A stretch of DNA of 64,000 bases from Nibricoccus aquaticus (lineage in GTDB: Bacteria; Verrucomicrobiota; Verrucomicrobiia; Opitutales; Opitutaceae): contig NZ_CP023344.1 of NCBI RefSeq assembly GCF_002310495.1, positions 4,047,501 to 4,111,500 on the forward strand, read 5' to 3'. Below, in pieces: positions 1 through 64,000 of the stretch. The first letter of the stretch is position 1. Every line of letters begins with the position of its first letter. The notes beneath the pieces are model-generated. The model saw nothing but the letters and a program-made list of their open reading frames with translations. It was not told where the DNA came from and ran no database searches. A program made the position numbers and the translations under genes.

Positions 1-784
1 AAGAATGAGCATCGCAACGGCCAGAGTTAAAGTCCTTGGCCTCGCTTGGCCGAACGAAACGATGGTAAAGTCTCCCAGAGAAAATCCCGCACATTTGCCA
101 TACCTCCTCGTCTTTTAACGTAGCAAGCAATGCTCCGAAGACTTGGCCTAGGAAACGGTTTACTGAGTCAAAGTACTTTGTGAGTTCGGCGAAAATATCC
201 GATATGTATCTGAGTTTTGCTTCATCCCTAATCGCGTCATGAAAGTACATGACTAAGCCAGTCTCACGATTCAGGTGGCAATTTCCGGGGCCGATATGGG
301 CAAGTGCATCTCTTAATTCGCGAAGTCCGTGATACCACTTCGCGTCACAGAACGCGGCGCGGATTGGTTCGGGAGTTCGCGGATCTAGCTTTCCTGCGGC
401 TGCTGTGTTGAACGTTTTGCGGGTTGATTCAGGAAATCCTTGGAAGCCTTGAGAACCAAATATGTGGGTAACGATCTTCCTGCCTGCGTCTATTGATGCA
501 TATAGCGAAGTGATTGTAGCCTCAATCACAGCGGTGACCTCGCTGGACCGCGAAGATTGCGAGAATCCTTTTTGATCTAACTCCTCAAGATCAGCCTTCA
601 TCGAAGGCACCATAGATTCTGCGATTCGTCTCAGCGTATCAGCACGCCGAAAATGAGCTGTTGTGCCTGCGACGCATCCCTGAATTCTCGGTGGAAACGT
701 ATAAGTTTTCCCGCAGAAGTGTGCGAACCGTTCAACGGCTCCCCAGTTCTCAGGAGAGAAATGGATAACCGTTGGAAGATTCAT
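1..784 (-). CDS. HEPN-like hypothetical protein, 3' end off the window
   Basis: An open frame runs uninterrupted on the minus strand from an ATG at 784 to the left edge (261 codons, no stop seen), so the C-terminus is missing. The visible protein is mostly helical. Residues 158-163 read RDALAH, preceded by WYHGLREL. An Arg followed by a polar residue and a His four residues later is the RX4-6H signature of HEPN domains, known from toxin, RNase and defence proteins. The rest of the sequence is not recognised. The start lies 14 bases after the topB stop, so it could be cotranscribed with topB. Base composition is visibly less GC-rich than in the neighbours, and codons such as AGA, TTA, ATA and CTA are common, which suggests acquired DNA. 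The HEPN assignment rests on one motif; the reading frame itself is well supported. Confidence 0.7.
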   Translation of the reverse strand, partial: MNLPTVIHFSPENWGAVERFAHFCGKTYTFPPRIQGCVAGTTAHFRRADTLRRIAESMVPSMKADLEELDQKGFSQSSRSSEVTAVIEATITSLYASIDAGRKIVTHIFGSQGFQGFPESTRKTFNTAAAGKLDPRTPEPIRAAFCDAKWYHGLRELRDALAHIGPGNCHLNRETGLVMYFHDAIRDEAKLRYISDIFAELTKYFDSVNRFLGQVFGALLATLKDEEVWQMCGIFSGRLYHRFVRPSEAKDFNSGRCDAHS

Positions 785-798
785 GGCGGCTACACTAC

Positions 799-3615
799 TT
801 ACCTTGGCGGGAATTCGAAGTCGGCTTTCTTTTTGTCTTTGGAGAGGACGAGGTAGGCGCTGAAGGTTGAACCGCGTTTCGAGACGAAGCCGTCGATGAG
901 GTTGGTTTTGCCGTCTTCGCCGAGGAGTTGCTGGACTTCGCTCGCGGGGATTTCTTTTCCTAGGAGCGTTTTCTTTAATTCGAAAACCGCGCGCGGGGCG
1001 TTGTCGGCGCCGCTGGGTTTGGCGACGACGTAGGATTCGTCGGTTTCGTAGAGGTCGGCGTCGTGGGCTTTGCTGGTGCCGAGTTTCTTCGCTTTGGAAA
1101 TGTCGAGCGGGGCCTTGGCTTTGCGGGCGATGGGCTTGCCGTCTTTGCCGACTTTCGGGGCGCGGGGCGGGAATTCCCAGTTGATCTTCGCGCCGTTGCG
1201 CAGGAGGTAGGCGTCGAAGGGGCGGCCTTTTTTGGAGGTGAAGCCTTTGATGAGGTCAGACTTTCCTTCGCTCACCATCTTGATGGCGTCTTCGCGGGTG
1301 ATGGCTTTCTGGCACATCAGGCGGCCGACGCTGAAGGCCTGCGTCCAGGCGCCGTCTTGTTTCTCGCGGAGGACGTAGCTGGTGGGCGCTTCACAGAGTT
1401 CGGCGCCGGTCTTCGGGTCGGTCCAGAAGGGCGTGAGTTCGTTGATCTCGAACTTGTTTCCGAAATCGAGTTCGACCTTCCGCTTGCCCTCATTTTTGAC
1501 GTCGTCGACGAGGCGGAGTTTGGCGGGGAAACGGTTGCCGGTGCGCGGCGACACGAAGCCATCGAGCGGGCCGATCTCGCCGACGGTGACGAGTTCGCGG
1601 ATCTCGGTTTCTTCGAGTTTGCGGCCGGTGACGACTTTGTAGACGGCGAGGACGCCGTCCTGGGATTTGTAGGCGCGCAGGGTTTCGAGCATGGGTTTGC
1701 CGTCGGTCGGCGAGACGATGTCGGTGACGCGGGAGTTGGATTCGTCTTCCTCGAAGTTTTTGGTGCGGTCGACGATGCCTTTGGTGACCTCGACGATCTC
1801 GTCCATGAACTTCGGACGGGCGTATTTGTTATGCTCCATCAGGCGGAGCTTGTGTTCCCACTGGCCGGTCATGTCGGGCTTGGTGAGGGCCTCGGCTTTG
1901 ACGGCGACGAGGAACTCGAGGAGCGACTCGGCCTTCGGTGTGGGGGCGAGGTCGCGCTGCACGCGCTCCATGTATTTCTGATTGATGAGGCCGTCGATCG
2001 TGTCGGCACGGGTGGCGGGCGTGCCGAGACCGCGTTCCTTCATGGCCTCGGCCATCTCTTCGTCGTCGACGAGTTTGCCGGCGCCTTCCATGGCGGAGAG
2101 GAGCGTGGCTTCGGTGTAGCGTGGTGGCGGCTTGGTGAACTCGGCGTGGAGCTCGGCGGAAACGGTTTTCGCTTTCGGCGGCTGGCCGTCGGCGTTGTCG
2201 ACGGGCGGGAGGGATTTGCCGTCGGAGGCGCCGGATTCGTCTTCGACGACGGACTTGCCGTAGACGGCGAGCCAGCCGGGAGCGGTGAGGACTTTGCCCT
2301 CGGTTTTGAATTGGTGAACGCTCGCAACGGTGCTGATGCGCGTGGTGATATCGAACTCGGCGGCGGGGTAGAACGCGGCGACGAAACGGCGGGCGATCAT
2401 GTCGTAAACCTTGGCCTCCATCTCATCGAGGTTCTTCATTTCGGAACCGGTCGGGATGATCGCAAAGTGGTCGGAGATCTGGGCGTTGTTGAAGATGCGC
2501 TTGTTGGGGCGCAGCCAGCCTTCGGCCAAAACTTTCTGGCCGTGCGCGGCGAGATCGCCGTCGAGCGAGCCGAGCGTGGCGCGACAGGTTGGGATGTAAT
2601 CCTCCGGGAGCGCGCGCGAATCGGTACGCGGGTAGGTGATCATCTTGTGGCGCTCGTAGAGGGCTTGCGCGATCTGGAGCGTGCGGCGGGCGGAGAGGCC
2701 GAAGCGGTTGTTGGCCTCGCGCTGGAGCGTCGTGAGATCGTAGAGACGCGGGGAGGCCTGCGTGGAGGATTTCTTTTCCTCGGTGACGACGGCGGGCGGC
2801 TGGCCCTGGCAGGCGGCGAGGACGGCTTCGGCGGCGGCTTGTTCCCAGATGCGGTCGATGCGGTCGTGGTCGTCGCCCTCTGCTTTCTTAAAGGACGGAC
2901 GCTGATAAACGCCTTCGTAGTTACCCTTGGTGACGGCGAAGTTGGCGGTGATGCGCCAGTAGGCGCGGGGCTTGAAGCCGCGGATTTCGAGTTCGCGCGC
3001 GACGACGATGGCGAGCGTGGGCGTCTGCACGCGGCCGACAGAGGCGACATTGCCTGCGCGGGAGCCGAACATGCGCTTGGTGAGGGCGCGGGTGCCGTTG
3101 ATGCCGATGAGCCAGTCGGACTCGGAGCGGCAGCGGGCGGCGTCGCCGAGGCCGGCCATTTCCTCGGAGGTGCGGAGATTTTCGAACGCCTTCTTAATAC
3201 CGTCGGTCGTCATCGTCTGCATCCAGGCGCGTTTCACCGGGAGCTTGGATTTCGAGAGGAGATAGAGATTGGCGAAGATGAGCTCACCCTCGCGCCCGGC
3301 GTCGCAGGCGTTGATGACCTGATCGACGTCTTTGCGGGCGAGGAGTTTTTTGAGGGAGTTGTAGCGCTCCTTGGAGTCCTCGATGGGCTTTAGTTCAAAT
3401 TTCTCGGGGATGATCGGGAGGGTTTCGAGGCGCCAGAAACCGTATTTCTTCTTATCGATATCCTCGGGCATGAGGAGCTCCACCACGTGACCGACGGCGG
3501 AGGAGATGACGTAGTCGTCGTTTTCGTAGTGCTCGCCCTTTTTAGGAACTTTGCCGAGAGCGCGGGCCAGATCGGCCGCCACCGATGGCTTTTCCGCGAT
3601 GATGAGAGACTTCAT
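799..3615 (-). CDS. topB: DNA topoisomerase III (type IA)
   Basis: Type IA topoisomerase that cuts one DNA strand through a 5'-phosphotyrosine and passes the other through, acting in decatenation and recombination. The N-terminal TOPRIM domain begins MKSLIIAEKPS, and its acidic motif is DAGREGELIF near residue 105. The strand-passage core contains SVGRVQTPT near residue 193. The catalytic tyrosine is Tyr328 in MITYPRTDSR. The C-terminal part carries at least two Topo_C-type repeats, seen as GFTSKKGRPFDAYL and GFVSKRGSTFSAYL. At 938 residues it is longer than E. coli TopB (about 650) because of these repeats. The start is the first ATG after a non-coding divergent region. No Shine-Dalgarno is visible. 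Confidence 0.93.
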   Translation of the reverse strand: MKSLIIAEKPSVAADLARALGKVPKKGEHYENDDYVISSAVGHVVELLMPEDIDKKKYGFWRLETLPIIPEKFELKPIEDSKERYNSLKKLLARKDVDQVINACDAGREGELIFANLYLLSKSKLPVKRAWMQTMTTDGIKKAFENLRTSEEMAGLGDAARCRSESDWLIGINGTRALTKRMFGSRAGNVASVGRVQTPTLAIVVARELEIRGFKPRAYWRITANFAVTKGNYEGVYQRPSFKKAEGDDHDRIDRIWEQAAAEAVLAACQGQPPAVVTEEKKSSTQASPRLYDLTTLQREANNRFGLSARRTLQIAQALYERHKMITYPRTDSRALPEDYIPTCRATLGSLDGDLAAHGQKVLAEGWLRPNKRIFNNAQISDHFAIIPTGSEMKNLDEMEAKVYDMIARRFVAAFYPAAEFDITTRISTVASVHQFKTEGKVLTAPGWLAVYGKSVVEDESGASDGKSLPPVDNADGQPPKAKTVSAELHAEFTKPPPRYTEATLLSAMEGAGKLVDDEEMAEAMKERGLGTPATRADTIDGLINQKYMERVQRDLAPTPKAESLLEFLVAVKAEALTKPDMTGQWEHKLRLMEHNKYARPKFMDEIVEVTKGIVDRTKNFEEDESNSRVTDIVSPTDGKPMLETLRAYKSQDGVLAVYKVVTGRKLEETEIRELVTVGEIGPLDGFVSPRTGNRFPAKLRLVDDVKNEGKRKVELDFGNKFEINELTPFWTDPKTGAELCEAPTSYVLREKQDGAWTQAFSVGRLMCQKAITREDAIKMVSEGKSDLIKGFTSKKGRPFDAYLLRNGAKINWEFPPRAPKVGKDGKPIARKAKAPLDISKAKKLGTSKAHDADLYETDESYVVAKPSGADNAPRAVFELKKTLLGKEIPASEVQQLLGEDGKTNLIDGFVSKRGSTFSAYLVLSKDKKKADFEFPPR

Positions 3616-3701
3616 GTGTTGGCGAGCGGTTAGGGAGCGCGTGCAGCTATTTCAAGGTTTAGTTTCTGCGGACGGCGCGGAGCGTGGGCGGAAATCGGGC
3701 G

Positions 3702-3726
3702 CGGACGACACGGAGGCCGTCCCTCC
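3702..3726. repeat. REP-like intergenic palindrome, copy 1
   Basis: This 25-base element lies between divergent topB and the REC-HDOD gene. Its arms GGACGAC and GGCCGTCC flank a short spacer, so it can fold into a hairpin. A nearly identical copy is at 33970-33994, where the arms are better matched. The similarity continues into a shared CGGAGAA about 10 bases downstream. The element is non-coding in both places. Confidence 0.6.
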
Positions 3727-3888
3727 AGGCGGAGAATTAGAGGATGGCTGGAGGCGGGCGAAATGCGCGTCGGGAGAAAGGGCATTGGCGGCAGGAGTTT
3801 TCGCTCGAAAAATGGGCGAAGCGTTTCGTTGATTTCCCGCTGAAACGTCCTGCTACTGAAAGCGGACCTGTAATCACTTCCCCACGCG

Positions 3889-5739
3889 ATGGCCACCGTA
3901 CTGGTCGTAGAAGACGACAAACTTTCACAACGTATCCTCGGAAAAATCCTGGGCGGGGCGGGTCATGAGATTTTGGTCGCGGAAGGTGTGGCGAAAGCGT
4001 GGGAGCTGCTGCGGGCGCATCCGCTCGTCGATCTGGTGATCCTGGATAATCAGCTCGGCAAGGAGTGGGGCTGGGAGTTTTTGCAAGGGTTGCGCGCGGA
4101 TTTGATTTTCACGGGGCTGCCGGTGGCGGTGTACACGGCGCATACGGAGCGCAGCTCGATCCTGAAGTATGTCGAGCTGGGGGTGCAGGCGATGCTCGTG
4201 AAGCCGTACAAGGGAGAAGTGCTTTTCGAGGAATTGAAGAAAGCCTCGGCGGTGGACTGGACGGGGCGACTGATGGAGCGGCCGGCGGCGGCGTGCGCAC
4301 GGCTGAAGATTTCGGAGAGTGACTATTATAGTACGTTGAGCGCGGCGTCGTCGGCACTGGAGAAGAACATCCAGGCGCTCCGCGAGGCGATCACGGCGAA
4401 GCGCGAGGATCAGGCGCTGCGCGAACCGGTGCAGCAGATTTTTAATCAAAGCTCGGCGCTGGGGATGCCGGTGCTCAAGAGCGTGACGGAAGGGCTGGTG
4501 CGCGGGATCGGCTCGAAGCACAACGCGGCGATCCTGGGCGGGCTGAGGTCGCTGGACTCGTTGTTGATTTTGCTGCGGCAGCGTTCGCTGGAGTACATGC
4601 GGGTGAAGGAAATGTCGGGAGGCGGTGACGCGCCGAAGGTTTTGAAGCGGGTGGTGTCGGCGAACGACGCGGTGGTGCCGGCGGCGGCTTCGCAGGCGGC
4701 GACGTTTTGCCGGAGGACGGCGGGTTCGCCGGTGTGGGCGTACGGAAACGGTTTCACACGGCTGGAGGGGCGTGAGTTATTCGCGAAGGGTGAACTCGGG
4801 CGGCTGGCGGCGGAGTGGGTGACCATGAAGCCGCTGCGCGAGATGGTGGAGGCGCATGCGTTCATCGCGCGGGCTCCGAATGCGGCGATGGACGAGGTGA
4901 TCGGCGCGGTGGAAGAGCTGCCGAAGTTTCGGGAGCTTTATTTGAAGATCGCGGCGCGGCTCGGTGGCGGAACGGTGGATACGGCGCCGCCGGTGGCGAT
5001 CGATAGCGAGCCGCTGGATCGTGAAGCGGAGGCGGAGGCGGAGGCGAAGGCGCAGGCGCTGAGGCACGCACTGGACCGGCTGGGTGTTTACCGGACGATG
5101 GTGCTGGTGGCGGCGGCGCGGGTGGCGAAGGCGTCGCGCGTGAAGTCGCCGCTGGATCTGTCGATGCTGCTGGAGCACACGCTCGCGGTGGCGATTTTGT
5201 CTTACGAAGTAGGGCGGATGCTGCGTTTGCCGGATGAGCATCTGCCGGCGGCGGCGGGGATGGTGCATGACGCGGGCAAGTGGGTGTTCGCGCTGGCGGA
5301 GCCGGGCTTGTATGCGCTGGTGCTGACACTCGCGCATGAAGGCGGACAGGGCGCGGCGCGGGCGGAGCAGGGGATTTTCGGGGCGACGCACGAAGAGGCC
5401 GGGCGGCTCGCGCTCGAGGCGGCTCATGCGCCGGTGTTGTTACTGGACGCGGCGGTGGCGCATGAAGATCTGGCGCGCGTGTCGAAGCCGGAGTCGTCGG
5501 CCGTGGTGTCGTGTTTATTTCTCGCCAATCACCTCGCGTGGGCGGCGGTGGCGGATGAGGCGCACGCGAAGGCGATCCGCGATGAGTTGCTCAAGCCGAC
5601 GAATCAGGTGTGGGCGACGTTGAAGGAGGCGGGCGTGGCGCTGCCGCTGGATATTCCTGAGCTGATCGAGGCGATGGCGCGGGTGTCGAAGACGAGCGCG
5701 TGGATCAGTGGAGAGCTGGCGGAGTGGGCGGCGCGCTGA
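3889..5739 (+). CDS. Response regulator with C-terminal HDOD domain
   Basis: A 616-residue cytoplasmic signalling protein. Residues 1-125 are a receiver domain with the acidic pair at 9-10, phospho-acceptor Asp53 and a Lys in LVKPYKG near 108. The C-terminal domain, from about residue 395, has HDOD features: LLEHTLAVAI, a VHDAGK motif at 459-464, and the following LFG-like segment GIFGATHEEAGRLA. HDOD proteins are usually signalling scaffolds without proven nucleotide hydrolysis. The middle (about 130-300) is helical, and VQQIFNQSSALG at 181-192 is faintly like an HPt domain without its histidine (weak). An Ala/Glu-rich linker (EAEAEAEAKAQA) precedes the HDOD part. It is a single gene, convergent with the next one and separated from it by a hairpin at 5811. 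Confidence 0.8.
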   Translation: MATVLVVEDDKLSQRILGKILGGAGHEILVAEGVAKAWELLRAHPLVDLVILDNQLGKEWGWEFLQGLRADLIFTGLPVAVYTAHTERSSILKYVELGVQAMLVKPYKGEVLFEELKKASAVDWTGRLMERPAAACARLKISESDYYSTLSAASSALEKNIQALREAITAKREDQALREPVQQIFNQSSALGMPVLKSVTEGLVRGIGSKHNAAILGGLRSLDSLLILLRQRSLEYMRVKEMSGGGDAPKVLKRVVSANDAVVPAAASQAATFCRRTAGSPVWAYGNGFTRLEGRELFAKGELGRLAAEWVTMKPLREMVEAHAFIARAPNAAMDEVIGAVEELPKFRELYLKIAARLGGGTVDTAPPVAIDSEPLDREAEAEAEAKAQALRHALDRLGVYRTMVLVAAARVAKASRVKSPLDLSMLLEHTLAVAILSYEVGRMLRLPDEHLPAAAGMVHDAGKWVFALAEPGLYALVLTLAHEGGQGAARAEQGIFGATHEEAGRLALEAAHAPVLLLDAAVAHEDLARVSKPESSAVVSCLFLANHLAWAAVADEAHAKAIRDELLKPTNQVWATLKEAGVALPLDIPELIEAMARVSKTSAWISGELAEWAAR

Positions 5740-5810
5740 GCGGGCGAACCGTGAGGAGCGAGCGTGGTGAGGAGTAAGCGCGGGAAGCAGTGAATGCGGA
5801 GTCAGGGGTG

Positions 5811-5829
5811 CGGCACTTGATAAGTGCCG
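5811..5829. terminator. Perfect hairpin between convergent genes
   Basis: CGGCACTT, a three-base loop and AAGTGCCG form a perfect 8-bp stem in the gap between a plus-strand and a minus-strand gene. There is no clear T-run, so it is either a weak bidirectional terminator or a dispersed palindromic repeat. Confidence 0.45.
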
Positions 5830-5839
5830 GTCAGGGAGA

Positions 5840-6460
5840 TCAGGCGGGGGGCTGGATGAGCTGAAGCGCGCTTTGCGTGAGGCGCCAGTTGAGGAGGTAG
5901 TCGATGGCGACGAATTGGTGCGCGATGACAATGAACCAGAAGACGACGAGGAAGGAGAGCTTGGAGCATTTGTGCTGGAGGCGGCGTTGAGCGATGAATG
6001 CGCCGGGCCAGCCTCCGATGAGCTCGAAGAGATGGAGTTTACTCTCGGCGGTGCGCCAGCCGCCGGAGCGGGCCTGGTTTTTATCCCACCAGTAGATGAC
6101 GTAAGTCGCCGCGGAGAGGACGACGGCGGTGATGATGAGGAGAAGCGCGTCGAAGCGGAGGGAGAGGCGGTGGAGCGCGAGGGCGGGAGCGACGAGGAGG
6201 AGCAGCAGGGCGAACCACTGCTTTTTTTTGAGGCGGCTGGTGGTGCTGGTGATGAGGGCTTGTTGGGCGCAGGTGCGGCCGGTGACATCCTGGCCGACGA
6301 TGAAGGTGACGGTGTCGCCGGGCTCGGGGACTTTGCGGTGGGCGGCGAAGTCGCGGTGATGAATAAAAATGCGGTGCGTGCCGTCGTGGAGAAAGCCGAA
6401 GCCCTTTTTTTTGTCCCACTCGATGATGCGGCCGGATTTTTGGGCGGGAGTGTCATTCAT
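5840..6460 (-). CDS. Cold-shock-like domain fused to DUF1294 membrane domain
   Basis: A 206-residue protein in two parts. Residues 1-70 resemble a cold-shock/OB fold, with KSGRIIEWDKKKGFGFL and IFIHHRDF corresponding to the RNP-type motifs that bind single-stranded nucleic acid. Residues about 80-200 are hydrophobic and carry the DUF1294 pattern: two membrane segments, then YWWDKNQA, then SKLHLFELIGGWPGAF, then two further hydrophobic stretches. CSD-DUF1294 fusions are known in bacteria; their role is not established. The start overlaps the end of the upstream minus-strand gene by 8 bases, indicating translational coupling. Confidence 0.82.
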   Translation of the reverse strand: MNDTPAQKSGRIIEWDKKKGFGFLHDGTHRIFIHHRDFAAHRKVPEPGDTVTFIVGQDVTGRTCAQQALITSTTSRLKKKQWFALLLLLVAPALALHRLSLRFDALLLIITAVVLSAATYVIYWWDKNQARSGGWRTAESKLHLFELIGGWPGAFIAQRRLQHKCSKLSFLVVFWFIVIAHQFVAIDYLLNWRLTQSALQLIQPPA

Positions 6461-6989
6461 GAGTTTGGCGTGCGGGATTTTTAGAGGCGGCGTTGAGTTG
6501 TCGCAGACGGGCCTGCATGGATTTGGCGGGATCTTTTCGGGCGGCGGCGAAGAGGGCGGCGATGGTTTTGCGATGATGAGGGCCGGTGAAGCGTGAGAGC
6601 ACAGTCAGTGCCCAGGCGCGAACGATGACGCGGCGATCGCGGAAGCAGTCGGCGAGGAAGGGGGCGGTGTCGTCCTCGTTTTCGCGCGGGCAGCCGGTAA
6701 TCGCGAGGAGCTGACAGGCGAGGAGGCGGGAGAGCCAGTGTTCGGAAAAGGCGTCGGTGTGGCGGAGGATTTTTGCGATGTGCTCCGGGGAGAGGCCGCG
6801 GTCCTTGGCGATCATGCGCAGGAGGCCAAGGGGGCGGCAGACGTGGGGCGGATCGAGGAGCGTGAGCGTGCGGATGAGTTCGTCGGCGACGTTTTCGCGC
6901 GTGGCGAAGGCGGCGTGGATTTCGCCGAGCTGGGCGGCGGTGAGGCGCGGGCGGGAGAGGATCGGCGTGAGCTCGGACATGGGCTGCAC
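6453..6989 (-). CDS. Hypothetical helical (HEAT-like) protein
   Basis: A 178-residue protein I do not recognise. It is predominantly amphipathic helix. Segments such as RVIVRAWALTVLSRF and WLSRLLACQLLAI look like HEAT-type repeats (weak inference). There is no signal peptide or membrane segment. The frame opens with GTG at 6989, and an ATG three codons later (6980) is an equally plausible start. Neither has a Shine-Dalgarno. It lies 10 bases downstream of proC and overlaps the cold-shock/DUF1294 gene, so it probably belongs to the same minus-strand transcript. Confidence 0.6.
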   Translation of the reverse strand: MQPMSELTPILSRPRLTAAQLGEIHAAFATRENVADELIRTLTLLDPPHVCRPLGLLRMIAKDRGLSPEHIAKILRHTDAFSEHWLSRLLACQLLAITGCPRENEDDTAPFLADCFRDRRVIVRAWALTVLSRFTGPHHRKTIAALFAAARKDPAKSMQARLRQLNAASKNPARQTHE

Positions 6990-6999
6990 GCTGCGGCGC

Positions 7000-7800
7000 T
7001 CAGTCGCGGGAGAGTTCTTCGGAGCGGGCCTTGGCGGCGGCGACGGTTTCGTGGATGAGGCCGCGAAAATCGCGGGCTTCCATGCGCATGAGGCCGGCGT
7101 AGGTGGTGCCGTTGGGCGAGGTGACCTGATTGCGGAGATCTTCTGCGGAGGCCGTGGATTGGGCCATGAGTTTGGCGGCGCCGAGGATCGTCTCGACGGC
7201 GAGCCGGTAGGCGGCTTCGCGACTCAGGCCGGCGGATACACCCGCTTCGCGGAGGGCGGCGGCGAATTCGAAGACGTAGGCAGGGCCGGAGCCGCTGACG
7301 GCGGTGACGGCGTCGAGTTGGGATTCTTCGACGGCGACGGTTTTGCCCATCGCGCCGAGGATTTCATCGACGAGCGACTGGTCGGCGGGAGAGAGCGGAT
7401 GAAGCGCGTTCCAGCCGGTGATGCCCGCGCCGATCTGGCCGGGAGTGTTGGGCATGGAGCGGACAAGGTTGCGGGCCTTGGGGAAAACCTGGGAGAGGCG
7501 GGCGAGTTTTTTTCCGGCGAGGACGGAGAGGACGAGTTTGCCGGCGGTGAGTTCGGCGAGGCGCGGGTCGAGTCCGGCGAGTTGTTGAGGTTTGCAGGAG
7601 AGGACGAGGGCGTCGGCGTCGCGGAGAAGTGCGGCGAGATCGGTGGTGGCGATAATGCCAGTGCGAGCGGAGAGAGTGTCGGCAGTTTTGCCGGAGCCGC
7701 TGAGGCAGATGAGGGCGGAAGGCGCGGTGCCTTTGGAGAGGAGGCCGTCGACCATGGCGGAGGCCATGCGACCGGCGCCGAGGAAGGCGATCTTGCTCAT
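7000..7800 (-). CDS. proC: Pyrroline-5-carboxylate reductase
   Basis: Catalyses the last step of proline synthesis, the NAD(P)H-dependent reduction of 1-pyrroline-5-carboxylate, in the cytoplasm. The N-terminal Rossmann motif is IAFLGAGRMASAM. The family core is clear: VRSMPNTP, AVSGSGPAYVFEF and the C-terminal QVTSPNGTT segment. At 266 residues the length is normal. Its ATG overlaps the stop of the upstream kinase hybrid by 4 bases, so the two are translationally coupled even though their functions do not obviously match. Confidence 0.95.
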   Translation of the reverse strand: MSKIAFLGAGRMASAMVDGLLSKGTAPSALICLSGSGKTADTLSARTGIIATTDLAALLRDADALVLSCKPQQLAGLDPRLAELTAGKLVLSVLAGKKLARLSQVFPKARNLVRSMPNTPGQIGAGITGWNALHPLSPADQSLVDEILGAMGKTVAVEESQLDAVTAVSGSGPAYVFEFAAALREAGVSAGLSREAAYRLAVETILGAAKLMAQSTASAEDLRNQVTSPNGTTYAGLMRMEARDFRGLIHETVAAAKARSEELSRD

Positions 7801-8942
7801 GGGAAAGGCGGCTCGGTGACAGGCGTTTTGCGGATTTTCTTTTCGAGCGGGTGAGTGAGGACTGCGACGGAGCCGCCGCCGGGGCGGTCGATGACGTTGA
7901 TCTCGCCGCCGAGGTTGCGAAGGGCGTGGCGGGCGACGGTGAGGCCCATGCCGACGCCGACGGTTTCCTTCGTGCTGACGAAGGGCTCGAACATGGTGTC
8001 GCGGATGCGGGCGGCGATGCCTGTGCCACGATCTTCGATACGGATCTCCACGGCGCGCGTGCTGCCGGGCATATCGACGAGTCGTGTGGTGATGGCGATG
8101 GGGCGTTTGCCGGTGGCGTTGTAGCCGTAGCTTTCCCAGGCGTTGATGAGGAGCTTGGCGACGATGTCCTCGAAGATTTCGACGTGGGTCTCGACGGGCT
8201 GGTCGCCGAGGGGGTTGTCGATGGTGACGGGCTCGGTGATCTTGAAATCGTTCTGGTAGCGGTTCACGCCGTCTTCGATGAGGCGCTGGAGGCTGAACTT
8301 TAGCATCGGCGGGCGCGATTTCACGACGAGCGTGCTGAGTTGTTTGATGATATTAACGATGCGCTGGACGGCGTTCTCGACGTGCTCGGCGTTCTTTTTG
8401 ACGAACTCGGGTTTCGTGTGATGGGCCTTGATGAGGTCGAGGTAGCCGAGGACGACGCCAAGGAGATTATTGAGGTTGTGCGCGATACCTTGAGTGACGG
8501 CACCGACGGTGGCGGCGCGGCGGGATTCCTGGAGACGGCGCTGGAGATCGACCATCTCGCGGTTGATGGCGACGAAGCGGAGCTGGGTCTGGACGCGCGC
8601 GAGGGTTTCGTCGAGGTCGATGGGCTTGGTGATGTAATCGACTGCGCCGACGGCGAGACCTTCGAGTTTACTTTCCTTCGAGCTGCGCGCGGTGATGAAG
8701 ATGACGGGGATGGAACGGGTGTCCTCGGTTTCCTGGAGGCGCTGGCAGACTTCCATGCCGTCCATGTCCGGCATCATGACGTCGAGAAGGATGAGGTCGG
8801 GTTTCTCGGCGGGAACGAGATCGAGGGCGTCCTGGCCGGTGTACGCGGCGATGACTTGAATGCCTTCGCGCTCCAGCTTCCGTTTGAGGAGTTGGACGTT
8901 CACGGGCTGGTCGTCGACGACCAGGATTTTAGGCGAACTCAT
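7797..8942 (-). CDS. Receiver domain-histidine kinase hybrid
   Basis: A 381-residue soluble signalling protein with reversed hybrid order: receiver first, kinase second. The receiver has acidic residues 10-11, phospho-acceptor Asp54 and Lys106 in ITKPID. A coiled-coil-like linker (128-145) leads to an H-box, QGIAHNLNNLLG with His155, of the NtrB-like type. The catalytic ATPase domain shows the N-box LLINAWES, the G1 box IEDRGTGI, and MGLTVARHALRNLGG as G2. No membrane segment is present, so input probably arrives by phosphotransfer to Asp54. It is cotranscribed with proC by a 4-base overlap. Confidence 0.88.
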   Translation of the reverse strand: MSSPKILVVDDQPVNVQLLKRKLEREGIQVIAAYTGQDALDLVPAEKPDLILLDVMMPDMDGMEVCQRLQETEDTRSIPVIFITARSSKESKLEGLAVGAVDYITKPIDLDETLARVQTQLRFVAINREMVDLQRRLQESRRAATVGAVTQGIAHNLNNLLGVVLGYLDLIKAHHTKPEFVKKNAEHVENAVQRIVNIIKQLSTLVVKSRPPMLKFSLQRLIEDGVNRYQNDFKITEPVTIDNPLGDQPVETHVEIFEDIVAKLLINAWESYGYNATGKRPIAITTRLVDMPGSTRAVEIRIEDRGTGIAARIRDTMFEPFVSTKETVGVGMGLTVARHALRNLGGEINVIDRPGGGSVAVLTHPLEKKIRKTPVTEPPFP

Positions 8943-9032
8943 GAGTGGGGAAACGTGGTGGAGAAACGCGGGTGCGGCAAGAGGAGCGGTGGAAAACGCG
9001 GAGTCCAGTTAACGGCTCCGCGCGGAGTTTGT

Positions 9033-9908
9033 TTAGCGGGCGCCGGAGAGATTGAAGGCCTTCACCGTGTTTTTCATGAGCATGGCGACGGTCATGGGGC
9101 CGACGCCGCCGGGGACGGGGGTGATTTTCGACGCGAGCGGCGAGACGGTGGCGAACTGCACGTCGCCGACGAGTTTGTAGCCGGATTTCTTGGACACGTC
9201 GGGAACGCGGTTGATGCCGACGTCGATGACGACGGCGCCGGGTTTGACCATGTCGGCGGTGACGAATTCGGGGCGGCCGATGGCGGCGATGAGGACGTCG
9301 GCGAGGCGGGTGATCGCGGGGAGATTGGACGTGGCGGAGTGGCAAATGGTGACGGTTCCGTTGGCGCCGGCTTTTTTCTGGAGGGCGAGAAGGGCGACGG
9401 GTTTGCCGACGATGAGGCTGCGGCCGAGGACGACGACGTGTTTGCCTTTGAGGTCGGTGCCGCTGCGGGCGAGGAGCTCCATGATGCCGGCGGGCGTGCA
9501 GGAGACGAAGGCGGTGTCGTCTTCCTGGGCGACTTTGCCGAGGTTGATGGTGTTGAAACCATCGACGTCTTTTTCCGGGGCGACGCGGCGGAAGACGGCG
9601 ACTTCGTCGATGTGCTTGGGAAGTGGAGACTGGACGAGGATGCCGTCGACGGCGGGATCGGCGTTCAGTTGGTCGATGATCGCAAAAAGTTCATCCTGCG
9701 TAATGGTGACGGGAGGAAGAATGATGCGGCTGGTGATGCCGATCTCAGCGGAGGTTTTCTCCTTCTTGGTGACGTAGGAGACCGAGGCGGGGTCGTCGCC
9801 GACGCGGACGAGCGCGAGGCAGGGTTTGCGGCCGGGGAGGCGGGAGACTTCGGCCTTCAGCTCGGCGATGAGGTCAGCGGCGATTTTATTTCCGTCGATG
9901 AGGTCCAT
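9033..9908 (-). CDS. folD: Methylenetetrahydrofolate dehydrogenase/cyclohydrolase
   Basis: Bifunctional one-carbon enzyme converting 5,10-methylene-THF to 10-formyl-THF. Seen in the protein: [14 protein letters not shown] with the catalytic lysine region, [10 protein letters not shown], the family signature [20 protein letters not shown] for nucleotide binding, and the C-terminal [10 protein letters not shown]. The ATG at 9908 (MDLIDGNK) fits the family start; an extension to 9932 is open but adds eight non-conserved residues. It stands 90 bases from the kinase hybrid. Confidence 0.95.
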
Positions 9909-10004
9909 AGAAAAAGAGAGCCCACGAAACACAGGGGCGGCGCGAAAGGGAAATCCGTTTTCGGGCCGCGCGTGTGTCGCGTGGGCGGAGAGACGTGGAG
10001 CGGG

Positions 10005-10817
10005 TTACTGGAGTTGGAGGCTTTCGACCTGGATCACGATGTCCTTCGAATTGGGCACGGGGCGGGCGGTGCCGTAAACGACGACAGTGCGGTCGATGTA
10101 TTTATCCACCTGCTCGGTGAGGAGGAGTTTGCTGGTGTCGAGGTAGGCGTAGCGTTCGCCGCCGTCATCGTTGAGCTGGAAGGCGAAAGGGGCGCGGCCG
10201 ATCAATTTTTTGGTGGCGACGAGCTGGCCTTTGAAGAGGCGTGGGAGAGCGGAGGAGCCGCCGTCGCCGAGGTTGATGTTCTGCGCGGGGCGGCCGGGTG
10301 CGCCGCCGGTGGATGCGACTGCGGGGACGGGAGAAGCGGCGGGTGGTGTGTAGGCGGCTGGTGCGGGAGCGGGCGTTGACGCAGCTGCGGCGGTGCCTGC
10401 GCCGGGCGTGTAGATGTAGCCGACGATTTTCTTTTGGAGTTTCAGCTGGGTCCAGCGGCCGCGAAGGCCGGTGATCTCGGCGGTGTCGCCGGTCACGTAG
10501 TAACTGAGGACGGGGGCATCGGACTTAGGCTGGGTGCGGAGCTCGGCGTTGGGCTTGATGTCGAGGTTCTTGGTCATGTCCTTGCCGTTCACATACACCT
10601 CGTGCGGTCCGGTGAGCTCGACGGCCTGCCAGCCGGGAGGGAGGGCGAGGGCGGTGCCGATGGCGGGAGTGGGCTCGCTGCCGGCCTTGAGCACGGAGAT
10701 CGCCGGCGCGGAGGCTTCGGGGCGGGCGTGGACCGCGGTGGTCGAGGTGAGTGGCGCAGCGAGGAGCGGCGCGGACGTGGCGACGAGTGCGAGGAGCAGA
10801 CGCAGATTAGTCTTCAT
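10005..10817 (-). CDS. Exported SH3-like domain protein
   Basis: A 270-residue protein with a typical signal peptide (residues 1-20, ending LLAAP), so periplasmic or envelope-located. Two SH3b-like stretches are suggested at about 25-75 and 90-140, the second reading AELRTQPKSDAPVLSYY followed by GRWTQLKL. An Ala/Pro-rich linker (145-180) follows. The C-terminal 80 residues form a beta-rich module with YAYLDTSKLLL and RTVVVYGTARP that I do not recognise. It overlaps the pseudouridine synthase by 11 bases. Specific role unknown. Confidence 0.7.
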   Translation of the reverse strand: MKTNLRLLLALVATSAPLLAAPLTSTTAVHARPEASAPAISVLKAGSEPTPAIGTALALPPGWQAVELTGPHEVYVNGKDMTKNLDIKPNAELRTQPKSDAPVLSYYVTGDTAEITGLRGRWTQLKLQKKIVGYIYTPGAGTAAAASTPAPAPAAYTPPAASPVPAVASTGGAPGRPAQNINLGDGGSSALPRLFKGQLVATKKLIGRAPFAFQLNDDGGERYAYLDTSKLLLTEQVDKYIDRTVVVYGTARPVPNSKDIVIQVESLQLQ

Positions 10818-11613
10818 GAAGTTGGGATGATTTTTTGTCGGAAGTATTGTGGTCGGTGGTAGCGCCGGGGATGCGCGGCGTTTTGAAAAGCTGGGAGATT
10901 TCTTTGCTAGAAAGCGGTTTCACGGCCCGCAAAGGAATTCCTTTTAGCGGGAAGGCGCCGATCTGGTAGCGCTTGAGGCGTTTCACATTAAAGCCGAGCG
11001 CCATGAAGAGGTGGCGGATCTCGCGCTTCTTGCCGTGGTGCATCTGGACGTCGAGGTGGAGCGAAGCGCCGTCGCGGTTGGGTGCGATGAGCGTGGCCTT
11101 CTCGACCTGCATGTGTTCCCCCTCGATGGTGACGCCGCGGAGGAGGGCGGGTTTGCGGGAGGCGGGGAAGGGCGTCTCGAGCGAAACCTGGTAGCGCTTC
11201 ACCACGATGTTGCTCGGGTGCATGAGGCGATGGGCGAGATCGCCATCGGTCGTGAGGATGACGAGGCCCTCGCTTTCCTTGTCGAGACGGCCGGCGCAGA
11301 AGAAACGGTATTTGGCGAAGACGCGCGGGAGGACGGTGAAGATGGTATCGGCGTGAAACGGGTCGTCGTTGGTGCAGACGAGGCCGCGGGGTTTATGCAT
11401 CGCGAGCGTGATCTTAGGCTGAGAGACGGGGCGGACATTTTTTCCGCTGACGGTGATCTTATCGACGCCGGGAGTGATCTTCTGGCCGAGAGTGGCTTTC
11501 ACGGAGTTGACCCAGACCTCGCCTTCTTTGATGAGCTGTTCGGCCGCGCGGCGGGAGCAGATGCCGGCATCGGCCAGGAATTTTTGCAAACGGATCGACT
11601 CGGAATCGCTCAT
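10807..11613 (-). CDS. rluB: rRNA pseudouridine synthase, RsuA/RluB family
   Basis: Isomerises a specific uridine in ribosomal RNA to pseudouridine. Residues 8-60 are an S4 RNA-binding domain (IRLQKFLADAGICSRRAAE). The catalytic aspartate is Asp111 in the family motif GRLDKESEGL, and LTTDGDLAHRLMHP follows. The C-terminal HGKKREIRHLF segment is also conserved. Length 268. Whether the target is the 23S site of RluB or that of a paralogue cannot be told from sequence alone. The gene is divergent from the flavoprotein at 11716. Confidence 0.88.
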   Translation of the reverse strand: MSDSESIRLQKFLADAGICSRRAAEQLIKEGEVWVNSVKATLGQKITPGVDKITVSGKNVRPVSQPKITLAMHKPRGLVCTNDDPFHADTIFTVLPRVFAKYRFFCAGRLDKESEGLVILTTDGDLAHRLMHPSNIVVKRYQVSLETPFPASRKPALLRGVTIEGEHMQVEKATLIAPNRDGASLHLDVQMHHGKKREIRHLFMALGFNVKRLKRYQIGAFPLKGIPLRAVKPLSSKEISQLFKTPRIPGATTDHNTSDKKSSQLHED

Positions 11614-11715
11614 GGGCAGGCGAGTTGGCGGAAATTTCCAGAGTGAAGCAAGCTCTCGCGCCGACTGAAACTAAGTCTTGCGCGAGCCGGAGCGGTGACG
11701 CCAAATGCAGCTTTT

Positions 11716-12885
11716 ATGTCCGCTCCCGCCGCACCCTCCACGTTCAATAAAGACAATCCGTTTTCGGCGAAAATCACCGAGAACCGCGTGCTCAACAAGC
11801 CCGGCTCCGCGAAGGAGACCCGGCATTTCGTGGTGAGCCTCGAAGGCAGCGATTTGAAGTACAAGGCGGGTGACTCGCTCGGCGTATTTCCTAAAAACCG
11901 CCCGGCGGATGTCGCGGAAATCGTGGAGCGTCTCGGAGCGAGCGGTGAGGAACTCGTTTCGCCTGCGATGCTCAAGCTGCCGGTACCGATAACGCTGCAC
12001 GATGCGCTGACGAACCGTCTATCGCTGTCGAAACCGACGCGCAAGATTCTAGAAACGCTCGCGGCGAAAGCCACCGACGCCGGTGAGAAAGCGCGGCTCA
12101 CGGAATGGATTTCACCCGAGGCGAAGGAGCGCGTCCCTGTGTATCTGGAAGAGCGTGAGTTCATCGACCTGCTCAACGAGTATCCGAGCGCGAAGGTTTC
12201 GCCGCAGGAGTTCGTTGATCATCTACGCAAGCTGATGCCGCGTCTTTACTCGATCGCGTCTTCGTCGAAGGCATTTCCGAACGAGATCCATCTCACGGTG
12301 GCGGTTGTTCGCTATCACATGACCGGTCGTGATCGCGTGGGTGTTTGCTCCACGTTCATGGCGGACCGTGTGGCGCTGAACTCGCCGCAAGTGCCTGTGT
12401 TCGTTTCCGACTCGCACTTCGGGCCTCCGGCTGACGGCAGCAAGGATGCGATCATGGTCGGGCCGGGCACAGGCATCGCGCCGTTCCGGGCGTTCGTGCA
12501 AGATCGTATCGCATCGGGCGCTACGGGCCGCAACTGGGTGTTCTTCGGCGATCAGAAGCACGCGACCGATTTCCTCTACGATACCGAATGGAATGACTAC
12601 GTGGCCAAGGGGCAGGTGCATAAGCTTGATCTCGCCTGGTCGCGCGACCAGATCCTGAAGGTTTATGTGCAGGACAAGATGCGCGAAAGCGGGGCTGAAC
12701 TCTGGGCATGGCTCAAGAACGGCGGCTATTTCTTCGTGTGCGGCGACGCCAAGCGCATGGCGAAGGACGTCGACGTCGCTCTGCATGACGTGATCGTGCA
12801 GCACGGCGGCATGACTACCGAGCAGGCGGTCGAGTACGTGAAGCAGATGAAGAAGGACAAGCGCTACCAGCGCGACGTGTACTGA
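11716..12885 (+). CDS. CysJ-like FAD/NADPH reductase without flavodoxin domain
   Basis: A 389-residue reductase resembling the C-terminal two-thirds of sulfite reductase flavoprotein. It shows the FAD-binding LMPRLYSIASS, the loop GVCSTFMAD, the pyridine-nucleotide motif GPGTGIAPFRAFVQ, YFFVCGDAKRMAKDV, and a C-terminal aromatic in RYQRDVY. The N-terminal flavodoxin (FMN) domain of CysJ is absent, so electrons must pass to a separate carrier or directly to a partner. ATG 11716 was chosen; a GTG seven codons upstream is also open. No sulfite reductase hemoprotein gene is adjacent. Confidence 0.85.
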   Translation: MSAPAAPSTFNKDNPFSAKITENRVLNKPGSAKETRHFVVSLEGSDLKYKAGDSLGVFPKNRPADVAEIVERLGASGEELVSPAMLKLPVPITLHDALTNRLSLSKPTRKILETLAAKATDAGEKARLTEWISPEAKERVPVYLEEREFIDLLNEYPSAKVSPQEFVDHLRKLMPRLYSIASSSKAFPNEIHLTVAVVRYHMTGRDRVGVCSTFMADRVALNSPQVPVFVSDSHFGPPADGSKDAIMVGPGTGIAPFRAFVQDRIASGATGRNWVFFGDQKHATDFLYDTEWNDYVAKGQVHKLDLAWSRDQILKVYVQDKMRESGAELWAWLKNGGYFFVCGDAKRMAKDVDVALHDVIVQHGGMTTEQAVEYVKQMKKDKRYQRDVY

Positions 12886-12910
12886 GGCTGATCCGCTGCG
12901 CGGCCCAGAA

Positions 12911-13027
12911 ATTTCAAAAGTCCAAAAAACAAACTCCAAAGAAATCCCAGAAGCCAGACTCCACGAAGCAGGATCAGCTAGTTGAGCGCTGATATTTTGG
13001 CTTTTGGACTTTTGGCATTTGGGATTT
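12911..13027. repeat. Two opposed clusters of short CCAAA/TTTGG words
   Basis: The left half (12911-12965) repeats words like AAAAGTCCAAAA, AACTCCAAAG and AAATCCCAGAA. The right half (12993-13027) carries their complements: TTTTGGACTTTT at 13002-13013 is the exact complement of 12916-12927, and TGGGATTT at 13020-13027 of 12942-12949. The pairs are not nested, so this is a reversed word cluster rather than one hairpin. It occupies the whole space before fabG. Confidence 0.55.
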
Positions 13028-13040
13028 TTCTCTTACCGAA

Positions 13041-13781
13041 ATGACCTTCAATAATCGTACTGCTATTGTTACCGGCGCCGGACGCGGCATCGGCAAAGCC
13101 ATCGCTGAACTGCTCGCCCAAAATGGCGTCAACGTCATCTGCGTTTCCAAATCACCCGACAGTTGCGGCGCGGTGGCGGCGGCGATTGTCGCGGCGGGCG
13201 GCAAAGCCAAGGCGGTGCCGGTCGATGTCGCAGACAGCGCGGCAATCGCGAAGGCGTCGGAAGCGTTGATCGAGGAATTCGGCAAGATCGACATCCTCGT
13301 GAACAACGCAGGCATCACGCGTGACGGCCTGATCGCACGTATGTCGGAAGATGACTGGAACGCGGTTATCCAGACGAACCTCTCCAGTTCGTTTCACTGG
13401 ACGAAGGGCATCGGCTGGCCGATGTGCCGCGCGCGCTACGGGCGCATTGTGAATATCGCTTCCGTGGTCGGCATCATGGGCAACGCCGGGCAGGCCAACT
13501 ATGCGGCGGCCAAGGGCGGGATGATCGCGATGACGAAGTCTATCGCCCGGGAATTTGCTAAACGGAATGTGACCGCCAACGTGGTGGCACCTGGATTTAT
13601 CAAAACCGATATGACCGCCGTGCTCAGCGAAGATGTTCAGAAAGGCGCAGCTGCCACGATCCCGATGCAACGCTTCGGCGAAGCGGCGGATATCGCGAAC
13701 GCCGTTGCTTTCCTTTGCAGCGACGAGGCTAGCTACATCACTGGACAAGTTTTTGCCGTTGACGGCGGTATGTCGATGTGA
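13041..13781 (+). CDS. fabG: 3-oxoacyl-ACP reductase
   Basis: NADPH-dependent reduction of 3-oxoacyl-ACP in fatty-acid elongation. A short-chain dehydrogenase of 246 residues: cofactor motif TGAGRGIG near 11-18, NNAG in ILVNNAGIT, and the catalytic triad Ser141, Tyr154 and Lys158 (YxxxK). The ending [10 protein letters not shown] is typical of FabG. It is followed 29 bases later by acpP, and fabF is next, which supports the fatty-acid assignment over a generic SDR. The start has no Shine-Dalgarno. Confidence 0.93.
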
Positions 13782-13810
13782 CCCTTTTCAAACCTTCGAA
13801 TTCAACCAAT

Positions 13811-14074
13811 ATGGCCGACCAAAAAACCATCGAACAGCGCGTTAAAGAGATCATCGTTAACCAGCTTAACGTTAATGAAGAGCAGATCACTCCGCAGGCT
13901 TCATTCCTCGACGATCTCGGCGCTGACTCTCTCGACACTGTCGAGCTGATCATGGCGTTCGAAGAAGAGTTCAAGGATGAGATCAAGGGCGAGATCCCTG
14001 AGTCCGATGCCGAGAAGCTTCAGACCGTCGGTCAGGTGATCGACTACATCAAAGGCAAAGCAGGCGCTGCTTAA
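13811..14074 (+). CDS. acpP: Acyl carrier protein
   Basis: An 87-residue acidic carrier of growing acyl chains. The phosphopantetheine attachment site is Ser40 in [19 protein letters not shown]. The helical pattern and the ending YIKGKAG match housekeeping AcpP. The ATG at 13811 (MADQKT) was chosen because the open frame upstream overlaps fabG and is not ACP-like. It is followed by a strong terminator. Confidence 0.96.
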
Positions 14075-14090
14075 GCCGTTTTAGATTTTC

Positions 14091-14138
14091 GGCGTTCTAC
14101 CGGGTTTCTCGCGAAACTGACTGGTAGAACGCCTTTTT
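14091..14138 (+). terminator. Rho-independent terminator after acpP
   Basis: An 11-bp perfect stem (GGCGTTCTACC at 14091-14101 with its complement at 14123-14133) is followed by TTTTT at 14134-14138. It should end the fabG-acpP transcript and separate it from fabF. Confidence 0.88.
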
Positions 14139-14162
14139 GTTTTCAGCCCCTGTGAATTGAGT

Positions 14163-14188
14163 GCGCACCCGGCTGAAATCGGGTGCGC
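14163..14188 (+). promoter_or_regulatory. Hairpin in the fabF leader region
   Basis: GCGCACCCG and CGGGTGCGC form a perfect 9-bp stem with an 8-base loop, about 70 bases before the fabF start and just after the acpP terminator. There is no T-run, so it is not a simple terminator. It could be a leader structure or an operator; function unknown. Confidence 0.4.
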
Positions 14189-14256
14189 GTTGAGAGCAAA
14201 AAACTCGATTCTGCACTTCGCTCCCGCGTTCAAACCTGTCTATTTTCTCAACCTTC

Positions 14257-15510
14257 ATGGAATCCCACCTGCCTGCCTCCCAACGTGTCGTGGTCACCGG
14301 TCTCGGCGTCGTCGCCTCGCTCGGTCATGACGTGGATACCTTTTGGAAAAACGTGCTCGCCGGTCAGTGCGGCATTGATCGCGTGGCGTTATTTGACCCC
14401 ACCAACTTTGCCTGCCAGATCGGTGCCGAGGTGCGTGACTGGAGCGCGGAGCAGCACATGGACCCGAAGGAAGCGCGGCGTAACGACCGCTACACACAGT
14501 TCGGTTTCGTGGCAGCGAAGCAGGCGTTCAAGGATTCGGCCATCGATATGGCGGCTGAAGATTCTGATCGTGTCGGCGTGCTGATCGGCTCCGGCATCGG
14601 CGGTATGCAAACTTACGAGACGCAGTTGAAGAAGCTCTTTGAGGGCGGTCCGCGTAAAGTTTCCCCGTTCACGATTCCGTCGCTGATCGTCAATATGTGC
14701 TCCGGGCTTTTCGCCATCGAGATCGGTGCGCGCGGGCCGAACTTCGGCATCGTTTCCGCCTGTGCGACGGCTACACACGCCATCGGTGAAGCGATGCACA
14801 TGATCAAGCGCGGCGATGCTGATGTGATGATTGCAGGCGGTGCGGAAGCGGCGATCACGCCGTTTGCCTACGCGAGCTTCTGCTCGATGAAGGCGATGAG
14901 CACGCGCAACGACGACCCGAAGCACTCCAGCCGGCCGTTCGATCTCGGGCGCGATGGATTTGTGATGGGCGAGGGTGCGGGCGTTTTGGTTTTGGAGTCA
15001 CTTGAGCACGCGCAGAAACGCGGAGCGCGCATTTACTGCGAGGTCACTGGCTACGCGGCGACGTGTGATGCGTTTCACATCACGCAGCCTGATCCCGAGG
15101 GCAAAGGGCTCTCGATGGCGATGAAGCGCGCGCTGGCGGCTTCGAAGATCGCGCCGGAGTCGGTCGATTACATCAACGCGCACGGCACCTCGACGCCGTA
15201 CAACGACAAGTTCGAGACGCTCGCGATCAAGAAGGTGTTTGGAGAGTACGCGCGCAAAGTCGCGATCAGTTCCACCAAGTCGATGACCGGGCACTTGCTC
15301 GGCGCGGCGGGCGGCATCGAGTCGGTGATCAGCGTGAAGACGATCCAGACGCGTGAAATCGCGCCAACGATCAATCTCTCGGAGCCTGATCCGGAGTGCG
15401 ATCTCGACTACGTGCCGAATGTGAAGCGCAGCGCCAACGTGAAGACGGTGCTGAGTAATAATCTCGGTTTCGGCGGGCAGAACGCTGCGGTGGTTTTCCG
15501 GGCGCTTTGA
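14257..15510 (+). CDS. fabF: 3-oxoacyl-ACP synthase II
   Basis: Condensing enzyme that extends acyl-ACP with malonyl-ACP. The catalytic triad is visible: Cys169 in SACATATHAIG, His309 in NAHGTSTPYND and His346 in TGHLLGAAGG. The length of 417 residues and the N-terminal VVVTGLGVVASLG fit FabF. It lies downstream of fabG-acpP but behind a terminator and a leader hairpin, so it may have its own promoter. Confidence 0.95.
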   Translation: MESHLPASQRVVVTGLGVVASLGHDVDTFWKNVLAGQCGIDRVALFDPTNFACQIGAEVRDWSAEQHMDPKEARRNDRYTQFGFVAAKQAFKDSAIDMAAEDSDRVGVLIGSGIGGMQTYETQLKKLFEGGPRKVSPFTIPSLIVNMCSGLFAIEIGARGPNFGIVSACATATHAIGEAMHMIKRGDADVMIAGGAEAAITPFAYASFCSMKAMSTRNDDPKHSSRPFDLGRDGFVMGEGAGVLVLESLEHAQKRGARIYCEVTGYAATCDAFHITQPDPEGKGLSMAMKRALAASKIAPESVDYINAHGTSTPYNDKFETLAIKKVFGEYARKVAISSTKSMTGHLLGAAGGIESVISVKTIQTREIAPTINLSEPDPECDLDYVPNVKRSANVKTVLSNNLGFGGQNAAVVFRAL

Positions 15511-15574
15511 GCGAAGCCTGAGATGGAGCGCGTGCGCGCACGCTTGCCTAAGAGGCCAAGTGGGCGCTGAGGTG

Positions 15575-15621
15575 GCAATGCGAGCGGTCTGCAAAACAGA
15601 TGAGGCGCATTGCTCATTTTT
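15575..15621 (+). terminator. Probable terminator after fabF
   Basis: GCAATGCG (15575-15582) pairs with CGCATTGC (15606-15613), with an inner TCTG/CAGA stem. TTTTT follows at 15617-15621. A 14-bp perfect palindrome, GCGTGCGCGCACGC, lies just upstream at 15530-15543. Confidence 0.55.
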
Positions 15622-15722
15622 GGGCTGGGCAAGGTGCGCGGGCTGGACGCAGGCGTTGGAAAAGTTCTTAACGTTGTCCTCAAGAAATTGATGCGCCCGG
15701 ACCACCATTGCTCTCCCGCCCG

Positions 15723-16349
15723 ATGACCAGGGCCAACAAACGCCGCATCCTGGTTGTTGAAGACGATCCGTTGGTTTCGCAGGTGATCGCACAGACGTTG
15801 CTGCGGCTGGGCTACGAAGTCGTGGCGGTGGTTGATAACGGTGACGATGCGGTGAGCCAGGCATTCGCGCTAGCGCCGGATCTCGTGCTGATGGACATCG
15901 GGCTGCGCGGATCGATCGATGGCGCGGAAGCGGCGAAGCGGATTCGGGAGAGCGTTGGACGTCCGGTGGTCTTTCTCACGGGCCAGTCAGAAGCGGCCGT
16001 GTTGAAGCGCGCGAAGGAGGCGGAGCCGTATGGGTATGTGTTGAAACCTTTCGCGCAAGAACAGCTGCAGGTGACCATCGAGCTGGCACTGAGCCGTCAT
16101 CAACTGGAGACGGAGCGCGCGGCGCTACGGCCGGCGCGCGAGGCTGCGGATGCGCGGCTGCGCGAGTTGCGCGGGCTGCTGCCGATCTGCGCGGGCTGCA
16201 AAAAAATCAACGAGGACGACGGACGTTGGACGAAGCTGGAGGAATATTTCAACAAGCATGCGGGGATCGAGTTCACGCACGGGTTTTGTCCGGAGTGCGA
16301 GAACCGGCTGTATGGAACGCATTCGCGCACACCGATCCGGCCTAAGTGA
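15723..16349 (+). CDS. Response regulator with four-cysteine C-terminal module
   Basis: A 208-residue protein. The receiver domain (8-125) has acidic residues 13-15, phospho-acceptor Asp58 and a Lys in YVLKPFAQ. A short helical linker follows, then a tail with LLPICAGCKKINEDDGRW, EEYFNKHAGIEFTHG and FCPECENRLY. The two CxxC pairs could bind a metal such as zinc (inference). The same tail is known on other bacterial response regulators, where its role is unclear. No DNA-binding domain is present. The ATG at 15723 is preferred to an upstream TTG at 15708. Confidence 0.83.
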   Translation: MTRANKRRILVVEDDPLVSQVIAQTLLRLGYEVVAVVDNGDDAVSQAFALAPDLVLMDIGLRGSIDGAEAAKRIRESVGRPVVFLTGQSEAAVLKRAKEAEPYGYVLKPFAQEQLQVTIELALSRHQLETERAALRPAREAADARLRELRGLLPICAGCKKINEDDGRWTKLEEYFNKHAGIEFTHGFCPECENRLYGTHSRTPIRPK

Positions 16350-16359
16350 GCGAGTGAAA

Positions 16360-16379
16360 GCGGGGTGGGGGGACCCCGC
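16360..16379. terminator. G/C hairpin between convergent genes
   Basis: GCGGGGT (16360-16366) pairs with ACCCCGC (16373-16379) around a loop of six G. It lies between converging genes. It has no T-run, so termination is only probable. Confidence 0.45.
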
Positions 16380-16401
16380 CTGCAACAGAAGCAGAGCGCG
16401 C

Positions 16402-16932
16402 TTATTTAGCGGCGCTGCGTTGGACTACCCAGTCGATAATGGCGGCGTCGTTGTCGAGATGGCGCCAGACGAGCGCTAGCAACTCGGCGGGGAGGATGTC
16501 ATGGGCTTTGAGGAATTTGCGGTCTCCGCCGCAGCCATACATGAGCGAGGCGGGGAGTTCGCCGCGGAGCTTGGCTTTCACTTTGGGGATAATGCGCGGG
16601 AGCCATTCGATGCCGCGGACGGAGTCAGTTTTCGCGGGGAGTTTTGATTCGTCGAGAAGGGTGGAGGAGGGTTTGCCGGCCTGGACGTTGAGGAAGTAGT
16701 CGCGGCGGATGAGCTCGATGCCGAGGGCGTTTTCCGGACCGGGCTCGCCGGAGTAATTGTTGTGGTCCTCTGCATAGTCGTAGAGGTGCTGGGCGGTGAT
16801 GCCGTTGGCGGAGAGAAATGCTTTTTCCTCAGCTGAGAGGAGCGTGGCGGTGTCGCGGGCGCCTTTGGCGTATTGGGCGACGGCGTTGTCGTAAATGGCG
16901 CGGAAAGTTTTGGCGAAGTCGTAGTGTTTCAT
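16402..16932 (-). CDS. DUF5069-type hypothetical protein
   Basis: A 176-residue soluble protein resembling DUF5069. It has an N-terminal helical part with FLSANGITAQHLYDYAEDHN, then the family-like core GIEWLPRIIPKVKAKLRGEL, a conserved-looking YGCGGDRKFLKAH, and a C-terminal helix pair. Function unknown. The ATG at 16932 (MKHYDF) is preferred; an extension to 16971 adds 13 low-information residues. It lies 16 bases downstream of nothing on its own strand except RNase R's end, with which it does not overlap. Confidence 0.65.
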   Translation of the reverse strand: MKHYDFAKTFRAIYDNAVAQYAKGARDTATLLSAEEKAFLSANGITAQHLYDYAEDHNNYSGEPGPENALGIELIRRDYFLNVQAGKPSSTLLDESKLPAKTDSVRGIEWLPRIIPKVKAKLRGELPASLMYGCGGDRKFLKAHDILPAELLALVWRHLDNDAAIIDWVVQRSAAK

Positions 16933-16986
16933 GGAGGAGGACTGAGGAATCCAGCGGGGAGGAAAACGCAAAGCGGGCGGGATGTT

Positions 16987-19377
16987 TTAGCGGCGCTTCT
17001 TGTGTCCTGGTTTGCCGCCTTTTTTGCGGCGGAGATCGGTGGGCGGCTGGTTGCGGGCGGGGGTTTTGGTTGGTGAGAAGACGGGGCGCTTGGCGTTTTT
17101 GGCGGCGGCGGCGGGCGAAGTTTCGGGGACGAGGCGGAAATCGATGAGGCGTTTGAAGCGGTCCACTTTTTCGACGACGACGGTGATGTGGCCGCTGAGT
17201 TCGAGGCTGCGCTTGGTCTTACGGCCGACGAGAGCGGAGCCATCGGAGTTGAGTTGATAGTAATCGTCGGTGAGCGAGCCGGCGGAGATGTAGCCGAAGG
17301 TCATGGACTCTGTGAGCTCGACGAAGAGGCCGTTGCCGCGAACGTCGGTAATGACGGCGTCGAACTTGGTCTTCACGTCTTTGGCCAACTCGCGCTCGAA
17401 GAATTCGAGGAGCTTGATCTTCACGCTCTCGCGCTCGGCTTCGGCGCTGTTCACTTCCGTGAGACTGAGGTGCTCGCCGATGGATTCCATCTGGCCGAGG
17501 GTGAGCGCGGGTCTGGCTCCGCCGATGGCGGGCTGGCCGGCGTGTTTGACGAGGTAGTGATCGAAGACGCGGTGGACGACGAGGTCGCTGTAGCGGCGGA
17601 TGGGCGAGGTGAAGTGGGTGTAATCTTTCTTGGCGAGGCCGTAGTGGCCGTCGGGTGACGCGCGATAGGCGGCTTTTTTCAAGCTGCGCAGGAGCTGGGT
17701 GCGGAGCGTGTAGCCTTGCGGGTGTTTCTCCAGAGTCTGGAGGAGGCGGATGATTCCTTCGCGTTTGGTAAGGTCGCCGGAATCGATGTCGAAGGTGTGG
17801 AGGAACTGCCGGAGTTCATCGAGTTTCTCGGCGTCCGGCTCGTCGTGGACGCGGTAGATGGACGGGAGTTTGTACTGTTTCGTAACGCGGGCGACGGCCT
17901 CGTTGGCGGCGAGCATGAACTCCTCGATGAGCTGATGGCTCTCGTCGTGCTCGATCTTTTCTAGGCGGTCGGCGTAGCCCTCGGCGTCCACGAAGACCTT
18001 GGTCTCGGGCATGTCGAGATCTAGCGAGCCGTTGGTCATGCGGTCTGAGCGGAGACGTTTGGCGATGGACCAGAGCTCGCGAATCCACGTCTGGAGATTG
18101 GTGAGTTCGGTGTCGGTGAGATCGCTGAGCGCGCGGCCGGTGGAGCCGGTCTGGTGTTTGGGCGGGAGCGGGAGGGCGCGGATTTTGGCGATGTCGTCGG
18201 TGAAGAGAAACGCGTAGGCCTGTTTGTAGGTGAGGCGTTTGAGCGAGCGGATGACGGTGTTGCCGTAGTTGGTTTCCTTGAGACGCTGCTTTTTATCGAA
18301 GGTGAGGAAGACGGCTTTGCAGAGGCGGTCCTGGGCTTCGACGAGGGAGCAGAGACCGTTGGAGAGTTTTTCGGGCAGCATCGGGACGACGGTGCCGACG
18401 AGGTAGGTGGAGTTGCCGCGCTTCTGGGCCTCGCGGTCGAGGGCGGTGCCGGGTTTCACGTAGGCGCTGACGTCGGCGATGTGGATGCCGATGCGGATGT
18501 CGCCGCCGTCGAGGTGCTCGATGGAGAGCGCGTCGTCGAAGTCCTTGGCGTCGTCGGGATCGATGGTGAAGGTCGGCGTATCGCGATAGTCGTGACGGCC
18601 GGTGAGCTCCTTCGGCTGAACTGTTGAGGGTATGCCGGCGACCTCGCGTTCGACCTCGGCGGGGAATTGGGTGTCGAGGTTGTACTTGCGGTAGATGCCG
18701 GCGAGTTCAGCGCGGGGCTCGAAGGTTTTGCCGAGGCGCTCGATGATGACGCCTTCGAGTTTCTGGCCGCGTTGTTTCCACTCGCCGAGTTTGACGACGA
18801 CCTTGTCTCCAGGAGCGGGTGTGGGTTTCACGGTGCCGAGGGCAGGGTCGGGAACGTAGATATCGTGAATGAGGCGGGGATCGTCGGGCGTGATGTAGAA
18901 CTGGCCGCGGATTTTCTGGAGGTGACCGACGACTTCGGTGCGGGCGCGTTCGATGACGCGGAGGACGCGGCCGGTTTGCTCGGTGCCGCGACCGTCGCGA
19001 CGGCGCTGGAGGGCGGCGTTGACCTGGACTTCGACGCGGTCGCCGTGAAGGGCGACGCCGGTGTCGTCGGAGGAGATTTGAATGGCATCGACGCCTTTGC
19101 CGACGGTCTCGACATCGGGGATGAAAATGGCGGAGCCGCCGGCGCGAAACATCATGCGGCCACGAAGGTTTTCGCCGGCGTCGCCGCCTTTGGCGATGAT
19201 GAGGTTGTCGCCGCGGAAGCGCTGGAGCTGGCCTTTGGCGAGGAGGAGGCGGACCTCGTGGATTAAAAACTTTTTTTCCTTCTTCTGGAGGCCGAGGAAG
19301 CGGGTGAGGCCGGTTTCGTCGGTGGGGCGGTAGTCGGGGCGGGCAAGGGCGGCGAGGATGGCTTCGCGGAGTTTCAT
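16987..19377 (-). CDS. rnr: Ribonuclease R (RNB family)
   Basis: Processive 3'-5' exoribonuclease that degrades structured RNA. A protein of 796 residues: N-terminal helix-turn-helix and cold-shock domains, then the RNB catalytic domain with the acidic cluster FTIDPDDAKDFDDALS and GIHIADVSAYV. Family hallmarks NSTYLVGTVVPMLPEKLSN, FTSPIRRYSDLVVHR and a C-terminal S1 domain follow, ending in a basic tail (GKPGHKKRR). ATG 19377 (MKLREAILAAL) fits the family; a longer open frame to 19626 would overlap divergent glgA and is rejected. Confidence 0.94.
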   Translation of the reverse strand: MKLREAILAALARPDYRPTDETGLTRFLGLQKKEKKFLIHEVRLLLAKGQLQRFRGDNLIIAKGGDAGENLRGRMMFRAGGSAIFIPDVETVGKGVDAIQISSDDTGVALHGDRVEVQVNAALQRRRDGRGTEQTGRVLRVIERARTEVVGHLQKIRGQFYITPDDPRLIHDIYVPDPALGTVKPTPAPGDKVVVKLGEWKQRGQKLEGVIIERLGKTFEPRAELAGIYRKYNLDTQFPAEVEREVAGIPSTVQPKELTGRHDYRDTPTFTIDPDDAKDFDDALSIEHLDGGDIRIGIHIADVSAYVKPGTALDREAQKRGNSTYLVGTVVPMLPEKLSNGLCSLVEAQDRLCKAVFLTFDKKQRLKETNYGNTVIRSLKRLTYKQAYAFLFTDDIAKIRALPLPPKHQTGSTGRALSDLTDTELTNLQTWIRELWSIAKRLRSDRMTNGSLDLDMPETKVFVDAEGYADRLEKIEHDESHQLIEEFMLAANEAVARVTKQYKLPSIYRVHDEPDAEKLDELRQFLHTFDIDSGDLTKREGIIRLLQTLEKHPQGYTLRTQLLRSLKKAAYRASPDGHYGLAKKDYTHFTSPIRRYSDLVVHRVFDHYLVKHAGQPAIGGARPALTLGQMESIGEHLSLTEVNSAEAERESVKIKLLEFFERELAKDVKTKFDAVITDVRGNGLFVELTESMTFGYISAGSLTDDYYQLNSDGSALVGRKTKRSLELSGHITVVVEKVDRFKRLIDFRLVPETSPAAAAKNAKRPVFSPTKTPARNQPPTDLRRKKGGKPGHKKRR

Positions 19378-19476
19378 GCGGGGATCAGGTTGACCGGCGT
19401 AGTGGGCAACGCAACACGCTCCATGCCCAAGGTTTGAGGTTGGAATGAAGGAAGGCGGTCGCCTAGCGTGGTGGCC

Positions 19477-20922
19477 ATGAAAATCGTCCACGTGGCCAGC
19501 GAGCTTTTCCCATACGTCAAAACCGGCGGGCTGGCGGATGCGGTGGGCTCGCTGTGCGCGACGCTGGCGGGGCACGGGCATGACGTTTCGGTGTTCATTC
19601 CGGGCTATCGGGCGGTGGTGGATCATCGCGATGCCGCTAATGCGGAGAAGGTGATGCCGCTGAAGATCGAGATGGGCGACACGTTCATGAGCGGGGATGT
19701 GCGGATGTTTTCACCGCGGACGAATCTCAAAATTTATCTGATCTGCCGTGAGGAATTTTTTGATCGCAAGTCGCCGTACGGAAACGGGGAGCGTGATTAT
19801 GAAGACAATCACCACCGCTATATTTTTTTCTGCAAGGCCGTGGCCGAGACGCTGCGGCTGACGAATATGCGGGCGGACATTGTTCACGCGCATGACTGGC
19901 AGGCGGCGTTGATGCCGTTGTTTCTGCGCTACGCGGAGCGGCGTCACGGGGTGACGCTCACGCTCAAGACAATCTTCACGATTCATAATATCGCGTTCCA
20001 AGGTGTGTTTCCGATGCGGTCGTTTTATCGGACGAACCTGCCGGAGGAACTCATGGGCATCGATGGCGTGGAGTTTTACGGGCAGATGAGTTTCATGAAG
20101 GCGGGCATTTTGTTCTCGGACCGCGTGACGACGGTGAGTCCGCGTTATTCGCGGGAGATCCAGACGCCGGAGTTTGGCTGCGGGCTGGACGGTGTTGTCG
20201 GGACGCGAGCCGAGGACATCGTGGGGTTGATCAATGGGATCGACACGGCGGTGTGGAATCCGGTGAGCGACGAGCATCTGCCGGCGCGTTACTCGGCGGG
20301 CAATCTGGCGGGTAAGGCAGTGTGTCGCGCGGAGCTTTTGAAGAAGATGAAGCTGGAGCCGGCGGCGGCGAATGTGCCGGTTTTCGGGATGGTGTGCCGG
20401 CTGGCGGAGCAGAAGGGCGTGCAGCTGGTGCTGGCGAACCGGGAGTTTTTCCTGAAGCGGGATTGCCGACTGGTGATTCTTGGCGCGGGAGATCGCAAGC
20501 TGGAGCAGGCGGTGCGGGAGCTGGCGGCGGGGGCACCGGGGAAAATCGCGCTCGCGCAGAAGCTGGACGAGGCGCTGAGCCATCTGGTGGAGGCGGGGAG
20601 CGACTTTTTCGTGATGCCGTCGCTGTTCGAGCCGTGCGGGCTGAACCAGATGTATTCACAAGCTTATGGCACGGTGCCGCTGGTGAGCAGCGTGGGCGGG
20701 CTGGTGGACACGGTGACGGATTTCAACGCGTCACCGGATGAAGGCACGGGGATCAGTTTCGATCCGACGGCCGAGGGACTTGGCTGGGGATTGAAGCGGG
20801 CAGCGGCGCTTTTCCAGGACAAGGTGACTTACTCGGCAGTGCAGGCGCGCGGGATGGCGCGGGACTTTAGCTGGCAGAAGGCGGCGCTGGCGTACGAGCA
20901 GTTGTACGAGAGCGCGCTGTGA
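19477..20922 (+). CDS. glgA: Glycogen synthase (GT5)
   Basis: ADP-glucose-dependent glycogen/starch synthase of 481 residues. The N-terminal ADP-glucose-binding KTGGLAD has Lys15, preceded by the family start KIVHVASELFPYV. Also present are VHAHDWQAAL, TIHNIAFQG and, in the C-terminal Rossmann domain, PSLFEPCGLNQMYSQAYGT with the conserved glutamate. The ATG at 19477 fits family alignment better than the GTG-like opening three codons upstream. It is divergent from rnr with about 100 bases between. Confidence 0.95.
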   Translation: MKIVHVASELFPYVKTGGLADAVGSLCATLAGHGHDVSVFIPGYRAVVDHRDAANAEKVMPLKIEMGDTFMSGDVRMFSPRTNLKIYLICREEFFDRKSPYGNGERDYEDNHHRYIFFCKAVAETLRLTNMRADIVHAHDWQAALMPLFLRYAERRHGVTLTLKTIFTIHNIAFQGVFPMRSFYRTNLPEELMGIDGVEFYGQMSFMKAGILFSDRVTTVSPRYSREIQTPEFGCGLDGVVGTRAEDIVGLINGIDTAVWNPVSDEHLPARYSAGNLAGKAVCRAELLKKMKLEPAAANVPVFGMVCRLAEQKGVQLVLANREFFLKRDCRLVILGAGDRKLEQAVRELAAGAPGKIALAQKLDEALSHLVEAGSDFFVMPSLFEPCGLNQMYSQAYGTVPLVSSVGGLVDTVTDFNASPDEGTGISFDPTAEGLGWGLKRAAALFQDKVTYSAVQARGMARDFSWQKAALAYEQLYESAL

Positions 20923-20960
20923 GCAGGGGCGCGGATCGGCGGGAGGGGGATGTCCGCGGT

Positions 20961-22151
20961 TTACTTTCGCGCGACCGAGGGGGTGGCGATGGTGGCGCGG
21001 GGGATAGGGGCGAAGTATTTTTTCTTCAAGAGGAGCCAGGCAGTCACGAAGAAGGCAGTCAGGGGGATGGCGAGGACCATGCCGAGGACGCCGTCGAGCG
21101 CGGTGCCCCAGAAGAAAATGGCGACGATGATAATGACCGGGTGAAGGCCAGTGCGGTCGCCCATGATTTTGGGAGTGAGGAACCAGCCTTCGATGTTTTG
21201 AACGATGACGTAAACGACGAGCACGAGGCCGGCGAGTTGCGGGCCGCCTTCGGGCTGGAGAAATGCGAGCGGGATGGTGAGGACAAGGCCGACGATCGTG
21301 CCCAAGTAAGGAACGATATTGAGAATGCCGAGGATGAGGCCGAGCACGAGGCCGTATTGGAGGCCGATGATCGAGAAGCCTACCGAAAGGAGCGCTCCCA
21401 TGATGAGGCCGATGACGAGCTGGCCGCGGAAAAATGAGACGACGATGCCGATGAATTCGCGGAGGAGGAAGACGATGTCGGTCCGGGCGTTATCAGGGAG
21501 GAAGGTCAGGTTTTCCGGCAGCTTATGGGTGGGTTCGCCGCGTGAGAGCAGGAAGAAGAATAGGTAGATGGGGATGACGATGGCGTGCGTGAAGAAGCTG
21601 AGCATGGCGAAGAAACCGCCGCCGACGGCCTTGAGCGAAGGGAGCATGGCGGCGGGGACTTTGCCGGCCTGTTCGCGGAGGCTTTCGACGATGCCGGCGA
21701 TCATGGGTTGTTCGAGGAGGCGCTCGACGGTGGCGTTCCAGGCGGGGTAGTTGATCTTCGCGTACGCGACCATGCGTTCCCAGGTGGCGGGGAAGTTGGT
21801 GAAGAAGTCGAGGATCTGTCCGGCGAGCTGGGGGATGATGGCGAAACCGATGCCCGCAACGGTGAGCGTGAACACGCAGAAGAGGACGATCACCGCGGCG
21901 AGGCGGCGTCCCCGGAATTTATGTTCGAGGCGGTCAACGACGGGGCGCAGGATGAGGGCCATGATGCCGGCGACGGCGAGCGGCCAGAGGACGTTGGAGA
22001 AAAAGCCGATGAGGCGACCGAGCACGATGCCGATGAGGACGATGAGCGCGATGGAAGCGACGAGGCAGAAGAAGCTGATGGAGAATCCGAGGATGCGGCG
22101 TTGGGGCGGGCTTAGGAGGGGTTCGGAGTCGGTTTTGGCGGTGTCGGGCAT
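20961..22151 (-). CDS. AI-2E family (DUF20-type) permease
   Basis: A 396-residue inner-membrane protein with about eight hydrophobic segments. Family signs are the N-terminal hydrophobic pair, the long central helical region (VERLLEQPMIAGIVESL), and the C-terminal block NIVPYLGTIVGLVLTIPLAF, QNIEGWFLTPKIMGDRTGLHP and FFWGTALDGVLGMVLAIPL. The name comes from TqsA. Substrates vary across the family, so none is claimed here. It is 63 bases downstream of the RND gene and may be the last gene of that transcript. Confidence 0.88.
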   Translation of the reverse strand: MPDTAKTDSEPLLSPPQRRILGFSISFFCLVASIALIVLIGIVLGRLIGFFSNVLWPLAVAGIMALILRPVVDRLEHKFRGRRLAAVIVLFCVFTLTVAGIGFAIIPQLAGQILDFFTNFPATWERMVAYAKINYPAWNATVERLLEQPMIAGIVESLREQAGKVPAAMLPSLKAVGGGFFAMLSFFTHAIVIPIYLFFFLLSRGEPTHKLPENLTFLPDNARTDIVFLLREFIGIVVSFFRGQLVIGLIMGALLSVGFSIIGLQYGLVLGLILGILNIVPYLGTIVGLVLTIPLAFLQPEGGPQLAGLVLVVYVIVQNIEGWFLTPKIMGDRTGLHPVIIIVAIFFWGTALDGVLGMVLAIPLTAFFVTAWLLLKKKYFAPIPRATIATPSVARK

Positions 22152-22214
22152 GAGCGATAAAGGAGTGAGTGTGGGAGCGTGGCGTCGAGGGCGGACAGCG
22201 ATTTTCGCGCGGGG

Positions 22215-24557
22215 TTACAGCGGAAGAATCGGGCGGCGGCGGGTGTGGTGGTGGAAGAACCAGCGGGCCATCGCGGGCAGAATGACGATGGCGGCGAGCA
22301 TGTTGACCAGAAACATGAAGGTGAGGAGCAGGCCCATATCGGCTTGGAATTTGAGGTCGGAGAAGACCCACATGCCGGTGCCGATGGCGAGGGCGAGGCC
22401 GGTGAAGACGATGGAGCTGCCGGTCTGGATGAATGCGGCGAGCATGGCGTCTTCGAAGTATTCGCCGTTGCGGAGGGTGGCCTGGAGGCGGGCGAAAAGG
22501 TAGATGCCGTAATCGACGCCGATGCCGACGCCGAGGGCGATGATGGGGAGGGTCGAGGTCTTGAGGCCGATCTCGAGCCAGACCATGACGACGTAGGCGA
22601 GCCAGGAGACGAGGGCGAGCGGGGCGACGATGCAGAGGGTGGCGGCGACGGATCGGAAGGTGAGCAGGCAGAGGACGATGACGGCGCCGAAAACCCAGAG
22701 GAGGATGGGAAACTGGGCGGCGGCGACGACTTCGTTGGTGGCGGCCATGACGCCGGCGTTGCCGCTGGCGAGTTGGAAGCGGGCTTTGGGGGACGGATTG
22801 GCCTCGCGGAAAACTTTCACGGCGTCGGCGACGGCATCGAGGGTCTCGGCTTTGTGGTCGGCGAGGAAGATGAAGACGGGCATGACGGAGCCGTCGGCAT
22901 TGAGGAGGCCGGTGGAGGTTTCGATGGGGGCGACGGCCTGGGCGAGGGCCTGGGGGTTGCGGGGGAGGACGCGCCATTTGAGGGAGCCCTCGTTCCAGCC
23001 GGCGTTGAGCAGGCGGGCGACGGAGGCGATGCTGACGACGGATTGGACGCCGGGGACGGAGCGGAGGCGGCCTTCGAACTGGTCGATGAGGCTGACAACC
23101 TCGTGGTCGACGCAGCCGTTGGGGACGGATTCGACGATGACGGTGAGGACGTCGACGCCGATGCTGAATTTTTTGGTGATGAGGGCGCTGTCGAGGTTGT
23201 AGCGGGAGTCCTGGCGGAGTTCGGGGACGCCGGCGTGCAGGTCGCCGATACGGACTTTTTGGGATTGGTGGAAGGCGAAGAAGGCGAGGAGGCCGCTGAC
23301 GATGAGGATGACGATGGAGGGGCCGGGCTCCATGATGACGCAGAAATGTTTCCAGAACGCGTCGGTCTTTTTGCGACGGGCGGCGATTTTGGCGCGGTAG
23401 GGGGCGGGGAGTTTTTGATACGAGAGGAGGAGGGGGAGGAGGAAGAGGTTGGTGACGATGATGGCGGCGACACCGAGGGAGGCGGTGATGGCGAGCTCGC
23501 GGATGGTCTCGATCTTGATGACCAGCATGGTGAGGAAGCCGACGGTATCGGTGAGGAGGGCGACGCCGCCGGGGATGAGGAGCTGGCGGAAGGCGCTGCG
23601 GGCGGCGGTGACGCTGTCGTTGCCCTCGAAGACTTCGGTGCGGAAGGCGCGGACCATCTGGAGGCCGTGGCTGATGGCGATGGCGAAGACGAGGAAGGGG
23701 ACGAGAATCGACATGGGGTCGATGCCGTAGCCGAGGATATTGAGCGCGCCCATCTGCCAGACGACCGCGACGAGCGAGGTGAGGAGTGGAGCGAGGGTGA
23801 GTTTGAGCGAGTGGGAGAAGCCCCAGACGAGCAGGCCGGTGATGAGGAATGAGGCAGCGAAGAAGACGAGGACGCCGCGGGCGCCGGCGCTGACGTCGCC
23901 CATGATGCGGGCGAAGCCGATGATGTGGACGCTGACGGAGGGGCTGGTGAATTTTTCGCGGAGGTTGGTTTCGAGGCGTTCGGCGGTGCGCAGGTAGTCG
24001 ATTTTTTCGCCAGTGGCGGGGTCGATCTCCATGAGGCGCGCGCTGATGAGGGCGCCGGAGAAATCATTGGCGACGAGCTGGCCGACTTTGCCGGACTTGA
24101 TGATGTTTTCGCGGACGGCGGAGAAGGCTTCGGGTGTGGGCTGGAAATTGGAGGGGATGACGGGGCCGCCGGAGAAGCCGTCTTCGACGACTTCGAGGTA
24201 GCGGACGTTGGGTGTGAAGAGGGACTGGACCTGGCCGCGATCTACGCCGGGGAGGAAAAAAACTTCGTCGGTGGCGGACTTGAGGGTGTTAAAAAACTCC
24301 GGCGTAAACATGTCGCCGTTTTTCGCCATGACGGCGATGAGCACGCGGTTGGCGCCGCCGAACTGGTCCTGGTATTGGGTGAAAACCTTGATGTAGGGAT
24401 GTTCGAGCGGGAGCTGTTTGGTGAAGCTGGCATCGACGTGGGTGCGCGCGGCGCAGAGGGCCCACCAGGCGGTGAGGAGGACGAAGGCGGCGATGACGAG
24501 GCCGCGAAAACGGAAGACGAGATTTTCGACGAAGCCGGTGATGAGGTTGGTCTTCAC
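22215..24557 (-). CDS. RND/MMPL-type exporter
   Basis: A 780-residue inner-membrane transporter with two repeated halves, each having one membrane helix, a periplasmic domain and a group of about five helices. Visible elements include YPYIK-like HPYIKVFTQYQDQFGG in loop one, GYGIDPMSILVPFLVFAIAISHGLQM in half one, and IIALGVGIGVDYGIYLFARLQ in half two. These sterol-sensing/MMPL-type motifs place it with lipid or hydrophobic-compound exporters. It starts at GTG 24557 and overlaps the Ycf48-like gene by 4 bases. With DUF1302 and DUF1329 genes upstream it matches a recurrent cluster. Confidence 0.87.
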   Translation of the reverse strand: MKTNLITGFVENLVFRFRGLVIAAFVLLTAWWALCAARTHVDASFTKQLPLEHPYIKVFTQYQDQFGGANRVLIAVMAKNGDMFTPEFFNTLKSATDEVFFLPGVDRGQVQSLFTPNVRYLEVVEDGFSGGPVIPSNFQPTPEAFSAVRENIIKSGKVGQLVANDFSGALISARLMEIDPATGEKIDYLRTAERLETNLREKFTSPSVSVHIIGFARIMGDVSAGARGVLVFFAASFLITGLLVWGFSHSLKLTLAPLLTSLVAVVWQMGALNILGYGIDPMSILVPFLVFAIAISHGLQMVRAFRTEVFEGNDSVTAARSAFRQLLIPGGVALLTDTVGFLTMLVIKIETIRELAITASLGVAAIIVTNLFLLPLLLSYQKLPAPYRAKIAARRKKTDAFWKHFCVIMEPGPSIVILIVSGLLAFFAFHQSQKVRIGDLHAGVPELRQDSRYNLDSALITKKFSIGVDVLTVIVESVPNGCVDHEVVSLIDQFEGRLRSVPGVQSVVSIASVARLLNAGWNEGSLKWRVLPRNPQALAQAVAPIETSTGLLNADGSVMPVFIFLADHKAETLDAVADAVKVFREANPSPKARFQLASGNAGVMAATNEVVAAAQFPILLWVFGAVIVLCLLTFRSVAATLCIVAPLALVSWLAYVVMVWLEIGLKTSTLPIIALGVGIGVDYGIYLFARLQATLRNGEYFEDAMLAAFIQTGSSIVFTGLALAIGTGMWVFSDLKFQADMGLLLTFMFLVNMLAAIVILPAMARWFFHHHTRRRPILPL

Positions 24558-25585
24558 GGCGAAAGAGGGGCCGGGGCTTCGGGGGCGGAGTTGTTATCGG
24601 GCGGTTCGAGGCGGGTGACGCCGGCTTCACCGAAGGCGAGGAGGAGGCCGTTGGGGGCTTCGAGGAGTTCGGCGACGGCGGTGGTGAGTGGGGGCTGCCA
24701 GGCGCGGAAAGTGCGGCCGGCGTCGCGGCTCACGAGGAAGGCGCGGGCCTGTCCGGAGAGGATGATGGTGCCGGATTTGAGGCGGAGGGCGTTGGAGAAA
24801 AGAGCGGGGAGGGGGCTCGCGACGCGCTGCCAGGAGGAGCCGTCGTCTTGCGAGCGGTAGATGTGCCCACGAAGTCCATACGCGAGGAGGGTGTCGGTGG
24901 AGACGGGGGTGAGCCCGTAGAAGGAGGCTTCGTGGGGCGAGGCGAGGCGCTCGGCGGGTTTGTTGAAGGCGGGCAGGCGCAGGAGGGTGCCGCGTTCGCC
25001 GGCGATGAAGAGCTCGCTGTCGTGGCCGTGGGTGATGCGGTTGAGGTGGTTGTCTTCTTCGGAGAGGTGCTGGCGGAGCCAGTTGCGGCCGCTGTCGCGC
25101 GTGGTGTAGCAGACGCCGAAAGCGCCGATGGCGATGGCGCGGGCGGTGTCGATGGCGGCGACATCGAGAAAGACGGTCTCGCGGTCTTCGGCGTGGAATT
25201 GTTCGGTCCAGGTTTCGCCGCCGTCGCGGGTGTAGAGGATGACTCCGTCGTGGCCGACGACCCAGCCTATGGTGGGGTTGGCGAAGGCGATGCCGGTGAG
25301 GGTGGCGTGGGTGGGCGAGGCGAGGGATTCCCAGGTCTCGCCGGAATCGACGGAGCGGACGATGGCACCGCGTTCGCCGACGGCGACGATGGCGTGGCCG
25401 TTGAGAGCGGCATCAAGCAGGAGTCCGCGGGCGGCGTGGGGAATCGGCGAGGCGGCGTGCGCGAGCGGGGCAAGCGCGAGACCGAGCAGAGAAACGAGGA
25501 CGATGAGCTGGCGCAGAGTGAGCGGAAGGGGATTCCGGACTGAGCGCGTGGACGACTGGTGGGAGTTGCCTGCGAGGGCCCGCAT
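24554..25585 (-). CDS. Ycf48-like beta-propeller, exported
   Basis: A 343-residue protein with an N-terminal hydrophobic signal segment (LIVLVSLLGLALAPLAHAA) and repeated BNR/Ycf48 blades: SVDSGETWESL, TRDGGETWTEQF, TRDSGRNWLRQ, SQDDGSSWQRV and SRDAGRTFRAW. Ycf48-type propellers act as assembly or scaffolding factors. Its fixed place beside an RND exporter, DUF1329 and DUF1302 genes suggests an assembly role in that system (inference). ATG 25585 is preferred over the earlier codon at 25660 because it places the signal peptide nearer the start. Confidence 0.8.
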   Translation of the reverse strand: MRALAGNSHQSSTRSVRNPLPLTLRQLIVLVSLLGLALAPLAHAASPIPHAARGLLLDAALNGHAIVAVGERGAIVRSVDSGETWESLASPTHATLTGIAFANPTIGWVVGHDGVILYTRDGGETWTEQFHAEDRETVFLDVAAIDTARAIAIGAFGVCYTTRDSGRNWLRQHLSEEDNHLNRITHGHDSELFIAGERGTLLRLPAFNKPAERLASPHEASFYGLTPVSTDTLLAYGLRGHIYRSQDDGSSWQRVASPLPALFSNALRLKSGTIILSGQARAFLVSRDAGRTFRAWQPPLTTAVAELLEAPNGLLLAFGEAGVTRLEPPDNNSAPEAPAPLSP

Positions 25586-25707
25586 GGCGCCGGAGTGTTC
25601 GGGCTGGCGGCGGGATGACAAGGCGGGAGACGTGGCGCGCCGCGTAAAGGCGTTGCCCACGCGGTTCGGGAGGGGCGCTGACGAAAGAGTATGAGAAAGA
25701 GGCTGCG

Positions 25708-27081
25708 TCAGCGGACGCCTTCGCGGCTGATGGCGCTAGAGGTGAAGTCGGAGAGGGCGGGCTTCACGGAGAAGTCGTACATCTTGTTTTCGTTATCGAG
25801 GCCGAAGGCGAGGTAGCGGCCGGAGACGAGGTCGGTGTGGACTTCGAGGGTGCTCCAGAAGGTGGGGACTTCGTAGTAATTGATGCAGTGGGCCTCGGAG
25901 ACGTACCAGAGCTGGCCGCGGGTGTCGTATTGGTCGGCGGCGAGGATCTGCCAGCTGTCTTCGTCGATGTAGAAGGTGCGGCGCGCGTAGATGTTACTCT
26001 GTCCGGGCTTGAGCGTGGCTTCGACGACCCAGACGCGGTGAAGTTCGTAGCGGGCGAGATCTTGATTGATGTGGAGGGGCTTGAGGATGTCGGCGACTTT
26101 TACCGAGTCGCTGTGAAGTTTGTAAGCGTTGTAGGGGACGATGAGTTCTTTTTTGCCGACGAGCTTCCAATCGTAGCGGTCGGGAGCGCCGTTGAACATG
26201 TCGAGCTGGTCGTTGGTTCTCATGCCGTCGGAGTTGGTGCCGGGGGAGTCGTAGGCGACATTCGGGGCGCGGCGGACGCGGCGCTGGCCGGCGTTGTAGA
26301 TCCAGGCGCGGCGGGGTTCTTTGACCTGATCGAGGGTTTCCTGGACGAGGAGGATGGAGCCGGCGAGGCGGGCGGGGGCGGTGGTGGACTGCTTGTAGTA
26401 GAGGAGGATGTTGTCGAGGGTGGCTTCGGTGACGCCGGGGTGGTTGTAGTGGAAAAGAAACTCGTCCTTAAACTGGACGAGATTGTAGCTGCCGTTGCGT
26501 TGGGGAGCGGCCTGGCCGACGTAGCGGATCGCGGCTTCGCCGCGGTAGCGCACGAGGTGGTTCCAGATGGCTTCGAGTCCGTTTTGGGGGACGGGGAAGG
26601 GCGTGCCGATGAAAGCGCCCTGAAGACCGTTGCCGGTGTCGGTGAGGCGTGCGGTGCCGGCAGTGCTCTTGGTGGCGTCGTAAAAGGACTGGGGGTAGGA
26701 GGCGCTGCGGCGGGACGGGTAGAGGACAATCTTGTAGGTGGGGTAGGCTTTGAGGAGCGCGGCGTGGCCGGGGGTGAGGCGGCTCTCGTATTCGGAGAGG
26801 TTGGACGCGGTGATGGTGACGAGCGGCTGGTCGGCGGCGAAGGGATCGGGGTGATGATCGCCGACCTTGTAGCCAGCGGGAGGGGTGGTGATGCCGCCGT
26901 CCCACGCGGGGATGGTGCCGGCGGAGTTGGCGGCACGCTCGGCGCCGAGGGGGGTGAGTTCGTTGCCGAGGCGGGCGAGATCGGCGTCGGAGATGGCGGC
27001 TAGGGCGGTGAGCGCGAACAGGGGGAGGACGGAGGCAAGAGCCAGGTTACGAATGCGGGAGAGCGATGAGTGGTTCATCAT
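25708..27081 (-). CDS. DUF1329 exported protein
   Basis: A 457-residue protein with a signal peptide ending in ALAAISDA. DUF1329 features are present: the N-terminal LGNELTPLGAERA and IPAWDGG, a middle with RAWIYNAGQRRVRRAP and DQLDMFNGAPDRYDW, and the C-terminal ARRTFYIDEDSWQILAADQYD. The fold is related to LolA/outer-membrane lipoprotein-sorting carriers, so a periplasmic lipid-carrier role fits (family knowledge plus inference). ATG 27081 is chosen; the longer frame to 27159 adds a non-signal-like leader. Confidence 0.85.
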   Translation of the reverse strand: MMNHSSLSRIRNLALASVLPLFALTALAAISDADLARLGNELTPLGAERAANSAGTIPAWDGGITTPPAGYKVGDHHPDPFAADQPLVTITASNLSEYESRLTPGHAALLKAYPTYKIVLYPSRRSASYPQSFYDATKSTAGTARLTDTGNGLQGAFIGTPFPVPQNGLEAIWNHLVRYRGEAAIRYVGQAAPQRNGSYNLVQFKDEFLFHYNHPGVTEATLDNILLYYKQSTTAPARLAGSILLVQETLDQVKEPRRAWIYNAGQRRVRRAPNVAYDSPGTNSDGMRTNDQLDMFNGAPDRYDWKLVGKKELIVPYNAYKLHSDSVKVADILKPLHINQDLARYELHRVWVVEATLKPGQSNIYARRTFYIDEDSWQILAADQYDTRGQLWYVSEAHCINYYEVPTFWSTLEVHTDLVSGRYLAFGLDNENKMYDFSVKPALSDFTSSAISREGVR

Positions 27082-27117
27082 GGCGGAAGGAGTGACGTGA
27101 GTTTTTTTCGGAAGATT

Positions 27118-27148
27118 ACACAGAGAGCACGGAGGTGGCACAGAGGGT
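27118..27148. repeat. CACAGAG/CACGGAGG short-repeat patch
   Basis: Three imperfect copies of a 10-base unit (CACAGAGAG, CACGGAGGTGG, CACAGAGGG) sit between the DUF1329 and DUF1302 genes. The region 27082-27282 shows nothing else. Confidence 0.45.
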
Positions 27149-27282
27149 TGAGAGGCCAATAAGCGGGTGATGTCTGTGTGGCGGTCGAGGCTGAGGTGAG
27201 GAGACGGGGAGCCGGGATTTCAGTCGGAGTGCGACGGCACTCGTCTGATTTTGAATCGAGAGGTGCCGACGGGAATGTGGAC

Positions 27283-29277
27283 TTAGAACGAGTATTTGAC
27301 CGTGGTGGAGGCGTAGTCGCGGTCGGCGAGGAGATTGTAGCGGCCGCCGCCGAAGAAGTTGACGTAGCGGAACTCCAACGACCAGGCGTTCTGCCAGGTG
27401 AACTCGGCGGCGACGTTGAGGGACTTGCGGTCCTCGATGAAGTTGCCGAGCGGAAGCGGGGTGTTGCCGCGGACGTCGTGGGTGAAGGCGACGGAGGGGG
27501 CGAGGTTCACGCCGGAGAAGAGGTTGTTGTAATCGAGACGAGCAAGGAGCTGGTAGCCCCAGGAAAGACCGTCGGGGAAGGCGGCGGTGGGCGTGGCGGG
27601 GACGGTGCTGAAGCCGGCGCTGTTCATCATAGCTTGGGAGCCGCCGGTGAAGGTGCCGGCGCCGTCGAAGCGAAGGGTGTTCTGGCTGGGGAGATCGGGG
27701 ACGTAGATGGCGCCGACCTCGCCGAGGACGGTGAGCTGGTTGGCGCGGAGCATGGGGCCGAAGACCTTGGTCATGGTGGATTGGACGGACCAGACGTCTT
27801 CGCGTTTGAAGCCGGGGACGTAGGCGCGGTACTGGCCGCGGTAGTTGCCGAGCTGGTTGCTGGCGCCGAAGTTCGTGCCGCCGGTGGTGTCGAGGGCGGA
27901 GAGCGTGGCGAAGAGGAGTTCGACGTCGTCGACCTGGAGCGGGACGCCATGCTTGTAGGAGACTTCGCCCTGCCAGGCGATGCCGAGGGAATCGAGACTG
28001 GTGTTGAAGCTGAGGCCGAGCATCCGGATGTTTTCGGGGTACTCGATGAAGTAGCGGCCCGTGGCGGCGGCGGTGAGAAGCGCGATCTGACGGGCACCGG
28101 CGATGGCGGCCTGACTTTGCGGGGCGTTGAGTGTGGAGATCTGGCCGGAGGTGAGAGCGCCGGGATTGGTTTGAGCGAGGACGATGATCTGGAAAAGTCC
28201 GGCGGCTTGGGCGGCGGCGGTGGTGGAGTCGAGGCCGGCGCGCATGAAGACGGCGGTGAGCGGGCCGGTGAGGTTGGTGTTGATGGAGCCGGTGGGTGTG
28301 ACCGCGCTGATGACGGGGAGGCGGCTGTGGTAGTTGGCGAAGAAGAGACCGAACTCGGTGTCGGCTAGGGCGGGGACGGAGAGTTTCAGATTGGCGCCGT
28401 ACTGGGTGTAGTTGTTGCCCTCGTGATCGAGGTCGCGGGGGATGCCGCCGAGCGGTTGCTGGTCGGAGAGGGCACCGAAGGCGAGGTAGACGTTGCGGCC
28501 GCCGCGGGTGGCGAAGTCATTGGAACTAAAATACGTGCCGGCAGGGTCGATCTCGGTGCGGCGGAATTCGAGGAGCCAGAAGGCTTCGAGGGAGATCGTG
28601 TCGGTGAGGCCGACGGCGGCCTTGAGCATGTTGACCGGGAGCAATGCCTCGCGGAGTTCAGAGCCGGGGACGCGAAGGCGGGAGACATCGACGGGGTTAA
28701 TGACGTTGATGCCGTTTGGAATGAAGGTGCTCTCGCCGAGGCTTAGCACCTGGCGGCCGAAACGGAGATCGAGGGAGCGGCCGGCGATCTCGAATTGGCC
28801 GCGCACATACATGTCGAGCCATTGGGCGTCGGAGCCGACGCGGTCGAGGGCGTCGTCGGAAAGCGGGGTGCGGGCGCGGTCGGCGTCTTTGTTTTCGACG
28901 TCGTAGAAATAAGTACCGCGGACGAAGGCGCCGAAGTTGTTGTAGCGAAGTTCGAGATCGTGAGTGCCTTTGAAGACCTGGGAGGCCCAGCCCTTGGGGT
29001 AGTTGAGATTGCCGTCGTCGGCGTTGACGGAGTTTTGCTGGCCGCCGTTGGCGAGGCCGTAGAACTCGGGGTTGGGGGCCTGGAGCCGGTAGATGCCGCC
29101 GGCGGACAAGGTGCTGTCGAAGCTGCCGGTGAGGCCGTGCCAGTCGAAGGAGACGGCGAAGGCGGCGGAAGCGGAAAACGCGGCGAGGGCGAGGCTGGTG
29201 GCGATGCGGGCGGTGGGGCGGAGGCTGAGAGCGGGACAGGCGGTGGCGGGAGTTCGCATGGGAAGTTTCGCGGACAT
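27283..29277 (-). CDS. DUF1302 outer-membrane beta-barrel protein
   Basis: A 664-residue protein with a signal peptide (LALAAFSASAAFA) and many short beta strands, ending in an aromatic residue (TTVKYSF) typical of outer-membrane barrels. The DUF1302 signature region is RSLDLRFGRQVLSLGESTFIPNGINVINP... (only the family idea is used here, residues about 160-190). DUF1302 and DUF1329 genes are regularly adjacent. With the downstream RND exporter this could form a trans-envelope route (inference). ATG 29277 (MSAKLP) is chosen because the longer frame overlaps divergent uvrA. Confidence 0.84.
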   Translation of the reverse strand: MSAKLPMRTPATACPALSLRPTARIATSLALAAFSASAAFAVSFDWHGLTGSFDSTLSAGGIYRLQAPNPEFYGLANGGQQNSVNADDGNLNYPKGWASQVFKGTHDLELRYNNFGAFVRGTYFYDVENKDADRARTPLSDDALDRVGSDAQWLDMYVRGQFEIAGRSLDLRFGRQVLSLGESTFIPNGINVINPVDVSRLRVPGSELREALLPVNMLKAAVGLTDTISLEAFWLLEFRRTEIDPAGTYFSSNDFATRGGRNVYLAFGALSDQQPLGGIPRDLDHEGNNYTQYGANLKLSVPALADTEFGLFFANYHSRLPVISAVTPTGSINTNLTGPLTAVFMRAGLDSTTAAAQAAGLFQIIVLAQTNPGALTSGQISTLNAPQSQAAIAGARQIALLTAAATGRYFIEYPENIRMLGLSFNTSLDSLGIAWQGEVSYKHGVPLQVDDVELLFATLSALDTTGGTNFGASNQLGNYRGQYRAYVPGFKREDVWSVQSTMTKVFGPMLRANQLTVLGEVGAIYVPDLPSQNTLRFDGAGTFTGGSQAMMNSAGFSTVPATPTAAFPDGLSWGYQLLARLDYNNLFSGVNLAPSVAFTHDVRGNTPLPLGNFIEDRKSLNVAAEFTWQNAWSLEFRYVNFFGGGRYNLLADRDYASTTVKYSF

Positions 29278-29464
29278 GGATGAAAACTGTCGCGGGAGAT
29301 CTGGGGTGTCGCCGCTGAAGGAGCGGCGGACATGCGGGGTGGTGCGGGTTAGCAAAGAGAGGGATGGAGGCCGTTCAAGGAAGAAGCTTTGGCGGGTGGG
29401 TGTGAAAACTGTTGGTCGGGTTTTGACGCGCGGCGCGAAATGACGAACGTGCGCGTTTATCTTC

Positions 29465-32323
29465 ATGCAGGCTGCGACACACATTCACGTTAAAGGAGCC
29501 CGGGAACATAACCTCAAAAATCTCGAGGTGCGTCTGCCGCGCGGGAAGCTGGTGGTGCTCACGGGGCCGAGCGGGTCGGGGAAGTCGTCGCTGGCTTTCG
29601 ACACGATTTACGCGGAGGGCTACCGCAAATACATGGAGTCGCTCAGCACGCAGGCGAGACAGGTGCTGGAGCAGCTGAAGCGGCCGGATGTGGATTTTAT
29701 TCATGGGCTGTCGCCGGTGCTGGCGATCGAGCAGCGGACGGGAAACGGTTCGCCGAGGAGCACGATCGCGACGGTGACGGAGATCGCGGATTATGCGCGG
29801 TTGCTGTGGGCGCTTCATGGGGAGCAACGGTGTCCGAAAGACGGCGGGCGGGTGACGCAGCGGTCGCTGGACGATAATGTGGCGCGCGTGTTTGCCGAAG
29901 TGCCGGGGGAACGTGTGCTGTTACTGGCGCCGCTGATGAACGCGAAGCCGAGTGTGTTGAGGGAAGAACTGCCGAGGTTGCGGCAGCGCGGGTTTCAGCG
30001 CGTGCGGCTGGATGGAGAGATCAAGAGTCTCGACGATCCGAAGCTGGTGCCAAGCGGCGCAAAGGAGATTACGGTGGATCTGGTGGTGGATCGGTTGGTG
30101 GCGAATGCGGATCAGCGTAGCCGGATGGCGGATTCGCTGGAACTGGCGTTTCGCGAAGGACGCGATCGGGCAGTCGTGCTGGCGCAGAAAACGGCGGATG
30201 CGCCGTGGCGGGAAATCACGCTCAGCCAGTCGCTGGCGTGCGAGATTTGCGGCGACGTTTTCGAGAAGCTCACGCCGAGGCATTTTTCATTTAACCACAA
30301 TGAAGGCGCGTGCGGCACATGTGGCGGGCTGGGGCGGAAGCTGCGGTTTGTACCGGAGCTGGTGGTGCCGGATCCAGAGAAGTCAGTGCGCGAAGGCGCG
30401 CTCAAGCCGTGGCGTATCGGCGGGAAAAATCTGATCATAAAACACAACGCGATCCTCAAGCAGCTCGCGGAGCAGCTGCCGTTTGACGCGGAGAAGCCGT
30501 GGAAGGATCTACCGGAGAAAACGCGGGAGATTTTGCTGCGCGGAGCGGGAGAGCGGTTGTTTGCGTTTAAGCTGAAGAGGATGCGGGAGCCGAAGGCCAT
30601 GGTGTTTGCCGGGGTGATTCCGATGCTGGAAGAGAGCTGGCGCGAGACGGACAGCGAAGGGTTTCAGGCACGGCTGACGACGTACATGGTCGCGGGGGAG
30701 TGCCCGGAATGTCACGGCTCACGGCTCAACGCGCGGAGCAGTGCGGTAAGCGTGGGCGGGAAAGCGCTGCCGGAGTTTTTTGCGTTGGGCGTGAACGAGG
30801 CGGCGGAGTTTGGGCGGGAGTTGGTGGCGAAACTGGCAGGGAATGAGGCGCTGAACGAGATCGTGACGGGCGTGGAGCAGCGGTTGCACTTCCTGCTGCA
30901 GACGGGGCTGGGTTATCTGACGTTGGATCGCGACTACGACACGCTATCGGGTGGCGAAGCGCAGCGCGTGCGGCTGGCGACACAGTTGGGGATGGGGCTG
31001 ATGGGCGTGATTTATGTGCTGGATGAGCCGAGCATCGGATTGCATCCCGCGGATAACGACCGGCTGCTCAAGCAACTCATCGAATTGCGCGATCGCGGGA
31101 ACACGGTGCTGGTGGTCGAGCACGACGAAGAGACGATGCGGATCGCGGACGAGATCATCGAACTCGGGCCGGAGGCGGGAGCGGAGGGCGGGCGTATTCT
31201 GTTTCAGGGCACGCCGGCGGAGTGCATGGCGCAGCCGTACAAGGTTTCACGGACGGGCGCTTATCTGGCGCGGAAGATGTCGGTCTCGAAAGATGCGAAG
31301 ACGAAGATCGCGGATGGGACGTGGCTGACGGTGCGGGCGGCGCGGGAGCATAATTTGCGGGACGTGGATGCGCGTTTTCCCGTGGGTTTGCTGACGTGTG
31401 TCACGGGCGTTTCAGGCTCGGGGAAAAGCACGCTGGTGAATGACGTTCTCGCTGCGGCGGCGGCACGGAAGCTGAATGGCGCGAAGTCGATTCCGGGGAA
31501 ACACCGGCATATCGAGAATCTGGATTTCTTCGAGAAGCTGGTGCAGGTGGACCAGGAGCCGATCGGGCGGAGTCCGCGGTCGAATCCGGCGACGTACACG
31601 AAGCTGCTGGATTTGTTACGCGATCTCTTTGAGCAGGTGCCGCTGGCGAAAGTGCGCGGGTATAAGGCGAGCCGGTTTTCGTTTAACGTGCGCGGTGGAC
31701 GCTGCGAGCGGTGTCAGGGCGATGGCGTGATCAAACTGGATATGCAGTTCATGGCGGATGCGTATGCGCCGTGCCCGAGTTGTGGCGGAAAGCGGTTTAA
31801 TCGTGAGACGCTTGAAGTGATGTTTCACGGCAAGAGCATCGCGGATGTGCTGGAAATGTCGGTACGCGAGGCGATGGGGCTTTTCCGGAATATCCCGCGG
31901 ATCATGGACAAGCTGGAGACGTTGAATGCGGTCGGACTCGGGTATCTCACACTCGGGCAGTCGGCGACGACGCTCTCGGGTGGTGAGGCGCAGCGCATCA
32001 AGCTATCGCTTGAGCTGAGCAAGCGTCAGCAAGGGCACACGCTCTATATTTTGGACGAGCCGACGACGGGGCTGCACTGGGCGGACATCCAGAACTTGAT
32101 GGATCTGCTCTTCAAACTGCGCGACGCGGGGAATACGGTCATCGTGATCGAGCACAATCTGGACGTGATCAATCTGGCGGACTGGATCATCGATCTCGGG
32201 CCGGGGGGCGGAAGCGCGGGTGGAGAAATTGTTTTTGCAGGGACGCGCGATGAGATAGAGAAGGCGGAGCGTTCGCTGACGGGCGTGGCGTTGAAGCGGT
32301 GGAGCGAAGCGGCGAGGAAGTAG
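29465..32323 (+). CDS. uvrA: UvrA-family excinuclease ATPase
   Basis: A 952-residue ABC ATPase for damage recognition in nucleotide excision repair. Two ATP sites: Walker A at 34-42 (GPSGSGKSS) and GVSGSGKST in the second half, with signatures LSGGEAQRV and LSGGEAQRI. Zinc-binding clusters are [14 protein letters not shown] and [15 protein letters not shown]. Several positions differ from typical Uvr[14 protein letters not shown] for the usual IDQKT-type motif, and LARKMS between halves. It may therefore be a UvrA paralogue rather than the main copy. It ends with TAG, showing that TAG is a real stop here. Confidence 0.88.
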
Positions 32324-32360
32324 GCCGCGATAAACGCGCGCGAAGAGAAATATAGAAAAC

Positions 32361-32390
32361 AAAAAGCCCCGGATTGCTCCGGGGCTTTTT
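32361..32390. terminator. Bidirectional terminator between uvrA and pal
   Basis: AAAAAGCCCCGGA pairs with TCCGGGGCTTTTT around a four-base loop. T-runs occur on both strands, so it can serve both converging genes. Confidence 0.9.
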
Positions 32391-32415
32391 AAGTTTTGAG
32401 AAGTGCGCGAGGGGC

Positions 32416-32976
32416 TTACTTCGTGATGAAGATGATGTCGGCGCGGCGGTCGTTCGCCATGTCGGCGTCGGAAGCGTTTTCTTTGGCGTCGATGTCGCCT
32501 TTGGAGATGACTTCGATGCGAGCGGCGGGAATACCGAGGGTCTCGAGGTACTTCTTGGCGGAGGCAGCGCGGCGGTCACCGAGGCCGAGGTTGTACTCGG
32601 CGGTGCCACGCCAGTCGCAGTGGCCTTCGAAAAGGACGCGGTGGGTGGGGTTGGCGTCGAGGTGGGCCTTGGCCTTTTGAATCTTAGCGCGTTCGCTTTC
32701 TTTGATGCCGGCGCGGTCGAGGTCGAAGAAAACGGGTTCGGAACCGCGGAGGAGGTCGCCGTCAACGAGAAGGCCGTCGGTGCGGGCAGTGAGGTCGGTG
32801 CCTGGCTCCAGGAGACCTTGGCCGAAGTCGCCACCAACGCCACCGCCAAGACCACCACCTTGTTGACCGAGGACGGTCGAATTCGGATCAGGCCGGGAAG
32901 GTTTTTTAACGCAGCCGGTGAGGGCGACGACGGCACTGAGAAGAGCGAGGGAAAGAGACTTCGAGAAGAGGTTCAT
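32416..32976 (-). CDS. pal: Peptidoglycan-associated lipoprotein
   Basis: A 186-residue lipoprotein anchoring the outer membrane to peptidoglycan. The signal peptide ends in the lipobox LTGC with Cys22. A Gly-rich linker (38-52) follows, and then the OmpA C-terminal domain: PVFFDLDRAGI, FEGHCDWRGTAEYNLGLGDRRA and a final NDRRADIIFI. This matches Pal closely. Other tol genes are not adjacent in the window. Confidence 0.93.
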   Translation of the reverse strand: MNLFSKSLSLALLSAVVALTGCVKKPSRPDPNSTVLGQQGGGLGGGVGGDFGQGLLEPGTDLTARTDGLLVDGDLLRGSEPVFFDLDRAGIKESERAKIQKAKAHLDANPTHRVLFEGHCDWRGTAEYNLGLGDRRAASAKKYLETLGIPAARIEVISKGDIDAKENASDADMANDRRADIIFITK

Positions 32977-33063
32977 GAGATGGTGGAAAGTCAGCAGTGG
33001 TTGACCTTATTGAGTAACGGAATTGCGTCGGCAAGTCATTTATCCCCTGTGCGCCACTGACTC

Positions 33064-33912
33064 GTGAAATCCCCGTATCTGCCGACGTGTTTTCTGTTCG
33101 ATAATGGTTCGCTGCGCCCGGCATCGACACTGAATTTGCGTGCGGTGGCGAAGGCATTGGAAGGCGAGATCGGGGCGACGGTGAAGGCGGTGTCGTTGCT
33201 GCATTCGAGCGGCGTGGATGCGGGCGAATTGGGCGGAGAGCGGGCGCAGTTGTTGGAGCCAGCGCTGAGCGAGTGGCTAGCGGAGGGGGCCAAGGGGCCG
33301 GCGGTGTTGCTGCCTTTCTTTTTTGGGCCGAGCGCAGCGCTGACGGTTTACGTACCGGAGCGAGTCGCGGCGCTGCGTGCGAAGTTTCCGGATGCGCGGC
33401 TGGAGCAGGCGGGCTGGCTGGTGGATGTCGGCTTGGAAGATGGCCGGGTGGCGGGGGCTTTGGCGGCCGCTGTGCGGGCGACGATCCGGCGGGAGAATTT
33501 GACGAGCGCCAAAGTCGTGGTGGTCGATCACGGGAGTCCGTTGCGCGGTGTGGCGCAGGTGAGGGATCATCTCGCGTGTCAGGTGGCGGGCTTGCTAGGT
33601 GCTGAAGTCGCGGAGGTGAGCATGGCCTCGATGGAGAGTCGCGAGGGGGCGGAGTATGCGTTTAACCGGCCGTTGCTCGCGGAGCGGCTGAGGGCGGCGC
33701 CGTTCGATGCGGGGGACGTGGTGCTGGCGTTGCAGTTTTTATCGCCGGGGCGTCATGCAGGCGCTGGCGGAGACATCGCGGAGATTTGCGAGGCGGCGAA
33801 GGCGGAGCGGCCAGGGTTGCGTACTTGGATGACGGAGACGATCGGCGCGGATGCGCGGGTGATCGGCGTGCTGGCGGAGCGTTATCGGGAGGCGGCTGGG
33901 CGGGTGGGGTGA
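33064..33912 (+). CDS. CbiX-like sirohydrochlorin chelatase family protein
   Basis: A 282-residue protein with two related halves, as in CbiX/SirB chelatases that insert cobalt or iron into sirohydrochlorin. Seen: VLLPFFFGPSAALTVYVPERV in half one, VVVDHGSPLRGVAQVRDHL (the HGS-like entry motif) and ALQFLSPGRHAGAGGDIAEI in half two, with histidines in both key positions. The N-terminal half has FLFDNGS where active CbiX usually shows a HGS motif, so only one half may be catalytic. It opens with GTG at 33064. Confidence 0.75.
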   Translation: MKSPYLPTCFLFDNGSLRPASTLNLRAVAKALEGEIGATVKAVSLLHSSGVDAGELGGERAQLLEPALSEWLAEGAKGPAVLLPFFFGPSAALTVYVPERVAALRAKFPDARLEQAGWLVDVGLEDGRVAGALAAAVRATIRRENLTSAKVVVVDHGSPLRGVAQVRDHLACQVAGLLGAEVAEVSMASMESREGAEYAFNRPLLAERLRAAPFDAGDVVLALQFLSPGRHAGAGGDIAEICEAAKAERPGLRTWMTETIGADARVIGVLAERYREAAGRVG

Positions 33913-33969
33913 TTAGGTAAGTAGAGGAGGCGAGAGTGATGCGACGTGGTCGCGGATTGCGATGGGTGG

Positions 33970-33994
33970 CGGACGACACGGAGGTCGTCCCTCT
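33970..33994. repeat. REP-like intergenic palindrome, copy 2
   Basis: Same element as at 3702-3726. Here GGACGAC and GTCGTCC pair perfectly over 7 bases. It lies in the 149-base gap after the CbiX-like gene. Confidence 0.6.
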
Positions 33995-34000
33995 ATTCGG

Positions 34001-34033
34001 AGAAATAAAAAAGCCGCACGGGTGGTGCGGCTT
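34001..34033 (-). terminator. Rho-independent terminator of the NarL-type regulator
   Basis: AAGCCGCAC (34011-34019) pairs with GTGCGGCTT (34025-34033). Read on the minus strand, the stem is followed by a T-rich tract (TTTTATTTCT), correctly placed after the stop at 34062. Confidence 0.85.
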
Positions 34034-34061
34034 GGTGGGACGAGGAAAGTGAGAGGATGGA

Positions 34062-34709
34062 TCAGGCGAGCTTGCGGGGCTCGATGAGACCGACTTCGAG
34101 GGCGTAGCGGGTGAGGCTGGCGACGTCGTGGAGGTTGAGCTTGCGCATCAAATTGGTGCGGTGGTTGTCCACGGTCTTCACGCTGATGCCGAGCTTGGAG
34201 GCGATTTCCTTGGTACTGTGGCTCTCGGCGACGAGCTGGAGGATTTCGCGTTCGCGGTCGGTTAGGAAGTCGGCGGTCGAGCTGGAAGCGGGATTGGCGA
34301 CGACGTTGCGGAGCAGTGCGGCGACGGCGGGGCCGAAATAGGTGCCGCCACCGGCGACGGTTTCGAGGCCCTTCTTAAATTCGATGAGGCCGGCAGTCTT
34401 TTCGACGAAGCCGTGGGCGCCGGCTTCGAGCATTTCGCGGACGAGGACCGGGTTTTCGTGTCCTGAGAAAACGAGTACGCGGACGTTTTTGAGCTGTTTG
34501 CCGATGCGGCGGAGGAGATCGACACCGTTGAGGCCGGGGAGCTTGGCATCGAGGACGAGGAGGTCGGGCTTCACGTCCAGACAGAGGTTGTAGGCGCTCT
34601 GGCCGTCGCCGCTTTCGCCGACCAGCTGGTAGTTGGGGTCGCTGCGCAGGATCTCGACGAGCATTTCGCGGATGGCAGTCTGGTCTTCGATGATAACGAG
34701 TCGTTTCAT
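34062..34709 (-). CDS. NarL/FixJ-type response regulator
   Basis: A 215-residue transcription regulator. The receiver has acidic residues 8-9, phospho-acceptor Asp54 and a Lys in VEKTAG. The C-terminal LuxR-type helix-turn-helix is clear: [22 protein letters not shown], then [20 protein letters not shown]. No partner kinase lies next to it. ATG 34709 is preferred; a GTG two codons upstream is open. Confidence 0.92.
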
Positions 34710-34796
34710 AGGCACTATTACTTATCCCTGTTCGGCGACAACGGGCGTACACTGAACGCAAAACGCATAGTCGTCCGTTAGTTAAAGGTCATTTAC

Positions 34797-35405
34797 ATGG
34801 ATTTTACGGGGCAAATTTCAGAGCGGGTGTGGATGGCCGATTTATGCGAGATGATGCCCATGAAGTTGTTGTCGTTTGCGCGGCCGGTTTTTCAGCGGTT
34901 AAGCCGGCAGGGCGTGAAGGTGATGTGCGAGTGGTTGGTGGCATTTGGGCTGATGGGGTTGTTACTGGTGGATGGGCGGGCGGAGGCTCCGGCTTCGCAT
35001 GGGAAGACGCCGCCGACTGCGCCGAGTGCGAATGCAAGCAAGCTCCAGGCATGGAAGGATGCGGAGGCGATCGCGGCGCTGGCTCCGGGGCGTTCCGAGG
35101 TGATCGGGGCGGGGGACTCGATGAAGCCGGTTTACGGGGAGAACACGATTTTGGTGCTCAGCAAGATTAGCTACGACGAGCTGAAGCCGGGCATGAATGT
35201 GGTCTATACCAACCGGCGGGCGAAGTTGGTGGTTCACCAGACGCTGGCGCGGGAGACGAAGGGCTGGCGGGTGCAGGGGATCAATAACGAGCGCGAAGAT
35301 CCGGAGCGGGTGACTCGGGACAATCTGGTGGGGGTGGTCTATGCGTCGCTGTCGTACAGCGATGGCAGCGAAAAAAGTGCGGGTGACACGTCGAAGCCTA
35401 AGTAG
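34797..35405 (+). CDS. Exported S24/S26-like peptidase-fold protein
   Basis: A 202-residue protein with a hydrophobic segment (WLVAFGLMGLLLVDG, about 45-60) that may be a signal or anchor. The C-terminal part resembles the S24/S26 serine-lysine peptidase fold: GAGDSMKPVYGENTILVL has the SM motif with a candidate nucleophile Ser, and NRRAKLVVHQTLARE has a candidate Lys. GINNEREDPERVTRDNLVGVV matches the end of that fold. It is too short for a full signal peptidase. An AAAGG eight bases before ATG 34797 is one of the few Shine-Dalgarno-like sites in the window. Peptidase activity is inference. Confidence 0.65.
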   Translation: MDFTGQISERVWMADLCEMMPMKLLSFARPVFQRLSRQGVKVMCEWLVAFGLMGLLLVDGRAEAPASHGKTPPTAPSANASKLQAWKDAEAIAALAPGRSEVIGAGDSMKPVYGENTILVLSKISYDELKPGMNVVYTNRRAKLVVHQTLARETKGWRVQGINNEREDPERVTRDNLVGVVYASLSYSDGSEKSAGDTSKPK

Positions 35406-35834
35406 GCGGAAGCGGATGGGCTAGCGGGGGCTGAGCAGGGAGCGATGCGGAGAGAGAAAGGGACTTTGCCCCTGTTATCTCGTTTTCCCGGCTGTCGATT
35501 GAACCATGATCTGCCGCCTTCTGGAACGACAAGTTGTCCGCCGGTTCGATGGAAGCCGAATATCAGGTTTTCCCCCTTGGATTCAAAAGATGTCCGAAAC
35601 CAAGTGAATGGAATCGTAAGACGTCCAGAATCGGGGCTTTGAATATGCTTAATCCGCTGCGTTGAACACTAGGTTGCTGAGGCCACCCAGCGCTCAGTTA
35701 ACGCCTGATGCGCCTCAGAATTGCTCGATGATCCGCCTTCTTTTTCCGGGACGGTTTCCATATCGGTATTACGCGATACTCGCGAGGCTATGACTGGCGT
35801 GTGCGATCATTTTTCGGATGCGGTGAATTGGGTG
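35406..35834. other. Intergenic region without a supported gene
   Basis: 429 bases at the border between housekeeping and carbohydrate regions. Base composition is less GC-rich than the flanks. The only open frame (35445-35642, plus) has no recognisable features. No terminator, RNA or operator copy was seen. Confidence 0.5.
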
Positions 35835-36869
35835 CTATTTTTTTGCGATGCGCCGCTCCGATGAAGTGATATTGCGCACGGATTCACCCAGGCGCCAGGA
35901 ACCCAGAATGAGATTAGTCGCCGGATGTTCGGGCAGACCGCGTTTATTGGTGTGCAGCTGGGAGACGAGTTGATCCACGCCGGCGGCTCCGATGGCTTCG
36001 AAATGTTGGTAGATGCCGGATTGGCCGGCTTTGAGCACACAAACTGAAGCGAAGCCGACCTTGTTGGGAACGCTGACGCCCTCTTCGCGAAGCCAGCTTA
36101 CAACGTCATCCAGCACGCTAACGATCACGTCTGGTTTCTGACGGCGGTACCATGGAAGAAAGACATCTTTGTTCCATTCGGCCGGCAGCAGCGGCGGAAC
36201 AGGGTCGTTTCCCTGCAGTTGTTGATGGGCGAGATAGGCGGCGAGAATCATGTTGCTGGTGCGCTCGTCCTGCCGGTGCTCCATGGCCAGGCCGATGCGC
36301 TTGTAGCCCAGTTGCGTCAGTTCTGACATCAAGAGCCGCATGGAGCCGTATTGGTCGTGGCATACGCGATCCACCAGCGGGGAGCGCAGGCCGTAGCCGA
36401 TCGCGACGGAGGCGACGTTCTGCCAATCGAGGTCGAGCGCGCTATGCGCTTTGGCGAGATCGGCGATCACGACGCCCATGATATTGCGCGCGGCCAGAAT
36501 GCGGCTGAGGCGGCGTTCGGTGCGGCCTTGCTGCATCAATTGAAAGCGATCAACGCGGTAGCCGAGTTCTTTGGCGCGCGCGTCCATTCCGGCCAGAATG
36601 CGTTGATTCACGAGGCTGGAGGCGGGCTGGGCAGAAGGCGCCCAATTCGTGAGGTAGCCGAGCACCGTCGTGGTTTTGCTTTCGCGCGCGGTACGTACGT
36701 AGGTCGAGTGCGCCGCGACGAGCGGATTCATCCGATAGCCGAGTTTTTGGGCGGCCTGTTTTACGCGAGTGCGCGTGGCTTCCGGGATGCGAGGGTCGTC
36801 GCGTAACGCCAGCGAGACGGTGGCTTTGGACAGGGCGCAGGCGTCGCCGATGTGCTTGAGGGTAATCAC
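35835..36869 (-). CDS. LacI-family transcription regulator
   Basis: A 344-residue regulator. The N-terminal helix-turn-helix is ITLKHIGDACALSKATVSLALR, followed by the hinge ARVK-like region TRVKQAAQKLGYRMNP. The rest is a periplasmic-binding-protein-like effector domain (VLGYLTNWAP through the C-terminus, with KRIGLAM typical of the family). It starts at GTG 36869. A palindrome of the AACAGGTT type begins two bases upstream, suggesting autoregulation and control of the divergent esterases. It is the best candidate for the factor binding all copies of that palindrome (inference). Confidence 0.93.
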   Translation of the reverse strand: MITLKHIGDACALSKATVSLALRDDPRIPEATRTRVKQAAQKLGYRMNPLVAAHSTYVRTARESKTTTVLGYLTNWAPSAQPASSLVNQRILAGMDARAKELGYRVDRFQLMQQGRTERRLSRILAARNIMGVVIADLAKAHSALDLDWQNVASVAIGYGLRSPLVDRVCHDQYGSMRLLMSELTQLGYKRIGLAMEHRQDERTSNMILAAYLAHQQLQGNDPVPPLLPAEWNKDVFLPWYRRQKPDVIVSVLDDVVSWLREEGVSVPNKVGFASVCVLKAGQSGIYQHFEAIGAAGVDQLVSQLHTNKRGLPEHPATNLILGSWRLGESVRNITSSERRIAKK

Positions 36870-36870
36870 A

Positions 36871-36886
36871 GGGTTAACAGGTTCAG
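36871..36886. promoter_or_regulatory. AACAGGTT operator copy 1
   Basis: GGGTTAACAGGTTCAG, directly upstream of the lacI GTG and 18 bases before the divergent esterase start. Six other copies share the core. Confidence 0.6.
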
Positions 36887-36904
36887 TCAGGTGCGCCTTG
36901 GATA

Positions 36905-37921
36905 GTGTCCGGTCAAATTCAATCTCCTGTTTTTCCCTTGAAAAATCACCCGTACAAAGCGGCTGGCTTTGCCGCGCCCAAACTCCTGTTTTTCATCACG
37001 GTTTGCTCCGTTTTTAACGTCGGTGGCGGGCGTCTGTCCGCTCAAGTTCCTCAACCCGCGACGGCCGCTTCGGACGCTCCATCCGTGCGTCAGATTCGTG
37101 ATCTGGTCTACCAGCCCGCAAGCGATGGGGACATGAAGCTGGACTTGTATTTACCTGCTGGTGACACGAAAGGGCCGGTGCCGCTGGTGATCTGGTTGCA
37201 TGGGGGCGGATGGAGAGAGGGCGGACGGGGTTTTTGCCCGATCTCACCATTTGCGCGCGAAGGCTACGCGGTCGCTAGTGTGAGCTATCGCTTCACCAAC
37301 CGCGCGACGTTTCCGGCGCAGATCGAAGACTGCAAAGCCGCGGTGCGGTGGTTGCGGGCGCATGCGAACGAGTATGGTTACGATCCGCAGCGCATCGGGG
37401 TTTGCGGTGAATCGGCAGGTGCAACGCTTGCCGCGTTGCTCGGCACGGCGCCGGTGATTGCGGAGTGGGGTGATGGTGAAGGTGCGACGTCAAGCGCGGT
37501 GCGCGCGGTCGTCGCGCTGTGCCCGCCGACCGATTTCACGCTCGACGATCCAGAGCAGGACGATGTGCCCGGGCTGCTCAAAAGCGCCGACCCCAAACAA
37601 GTGGCGTTTGGAAAAATGATCCGTTCACGCCGCACGGTGCTCGAAGCGGCGCTTGGCGGACCTCTTGCCGAACGGCGCGAACTCGCACGCATAATGAGTC
37701 CGCGGGCCCACGTCACGAGCGACGATCCGTCGTTTCTTTTAGTGCATGGTGACAACGACCGGCTGGTGCCGCTGTCGCAGAGTGTGCTGCTGATGGAATC
37801 GTTGCAGCGCGCCAATGTGGGTGTGGAGCTCGTCGTTGTGGCTGGCGCGGGACACGGTTTTGGGCGTCCGAAGCCTGAACTCATGGCCAGGATCAAAAAG
37901 TTTTTCGATGAACGGCTGTAA
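36905..37921 (+). CDS. Exported alpha/beta-hydrolase (carbohydrate esterase type)
   Basis: A 338-residue esterase of the BD-FAE/acetyl-esterase type. A hydrophobic leader (LLFFITVCSVFNVGGG) suggests export. Oxyanion motif WLHGGGWREGG; nucleophile Ser170 in VCGESAGAT; acid in VHGDNDRLVPL; His in AGAGHGFGRPK. It probably removes acetyl or feruloyl groups from plant polysaccharide (inference). The frame begins at GTG 36905; the true start may be a few codons later. It overlaps the next esterase by 14 bases. Confidence 0.85.
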   Translation: MSGQIQSPVFPLKNHPYKAAGFAAPKLLFFITVCSVFNVGGGRLSAQVPQPATAASDAPSVRQIRDLVYQPASDGDMKLDLYLPAGDTKGPVPLVIWLHGGGWREGGRGFCPISPFAREGYAVASVSYRFTNRATFPAQIEDCKAAVRWLRAHANEYGYDPQRIGVCGESAGATLAALLGTAPVIAEWGDGEGATSSAVRAVVALCPPTDFTLDDPEQDDVPGLLKSADPKQVAFGKMIRSRRTVLEAALGGPLAERRELARIMSPRAHVTSDDPSFLLVHGDNDRLVPLSQSVLLMESLQRANVGVELVVVAGAGHGFGRPKPELMARIKKFFDERL

Positions 37922-38846
37922 CCGGTGGAGAGCCACAGGCCTCGCGCTTGCGATGCTGGCGCTGACTCTCGTCGCACGAGCGCAGGAGCTGGCGGAAAAA
38001 CAGCTCATTCGCGGACTCGTTTATGCGCGTGTGGATGAACTGGAGCTTAAGCTCGATCTGCATCTACCCGTGAAGCGGGACGGCCCGCCGCTTCCTGTGG
38101 TGCTTTGGTTTCATGCCGGCGGGATGATGGAAGGCGGGCGCGGATTTTGTCCCATAGCGAATCTGGCGAAGGAGGGTTTCGCAGTGGCGAGCGTGAGTTA
38201 CCGCTTGAGCGGGCAGGCCAAGTTTCCCGCGCAAATCGAAGACAGCAAAGCGGCGGTGCGCTGGCTGCGAGCCCATGCGGAGGAATACCATTTCGACGCC
38301 GCACATATCGGAGCGTGCGGAGAGTCGGCGGGTGGCATGCTGGCGTCACTTCTCGGAGTGACCGGCGATATGCCGCACCTGGAGGGGAGCGTGGGCGGAA
38401 ACCTGGAATTTTCGAGCCGGGTTCAGGCGGTGGTTGGTTTGTGCGTGCCGACGGATCTTACGGAGATGCTGACTAAGCGAAGCGAGCGGAGTTTTTGGGC
38501 GAAGCTTTTCACGACGGGAAATTTCAAGGAGGCGAAGTTCACCTTCGCACGGGCTTATGTGATGAAGAAGTTATTCGGAGGGCCGTTGCCCGAACATGCG
38601 GACTTGGTGCGGATGGCGAGTGCGGTCACGCATGTCTCGACGGACGATCCTCCGTTTCTGCTTTTTCACGGGCGAAAAGATCCGCTGGTGCCGCTCGTGC
38701 AAGGACAAGGTTTGCAGCGTGCGCTCAGTCAAGCGGGTGTGGAGTCGCGGTTGATCGTGGTTGAAACTTCGGTACACGGATTCGGGCGTTTTCCGCCTGA
38801 GATGATGGCGGAGACGCGGGCGTTTTTTAATCGGCATCTCCGGTAA
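37908..38846 (+). CDS. Second exported alpha/beta-hydrolase, tandem paralogue
   Basis: A 312-residue paralogue of the preceding esterase, with shared blocks such as FPAQIEDSKAAVRWLRAHAEEY and GFCPIANLAKEG. Signal peptide: LALAMLALTLVARAQ. Nucleophile Ser140 in ACGESAGGM; acid in FHGRKDPLVPL; His in SVHGFGRFP. The oxyanion motif is WFHAGGMMEGG instead of HGGGW, so specificity may differ. ATG 37908 lies inside the end of the first esterase (14-base overlap). A strong terminator follows. Confidence 0.87.
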   Translation: MNGCNRWRATGLALAMLALTLVARAQELAEKQLIRGLVYARVDELELKLDLHLPVKRDGPPLPVVLWFHAGGMMEGGRGFCPIANLAKEGFAVASVSYRLSGQAKFPAQIEDSKAAVRWLRAHAEEYHFDAAHIGACGESAGGMLASLLGVTGDMPHLEGSVGGNLEFSSRVQAVVGLCVPTDLTEMLTKRSERSFWAKLFTTGNFKEAKFTFARAYVMKKLFGGPLPEHADLVRMASAVTHVSTDDPPFLLFHGRKDPLVPLVQGQGLQRALSQAGVESRLIVVETSVHGFGRFPPEMMAETRAFFNRHLR

Positions 38847-38884
38847 GGCCCTGAGCGGTCTTGCGAAGATAACGGACGCAAAAA

Positions 38885-38916
38885 CAGCGGCCCGATCAAT
38901 CGGGCCGCTGTTTTTT
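38885..38916. terminator. Strong bidirectional terminator
   Basis: CAGCGGCCCGAT pairs with ATCGGGCCGCTG around a two-base loop, flanked by AAAA on the left and TTTTTT on the right. It lies between the esterase and the convergent beta-helix gene. Confidence 0.92.
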
Positions 38917-38951
38917 CAGTTAGTTAACTGCTTGTGCAGAAACTCAGGGCA

Positions 38952-40937
38952 TCACTGCCAGATTGAGTTGAGGTAGGCATCGGTGGGTAGGGTCACGCCG
39001 AAGTCATCGGGGACAGTGCTGGTGAGGCTGGCGTTGACCGTCCATGAGCCGGTGCCGCCCGGTGCCAGGGCCACCGCTTCCGTGACCACCGTGTTGCTCA
39101 CGAGCGTCCACGGCGAGGTGGAGTAGGGCATGCGACCGATGAAGATGGAGTCGTACGCTTTGAAGTTCGTGCCGCCGCCATTGAAGGTCTTGGTGACATC
39201 GAGCGAGTTTGGAGGCGTGTAGCCGCTTGGGAACGGATAGCGCGACAGCGCGGGGCCCTGCGCGGCGATGTAGCAATGGCGGAGTTCGAGGCCGTTCAAG
39301 CCACCCGTCTGGATCGCGCAGTTGCTGCTCGCGAAGATCGCGGTGTCTTTGAACGTCATGTTGCTGTAAGCGGAGTCACCAAAGAACTGGAACGTGTCGG
39401 TATGAGCGCTGCCATTGGAGCGGTAACGCGGGGCGATGTAGCATCCGATGAACTGGAAGTTTGAAAGCGCGCCATTGGTGCTGGAAGAGGCCTGGGCGCT
39501 ATCCGTGTCGCGAACGGAGTATTCAGGCAAAACCACCTCGACGAATTCCATGTTGGAGCTCGCCATGTTGGTAGAGCCGGAAACGCCGAGCCAGTTAACG
39601 ATCTTGGTCCAGGCGATGGCGGAGTTGTTGCAGGCGCTGGGACGAAGCGAATAGGCGATGAACCCGGCGAAGCACACATTGTTTACGTTGTGGATGCGCG
39701 CACCGATGCTGCCGCTGATGCCGATGGTGACGGTGCCGTATCCATCACGTGGAGCGATCGTGACGCGCTTAGTCCAGGAGGTGGAACCCAAGTTTTGAAG
39801 CACGGGAGTGGAGCCCGAGCCGGAGCCGTTGCCAGGAAGATCGCCGGGAGCCACACGAATCAGGACGCCGGCGGAAACCTGGGCAGGTGTAAGCGTTGAG
39901 ATCGCGCTGCTGATGGCGGACCAGGAGCAGGCGACGTTGACGATGTTGGGCACCGAGTTGTCGTAGAGAAACGGTGTAGCCAGCACCGAGGGCCAGTGTG
40001 TGCCGTTGGGACCGAAGGAGGAAACTTCCACAGGGACGCCGCTTGATGAGAGCGTGTTCACCGTGACGGAGTTGCTGTCCGCAGAGAGATTGTTGGCGGC
40101 ATCCCGGGCTTTCACTTTGTAGGTGTAGCTGGTGGAGGCGGTGAGGCCGGTGTCGCTATGAGACGTGCCGGTCACGCTCGTGAGCAACGAGCCGCCACGG
40201 TAAACGTTATAGCCGGTGACGCCCACGTTGTCAGTCGATGCGTTCCAACTCAGATTGATTTGCGAGCTGGAAGCGGCAACTCCGAGGAGACCGCTCGGCG
40301 CGCTGGGAGCGGTGACATCTCCGCCCGCAGTATTGACGAGGAGATTGTCGAATTGGGCGCCGTCATTTTTGCTGCCGTAGCCGACGTAGCCGCCGGCGAA
40401 CGTGGCGTCCGAGGCGGTGCCGAGCGTGGTGCCGTTGCGTTTCACGGTGATGCTTGAGCCAGCGCGGGTCACCTCAATGGCGTAATCCGTGTCAGCGGTG
40501 GAAAGTGCGGAGAAGTCGGCAAGCTCGGTCTGCACGCCAGCCTGCACCTTAAAGATGCCGTTGGTGAGGCCGTCGTTCGCCTCGTTGAACGAAGCGAAGT
40601 AGTAGTTGCTCGCGTCGACGTAGTTGAAAACCACTGCGGCATCGTTCCATAACGCGGATGTGCCGGTGATGCGAAGCGTGGTGGTGAGGGTGTAGTCCCC
40701 CGATACGCTGGTATTGTGGCGGGTGAGGTTGCCCATGATCGTTCCGTTTGCCGGAACGCTGAGGACGTAGCGGCCGCTGCTCACGGCCCACGTGCCGCCG
40801 GAAACAACCGTGAAGTTGGCGGCCGGGCTGGAAGTGAAGGCCTCGTTGATCACGGTGGCGGCGGAAGCGGAAAGAGGCAGCGCGCCAAGCAGGCAGGCGC
40901 AGGCCCAGGTTCTGAAGGAAGTCAGAGAAGTTTTCAT
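38952..40937 (-). CDS. Secreted LamG-like/FN3/beta-helix protein
   Basis: A 661-residue secreted protein. Signal peptide MKTSLTSFRTWACACLLG...SASA at 1-27. Residues about 30-205 are a concanavalin-like module (DAAVVFNYVDASNYYFASF). Residues 215-305 are a fibronectin type III domain (SWNASTDNVGVTGYNVYRGG). From about 308 a right-handed beta-helix-like region begins at FGPNGTHWPSVLATPFLYD. The last region is a close paralogue of part of the protein at 55612. Catalytic residues are not identified, so it may be a lyase or a binding protein. ATG 40937 is chosen for the signal peptide. Upstream lie two operator copies shared with the GH78 gene. Confidence 0.8.
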   Translation of the reverse strand: MKTSLTSFRTWACACLLGALPLSASAATVINEAFTSSPAANFTVVSGGTWAVSSGRYVLSVPANGTIMGNLTRHNTSVSGDYTLTTTLRITGTSALWNDAAVVFNYVDASNYYFASFNEANDGLTNGIFKVQAGVQTELADFSALSTADTDYAIEVTRAGSSITVKRNGTTLGTASDATFAGGYVGYGSKNDGAQFDNLLVNTAGGDVTAPSAPSGLLGVAASSSQINLSWNASTDNVGVTGYNVYRGGSLLTSVTGTSHSDTGLTASTSYTYKVKARDAANNLSADSNSVTVNTLSSSGVPVEVSSFGPNGTHWPSVLATPFLYDNSVPNIVNVACSWSAISSAISTLTPAQVSAGVLIRVAPGDLPGNGSGSGSTPVLQNLGSTSWTKRVTIAPRDGYGTVTIGISGSIGARIHNVNNVCFAGFIAYSLRPSACNNSAIAWTKIVNWLGVSGSTNMASSNMEFVEVVLPEYSVRDTDSAQASSSTNGALSNFQFIGCYIAPRYRSNGSAHTDTFQFFGDSAYSNMTFKDTAIFASSNCAIQTGGLNGLELRHCYIAAQGPALSRYPFPSGYTPPNSLDVTKTFNGGGTNFKAYDSIFIGRMPYSTSPWTLVSNTVVTEAVALAPGGTGSWTVNASLTSTVPDDFGVTLPTDAYLNSIWQ

Positions 40938-41149
40938 GATTTCGGGAGTATGCTCCGCGAACCGGTGCGGCATCCGGGGAGGATGCGACGGACGCGGAAG
41001 GGCTGAGGTAGGGGTTGCTTCATATCAACGCCCTGAAGTCGTAGCGACCGGTGAGTCACCGTTGCGGTCGAGACGGATTCAGTTCGTTGCAGGGGTAGGT
41101 GACGACGGCACTTCTGCTCACATCGGTGTGTTGAGAAAAGGGCGCGGAT

Positions 41150-41164
41150 GTTGAACCCGTTAAC
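41150..41164. promoter_or_regulatory. AACAGGTT-like operator copy 2
   Basis: GTTGAACCCGTTAAC, a variant with CC at the centre. Lies in the divergent region between the beta-helix gene and GH78, 36 bases before copy 3. Confidence 0.5.
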
Positions 41165-41185
41165 GGATGCGCCTCAAACTGCCTC

Positions 41186-41201
41186 GTTGAACAGGTTTAA
41201 C
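41186..41201. promoter_or_regulatory. AACAGGTT operator copy 3
   Basis: GTTGAACAGGTTTAAC, the best-formed copy, about 65 bases before the preferred GH78 start. The 330-base divergent region 40938-41265 holds nothing else I can identify. Confidence 0.65.
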
Positions 41202-41265
41202 CCGTAGCGATTTGGCAAATGACGCCGGGTGAGGCTTGGTCATCCATCCCCAGAATGTCGCTCAC

Positions 41266-43725
41266 ATGCGTCCACTGTCCCCAATGGCTCCAGCGATGAG
41301 CATCCCCCGTTTTCTACCTCCGATGACAGGGCTGGACGCGGATGCGAATGTGCAGCCGCGACATCCCGCGGATGCCGCCGCATGGATCTGGCATCCGTGG
41401 CGCGTGACGGGAGAGACGGCATTTTTGCGATTCAGCATCGAGGTTTTCTTGATGGAAACGGAAACCATCCGCGTTCACGTGACGGCGGACCAGCGTTACA
41501 TTTTCAGCGTCGATGGAGTGGAGGTCGGGCGCGGGCCGGATCGTGGCGTGGTGGAGAGATGGCCGGTGGCCAGTCATGAACTCGCGCTATCCGCCGGCCG
41601 ACATCGATTCGAAGCATTAGTGTGGTGGATTGCCGATGGCTCCCTGACGGGATTGCGCGCGGACGCGAGCGCAGGCGGAGATGCCCTGCGGAGCCGTCCA
41701 CCGGTTGCGCAGACGACGTGGCGCGGAGGATTTTTATTTGCAGGCGACGGAGCGATGGCTCCGCGGCTCAACAGCGGGCAGGCACCGTGGCGCGTGGATG
41801 ATTTGACCGATGCGGTGCGACTGGTGCAGCCGGTTTTCCCGGTGTATCACGATATCGGACCTGAGTTCCAAATCGACGGGGGGCGCTGGTCTTTGGTGAG
41901 AAGCGGGGAAACGGCGGTTGTCGTCGCCGGCCATGTGCGTGGTAATCCGCATGGCGTGCAGCGTCCCGGCTGGCGTCTCGCCCCGGCCAGTTTGCCGGAG
42001 CAGGAATACACGCGGATGAATCGAGGTCGGGTCCGTGCGTTCGCGGGGTCGTGGAAGACCGGCCAGTTGAAGGAGACGACAGACGCCGGTGTGAATGACT
42101 GGAGTTTGTTACTTCGAGGGGAAGGCAGCGTGGTTGTCCCGCCTGACAGCGAGCGAACGCTGCTCTGGGATTTTGAAGATTATGTCTGCGGTTATGTGCG
42201 GCTGATTGCCTCGGGAGCCGGTGCGCAGGTGCGCGTCGATTGGGCGGAGGCGTTGCACGAAGCGATTTCGTGCGAGTGTGTGGCTGGAGGCACCCGGAAA
42301 GGGGATCGCGCGGCGATCGACGGGAAAGTTTTTTGCGGCTTCGGCGACGAGTTTGCGGTGGGAGCGCATGAAGTTGAATTCCCGGCTTTCTGGTGGCGCT
42401 CGGGTCGGTTTCTTCAAGTGCGGCTGCGCACCGGAGCACAGTCTCTCACGATCAGATCGCTCGCGATCATCTCGACGGGCTATCCGCTCGGGGACGCGGC
42501 CCGGGTGGCGACGAATGATGAGGCACTGAACGAACTCGCGGCGATCTGCGAACGAACCACACGGGCGTGCGCGCATGAGATCTGGACCGACTGCCCCTAC
42601 TACGAGCAGATGGCCTATGTGGGTGACAGCCGCCTCGCGGCGCTGGTCAACTACGCGGTGTTTTCGGACGACCGATTGAGTCGCCGCATGCTCGAGCTTT
42701 TCGATGATTCGCGCAGGGGAACGGGCCTGGTGGCGATGCGTGTTCCCGGGACGTGGACGCAGGTGAGCGTGACTTACGCGCTGCTCTGGGTGCTGATGGT
42801 CCGGGACTTTGCGTGGTGGCGCGATGATGCGAGTTTCGTGCGTGCGCGCCTGCGCGGCGTGCGTGCCCTGAACGACGAGATCGCCTCGCTGGCGGGTGAA
42901 AACGGCCTTCTTGGAGTTTTACCCGGATGGTCGTTTGTGGATTGGGTACCGGAGTGGACCAACGGCTGCGGACCGGGCGTGCGCGAAGGCGATTCATGCC
43001 TGGTGAATCTCCATTGGTTGCTCGCGTTGCGCGCGCAGACGGAGTTGGAAAAACACTTTGGCGAACCAGAACTCGCGGCCCTCACGAAGCGGAGGGCCGA
43101 TCGGATTGCTGCAGCGATCGTCGAGCGGTATTGGTCTGCCGGGCACGGACTTCTCGCGGACACAGGCCAGCAGGTTGATTTCAGCGAACACGCGCAGGCG
43201 CTGGGGTTATCCGCCGAGTTGCCGCTGGCGCTGAGCCGGGAGCGTTGGGTGGAAAACTGGTTGAATGCTCCGACGCTCACGCGTGCCACGGTCTATTTTT
43301 CCTTCTACGTGATGGAAGCACTGAGGGCTGCCGGCCGCGGAGACGAGCTGCTGAAGCGGGCGGACATGTGGCGCGATCTCCCGCTGCGGGGATTGCTCAC
43401 CGTTCCAGAAGCTCCTGAACCGACACGCAGCGATTGTCATGGCTGGGGCGCGCATCTGCGCTGGCACTTCGCCGCGTCGGTCGCCGGTGTGCGGCCAGCG
43501 GCGCCGGGATTTGCGCGGATTGAGGTGCGACCACTGTTAGGACCCCTGACGTCCATCGATGTGGTCGTGCGGCATCCGCGCGGAAATATCGAATGCGTGC
43601 TGCGACGTGACGGCCAGCGTTTGCAAGGACGACTGGTCTTGCCCGAAGGCATTTGCGGTGAACTCCACTGGAACGAAAAGACACGCCGGCTAAGTGCGGG
43701 AGAAAATGAAATCGATGAATCCTAA
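41266..43725 (+). CDS. GH78-like alpha-L-rhamnosidase
   Basis: An 819-residue glycoside hydrolase of the alpha-L-rhamnosidase type. N-terminal beta-sandwich modules (AAAWIWHPWR, TFLRFS) precede an (alpha/alpha)6 barrel with the family patch IWTDCPYYEQMAYVGDSRLAAL (quoted in part), SFVDWVPEW, and a C-terminal TRSDCHGWGAHLRWHF and VRPAAPGFARIEVRPLLG. No signal peptide is seen, so it is probably cytoplasmic and acts on imported oligosaccharides. Start uncertain: ATG at 41266 or 41296. It leads a co-oriented gene run, under the double operator. Confidence 0.88.
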   Translation: MRPLSPMAPAMSIPRFLPPMTGLDADANVQPRHPADAAAWIWHPWRVTGETAFLRFSIEVFLMETETIRVHVTADQRYIFSVDGVEVGRGPDRGVVERWPVASHELALSAGRHRFEALVWWIADGSLTGLRADASAGGDALRSRPPVAQTTWRGGFLFAGDGAMAPRLNSGQAPWRVDDLTDAVRLVQPVFPVYHDIGPEFQIDGGRWSLVRSGETAVVVAGHVRGNPHGVQRPGWRLAPASLPEQEYTRMNRGRVRAFAGSWKTGQLKETTDAGVNDWSLLLRGEGSVVVPPDSERTLLWDFEDYVCGYVRLIASGAGAQVRVDWAEALHEAISCECVAGGTRKGDRAAIDGKVFCGFGDEFAVGAHEVEFPAFWWRSGRFLQVRLRTGAQSLTIRSLAIISTGYPLGDAARVATNDEALNELAAICERTTRACAHEIWTDCPYYEQMAYVGDSRLAALVNYAVFSDDRLSRRMLELFDDSRRGTGLVAMRVPGTWTQVSVTYALLWVLMVRDFAWWRDDASFVRARLRGVRALNDEIASLAGENGLLGVLPGWSFVDWVPEWTNGCGPGVREGDSCLVNLHWLLALRAQTELEKHFGEPELAALTKRRADRIAAAIVERYWSAGHGLLADTGQQVDFSEHAQALGLSAELPLALSRERWVENWLNAPTLTRATVYFSFYVMEALRAAGRGDELLKRADMWRDLPLRGLLTVPEAPEPTRSDCHGWGAHLRWHFAASVAGVRPAAPGFARIEVRPLLGPLTSIDVVVRHPRGNIECVLRRDGQRLQGRLVLPEGICGELHWNEKTRRLSAGENEIDES

Positions 43726-43807
43726 GAACCTCATTCTTCGTCAACCTGTGCGCAGGATCACTTCCGACTTCACCATCCGGATGGCCGGATCGGCTCCCGT
43801 TTCTTTT

Positions 43808-45769
43808 ATGCTAACCCCGCAAAAGTTTTTTTGTCTGTTTGCGCTTCTCTTAACTTCGCTGGTTGGCGCAAGAGCCGAGATGGCCGTGGCGATCGACCCG
43901 GTGGCGTTTGGTAAGAGCGCGCTCGCAAATCCGAATCTGGCAAACACCGACGGCGAGTTATTCTGCTGGAACGCATCGGGGGCGGCGGCGGATTTTTTGC
44001 GTGGTTATACGGCTTCGGGCGATGCGAGGTGGCTGGAAGAGGCGGAGAGATATTACGATTTTCTACTCGGAAAATTGACGCGTGATCCCGACGGCTACGA
44101 AGGCTGGATCGGACTTTCGATCTGGGGAACACCGGGGCGGCAAAATCTGGATGACTACAGAATCGATGCGGTGGTGGGTGACGCGATCCTGCTGGCGCCG
44201 CTGGTGGGCTTTGCGGAGATCGTGAAAAAAGATCCCGCGTTGACGGTGCGGTTTGGCGCATCGGCGGAACGTTATCTGGAAAAGGCGCGAAAGATCGGGT
44301 GGGAGAAGTGGAATCATCGCGGCGCGTATTATCGCGATGCGGCGGGTTACGGCAGTTACCAGATGCCGGCACGGTTTATCTCCAAGGAGAAGGGGCAGTG
44401 GGTCGCGGCAGCGGTCGAGCCGATGACGGAGAATCTCAACAAGCACTCCGCGATGGGGATTGTGATGCTGCGACTCTGGCGCGTGACGGGAGAAATGAAG
44501 TATCGTCTTCGCGCGGAGGAAATTTTTTCGCGGCTGAAGTCACTCTTTCGTTATCTGCCCGATGAGGACCGGGTGATATGGAATTTTTGGATGCCACATG
44601 CGCCGCTGGATATTCGCGGCGAGAAGCTGGCGAGCTGGGTGGGGCTGCACCCGCAACGGCCGAATTACCAGTCCGAGGAAGTGGCCCGCATGGTGGAGGC
44701 ATACGATTCGGGCGTGGTGTTCGATGCGGACGATCTCCGCCGGTTGATCCGCACCAATCACTTTATGATGCCGGCAGCGTACGGCGGAAAATGGCGGACG
44801 GCGGATGGTTCGGCTGAGTCGGGGAAAATCTGGAGCAGTCTTGCGCGATTTGATCCGAAGATCCGCGAACTGTGGCGAGCGACGCTGGAGAAATCGGACA
44901 AGCCGCATGAGAAAATCGAGCGCGCTTACGACGACACCGTGACGGCGCGAGAGCTACATTGGGGCAGACGGTACGTGAAGGAGGCGGTTGCGATGCGCGT
45001 CTTTTATCACCCGCCACAACCGGGTGCGGTGCTTTCGGCGACAGTGGTTATTCCGAATGCGATTCGTGCTCAGAGTTCCGAGGGCGTGCGGCTGGTGACG
45101 CAGACAAGGGCTGCCGGGGAGTTGACGATCGATCTCCTCGATAGGACGGGGCGCGTAGTGTTGGGAGAGCTCTATCGTCGCAAGGTGTCTGGCGATGCGA
45201 CGATTGTGATGCCGTCGTGGGACGGCGTGAATCCACGCAGTCAGAAGCGTGAAGCGGGTGAGTATATCGTGCGCTGGCGGCTCAACGGAGAAATTCGAAC
45301 GGAGAAAGTCTGGGTGACGCTGGAGAAGACGGAGAGCCCGCCTGGTTTGGAAGCCGGCGAGAGGTGGCTGGAGACGGTCGCGGTAGATGCGAGTGACTAT
45401 CAGTCGCGCTTCGTGCCGGAGAAAACACGCGACGATGATCTGGAGACACGCTGGACGGCGCCGAACGACGGGCCGTGGATTCGCTTCGATTTTGGACGAG
45501 GGCAGCCACTCGTCGCCATCGATCTGGCAGTCGGGCAAGGCGATCGGAGGAACGCGTTTTTCCGATTGGAAGTTTCGGATGATGGAGCGATCTGGAAAAA
45601 AGTATTCGAAGGCGCGTCGGGCGGGAAGACGGCGGGGTTCGAGCGTTTTCGAATCGAGCGGGTGCAGGCGCGCTTTGTGCGCTACGTGGGCTTTGGTAAC
45701 TCAATGAACGAATGGAATAACCTCAGTGAAGTGCGTTTCGTCGCCGCCGAAGGAGCTCAACTGCCATGA
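43808..45769 (+). CDS. Exported alpha/alpha-barrel protein with F5/8C domain
   Basis: A 653-residue exported protein. Signal peptide: FFCLFALLLTSLVGARA. The N-terminal 350 residues look like an (alpha/alpha)n barrel (AERYYDFLLGKL, LGFAEIV-like and RLWRVTGEMKYRLRAEEIF repeats), possibly a glycoside hydrolase or epimerase; the family is not recognised. A short Ig-like module (about 430-500, ending GEYIVRWRLNG) precedes a C-terminal discoidin/F5-8C carbohydrate-binding domain (YQSRFVPEKTRDDDLETRW through RFVRYVGFGNSMNEWNNLSEV). It overlaps the next gene by 4 bases (ATGA). Confidence 0.7.
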   Translation: MLTPQKFFCLFALLLTSLVGARAEMAVAIDPVAFGKSALANPNLANTDGELFCWNASGAAADFLRGYTASGDARWLEEAERYYDFLLGKLTRDPDGYEGWIGLSIWGTPGRQNLDDYRIDAVVGDAILLAPLVGFAEIVKKDPALTVRFGASAERYLEKARKIGWEKWNHRGAYYRDAAGYGSYQMPARFISKEKGQWVAAAVEPMTENLNKHSAMGIVMLRLWRVTGEMKYRLRAEEIFSRLKSLFRYLPDEDRVIWNFWMPHAPLDIRGEKLASWVGLHPQRPNYQSEEVARMVEAYDSGVVFDADDLRRLIRTNHFMMPAAYGGKWRTADGSAESGKIWSSLARFDPKIRELWRATLEKSDKPHEKIERAYDDTVTARELHWGRRYVKEAVAMRVFYHPPQPGAVLSATVVIPNAIRAQSSEGVRLVTQTRAAGELTIDLLDRTGRVVLGELYRRKVSGDATIVMPSWDGVNPRSQKREAGEYIVRWRLNGEIRTEKVWVTLEKTESPPGLEAGERWLETVAVDASDYQSRFVPEKTRDDDLETRWTAPNDGPWIRFDFGRGQPLVAIDLAVGQGDRRNAFFRLEVSDDGAIWKKVFEGASGGKTAGFERFRIERVQARFVRYVGFGNSMNEWNNLSEVRFVAAEGAQLP

Positions 45770-47265
45770 GACCGTTTCTTTATTTCGCGGCGATGATCCT
45801 GGCGGCGAATGTGTCGGCCGAAGTGCGTCTGGCGGCGTTGTTCACCGATCACACGGTGCTGCAACGCCGGGTTGAAATTCCCGTGTGGGGCTGGGCCTCT
45901 CCGGGGGAGAACGTGTCGGTGGAGTTTCGCGCACACACGGCGCGAGCCGTGGCTGACGCAAACGGGCGCTGGCAGGTAAAATTGCCCGCGATGGAGGCGG
46001 GGGCGCCTGCGGAGATGATTGTGCGCGGTACCAATGAAGTGCGGCTGCGTGATGTGGTGCTCGGCGAGGTGTGGTTGTGCTCGGGCCAGTCGAACATGGC
46101 TTTTCGCGTGGAAGAGCTGGACGAACCCGAGGAGGAGGCGGCCGCGGAGTATCCAGATATCCGGCACTTTGCCGTGGGCATCGCTGTGGCGATGGAGCCG
46201 GCTGAATCGGTGGAAGGACGATGGATGGTGTGTTCCCCGGCGACGGTAGGCCGCTTCACCGCGACTGGTTATTATTTTGCCCGTGAACTCCAGCGGAAGC
46301 TCGGCGTGCCCGTGGGGCTTATCAATGCGAGTGTGGGAGGCACGCAGATCGAGTCGTGGATGAGCGCCGAGGCGCTGGCTTCAGATCCCGCTTTTGCGGT
46401 GGTGGCTCAGCGCTGGGCGGAAGCACTGGCGAATTATCCGGTACTTGCCCAAGCCGTGACCGAGGCCAGGACGCGCTGGAACGCGGTGACCGTGGCGGAA
46501 CGATTCGAGCTGGCGCGCGCAGGACTGCGGCCAGGTCCGATGCCGCCGGGGCCGGGAAACCGGGATACGCCGTCCAGCCTTTTCAACGCGATGATTCATC
46601 CGCTCATGCCCTATGCGATCCGGGGAACTCTTTGGGATCAGGGCGGCGCCAATGCGTCGCGTTACAGCGAATACGGAAGACTTTTTTGCGCGATGATCGA
46701 GGACTGGCGGACAAAGTGGAACGGAGGCCAACTGCCGTTCCTGTTCGTGCAGGCGCCCAATTTCCTCGATCCGAAGTCGTCAGGCTACGACCGGGCGGGC
46801 CTGAGACTGGCGCAAGCGGAGGCGTTGAAACTGCCTGCCACCGAGATGGCGGTGACGGTGGACATCGGGGAGACGAACAACGTGCATCCGCTCAACAAAC
46901 GACAGGTGGGTGCGCGGCTGGCGGCGATCGCGCGCGCAAAAGTTTATGGCGAGAACCTGATTTTTTCCGGGCCGAGGTTTCGATCTGCGGAACGCATAGA
47001 CGACAAGGCGGTGCGCGTGAATTTTGAAACCTGGGGTGAAGCACTGGTGAGCGCCTCGGAGCGATTCGGCGGATTTGAACTGGCGACAGCGGAGGGGAAT
47101 TACGTGGCGGTGAGCGCGCGGATCGAGGGTACGGGCGTGGTGTTGACCGTGCCGGAGGGCGTGCAACCGCTGCGGGTGGTTTATGCGTGGGGCGACGATC
47201 CTGCCTGCGATCTGCGGAGCGCATCGGGATTGCCGGCGGCTCCCTTCATCGCCGAACTGCGCTGA
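45766..47265 (+). CDS. Sialate O-acetylesterase-like SGNH esterase
   Basis: A 499-residue exported esterase (signal peptide MRPFLYFAAMILAANVSA). The SGNH/SASA pattern is clear: LFTDHTVLQRRVEIPVWGWA, the nucleophile motif WLCSGQSNM with Ser109, GVPVGLINASVGGTQIESW and a C-terminal block ETNNVHPLNKRQVGARLA carrying the Asp-x-x-His equivalent. In such loci these enzymes deacetylate sugars of the polysaccharide, not necessarily sialic acid (family knowledge). Translationally coupled to the gene before it. Confidence 0.9.
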   Translation: MRPFLYFAAMILAANVSAEVRLAALFTDHTVLQRRVEIPVWGWASPGENVSVEFRAHTARAVADANGRWQVKLPAMEAGAPAEMIVRGTNEVRLRDVVLGEVWLCSGQSNMAFRVEELDEPEEEAAAEYPDIRHFAVGIAVAMEPAESVEGRWMVCSPATVGRFTATGYYFARELQRKLGVPVGLINASVGGTQIESWMSAEALASDPAFAVVAQRWAEALANYPVLAQAVTEARTRWNAVTVAERFELARAGLRPGPMPPGPGNRDTPSSLFNAMIHPLMPYAIRGTLWDQGGANASRYSEYGRLFCAMIEDWRTKWNGGQLPFLFVQAPNFLDPKSSGYDRAGLRLAQAEALKLPATEMAVTVDIGETNNVHPLNKRQVGARLAAIARAKVYGENLIFSGPRFRSAERIDDKAVRVNFETWGEALVSASERFGGFELATAEGNYVAVSARIEGTGVVLTVPEGVQPLRVVYAWGDDPACDLRSASGLPAAPFIAELR

Positions 47266-47272
47266 GCCTTTC

Positions 47273-49264
47273 ATGCGATTCGTACCGGAGAATCCTGATT
47301 TCAGGCTCAGCCCCTTTTCCGGGATGGCGCGGGAGCACTGGGTGCAAGCAGCGGTGTTTCTATTGGAAGGCGTTTTTGCCCACCTGGGAAATGTCCGCGA
47401 ACCGCTTGTTTTTCCCCGGCGCAGCCCTGAGGCGTATCCGAGGCCTGGAGCGACTTGGGTTTCCTTGCGCGCGCAGGAAATGGAAGGGCTGGCGCGGACG
47501 TTTTTAATCGCAGCGCCGCTGATCGAAGAAAATCCGGACCTGATGGTGCGTGGCATCAACGTGCGCGACTATTACGCACGCCAGATTCTGCAGGCGTGCG
47601 ATCCGTCGTCGCCGACGTTCATGGGCCATGCGGAGGATATCGCGCGTGCGAATGGCGGACAGCTGGCGCAGCAACTGGTGGAAGTCGCTGCGCTCTGTAT
47701 CGGGCTGATGAGCGCGCGAACGAGCGTTTGGAGCCAGTATTCTGAAATGGAGCGTGCGACGATCGCGGCGTGTTTTCACGACCATGCGCATGGGAAAACG
47801 CATCCGCACAACTGGCGGTTCTTCAACGTGCTCACGGGGGCCTTTCTTGAAGCGAACGAGGTGGCTGTGGATGCGGTGGCGATGGATGGGCACCTTCATG
47901 CGTTGATGGCGTTCTATGCGGGTGACGGCTGGTACCGGGACGGACTGGAGTTCGATTATTATTCGGCGTGGGCCTTTCAATTTTACGGCGCTTTGTGGTG
48001 CGACTGGACCGGGTATCAAAGGCGACCGGAAACCGCCCGGATGATCGAGCGAAGGCACGGGGAGCTCATGGCGGTGTATCCGCATTTTTTTGGCCGTAAC
48101 GGGGAGTCGCTGCTTTGGGGAAGAAGCGCGATTTACCGCTGCGCCGCCTCATCGCCGCTGGTCGCCGCTTTTCGTTTGAGGGAGACGCCAATAGATCCCG
48201 GCTGGGCGCGACGCATCGCGTCGGGGAATCTTCTGCAGTTTCTTGGACGCGACGATCTTTGGATGGATGAGATTCCGAGTCTCGGATTTTTCGGCCCGTG
48301 CGATCCGGTTCTCCAAAGCTACAGCTGCGCGGCGAGTCCGTTCTGGCTCGCGAAGATTTTTCAGGCGCTGAGTTTGCCGAAGGATTCCCCATTTTGGACC
48401 GCAGTTGAAAACGAAGGCGAGTGGCCGCGGTTGGGGAGTGGCGTGCAGACGGTTTTGCTGGAAAGGCCCGGGCTGATGGCGACGATCCATGGCTCGACTG
48501 GCGCGGCGGAGTGTCGCCCGGGAAAATTGGCGCTGGCGCAATCGTGGTATCAACGCCTCGCGTTCAACACGGCTTTTCCGTGGGAAGCGGACGATGAAGC
48601 GGGGGCGACGGCGATGAGTTACTCGCTGCGGCGGCTGGGCGAAGATTCTTCGGAGGCGGCCGGCAAATGGGCGACGCCGGTGGCGATGCGGCACGGAGGG
48701 TTTCGCGATGGGGTGTTGTACCGGCAGATTATCTTTCGAAGAAATTCGCCCATGCCGGACGTGGTCATCGATCTGGCGGATATCGTAATCCCCGGCGGAG
48801 TGCTGCGGGTCGATCGTGTGCGTGCGGACGGAGAATGTGAGCTCCGGCTCGGACATTTTGGTCTGCCGCATCTGCACGGAATGGCACCGGAAATTCGCGA
48901 ATGGAGGGAAGATGGGGCGCAGTTTGCGACAGCGGTATGCGGAGAGCGGGGACTTTTGCTTGCGACTTATCGCGGGTGGAGCGGTGTCGCGGCGCAGGTA
49001 CACACCTGCAAGAATGTAGAAGCCGAGACGAGCACGGTGCTCTATGCGGTGCGATCCCGTGGAGAAAGAATGGCGGAGGTTTCGCTTCTCGTGACGTTGA
49101 TGCTGCATCGAACGGATGGGAGGCATTGGACGGCGAGTGAGACTGATCTCGTTCGAGAGATCGTGCCGGCCACAGACTGTGAGGCTGGTGTTACGGTGTG
49201 CTTCAAAGACGGGGAAGAGCGCACGGTGGACTTCTCCCGCATCGAGGGCCGCTTAGGCGGCTAA
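47273..49264 (+). CDS. DUF2264 protein
   Basis: A 663-residue protein without signal peptide, matching DUF2264: N-terminal NPDFRLSPFSGMAREHW, a helical barrel region with NNW-like THPHNWRFFNVLTGAFL, GDGWYRDGLEFDYYSAWAFQFYG, and a C-terminal beta-rich domain (residues about 430-660). DUF2264 proteins recur in polysaccharide-utilisation loci; a glycoside-hydrolase activity is plausible but not shown here. ATG 47273 follows the previous stop by 7 bases; the longer frame overlaps the esterase. Confidence 0.82.
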   Translation: MRFVPENPDFRLSPFSGMAREHWVQAAVFLLEGVFAHLGNVREPLVFPRRSPEAYPRPGATWVSLRAQEMEGLARTFLIAAPLIEENPDLMVRGINVRDYYARQILQACDPSSPTFMGHAEDIARANGGQLAQQLVEVAALCIGLMSARTSVWSQYSEMERATIAACFHDHAHGKTHPHNWRFFNVLTGAFLEANEVAVDAVAMDGHLHALMAFYAGDGWYRDGLEFDYYSAWAFQFYGALWCDWTGYQRRPETARMIERRHGELMAVYPHFFGRNGESLLWGRSAIYRCAASSPLVAAFRLRETPIDPGWARRIASGNLLQFLGRDDLWMDEIPSLGFFGPCDPVLQSYSCAASPFWLAKIFQALSLPKDSPFWTAVENEGEWPRLGSGVQTVLLERPGLMATIHGSTGAAECRPGKLALAQSWYQRLAFNTAFPWEADDEAGATAMSYSLRRLGEDSSEAAGKWATPVAMRHGGFRDGVLYRQIIFRRNSPMPDVVIDLADIVIPGGVLRVDRVRADGECELRLGHFGLPHLHGMAPEIREWREDGAQFATAVCGERGLLLATYRGWSGVAAQVHTCKNVEAETSTVLYAVRSRGERMAEVSLLVTLMLHRTDGRHWTASETDLVREIVPATDCEAGVTVCFKDGEERTVDFSRIEGRLGG

Positions 49265-49277
49265 GGCATGCCCATTT

Positions 49278-50666
49278 ATGAAACCAAATACTCTCTCTAA
49301 AAAGTTCTGTCTTCCGCTCGCCGTTCGTATCGTGGTCGCAGCGACTGGGGTTGCAGCCTTTCACGCTGCGCCAGCGGCGAGTGCGGAGCCTGTGGCAAAC
49401 ACGAATCCACCGGCACCGACAACGGCGGTGGATGAGGAGAAAGTAGCGTAGCTGCGTGCCGAGGCGGAAGCGTGGGCGAGTGTGGCAGGTTCGAAACACA
49501 CGGAGGCCGAGCGCACGCTGCTGGCGAGGAGTCGCGCGACACTATTGGGCAACGTGACGGAAAGTCCGGCGTGGGCGCCGTACCGTGGTATTGTCCCATC
49601 GCCCAAGGTTTATCGCGGGATATGGAACTGGGACGCGGCATTTCACGCGGTCGGGGTCGCTCATTGGGACGCGAAGCTCGCGCACGAGTAGATGGACATC
49701 ATCCTGGACCGCCAGCTCGAGAATGGGATGCTGCCCGATGTTCTCCATCAGAACGGGAAGTTGAATAGCGAATACGGAAAGCCGCCGGTCATGGCATGGG
49801 CGGTGGCTGTGGTCGACCGGCGATCGCCCGACGACGCGTATATTGCGCGCGTTTATCCGAAGCTGGTGCGACTGGGACAATTTTGGGATCAGGAGCGCGG
49901 AGGGAAGAGCGACGGACTTTATTTCTACGCGGGCGGTCACCCGGGCAACGAGTCGGGCTGGGACAACTCCGTACGCTGGGATGGCGGGTACCAGCTTTCC
50001 AAGAGCGACGAGAAGCGGCTGTGGGCTATCGATCTGAAATGCTATCTCTACGCGCATTTTCGCGCGCTGAGTTATCTCGCGACACGGTTGAATCGTGAGT
50101 CAGAGGCAGCCGGATGGAGCGAACGGGCGGAGAAACTTGCGCGGCAGATCAACGATCAGCTTTGGGACGAAGAGAAAGGATTTTATGTGGATCGGGATCG
50201 TGTGATTGGAGCCCCGAGTCAGGTCCTTTCCCCGGCGGGTTTCATGCCGTTGTTTGCAGGGATCGCGCCGAAAGACCGAGCGGCGCGGGTTGCGGCTGCC
50301 GCAGCTAATCCAGAAAAGTTTTTTCCCGGTATGCCCACGGCGGCGTACGACACGCCGGGCTACGACAGTCGGGCGATGTGGCGTGGGCCGGCCTGGCTGA
50401 ACACGTCTTTTTTCGCGCTTAAGGGACTGCGCGACTACGGCTACACGGAGGTGGCTGACGCGATGCGGGCGAAGCTGCTTGGGTGGGTTGCCGCGGAGCC
50501 GGAGCTCTTGCGGGAGTATTACGATTCAAAGACGGGCGAGGGACTCGGGGCGCGGCGCTTTGCGTGGACCGGCGTGTTTGCGATAGCGTTCGTCCTCGAT
50601 TGGGAAAACGACCACCTGACGTGGCTTTTCCCTCGGACGAACAACGTGAATGGCGGAAGCGATTAA
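49278..50666 (+). pseudogene. GH63/GH37-like glycosidase gene broken by two in-frame TAG codons
   Basis: A single frame runs from ATG 49278 to the TAA ending at 50666, interrupted only by TAG at 49449-49451 (codon 58) and TAG at 49689-49691 (codon 138). There is no frameshift. The product starts with a signal peptide (to about residue 36) and carries trehalase/GH63-like motifs on both sides of the second stop: YRGIWNWDAAFHAVGVAHWD before it, then NGMLPDVLH, ESGWDNSVRWDGG and RAMWRGPAWLNTSFFAL after it. Flanking residues suggest both were CAG (Gln) changed by C-to-T. ATG 49692 directly follows the second stop and could restart a 324-residue fragment lacking the signal peptide and first barrel helices. 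Other genes here end in TAG, so recoding is unlikely. Confidence 0.85.
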
Positions 50667-50676
50667 CAGGTTTAAC
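50662..50676. promoter_or_regulatory. AACAGGTT operator copy 4
   Basis: ATTAACAGGTTTAAC, overlapping the stop of the broken glycosidase and 62 bases before the MFS start. Suggests that the transporter block has its own regulated promoter. Confidence 0.6.
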
Positions 50677-50738
50677 CGCGTGTGGATTGAGGGTGCGGTG
50701 TCCGGCTGAGACTGGTCGATACCGCCCATACCCCCAAC

Positions 50739-52010
50739 ATGGCCATCGCGTCTCCTGTTGCATCCATTCCGTTCGCCGCCAGTCGTCCCGCTCATCCACA
50801 AGCGTGGAGCGCGCTGACGTTGCTGTGGTTCGCGTTTTTTCTGAATCAGGCGGACCGCCAGATTTTGCCCGGAGTGTTGCCGCTGGTGAAAGCGGAGTTC
50901 GGTCTGGATTCGGGACAGCTGGGATTGCTCAACTCCGTGTTTCACTGGGTCTACGCGGCGTTGGTGCCAATTGCGGGATGGCTGGCGGACCGGCGCAGCC
51001 GGCGACGCGTGATCATTGTGGCGTTGGTCGCGTGGAGTGTGACGACGGGATTGTCGGGCATTGCGGGGAGTTTTTTGTTTCTCGTGCTCATGCGCGCGGC
51101 GACGGGGGCGGGGGAGGCGTGTTATTTTCCGGCGGCGGCTTCGCTGCTGACGGATTTGCATGCGCCGAAACGCACGGGGCTGGTGCTCTCGATCCATCAG
51201 TCGGCGAACTACGTCGGTGTGGCGGGCGCGGGCTGGCTCGCGGGGTGGGTGGGCGAGACGTATGGCTGGCATCAGGCGTTTTATGGATTTGGTGCGGCGG
51301 GTGTGTTCGTGGCGGCGCTGCTGGCGTGGCGGCTGCCGGATGCGCCGCGAAGTGGAGGGGTGGCGGAGAGCGCGATCCCGTTGCGCGAGCGCGTGTGCGC
51401 GGTACTGCGGGTGCCCAGTTTTTATTGGTTGATGAGCGCGTTTCTCGGAATGCTGCTCGTCAACACGGCTTATCTCGCGTGGATGCCGACCCTGTTGCAC
51501 GAACGCTTCGGGCTGACGTTGTCGGCGGCGGGATTTCATGCGGCGATCTATCATCAGGCGGGAGCGCTGATCGGTGTCTTGCTCGGCGGGAAACTCTCCG
51601 ATGCGTGGTTGAACCGCACGATTCTCGGGCGGCCGCTGACGCAGATCGTGGGACTGGTGCTGGGTATTCCGTTCATCGCGCTGCTCGGGCTGTCGGGTGA
51701 TAAGATCGTCGTTTACGGAGCGCTGGGGCTTTTTGGGATTTGTCGCGGGCTTTTTGATTCCGCGCTGTTCACCTCGCTGTTCGCAGTGATGCCGACGCGT
51801 GTCCGTGGACTGGCTACGGGTTTGATGATCTCGCTCGCGTTTCTCGGCGGTGGCTTCGCGCCCTGGCTGGTGGGACTGCTGGCAAAATCGCAGGGACTGG
51901 GGGCGGCGCTGGCGTGGAGTGCGAGTGGCTACGCGCTCGGGGCGGTGTGTCTCGTGCTGGCCTGCTGCTTGAGTTATCGGAAAGATGCTGAACGGGCGCA
52001 GATCGCTTGA
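50739..52010 (+). CDS. MFS transporter
   Basis: A 423-residue inner-membrane permease with twelve predicted helices. MFS motif A is seen as GWLADRRSRRRVII between helices 2 and 3, and the N-terminal pattern FAFFLNQADRQILPGVLPLVKAEF resembles the anion:cation symporter/hexuronate group. A sugar-acid or oligosaccharide substrate fits the locus (inference). No Shine-Dalgarno; the leader is C-rich (CATACCCCCAAC before ATG). Confidence 0.88.
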   Translation: MAIASPVASIPFAASRPAHPQAWSALTLLWFAFFLNQADRQILPGVLPLVKAEFGLDSGQLGLLNSVFHWVYAALVPIAGWLADRRSRRRVIIVALVAWSVTTGLSGIAGSFLFLVLMRAATGAGEACYFPAAASLLTDLHAPKRTGLVLSIHQSANYVGVAGAGWLAGWVGETYGWHQAFYGFGAAGVFVAALLAWRLPDAPRSGGVAESAIPLRERVCAVLRVPSFYWLMSAFLGMLLVNTAYLAWMPTLLHERFGLTLSAAGFHAAIYHQAGALIGVLLGGKLSDAWLNRTILGRPLTQIVGLVLGIPFIALLGLSGDKIVVYGALGLFGICRGLFDSALFTSLFAVMPTRVRGLATGLMISLAFLGGGFAPWLVGLLAKSQGLGAALAWSASGYALGAVCLVLACCLSYRKDAERAQIA

Positions 52011-52043
52011 GGCCCCTGACGCTCGCCGAGTATTTATCACCCC

Positions 52044-53564
52044 ATGGATAACGTCCCACGTGAACAGCCCCCGCACTCGTTCGACGAACACGTTGCGTCG
52101 TCGGAAGGGAGCGGCTGGCCGCGACGGGTCGGACTTTTTATCGCGGTGCTGCTGCTCGCGGCAATTGTCTGGACGCCCGCTTTTCCCGGGCTAACCGAGG
52201 GAGGTACGTGCGTGGCATTGCTCACGCTGCTCATGGGCGTGTTGTGGATCACGGAGGCGATTCCGATTCCGGCCACGGCGTTGCTACCGCTGGTGCTGCT
52301 GCCGCTGATGGGAATCGCGCCCATCAAGTCAGCGGCGATGCCCTACGCCGATCCGATCATCTTTCTTTTCATGGGAGGCTTCATGCTGGCGCTGGCCATG
52401 GAGCGGTGGAATTTGCACCGCCGGATCGCACTGACAATCATCGGTTCGGTCGGTACGAAGCCTCGCTCGTTGGTGCTCGGTTTTCTCTGCGCTGCTGCGT
52501 TTCTCAGCATGTGGACGAGCAATTCCGCAACCGCGATGATGCTCCTGCCCATCGGTGTAAGCGTTTATGGTCTCTTAAAAGCGGGAAAGCCCGGTGGTGA
52601 AATTGGCGCTGCGCTGATGCTCGCCATCGCCTACGGTGCGAACATAGGCGGCATGGGCACACTTATCGGCACACCGCCCAATGCGGTTCTTAAGGCCTAC
52701 ATGGAAAAGGCGCACGGGGTGGAAATAGGCTTCGGTCAGTGGATGCTTTTCGGCGTGCCGGTGGTCATCGTCTCGCTGCCGCTCGTTTATTGGATCCTTA
52801 CTCGGTGGAGCTTTCTCGTAGAAAACACGGAGGTATCCGGCGTGCGGGAACGGCTGGCCGAGGAGCGCTCGAGGCTCGGTCGGATGAACTGGCCGGAGTG
52901 GGCGGTGACGGGGGCTTTTGTGGGAGCGGTTACCCTTTGGATCTCGCGCGAACTGTGGAAAGCGCCCGCGCCTAAAAGTCCGGATGCGCCGTGGCCCCTA
53001 GGCGCGCTCATCACCGATGAAGTGATCGCGATGGGCATGGCGCTGCTGCTTTTCTTCATCCCCGCAGGGCGAAGCCGGGGCGGCTTTGTGCTTGATTGGA
53101 CATGCATGAAGAAAATGCCGTGGGATGTGCTCATTTTGTTCGGCGGCGGTCTCAGCCTGGCGGCTGCGATGGAGAAAACCGGGCTGGTGGCCGCGCTGGC
53201 GACCGCGCTCGAGGGATTGTCCGGCTGGCCGCCGATCGGTATCGTTTTCTTGGTGACGGCAGTGATGATCGTGGCCACGGCGCTCACGAGCAACACAGCC
53301 ACCGCAACCGCCTTCCTGCCGGTGATCGGCGCGCTGGCCATTGGAGTGAACCAACCTCCGCTGCTGCTCTGCGTGCCGGTGGCCTTCGCGGCCAGCGCGG
53401 ACTTTGCTTTGCCGGTGGGCACACCGCCCAATGCCATTGCTTATGGCTCAGGGCTGATCACGTTGCCGCGCATGTTACGCGCGGGGCTGCGTGTGGATCT
53501 GTTGTTTGCGCTGCTGTTACCATTGCTGATGTGGACGGTTGGTCGATGGGTGTTTGGCTTGTAG
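52044..53564 (+). CDS. DASS/SLC13-type anion symporter
   Basis: A 506-residue membrane protein with about eleven helices. Two repeats carry the family motifs: SMWTSNSATAMMLLPI and TALTSNTATATAFLPV (the SNT motifs), each followed by a GTPPNA element (LIGTPPNAVLKAY and VGTPPNAIAYGSG). These bind sodium and the carboxylate substrate in SLC13 proteins. Together with the MFS gene it suggests import of sugar acids or dicarboxylates. It follows the MFS stop by 33 bases and ends in TAG. Confidence 0.93.
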   Translation: MDNVPREQPPHSFDEHVASSEGSGWPRRVGLFIAVLLLAAIVWTPAFPGLTEGGTCVALLTLLMGVLWITEAIPIPATALLPLVLLPLMGIAPIKSAAMPYADPIIFLFMGGFMLALAMERWNLHRRIALTIIGSVGTKPRSLVLGFLCAAAFLSMWTSNSATAMMLLPIGVSVYGLLKAGKPGGEIGAALMLAIAYGANIGGMGTLIGTPPNAVLKAYMEKAHGVEIGFGQWMLFGVPVVIVSLPLVYWILTRWSFLVENTEVSGVRERLAEERSRLGRMNWPEWAVTGAFVGAVTLWISRELWKAPAPKSPDAPWPLGALITDEVIAMGMALLLFFIPAGRSRGGFVLDWTCMKKMPWDVLILFGGGLSLAAAMEKTGLVAALATALEGLSGWPPIGIVFLVTAVMIVATALTSNTATATAFLPVIGALAIGVNQPPLLLCVPVAFAASADFALPVGTPPNAIAYGSGLITLPRMLRAGLRVDLLFALLLPLLMWTVGRWVFGL

Positions 53565-53602
53565 ATCAACGGGACGACTTCGGCCGCGCCGCGTAATTTT
53601 TT

Positions 53603-54334
53603 ATGAACACGACTGAACCGCTCTGCCGCTGGCATTTTCAGGAACCAACCGGTACCCCGCGCGTTTCCGAGGGGTGGCATCGCTACGAGCTGGTGGAACG
53701 CGAAGGACCGATCACCCGTGTTGAAGACGGCATTTGCGGGCGCTTCAGCATGGAGCTGCGCGAGGGACAGTGGCTGAACCTGCCACGCGCTGGCTGTGCC
53801 GGGCTGAATCTTCACGGCCCGCAGCCGTTCTCGGTCGTGGCCTGGGTGAAGCGCGCGCCGAAAAGTTTCAAGCAGTGCCAGGCGGTTGCTGGCATGTGGA
53901 ACGAAACGGGTGAGACGCGGCAGTATTGTCTGTTCCTCGATCTGACGATCTGGGACAGCGCGGACTCGGTTTGCGGCCACGTCTCTGCGACGGGGAAGCC
54001 ATCTCCAGGTTATGAATACTGCATGGAAGCCGGCATCGGCGCGAAGCCGGTGGCGCTCGGCGAGTGGCACCAGGTGGCGTTCACCTTCGATGGAAACTGG
54101 GTGCGCGTCTATCTCGATGGACGGCTCGATTACCGGCCCGGGCTCAGTCCTTATTTTTGGCCGCGCACGATCAATGAAGTCGGTGAGCGCGGCTCGGATT
54201 TCACGGTGGGCGCGGTGTACCGCTGGGGAGAGATGGGCAATTTCTTTGTCGGCCGTTTGGGCGGGCTGGCGGTGTACGACACGGCTCTGGACGAAGAAGC
54301 GATGAGGAGACTGCACGCGTCGCGGTCCTGTTGA
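53603..54334 (+). CDS. LamG-like concanavalin domain protein
   Basis: A 243-residue single-domain protein of the LamG/laminin G type: FSVVAWVKRAP, EWHQVAFTFDGNWVRVYLDG and FFVGRLGGLAVYDTALDEEAMRRLH. Such domains bind carbohydrate. Unusually, there is no signal peptide, and the N-terminus (MNTTEPLCRWHF) leads directly into the domain. So it is either cytoplasmic or exported by another route. It is the last gene before a bidirectional terminator. Confidence 0.78.
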   Translation: MNTTEPLCRWHFQEPTGTPRVSEGWHRYELVEREGPITRVEDGICGRFSMELREGQWLNLPRAGCAGLNLHGPQPFSVVAWVKRAPKSFKQCQAVAGMWNETGETRQYCLFLDLTIWDSADSVCGHVSATGKPSPGYEYCMEAGIGAKPVALGEWHQVAFTFDGNWVRVYLDGRLDYRPGLSPYFWPRTINEVGERGSDFTVGAVYRWGEMGNFFVGRLGGLAVYDTALDEEAMRRLHASRSC

Positions 54335-54362
54335 GCAGCTGACCGCCTGTACGCGGGCACAA

Positions 54363-54391
54363 AAAAGCGGAGCTGTCATGGCTCCGCTTTT
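54363..54391. terminator. Bidirectional terminator
   Basis: AAAAGCGGAGC pairs with GCTCCGCTTTT around a 7-base loop, between the LamG gene and the convergent PEP-CTERM gene. Confidence 0.88.
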
Positions 54392-54415
54392 CCCCTAAGC
54401 CGAACAACCAATGAG

Positions 54416-55174
54416 TCAGATTGTTGCTGGCAAATTTGATGTACGAATACGGCGCGCGCGGATACGGCGCGTGAGTGCGAGGCAGAGGAGGGCGCCACCA
54501 GCCGTGAGCGCGTAGGTGGATGGCTCAGGTACTGCGGTGGGCACGGAGCCTGTGACGAAACGGTTGCCGTCGAGCTGAGCGGCGACGCCATCGAGCGTGA
54601 TCTGGCTGAGTTTTTGAGCCGTGAATCCCGTACCGTTGGCAAAAAGCGATGCACCGGTGAGATCGCCGGTGAAGTTGATTGCACCGAACCAGTCGGGATT
54701 GTCGCCGGCCATTGCGAAATCGAACCACGCGCCGGAGCCGACATTGATGGTCAGTACCGCGCCAGAAGCGATTCCGAGAAGATTATTCAAGAGGAAGGTG
54801 CCGCTGCCGACATGCCACGTCTGGCTCGCGGTTACATTGAGCGCGACCTGGAAGTCGATGCCGCTGCCGAGATTGGAGATTCCACCCGAGCCAAGGCTGA
54901 GCGTCTCAGCACCCGCGGGAAGAAACGCGCCGCTGACGCCGGACTGGATGGTCAGACTGTTGGCGAGAAAATCGCCGCCATTGTCGAGACCGACAAAGTC
55001 GCTGGAGGCCAGGCTGAGATCGGCGCCGCTATTGGGCACGATATTGCCAGCCCAGTTGGCGGAGTTGCTGAAGAGATAATCGGCGCCGGCGTTGGTCCAG
55101 GTGAGCTGGGCGGTGGCGAGTGGGGGCAGGGCGGCAAGGCCGGTAATAAAGAGAAGGCTGCGAGGAATGTTCAT
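54416..55174 (-). CDS. PEP-CTERM sorted exoprotein
   Basis: A 252-residue secreted protein: signal peptide SLLFITGLAALPPLATA, a repetitive Gly/Asn/Ser-rich beta body (AGNIVPNSGADLSLASSDFVG), and a C-terminal PEP-CTERM signal VPEPSTYALTAGGALLCL followed by a basic tail RRIRARRIR. The signal directs processing by an exosortase, linked to exopolysaccharide-bearing Gram-negatives. No exosortase gene is in this window. ATG 55174 is chosen for the signal peptide. Confidence 0.88.
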   Translation of the reverse strand: MNIPRSLLFITGLAALPPLATAQLTWTNAGADYLFSNSANWAGNIVPNSGADLSLASSDFVGLDNGGDFLANSLTIQSGVSGAFLPAGAETLSLGSGGISNLGSGIDFQVALNVTASQTWHVGSGTFLLNNLLGIASGAVLTINVGSGAWFDFAMAGDNPDWFGAINFTGDLTGASLFANGTGFTAQKLSQITLDGVAAQLDGNRFVTGSVPTAVPEPSTYALTAGGALLCLALTRRIRARRIRTSNLPATI

Positions 55175-55335
55175 GGGGTCAGGAGTGGTGGTTGTGAGCT
55201 GCGTTGATTGAAGTTCGCAGACACGTGATGTGCGGGCGCGAACTTGGTCTACTGAAGCAGATTCGGAGGAGGGTATGCTTCGTGGAGTACAGCACTGGTG
55301 TGTTGCAAACCTCGCACGCCTCAATCGCACGAAAA

Positions 55336-55349
55336 TTTAACCTGTTAAC
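55336..55349. promoter_or_regulatory. AACAGGTT operator copy 5 (inverted)
   Basis: TTTAACCTGTTAAC, the core read on the other strand. It lies in the 437-base region 55175-55611 between the PEP-CTERM gene and the large beta-helix gene; with copy 6 it is the main content there. Confidence 0.6.
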
Positions 55350-55393
55350 ACGATTTGGATACAACACGCCGGGAGCTCCAACGGCATCGCGGA

Positions 55394-55408
55394 TTTAACA
55401 GGTTGAAC
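55394..55408. promoter_or_regulatory. AACAGGTT operator copy 6
   Basis: TTTAACAGGTTGAAC, 58 bases after copy 5 and about 200 bases before the ATG at 55612. Confidence 0.62.
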
Positions 55409-55593
55409 TTTGGATGCTTTGAAACTTGCGCGGCGGTTCACAGGTTTCGCACAGCTTTCACCCTTTCCGGTTTTGTCGAAGCAGCCGCGGTTTTACGCGT
55501 TCCCGACGAAACTGGTTTCAGTCCCCCGCATTTATTTTTCCCCGTTTATGGCGCTTGTGCCGACACCTGCGCCTGCATCACCCAACCGTTAAT

Positions 55594-55603
55594 CCCCCCC
55601 CCC
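55594..55603. repeat. C10 homopolymer at the ribosome-binding position
   Basis: Ten consecutive C end 8 bases before the ATG at 55612. Tracts like this can change length by slippage. A C8 tract (minus strand, 60899-60906) sits at the same place before the AraC gene. Confidence 0.7.
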
Positions 55604-55611
55604 GAAAGACC

Positions 55612-58600
55612 ATGACGTATCGTTACGCATCTTACTTCTGGACCTGCCTCAGGCATGTCCTGCTTACCGCGCTTGCGAGCGCTTTTATCACGACACTTCC
55701 CGCCGCCGTTTACCAGGAGACTTTCAACTATCCAGACGGTACTATTATAGTAAATACGGATGTGCCTGATGGCGTCGGCGTGGGCGGCTGGCATCGCCAG
55801 TCCGGCTCGAGTGGCGGCAATGGCAGCAAGATCACCGTGAATCAGGGGGCCGTCTCCTTTGGCGGCATTAACGGGCAGGATATCTATCTGCCGCTTGGCA
55901 GCGCCGGGACGATCAACTATCCGTTTCCAATCGCAGCCAGCAGTCCCGGACCGATTTATTTTGGCTTCGATTTCAGCATCACTTCGGCGAGTGCCGCTGG
56001 GGAATCTTTCTTCGGCCTGGCCGCCAACTCTTCGAGCGTGCGCGCGGGAATTCGCGCGAAGTCGGCGGACGCAGGTTATGTGCTCGGTTATGGCGGAACG
56101 GCCATCGTCTGGAGCACGCAGGTCCTGAGTTTCGGCACCCCTTATCGGGCGGTGCTGCGCTACGATGTCGTGGCGGGAACGGTCAACAACCCGGGCACTT
56201 TATATGTTTTCCCTGTGAATCTCGCCGGCGTGGACAAGGCCACCGAAGGCAATAACGCCGCGGTGATCTCGGGACATGTGGCAGGCACGGACTGGGACAC
56301 AGGAATTCCCGGACCACTGCTGAATCAGGTCAGCACATCGCCTGTTGTATCTGGTTTTACCCGACTCTTTATCGCGGACAATTTTAGCGACGCAGTCGGC
56401 AGCGTTGGACCGACGGAGGGCATCTCCGAGGACTTTGCCTTGTCCGCGGGTAATTTCACACCGGTCTCCGGGGGTACCTGGACGGTGAACGAGGGGCGTT
56501 ACGTTCTCTCCGCTCCGGCGAGCGCCAGCCCCGGATTCCTGGGCAATCTCAGCGTGCATAACACCGCAATCCAGAGTGATTTTTCTCTAAGCACGGTGAT
56601 GCGCATCACCGGGACCGGTGCGCTTTGGAACGACGCCGCCGTGGTCTTCCACTATCAAGACTCCAACAACTTCTATTACGTTTCGCTCAACGAAAGTAAT
56701 GACGACAACACGAAGGGCATCCTGAAGGTCCAGGGCGGCGTCGTGACGCAGCTCGCCGATATCACGGCCGTGGTGGCGAGCGATACCGACTATCGGTTGA
56801 AGATCGAGCGCACGGGTTCGTTGATCGTCGTGTTTCTTGACGACGTCGAGATCGCCTCGGCGGACGACGCATCCTTCGGCTTCGGTAAAGTCGGCTATGG
56901 GACAAATAATGACGGCGCGAGCTACGACGATCTTAGCGTAATCGGAACGCTTCTCGGGCAGGCTCAGGTATCGGCGCCTGCATTCACTCCGGAGGGCGGC
57001 ACTTATTTTACCGCCCAATCGGTCTCTATTTCTACTGCGACCTCGGATGTGAGTATCCGCTACACGGATGACGACACGGACCCAACTCCAACCACCGGTA
57101 CGATCTATGCCGGGCCGATCGCGGTGAGCAGCGACAAAACCCTGAAGGCGATCGCTTACAAAACGGGCATGTCTCCTAGCGTGGTCGCCAATGCTTCGTA
57201 CACCTTCCTCGTGGCTCCCGTGGCGAATCCCGAGTTCAGCCCAGCCGGAGGGACGTTCACCTCTGCCCAGACCGTCACGCTCTCCTCGGCGACTGAGGGC
57301 GCATCGATCCGCTACACGACGGATGGATCGCAGCCATCGCCGACCATGGGCGAACTCTACACCGCTCCCATCGCGGTCAGCAGCACGACCACCTTGAAAG
57401 CGATCTCCTACAAAACTGGCGTACCTGACAGCGATGTGGTCAGTGCCACCTATCGGATCGGGAATCTCTCGCTCGGATCCTTCGGTCCCAACGGCACGCA
57501 CTGGCCGGATATGCTGCCCACTCCCTTCCTGTACGACACCACGGTGCCGCATGTGATCGATGTAGCGTGCACATGGACCGCCATTCGCGACGCGATTACG
57601 GCGCTCACACCCGCGCAGGTTTCAGCCGGAGTGCTGATCCGCGTCGCTCCCGGCGATCTTCCCGGCAACGGCTCGGGCTCGACCTCTACTCCCGTGCTTC
57701 AGAACCTCGGCTCCACCGCCTGGACGAAACGCATTACCGTCGCCCCCCGCGATGGCTACGGCACCGTCACCATCGGCATCAGCGGCAGCGTCGGCGCACG
57801 TATCCACAATGTTAACAACGTGTGCTTCGCTGGCTTCGTCGCCTACTCGCTGCGCCCCAGCGCCTGCGTCAACTCCGCCATCGCCTGGACCAAGATCACC
57901 AACTGGCTAGGCGCTTCCGCCTCCACCAACATGGCCAGCTCCAACATGGAGTTCGTCGAAGTGGTGCTGCCCGAATATTCGGTGCGCGACGTCGACAGCG
58001 CCCAAGCCGCCTCCAGCACCAACGGCGCGCTCTCGAACTTCAAGTTCATCGGTTGCTACATCGCCCCGCGCTATCGCTCGAACGGCAGCGCCCATACGGA
58101 CACGTTCCAGTTCTTCGGGTCCTCGGGCTACTCCAACATGAAGTTCAAAGACTCCGTGATCTTCGCGAGCAGCAACTGCGCGATCCAGACCGGGGACTTG
58201 GACGGACTGGAGATCGATCACTGCTATATCGCGGCGGAAGCCCCGGCGCTGCACCGCTATCCGTTTCCTCAAGGCTACACGCCTCCTAACCCGCTGGATG
58301 TCACCAAGACTTTCAACGGTGGCGGTGGTAACTTCAGGGTCTACGATTCGATCCTGATCGGCCGCATGCCTTATGCGGCTTCACCATGGACGATGGTGGT
58401 CAACACCCGCATCACGGAACCGGTATCGCTCGCACTAGGGGCGACCGGAGCCTGGACGGTTGATCCGACTCTTCTCACAACCACACCAGAAGACTTCGGC
58501 GTGCCGTTGCCTACGGACGATTACCTGCTCTCGATCTGGAGTCCGTCGGCCGCTCTGACCGCTTACGAGCAATGGAAAGTTGATCAGGGTCTGAGTGCTG

Positions 58601-59916
58601 AAACTCTGGACACAGATACACCAGCAGATGACGGCGTGCCGTTGCTACTGAAGTATGCGACGCTCGGTTCCGTAACCATCTCCGACCCCTCTCCGGTGGT
58701 CCTCGACTCCGACAGCGCCCAGCTCTCGCTGGTATTCATACACCGCGTTCCTGCGCCGGTCACCTACCGCGTGGAAACCTCCGAGAATCTGACGACATGG
58801 CAGACACTGGCCACGCTGCCTGCGGGAGAAACCGTGTGGCAAGGTGCGTCAACCGTCACGGGCACACCGATCGATGCCCAATCGGCGCAAGCGTCTGTAC
58901 TGCTGCCAGCATCCGATTCACGTGGATTCTTCCGGCTCGCGGTAGTCCTCGGCGACACCACGGTGCGCAGCCAGCCTTCGGGTTATGTTTCGCATAGCCT
59001 GCCGGCCGGCGCATCGAGCGCTTATCTCGGCCAGCCATTGCTGGCACCGGCGCTTTACCTTGGCACGGTGAAGAATGTCAGTGCGGGACAAGTGACTATG
59101 GCGGGAACGCCGTTTGTGCCGGGAGCGTTTGCCGCCAGTCCGCATTGGCTGCGTGTGCTCACCGGCGCGCAGGCAGGACGCCACGCCCTGATCACCGCCA
59201 ACGGCAACAACACGCTGACAGTGGATCTGTCGGATGGAGCGGCCGAGGTGGTCGCATTGGATACAGCCGGCTGGACGCTGGCGCCCGGAGATCAAATCGA
59301 AGTTGCCCCGGCCGATACGCTCGCGTCGTTCTTCAACGATCTGGTCGTTCCCGGCAGCTCGTTGTTCACCGCCGACACCGTCGGTCTATGGAACGGCACC
59401 CGCTGGGTCTCTTACTATCGTTCCACCACGCAGAATGCCTGGATCGGACAGCTTACGGGCATGGTCGCTCAGGATAACGTCGTGCTTCCTCCGCAAGGCG
59501 CGTGGGTGCTGACACGTCGTGCAGGCCGTCCCGCCTTCACGCTGCAACTCACGGGCGTGGTTCCCGAATCGAAACAACTCCTCCGCGTGAAAGGCGGCGC
59601 CACCACGATGACTTCGGGCCGGTTCCCTGTTCCGCAGCCGCTCTCCGCTTATGCCTTCGAAGGTCCGGGAGCGTGGACGTCCGGGCTGACTGTTCAGCAG
59701 GCCGATAATGTCGGTCTGTGGGATGGAGTTCGCTGGGTCTATTACTGGCGCACGACTGCCGGTACCTGGCTCAAGCAGGATGATGCTTCGGCTACGGACT
59801 ATTCCACCCTTGAGATCGCGCCCGCCCGGGCTGTCTCAGTGGTGCGCCGCAACGCGGCCGCCGGTCCCGCAGTATTCCTGTCGCAACCCCAGCCCTACAC
59901 CGATCCCCGTCAATAA
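55612..59916 (+). CDS. Large multidomain secreted beta-helix protein
   Basis: A 1434-residue secreted protein. Order: signal peptide (LLTALASAFITTLPAA); an N-terminal LamG-like module (to about 250); a second concanavalin-like module (about 285-440, DAAVVFHYQDSNNFYYVSL); two chitobiase-C-type repeats (about 457-530 and 535-612, SIRYTDDDTDPTP and SIRYTTDGSQPSP); a beta-helix region (623-973, from FGPNGTHWPDMLPTPFLYD) paralogous to the protein at 38952; a linker; and a C-terminal region from about 1119 with paired WNGTRWVSYYR and WDGVRWVYYWR motifs like TIGR02597 proteins of Verrucomicrobia. Probably a cell-surface polysaccharide-binding or -cleaving protein. A longer frame from 55426 has no signal peptide. 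Confidence 0.83.
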   Translation: MTYRYASYFWTCLRHVLLTALASAFITTLPAAVYQETFNYPDGTIIVNTDVPDGVGVGGWHRQSGSSGGNGSKITVNQGAVSFGGINGQDIYLPLGSAGTINYPFPIAASSPGPIYFGFDFSITSASAAGESFFGLAANSSSVRAGIRAKSADAGYVLGYGGTAIVWSTQVLSFGTPYRAVLRYDVVAGTVNNPGTLYVFPVNLAGVDKATEGNNAAVISGHVAGTDWDTGIPGPLLNQVSTSPVVSGFTRLFIADNFSDAVGSVGPTEGISEDFALSAGNFTPVSGGTWTVNEGRYVLSAPASASPGFLGNLSVHNTAIQSDFSLSTVMRITGTGALWNDAAVVFHYQDSNNFYYVSLNESNDDNTKGILKVQGGVVTQLADITAVVASDTDYRLKIERTGSLIVVFLDDVEIASADDASFGFGKVGYGTNNDGASYDDLSVIGTLLGQAQVSAPAFTPEGGTYFTAQSVSISTATSDVSIRYTDDDTDPTPTTGTIYAGPIAVSSDKTLKAIAYKTGMSPSVVANASYTFLVAPVANPEFSPAGGTFTSAQTVTLSSATEGASIRYTTDGSQPSPTMGELYTAPIAVSSTTTLKAISYKTGVPDSDVVSATYRIGNLSLGSFGPNGTHWPDMLPTPFLYDTTVPHVIDVACTWTAIRDAITALTPAQVSAGVLIRVAPGDLPGNGSGSTSTPVLQNLGSTAWTKRITVAPRDGYGTVTIGISGSVGARIHNVNNVCFAGFVAYSLRPSACVNSAIAWTKITNWLGASASTNMASSNMEFVEVVLPEYSVRDVDSAQAASSTNGALSNFKFIGCYIAPRYRSNGSAHTDTFQFFGSSGYSNMKFKDSVIFASSNCAIQTGDLDGLEIDHCYIAAEAPALHRYPFPQGYTPPNPLDVTKTFNGGGGNFRVYDSILIGRMPYAASPWTMVVNTRITEPVSLALGATGAWTVDPTLLTTTPEDFGVPLPTDDYLLSIWSPSAALTAYEQWKVDQGLSAETLDTDTPADDGVPLLLKYATLGSVTISDPSPVVLDSDSAQLSLVFIHRVPAPVTYRVETSENLTTWQTLATLPAGETVWQGASTVTGTPIDAQSAQASVLLPASDSRGFFRLAVVLGDTTVRSQPSGYVSHSLPAGASSAYLGQPLLAPALYLGTVKNVSAGQVTMAGTPFVPGAFAASPHWLRVLTGAQAGRHALITANGNNTLTVDLSDGAAEVVALDTAGWTLAPGDQIEVAPADTLASFFNDLVVPGSSLFTADTVGLWNGTRWVSYYRSTTQNAWIGQLTGMVAQDNVVLPPQGAWVLTRRAGRPAFTLQLTGVVPESKQLLRVKGGATTMTSGRFPVPQPLSAYAFEGPGAWTSGLTVQQADNVGLWDGVRWVYYWRTTAGTWLKQDDASATDYSTLEIAPARAVSVVRRNAAAGPAVFLSQPQPYTDPRQ

Positions 59917-59976
59917 GCTGATGTTTGAGATCCGGGTTGCCTCCTCGACGGAGGAGCGGCCCGGGCCCGCATAATC

Positions 59977-60012
59977 AGGCGGACAATCGTACCATCGATT
60001 GTCCGCCTTTTT
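59977..60012 (+). terminator. Rho-independent terminator
   Basis: AGGCGGACAATCG pairs perfectly with CGATTGTCCGCCT around a 6-base loop, and a T-run at 60008-60012 follows. It ends the large beta-helix transcript. Confidence 0.9.
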
Positions 60013-60098
60013 CGCGTCTGGGCGCCGGGGAAATGACTGCTTTCCCTTCGCCTTTGCGCGACGCCGATACGGCATGCGCCTTGAACGGGTTCGCGGGT

Positions 60099-60896
60099 TC
60101 AACGCCCCGGTGCTCTCAAAGCGAGCGGGTTTTCCCCGAAATGGCGGCGAAAGCTTCGTCGCAGGGCATCTGCGCTGCCAAAGCCGGAGGCTGCAGCGAT
60201 CTCGGTCAAGGGCAGGGGAGTAGCGAGGATCATGGCGCGGGCCTTTTCGAGCCGGAGCGCGCGCAGCGCTCCGCCGGGAGTGCATCCGTGGCGTCTGGTG
60301 TATTCGCGGATAAAGTATTCCCGGGAAACCCCGGTGAGACGCGCGATGTCTTTCAGGCCCAGCCTGCCGCCGGCGTCGTTGTCCATCAGGTGCCTGCCAT
60401 ATTCGATCGGGTCGACCGGATCGCGGTCGGATAGCTGTTCGCGACGAAGCGAAAAGAGCAGCCGGCCCAGCATCTCCGCAACTTGGTATGGGTCGCGAAA
60501 ATCATGACGATGGCTTCGCGCGATGATCTCATCGAGCAGGCGGGCGGCCTCTCCGCCGTCGCGCATGCGCACGACCGATCCAAACGCCGATCTCAACTCG
60601 TCGAAAAAAGGGCGCAGTGCTCCGGGAGAGAATGCGATGAAGCGGAGCCGGTAGGGAACCGTTGCTTCTGCCGGAAAGCCGTAGCGCGAGGGTTCATCGT
60701 GGGTGAAAAGGAGCGCCTGGCCGCGGGCTGCGAGTTCTGCCTGGCCGTCCATTTCAAAGCGCACAGCGCCGGAAAGAGTGCGTTGCACGACACAATAATC
60801 CGTCAGCGGCCGCCGGGAGTTGTCCCAGATGTAACGCGTGTCGCTCCACGTTTCGTCGTCGGCGGCGGTGAGTCGTGGATAGATGGCCGCAGGCAT
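60099..60896 (-). CDS. AraC-family transcription regulator
   Basis: A 265-residue regulator. The N-terminal half is a cupin-like sensor (YCVVQRTLSGAVRFEMDGQ, LLFTHDEPSRYGFP). The C-terminal 100 residues hold two helix-turn-helix motifs: LGLKDIARLTGVSREYFIREYTRR (first) and LTEIAAASGFGSADALRRSFRRHFG (second), the latter a canonical AraC signature. It is divergent from the GH4 gene, its likely target. A tract of eight C lies immediately before its ATG on the minus strand. Confidence 0.92.
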   Translation of the reverse strand: MPAAIYPRLTAADDETWSDTRYIWDNSRRPLTDYCVVQRTLSGAVRFEMDGQAELAARGQALLFTHDEPSRYGFPAEATVPYRLRFIAFSPGALRPFFDELRSAFGSVVRMRDGGEAARLLDEIIARSHRHDFRDPYQVAEMLGRLLFSLRREQLSDRDPVDPIEYGRHLMDNDAGGRLGLKDIARLTGVSREYFIREYTRRHGCTPGGALRALRLEKARAMILATPLPLTEIAAASGFGSADALRRSFRRHFGENPLALRAPGR

Positions 60897-60986
60897 TAGG
60901 GGGGGGAGTTCACAAAATGACGGGCTCCGATCAACTTCTATCTCTGCACGTTCTGAGCGATATGTCGGCAGCTTCCAGGCGATCCC

Positions 60987-62465
60987 ATGAAAACGAAATC
61001 ATCCCCTTCCTCCACTTCCGGCAAAGGCCATGCAGCGCACACGCAAAGCTCCGCGGTGAGCGGTCTGCCAGGCGCTATTTCACGTAAGATCAAACTGGCT
61101 TTTCTCGGCGCGGGGAGCTTCTTCACACCGCGACTTGTGAACGATCTCGTGCGCATTCCGGGCGAGCGCGGCGGGACAATCGCGCTGGTCGATATCGATG
61201 AGAAACGCCTGCGCGTATCTGCGAGGCTCGTACGCCAGTTGCTCGCCTCGATCGGGAAAGCTCATTGGAAACTGGTGACCTCGACGGATCGCGTGGAGGT
61301 TCTCAAAGACTCCGACTATGTGGTGAACTGCATCGAGGTGAGCGGGCTCGAATGCGTGCGCTGGGACAACGACATCCCGCTCAAGTACGGGGTGGATCAG
61401 TGCATCGGTGACACGATCGGACCGGGAGGCCTGTTCAAGGCGCTGCGCACCATCCCAGTCTGGCTGAAAGTGCTGAAGGATTGTGAGCGGCTTTGCCCGG
61501 ATGCACTCGTGCTCAACTACACGAACCCGATGGCGATGCTGTGCACGGCGGCGGCGAGAACTTCCTCGATGAAGGTCGTGGGCCTTTGCCACAGCGTGCA
61601 GCACACGAGTGACCAGCTCGCACGGTATGCGGGCGTTCCTGTGACGGAGCTGGAGTGGGAGTGCGCGGGCATCAATCATCTCGCGTGGTTCACCCGGCTC
61701 ACTCACGCCGGGCGCGATCTGTATCCAGATCTCAAGGCCCGGTTTGCCCGCGACGTGGAAAAAGCGCTGGCGGATCACGCCGCAGGCAACGGCCCGTCTG
61801 ATTCCGAATACGAGCCGGTGCCGCTGGATCGCGACATCGTGCGCAAAGACATGTGCCTTCGGTTCGGCGCGTTCATCACGGAGAGCTCCGGGCATTTATC
61901 CGAGTACCTGCCGTACTATCGAAAGAGCGCGGCTGGGCGCGCCTATCTGCGCCGTGGCTATGACGGCGGTTCGCGATTTTACGCAACGCACTGGCCGACC
62001 TGGCGTGCAAATGCGGATCGCGACCGGAATAAAATCCTGCGCGGTGAACTCGCGATGGACTGGCCGCGTTCGTGGGAGTACGCGTCCTGGATTATCGAGG
62101 CGAAGGAGAAGAACTCGCCGTTCCGGATTCATGGAAACGTCATGAATTCCACCGATGGCGGTGGGCCACTCATCGCGAATCTACCGGCGTGGGGTTGTAT
62201 CGAGGTAGCCTGCCTGATCGATGCCAACGGCGTGCAGCCGATTCGCTACGGTGCGTTGCCACGGCAGATGGCGGCGGTCTCCGCGAGCAATCTCAGTTTC
62301 TTCGATCTCGGAGCGGAAGCGGCGATCAACCGGAGCGTGGAAACGGCCGTGCATGCGTTGCTGCTGGACCCGCTCACATCAGCGGTCTGCACGCCGGCTC
62401 AGATCGAGGCGATGACGCTTGAGCTCTTTGCTGCGGAGAAAGCGTTTCTACCTGAGTACCGATGA
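60987..62465 (+). CDS. GH4-family glycosidase (MelA/LplD type)
   Basis: A 492-residue NAD- and metal-dependent glycosidase that acts by an oxidation-elimination mechanism. Rossmann motif KLAFLGAGSFFTPRLV near 35-50; NYTNPMAM; metal-binding Cys201-His202 in GLCHSVQ; INHLAWF with Asn230-His231. The CHSVQ form is that of alpha-galactosidases and alpha-galacturonidases, not of phospho-beta-glucosidases, so a uronide- or galactoside-cleaving cytoplasmic enzyme is likely. About 30 extra residues precede the Rossmann fold, so the true start may lie downstream. Confidence 0.9.
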   Translation: MKTKSSPSSTSGKGHAAHTQSSAVSGLPGAISRKIKLAFLGAGSFFTPRLVNDLVRIPGERGGTIALVDIDEKRLRVSARLVRQLLASIGKAHWKLVTSTDRVEVLKDSDYVVNCIEVSGLECVRWDNDIPLKYGVDQCIGDTIGPGGLFKALRTIPVWLKVLKDCERLCPDALVLNYTNPMAMLCTAAARTSSMKVVGLCHSVQHTSDQLARYAGVPVTELEWECAGINHLAWFTRLTHAGRDLYPDLKARFARDVEKALADHAAGNGPSDSEYEPVPLDRDIVRKDMCLRFGAFITESSGHLSEYLPYYRKSAAGRAYLRRGYDGGSRFYATHWPTWRANADRDRNKILRGELAMDWPRSWEYASWIIEAKEKNSPFRIHGNVMNSTDGGGPLIANLPAWGCIEVACLIDANGVQPIRYGALPRQMAAVSASNLSFFDLGAEAAINRSVETAVHALLLDPLTSAVCTPAQIEAMTLELFAAEKAFLPEYR

Positions 62466-62492
62466 ACGAGTAGCACGCCCGTTCGCGAAAAA

Positions 62493-62507
62493 TTTAACAG
62501 GTTTAAC
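62493..62507. promoter_or_regulatory. AACAGGTT operator copy 7
   Basis: TTTAACAGGTTTAAC, 28 bases after the GH4 stop and about 130 bases before the TonB receptor start. Confidence 0.65.
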
Positions 62508-62637
62508 GCGGACGGGTTTGGATATTTTGCGAGCGTTTGCACGGTACGTTTATTCGCGGTCGCCCCCGGCCGGATTTCCCCCCTCGTTGATTTCCACGGC
62601 CTGTCCGTCGGCGATTCTCTCTTCTCTTCCCAACACC

Positions 62638-64000
62638 ATGCATACCCCCCGACTCCACCTCAGTTCTCCGGCCCGTTCATCGGTGCGCCGTTTCGATCTT
62701 CTTTTGTGGTTATTGTTCGCCCTGCCGGTCGCGCTATTCGCGCAGGCCACGGGCACCATCACCGGTCAGGTATTCAAGCCTGGCACCGGAGAATTTGTTC
62801 GTTCAGCCGAAGTGCGGATCTCTGGAACGAACCAGGTCACTGATACGGATCGTGAAGGCTCCTATGTCTTCACCGGCGTACCGGCAGGCGACGTGACCGT
62901 GGAGGTTTCCTTCACCGGTTATGAAACAGCCAAGACGACCGTAACGGTCGTCGCAGGCCAGACCGTCACGCGTGATGTCAGCCTCTATACTGCTGAACAG
63001 CGCACGATGGGAGATGCTGGCGAGGTCATCGAACTGGAGGCCTTTATCATTTCTGCCGAAGTGGAAGGGCAGGCGAAGGCTACCCAGAATCAGCGCCGCT
63101 CGATGACGATCGGCGATCACGTCTCCTCGGACGAGTTTGGCGATGTGGTCGAAGGTAATATCGGTGAGTTTCTCAAGCACCTTCCCGGTGTCGATCTCGA
63201 GTATGTGCAGTTCGACGCGCGTGGTCCTCGTATGCGTGGTCTCGATCCGCAGTACGTCGGTGTCACGATGGATGGCGTGAAACTCGCCAGTGCGGATGCC
63301 TTCAACGCAACCGTGGGCACAGATAACGCGGGTGCCGATGGCAGCCGCGCCTTTGGTTTTGAGTCTATCTCCCTTTCGAGTGTCGATTCCGTGGAGGTCT
63401 ATAAAAACCTCAGCGCTGACCTTGATGCGGATGCGCCGGCGGGCACTATCAATCTCCGCTCGAAGCGTGCTTTTGATCGTTCGGGTCGGCGGATAAGCTA
63501 CACAGCCTCCCTCTCGGCCAATTCCGAGGAGTTCCAGTTCGAGCGCACTTCGGGCCCTGGCGATTATAAGCATCACAAGGCGCTGCCCTCCGTTTCACTG
63601 GAGTACTCGGACATCTTCCTCAACAAGCGGCTCGGCATCATCCTGACCTATAACCGCTCGAGCCTCTACAACGAGTTTCAGCAGTACTCGATGACGACGG
63701 TGAATCGCACGGCCACCGTAGCTGATCCCCGTGTGGCGGTCCCGCAGACCATCACCTTCACGGACGGTCCCAAGCTCACAGACCGCGAGACTTTCGGCTT
63801 TCGCGTCGACTACAAACTCTCACCCCGCCTCTCGTTCGGCGTGAACACCACGTTCGCGAAATACCACGCTACTTGGGATAACCGTCAGTTCCGTTTCGTG
63901 ACTTCGACCAACAACAACGCAACCTCACGCGCCACAGTTGTCGGTTCCGACCCGATGGTGAGCTTCACTTCCAGTGCTGCTAACTCTTCACTCACGCTCA
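62638..64000 (+). CDS. TonB-dependent receptor, 5' part
   Basis: An outer-membrane receptor whose frame stays open from ATG 62638 to the right edge (454 codons seen). Signal peptide LLLWLLFALPVALFAQA. Residues about 40-115 are a carboxypeptidase-regulatory-like domain (GTITGQVFKPGTGEF, FTGVPAGDVTVEVSFTGYE). The plug domain follows: GNIGEFLKHLPGVDLEY, RGLDPQYVGVTMDGVKL and SVDSVEVYKNLSADLDADAPAG, then the first barrel strands. Probable role: energised uptake of oligosaccharides released by the locus. A regulatory palindrome lies upstream. Confidence 0.92.
   Translation, partial: MHTPRLHLSSPARSSVRRFDLLLWLLFALPVALFAQATGTITGQVFKPGTGEFVRSAEVRISGTNQVTDTDREGSYVFTGVPAGDVTVEVSFTGYETAKTTVTVVAGQTVTRDVSLYTAEQRTMGDAGEVIELEAFIISAEVEGQAKATQNQRRSMTIGDHVSSDEFGDVVEGNIGEFLKHLPGVDLEYVQFDARGPRMRGLDPQYVGVTMDGVKLASADAFNATVGTDNAGADGSRAFGFESISLSSVDSVEVYKNLSADLDADAPAGTINLRSKRAFDRSGRRISYTASLSANSEEFQFERTSGPGDYKHHKALPSVSLEYSDIFLNKRLGIILTYNRSSLYNEFQQYSMTTVNRTATVADPRVAVPQTITFTDGPKLTDRETFGFRVDYKLSPRLSFGVNTTFAKYHATWDNRQFRFVTSTNNNATSRATVVGSDPMVSFTSSAANSSLTL

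Follow-up and report, generated by a model that had tools for sequence, protein, structure and literature searches.

A conserved DUF1302–DUF1329–YCF48–RND unit in Nibricoccus aquaticus as a possible trans-envelope carrier of hydrophobic carboxylates

Gene content and conservation of the locus

In the window, that is, the 64,000-nucleotide stretch of Nibricoccus aquaticus DNA analyzed here, five minus-strand genes (20961–29277) raise the question whether they encode a single transport system and, if so, what it carries and in which direction. The initial annotation read all five, from the DUF1302 barrel to the terminal permease, as an envelope-spanning path that could export lipids or other hydrophobic compounds. 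All the reading frames and family names are borne out by Pfam and NCBIfam (Table 1), including the assignment of the pump to the MMPL type.

Table 1. Genes of the locus, with window coordinates and the supporting model matches
Feature	Position	Strand	Match
DUF1302 outer-membrane barrel (AmeA-like)	27283..29277	-	PF06980, 1.3e-159; listed ORF 27283-29484
DUF1329 periplasmic LolA-like carrier (AmeB-like)	25708..27081	-	PF07044, 2.2e-156; listed ORF 25708-27159
YCF48/PSII_BNR beta-propeller (AmeC-like)	24554..25660	-	PF14870, 1.2e-17
MMPL-type RND transporter, probably HAE3 (AmeD-like)	22215..24557	-	PF03176, 4.5e-28
AI-2E family permease (AI-2E_transport)	20961..22151	-	PF01594, 3.3e-51
uvrA, divergent neighbor, outside the transporter	29465..32323	+	NF001503, over cut-off

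The DUF1302 reading frame as listed runs into the start of uvrA, and its likely start codon is the ATG at 29277, which is followed by a signal-peptide-like stretch and coincides with the end coordinate of the initial annotation; the DUF1329 gene, whose listed frame opens with a TTG, presumably starts at the ATG at 27081. The DUF1329 protein additionally matches LolA_like in Pfam, barely over the cut-off of that model, and the YCF48 protein matches NF010237 (2.5e-17) under the NCBIfam cut-off. The stop of the YCF48 gene overlaps the start of the RND gene by 4 bases. The top NCBIfam model for the RND protein is HAE3 (TIGR00921, 5.6e-49; 166.9 bits, below the cut-off of 351.9). Among the cluster proteins, there is no Pfam match to a membrane-fusion protein or a TolC-like channel, as would be expected of an HAE1 tripartite system, nor is there an ABC gene of the LolCDE type among the five genes, the inner-membrane partner being the RND protein. 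The promoter scan returned 0 hits (shuffle mean 0.7), the terminator scan 10 (shuffle mean 5.4) and the Rfam scan none, results that carry no information on the locus. Long plus-strand open reading frames opposite the quartet (e.g., 22179-23852) are taken as composition artefacts.

The first four genes are a real unit. Their order is retained in 17/17 related loci, which excludes a chance grouping, and in a wider set the quartet is contiguous in 55 of the 80 loci, from at least five phyla, so that the co-occurrence anticipated in the initial annotation is found across phyla. The AI-2E permease gene, which in the window lies 63 bases 3' of the RND gene, does not belong to this core. It directly follows the RND gene in 4/18 loci (the window and the 17 relatives) and in 6/9 loci of a separate Verrucomicrobiota set, where one of the nine is a contig ending just past the RND gene, and is therefore rejected as a core part and regarded as a frequent neighbor. 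Divergent uvrA, by comparison, adjoins DUF1302 in 16 of the 18 loci. In the tree, the Opitutales quartets form one clade, mostly located beside uvrA, and the window proteins cluster with Opitutaceae within the set of sequences compared. Weak DUF1302 matches exist in other Verrucomicrobiota, and no quartet was found in two larger regions around such matches (L042 and L043, around L018 and L019).

Predicted structures and known relatives

The predicted structures, together with the RND nature of the pump, support the original suggestion that the four proteins span the envelope. The AlphaFold model of the DUF1302 protein (mean pLDDT 87.2) shows about 18 long strands, as expected of an outer-membrane barrel, and its top fold matches are OccK/OprD-type channels, which are substrate-specific (Z 22.9, 307 residues, rmsd 3.1), with AlgE at Z of about 21. 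The resemblance to FadL concerns the proposed role in fatty-acid entry; homology is rejected, given that the protein matches only PF06980 and not PF03349. FadL is missing from the top 50 rows of the fold comparison, an absence that proves nothing. The DUF1329 model (mean pLDDT 89.2) has the LolA fold: residues 167-456 superimpose on LolA3 (Z 20.6, rmsd 2.6, 235 residues) and residues 165-453 on the DUF1329 structure 4z48 (Z 18.9). In sequence searches of solved structures, DUF1329 had no match and DUF1302 a single irrelevant one (E 0.6).

The RND protein carries D682-Y683 in TM10 and S296-H297 in TM4, and these four residues together with Q300 are invariant in all 83 rows of the alignment. A profile search identifies exporters such as MmpL4/5 and HpnN as its relatives with solved structures; its weak matches include a chain related to NPC1 (24 bits). 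If a soluble carrier passed its cargo inward to an RND protein, the step would be analogous to the transfer of cholesterol from NPC2 to NPC1.

The unit itself is not new. By family and order rather than by sequence identity, the quartet matches AmeABCD of Castellaniella defragrans, with the same succession of DUF1302, DUF1329, COG4447/photosystem-II-factor type and RND proteins, the last of these HAE3 in Castellaniella. The available text of PMC6394551 sets such systems apart as a lineage of their own whose cassettes are conserved, and reads AmeABCD as an exporter for tolerance. AmeABCD belongs to a monoterpene island, whereas the window quartet has glgA and uvrA as neighbors, with no adjacent catabolic genes, those for fatty-acid activation or oxidation included. 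The quartet also matches a set of Pseudomonas putida genes: according to the accessible part of PMC10866462, growth on Tween 20 requires PP_0765, PP_0766, PP_2018 and PP_2019, which encode, besides DUF1302 and DUF1329, a protein of the periplasm and a transporter of the RND type ("multidrug efflux"). Co-folding predicts that DUF1329 touches both the barrel and the pump weakly and that PP_2018 and PP_2019 contact each other strongly. In P. putida, however, the genes are split, PP_0765/PP_0766 lying apart from PP_2018/PP_2019. The Pseudomonas DUF1302-DUF1329 pairs in our comparison, which lack the other two genes within 8 kb, are presumably PP_0765/0766 orthologs, and PP_2018 would belong to the YCF48 family.

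Other relatives differ in that their substrates are aromatic. In the Delftia nanopod system, DUF1302 adjoins DUF1329 within a phenanthrene gene cluster (PMC3110197, in the part available), and a benzene "Nanopod" cluster combines DUF1329, a porin-like protein, YCF48 and MMPL (PMC13101534). The available portion of the latter paper gives only 21% identity between the benzene DUF1329 and a Delftia DUF1329, and states that the direction of transport "cannot yet be confirmed".

Links to fatty-acid metabolism

In 26 of 104 loci other than the window, the quartet has a gene for an acyl-CoA ligase, FadB, thiolase, acyl-CoA dehydrogenase or VolA/Pla-1-type phospholipase nearby, often adjacent; among Opitutales, only 1/17 loci has such a neighbor. 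L031 is a second copy of the quartet, from a genome belonging to the same family as the window; genes for an acyl-CoA ligase, a 3HCDH+ECH protein of the FadB type and a thiolase come after its RND gene in the same orientation. In L063, L064 and L070, FadD and then FadB follow the RND gene, and in the Pseudomonas loci FadD directly precedes DUF1302-DUF1329. Wherever the VolA/Pla-1-like phospholipase of L100 has a match (7/7 loci), the gene for it immediately precedes DUF1302 and has the same orientation. Since the FadD neighbors of L031, L063 and L106 are only 24–28% identical to one another, they look to have been recruited independently. Judged by gene content, these neighborhoods favor fatty-acid uptake over lipid export.

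We further compared 120 genomes of the window's family, 61 with the quartet and 59 without a strong DUF1329 match. Acyl-CoA dehydrogenase is present in 30/61 quartet genomes vs. 9/59 others (p 8e-5; 39/61 vs. 16/59 at the Pfam cut-off, p 6e-5) and FadB domains in 33/61 vs. 13/59 (p 4e-4). Counted by genus, the co-occurrence of the quartet with beta-oxidation weakens to p 0.08–0.09. Within genomes with strong acyl-CoA dehydrogenase, a strong FadL accompanies the quartet in 4/30 cases, compared with 6/9 in its absence (p 0.004; 9/30 vs. 6/9, p 0.06, counting every match over the Pfam cut-off; p 0.11 by genus). A plain replacement of FadL by the quartet is rejected, as this contrast is seen only within the acyl-CoA dehydrogenase genomes and FadL is equally distributed over all 120 (24/61 vs. 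24/59, p 1).

Both beta-oxidation markers are missing in 26 of the 61 quartet genomes, the window's among them, so the function cannot consist solely in feeding beta-oxidation. The complete genome of the window has no match for acyl-CoA dehydrogenase, FadB, FadA thiolase or FadL (PF03349), and there the quartet therefore cannot feed ordinary beta-oxidation. An Aas-like acylation route is possible in this genome; a route through fatty-acid kinase (FakB/DegV) is rejected for lack of a PF02645 match.

Substrate and direction of transport

We tentatively propose, at somewhat less than even confidence, that the four core genes encode one AmeABCD-type trans-envelope carrier which, in this branch, imports free fatty acids or comparable hydrophobic carboxylates. 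These substrates would enter through the DUF1302 barrel and cross the periplasm on the LolA-like DUF1329 protein; the YCF48 propeller would be docked on the RND protein, which, driven by protons, would load the substrate into the inner membrane, to be trapped there by an acyl-CoA or acyl-ACP ligase. Because the beta-oxidation genes are missing from the window's genome, the acyl chains would be directed there to membrane lipids through an Aas-like enzyme. We infer the substrate, inward direction, proton drive and complex formation alike. Besides the gene neighborhoods and the co-occurrence with beta-oxidation genes, the Tween 20 requirement in P. putida and the fold matches to OccK/OprD-type channels and LolA speak for import. 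The case is slightly weakened by the deletion data on AmeABCD and by the null result for FadL over the 120 genomes; the low share of loci with such neighbors (26 of 104) and the weaker genus-level statistics also count against it. A literature search found nothing new on fatty-acid uptake by a system of this type, and the available text of PMC13273656 makes no mention of MMPL, RND or DUF.

The strongest competing explanation, which we nevertheless consider unlikely, is that the quartet is an outward pump expelling toxic hydrophobic compounds and so conferring tolerance to solvents, terpenes or fatty acids, the role put forward for AmeABCD. In the available text of PMC6394551, the ameABCD deletion mutant tolerates less limonene, although acetate restores its growth when limonene is low, and it behaves like the wild type on limonene plus acetate. 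Its growth on perillyl alcohol, the aldehyde and perillic acid is normal, and de-energized mutant cells show increased Nile Red accumulation. The Nile Red result and the wild-type growth on perillic acid and on limonene plus acetate fit tolerance better than uptake, and the structurally characterized RND relatives are exporters as well. Against efflux, mutants of other such systems show a defect on the substrate itself, namely Tween 20 in P. putida and, as recounted in the accessible part of PMC13101534, phenanthrene in a Delftia DUF1329 deletion, and the VolA-type phospholipase directly upstream of the quartet suits acquisition better.

Outward transfer of a self-made lipid from the inner to the outer membrane, close to the export originally suggested, appears improbable. 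It would agree with the LolA fold of DUF1329, with the fixed site beside uvrA, as for a housekeeping role, and with the retention of the quartet in 26 genomes devoid of beta-oxidation markers. However, 59 of the 120 family genomes have no strong DUF1329 match, hence this protein cannot be required for a lipid that the whole family needs, and some relatives have catabolic neighbors. Hopanoid transport is rejected: SQHop_cyclase_N (PF13249) has no match in the window's genome, and the 120 genomes yield only 3 hits, all weak and partial. The hopanoid transporter HpnN, an HAE3-type RND protein as the window's pump probably is, needs no partner proteins (PMC6394551, available text). Likewise, OleC-like matches (E <= 1e-60, none over the cut-off of the model) occur in 114/120 genomes with or without the quartet, so that a long-chain olefin link does not discriminate. 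Given that the neighbors in some relatives suggest use of external fatty acids and that mutants of related systems grow poorly on a hydrophobic substrate, lipid export is not favored over uptake.

Least probable of all, we think, is that the quartet of this lineage serves some other hydrophobic nutrient, be it a terpenoid, an aromatic or a hydrocarbon, and that fatty acids matter in other branches only: the benzene cluster (PMC13101534, in the part available) and plasmid members of the family near other catabolic genes (4-hydroxyphenylpyruvate dioxygenase in L049, pobA in L050, dmpG and coniferyl aldehyde dehydrogenase in L051) point this way, but L047 and L049–L051 fall, albeit on long branches, outside the DUF1329-tree branch that unites Opitutales, Desulfuromonads, Pseudomonas and Alteromonadales.

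Returning to fatty-acid import, a more specific version of it, which is doubtful as a whole, holds that the quartet is a proton-driven, four-part, FadL-independent importer of free fatty acids with NPC2/NPC1-like loading and a relay that is asymmetric, Asp-Tyr being confined to TM10 and Ser-His invariant in TM4. In this version, Opitutales would have acquired the quartet once and kept it at the site next to uvrA, and in the window's genome and others like it the quartet would be uncoupled from beta-oxidation and serve membrane-lipid acylation. New here is the hypothesis on substrate and direction, fatty acids moving in, for a four-gene unit already described, in which DUF1302 and DUF1329 still bear the names of families of unknown function. 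If it is correct, nutrient import would be among the tasks of bacterial RND proteins, and for bacteria that lack FadL there would be a specific candidate for the route by which fatty acids enter.

Conservation and layout of the cluster

Profile searches bore out the families assigned to this cluster in the initial annotation (see the table). In the window, the YCF48 and RND genes overlap by 4 bases and the AI-2E permease starts 63 bases after the RND gene, a spacing as in an operon. The cluster is flanked by glgA (read from its translation) on one side and by a divergent uvrA (a family model match) on the other. Opposite the quartet, i.e., the DUF1302, DUF1329, YCF48 and RND genes, run long plus-strand ORFs rich in Gly/Glu/Asp.

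Among 288 Verrucomicrobiota genomes, 17 encode a DUF1302 protein scoring above 480 bits, namely 16 of the 25 Opitutaceae genomes listed and 1 of the 263 others. The regions around these genes, the window's own excluded, gave 17 loci, all with the four genes in the same order, and in 15 of them a divergent uvrA lies beside DUF1302; the exceptions are L027, from a genome of the same taxonomic order, and L031, a second quartet copy in the Opitutaceae genome G010. The permease directly follows the RND gene only in L036, L038 and L041 of the 17, and is found some kilobases away in L026, L028, L029 and L033.

A scan across named genomes with a DUF1329 alignment, in which relatives were ranked by likeness to an Indioceanicola protein, provided an uneven sample, the best 80 of at least 595; among these 80 loci, the quartet is contiguous in 55, and 15 are interrupted by contig ends or otherwise arranged. 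The other 10 (Pseudomonas, Stutzerimonas, Thiopseudomonas and one gammaproteobacterial genome) contain DUF1329, with or without DUF1302, and no YCF48 or RND match within 8 kb downstream. The quartet of the window is real, conserved and of an already described kind. Two tandem DUF1329 genes are present in the clusters of L118, L131 and L133 (Wenzhouxiangella and a related bin).

Positions of features in the window, in its genome (G000) and in comparison loci
Sequence	Positions	Strand	Feature
G000	G000:C1:4047501-4111500		The window; complete single-contig genome, 4.73 Mb
Window	20961-29277	-	DUF1302, DUF1329, YCF48-type propeller, MMPL/RND protein, AI-2E-type permease
Window	22215-24557	-	RND protein
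Window	20001-30000		GC skew 0.29-0.35, quartet on the minus strand
Window	32374-33912		228-aa ORF without Pfam match, immediately ahead of a CbiX-domain gene
Window	41236-49264		alpha-L-rhamnosidase, F5/8 C-domain, SASA-type esterase and DUF2264 genes in a row, with a probable role in polysaccharide degradation
G000	G000:C1:2045588-2047369		OleC-like olefin beta-lactone synthetase match
G010	G010:C25:790300-810200		L031
L031	15315-18809	+	Additional matches (thiolase, FadB-like), on the opposite side
L028	3146-5821	opposite	MacB/FtsX-type permease gene between RND and AI-2E genes
L041	12996-16121		uvrA match in two pieces with a ~280-base gap, perhaps an insertion

Structural models of the barrel, carrier and pump

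The DUF1302 model (mean pLDDT 87.2, 40 sequences) has ~18 long strands and a helical stretch at residues 337-404; in the fold comparison, OccK/OprD-type channels (Z 22.9, rmsd 3.1, 307 residues) and AlgE (Z ~21) match it best. In the DUF1329 model (mean pLDDT 89.2, 41 sequences), residues ~165-456 have the LolA fold, with Z 20.6 to P. gingivalis LolA3, and the DUF1329 structure 4z48 matches with Z 18.9; a confident N-terminal part (~33-164) lies outside both matches. In the RND protein, D682-Y683 (TM10) and S296-H297 together with Q300 (TM4) are invariant in 83 rows, the helices being numbered by the usual RND scheme. Given that the MmpL4 and MmpL5 alignments have an Asp-Tyr pair in both halves, the Ser-His of the first half looks, by comparison with these two, like a mark of this RND family. 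The envelope-spanning path originally proposed stands; its interpretation as lipid export finds no support over import.

Fatty acids as a possible substrate

We consider fatty-acid import by the quartet the best single hypothesis, with somewhat less than an even chance of being correct. In 104 loci (17 from the phylum, 80 from the DUF1329 scan, i.e., the best 80 of at least 595, and 7 plasmid loci), we recorded matches of at least 110 bits, anywhere in the locus region, to queries representing acyl-CoA ligase, FadB, thiolase, VolA-type phospholipase or acyl-CoA dehydrogenase. Such a neighbour is present in 26 loci (1/17, 21/80 and 4/7, respectively), and 78 have no match to any of these queries; the count is descriptive and carries no test because the queries were picked after the neighbours were seen.

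In L031, the RND gene is followed on the same strand by genes for an acyl-CoA ligase, a FadB-type 3HCDH+ECH protein and a thiolase, and in L063, L064 and L070 the quartet is followed by FadD, then FadB. Several Pseudomonas loci and L044 share the order thiolase (divergent), FadD, DUF1302, DUF1329, mostly along with a MalT-like regulator. A VolA/Pla-1-like gene lies immediately upstream of DUF1302 in seven loci, six from Lysobacterales and Wenzhouxiangella and one from a Nitrospirota bin; of the seven proteins, that of L100 was scanned, and it reaches 372.8 bits, below the model cut-off of 383.9. The fatty-acid-type match is more distant or on the opposite strand in L068, L087, L122, L045 and L049. 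Pairwise identity among the FadD neighbours of L031, L063 and L106 is 24-28%.

Excerpts of four open-access papers (PMC6394551, AmeABCD; PMC10866462, Foldy; PMC3110197, nanopods; PMC13101534, benzene cluster) describe the families in association and present mutants and contact predictions, and in these excerpts no fatty-acid importer is proposed. Export is the reading favored by the authors of the AmeABCD study, and this counts against import, as does the normal growth of their deletion mutant on perillic acid and on low limonene with acetate; a transposon in ameB lowered growth on perillic acid (excerpts of PMC6394551).

We further compared 120 Opitutaceae genomes, in which the quartet was judged from DUF1329 alone (best match above 500 bits) and found in 61; strong matches required E <1e-30 for the FadB domain, <1e-15 for acyl-CoA dehydrogenase and <1e-40 for FadL, and one family scan scored at most 25 first-look candidates per genome. 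Acyl-CoA dehydrogenase occurs in 30/61 genomes with the quartet versus 9/59 without (p 8e-5; by genus p 0.08), the FadB domain in 33/61 versus 13/59 (p 4e-4; by genus p 0.09), and strong FadL in 11/61 versus 19/59 (p 0.09; by genus p 0.38). When the comparison is restricted to genomes that have a strong acyl-CoA dehydrogenase match, FadL occurs in 4/30 with the quartet versus 6/9 without (p 0.004; by genus p 0.11), which becomes 9/30 versus 6/9 (p 0.06) when FadL is counted over Pfam's cut-off; in all 120 genomes, the latter count is 24/61 versus 24/59. There is, then, a trend for the quartet to replace FadL where fatty acids are degraded, albeit one that depends on the threshold and that shared ancestry could yield.

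History of the quartet and its proposed role in Nibricoccus aquaticus

A careful tree was built for DUF1329 (85 rows) and quick ones for RND (66 rows) and DUF1302 (74 rows), after rows of 23 or 24 hand-picked near-duplicate loci (nine from Opitutaceae) had been dropped. The Opitutales form one group in all three (support 97/90, 100 and 72, respectively) and, in the DUF1329 and RND trees, lie within or next to a branch that holds desulfobacterial, Myxococcota-labelled, Nitrospirota and Acidobacteriota rows as well as some proteobacterial ones. In the DUF1329 tree, the plasmid loci L046, L047 and L049-L051 are placed outside, most of them on long branches. L046 is among the loci with fatty-acid-type neighbours (acyl-CoA dehydrogenase, CoA-transferase). 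The simplest reading is that the quartet was gained once by an Opitutales ancestor and then descended vertically beside uvrA.

By its gene content, G000 itself is without beta-oxidation of the usual kind, given that whole-genome profile searches gave no match to PF00441 or FadL and a single doubtful one to 3HCDH (7.8e-4), that the five thiolase-superfamily matches reach at most 46.8 bits (the best is FabH and another is the window's fabF), and that the two enoyl-CoA hydratase-like proteins are MenB and an RpfF-like crotonase. One of six AMP-binding proteins resembles an Aas-type acyl-ACP/phospholipid acyltransferase (766 bits, below the model cut-off of 1221); four more resemble AcsA, a fatty acyl-AMP ligase, an OleC-like fatty acid CoA ligase and MenE, and the sixth had no model match at the threshold used. 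The OleC-like match recurs in 114/120 Opitutaceae genomes, in none over the model cut-off. Because the usual beta-oxidation is absent, an Aas-like protein is present, and 26 of the 61 quartet genomes likewise have neither beta-oxidation marker, we propose that, in G000, fatty acids imported by the quartet would be used for membrane acylation.
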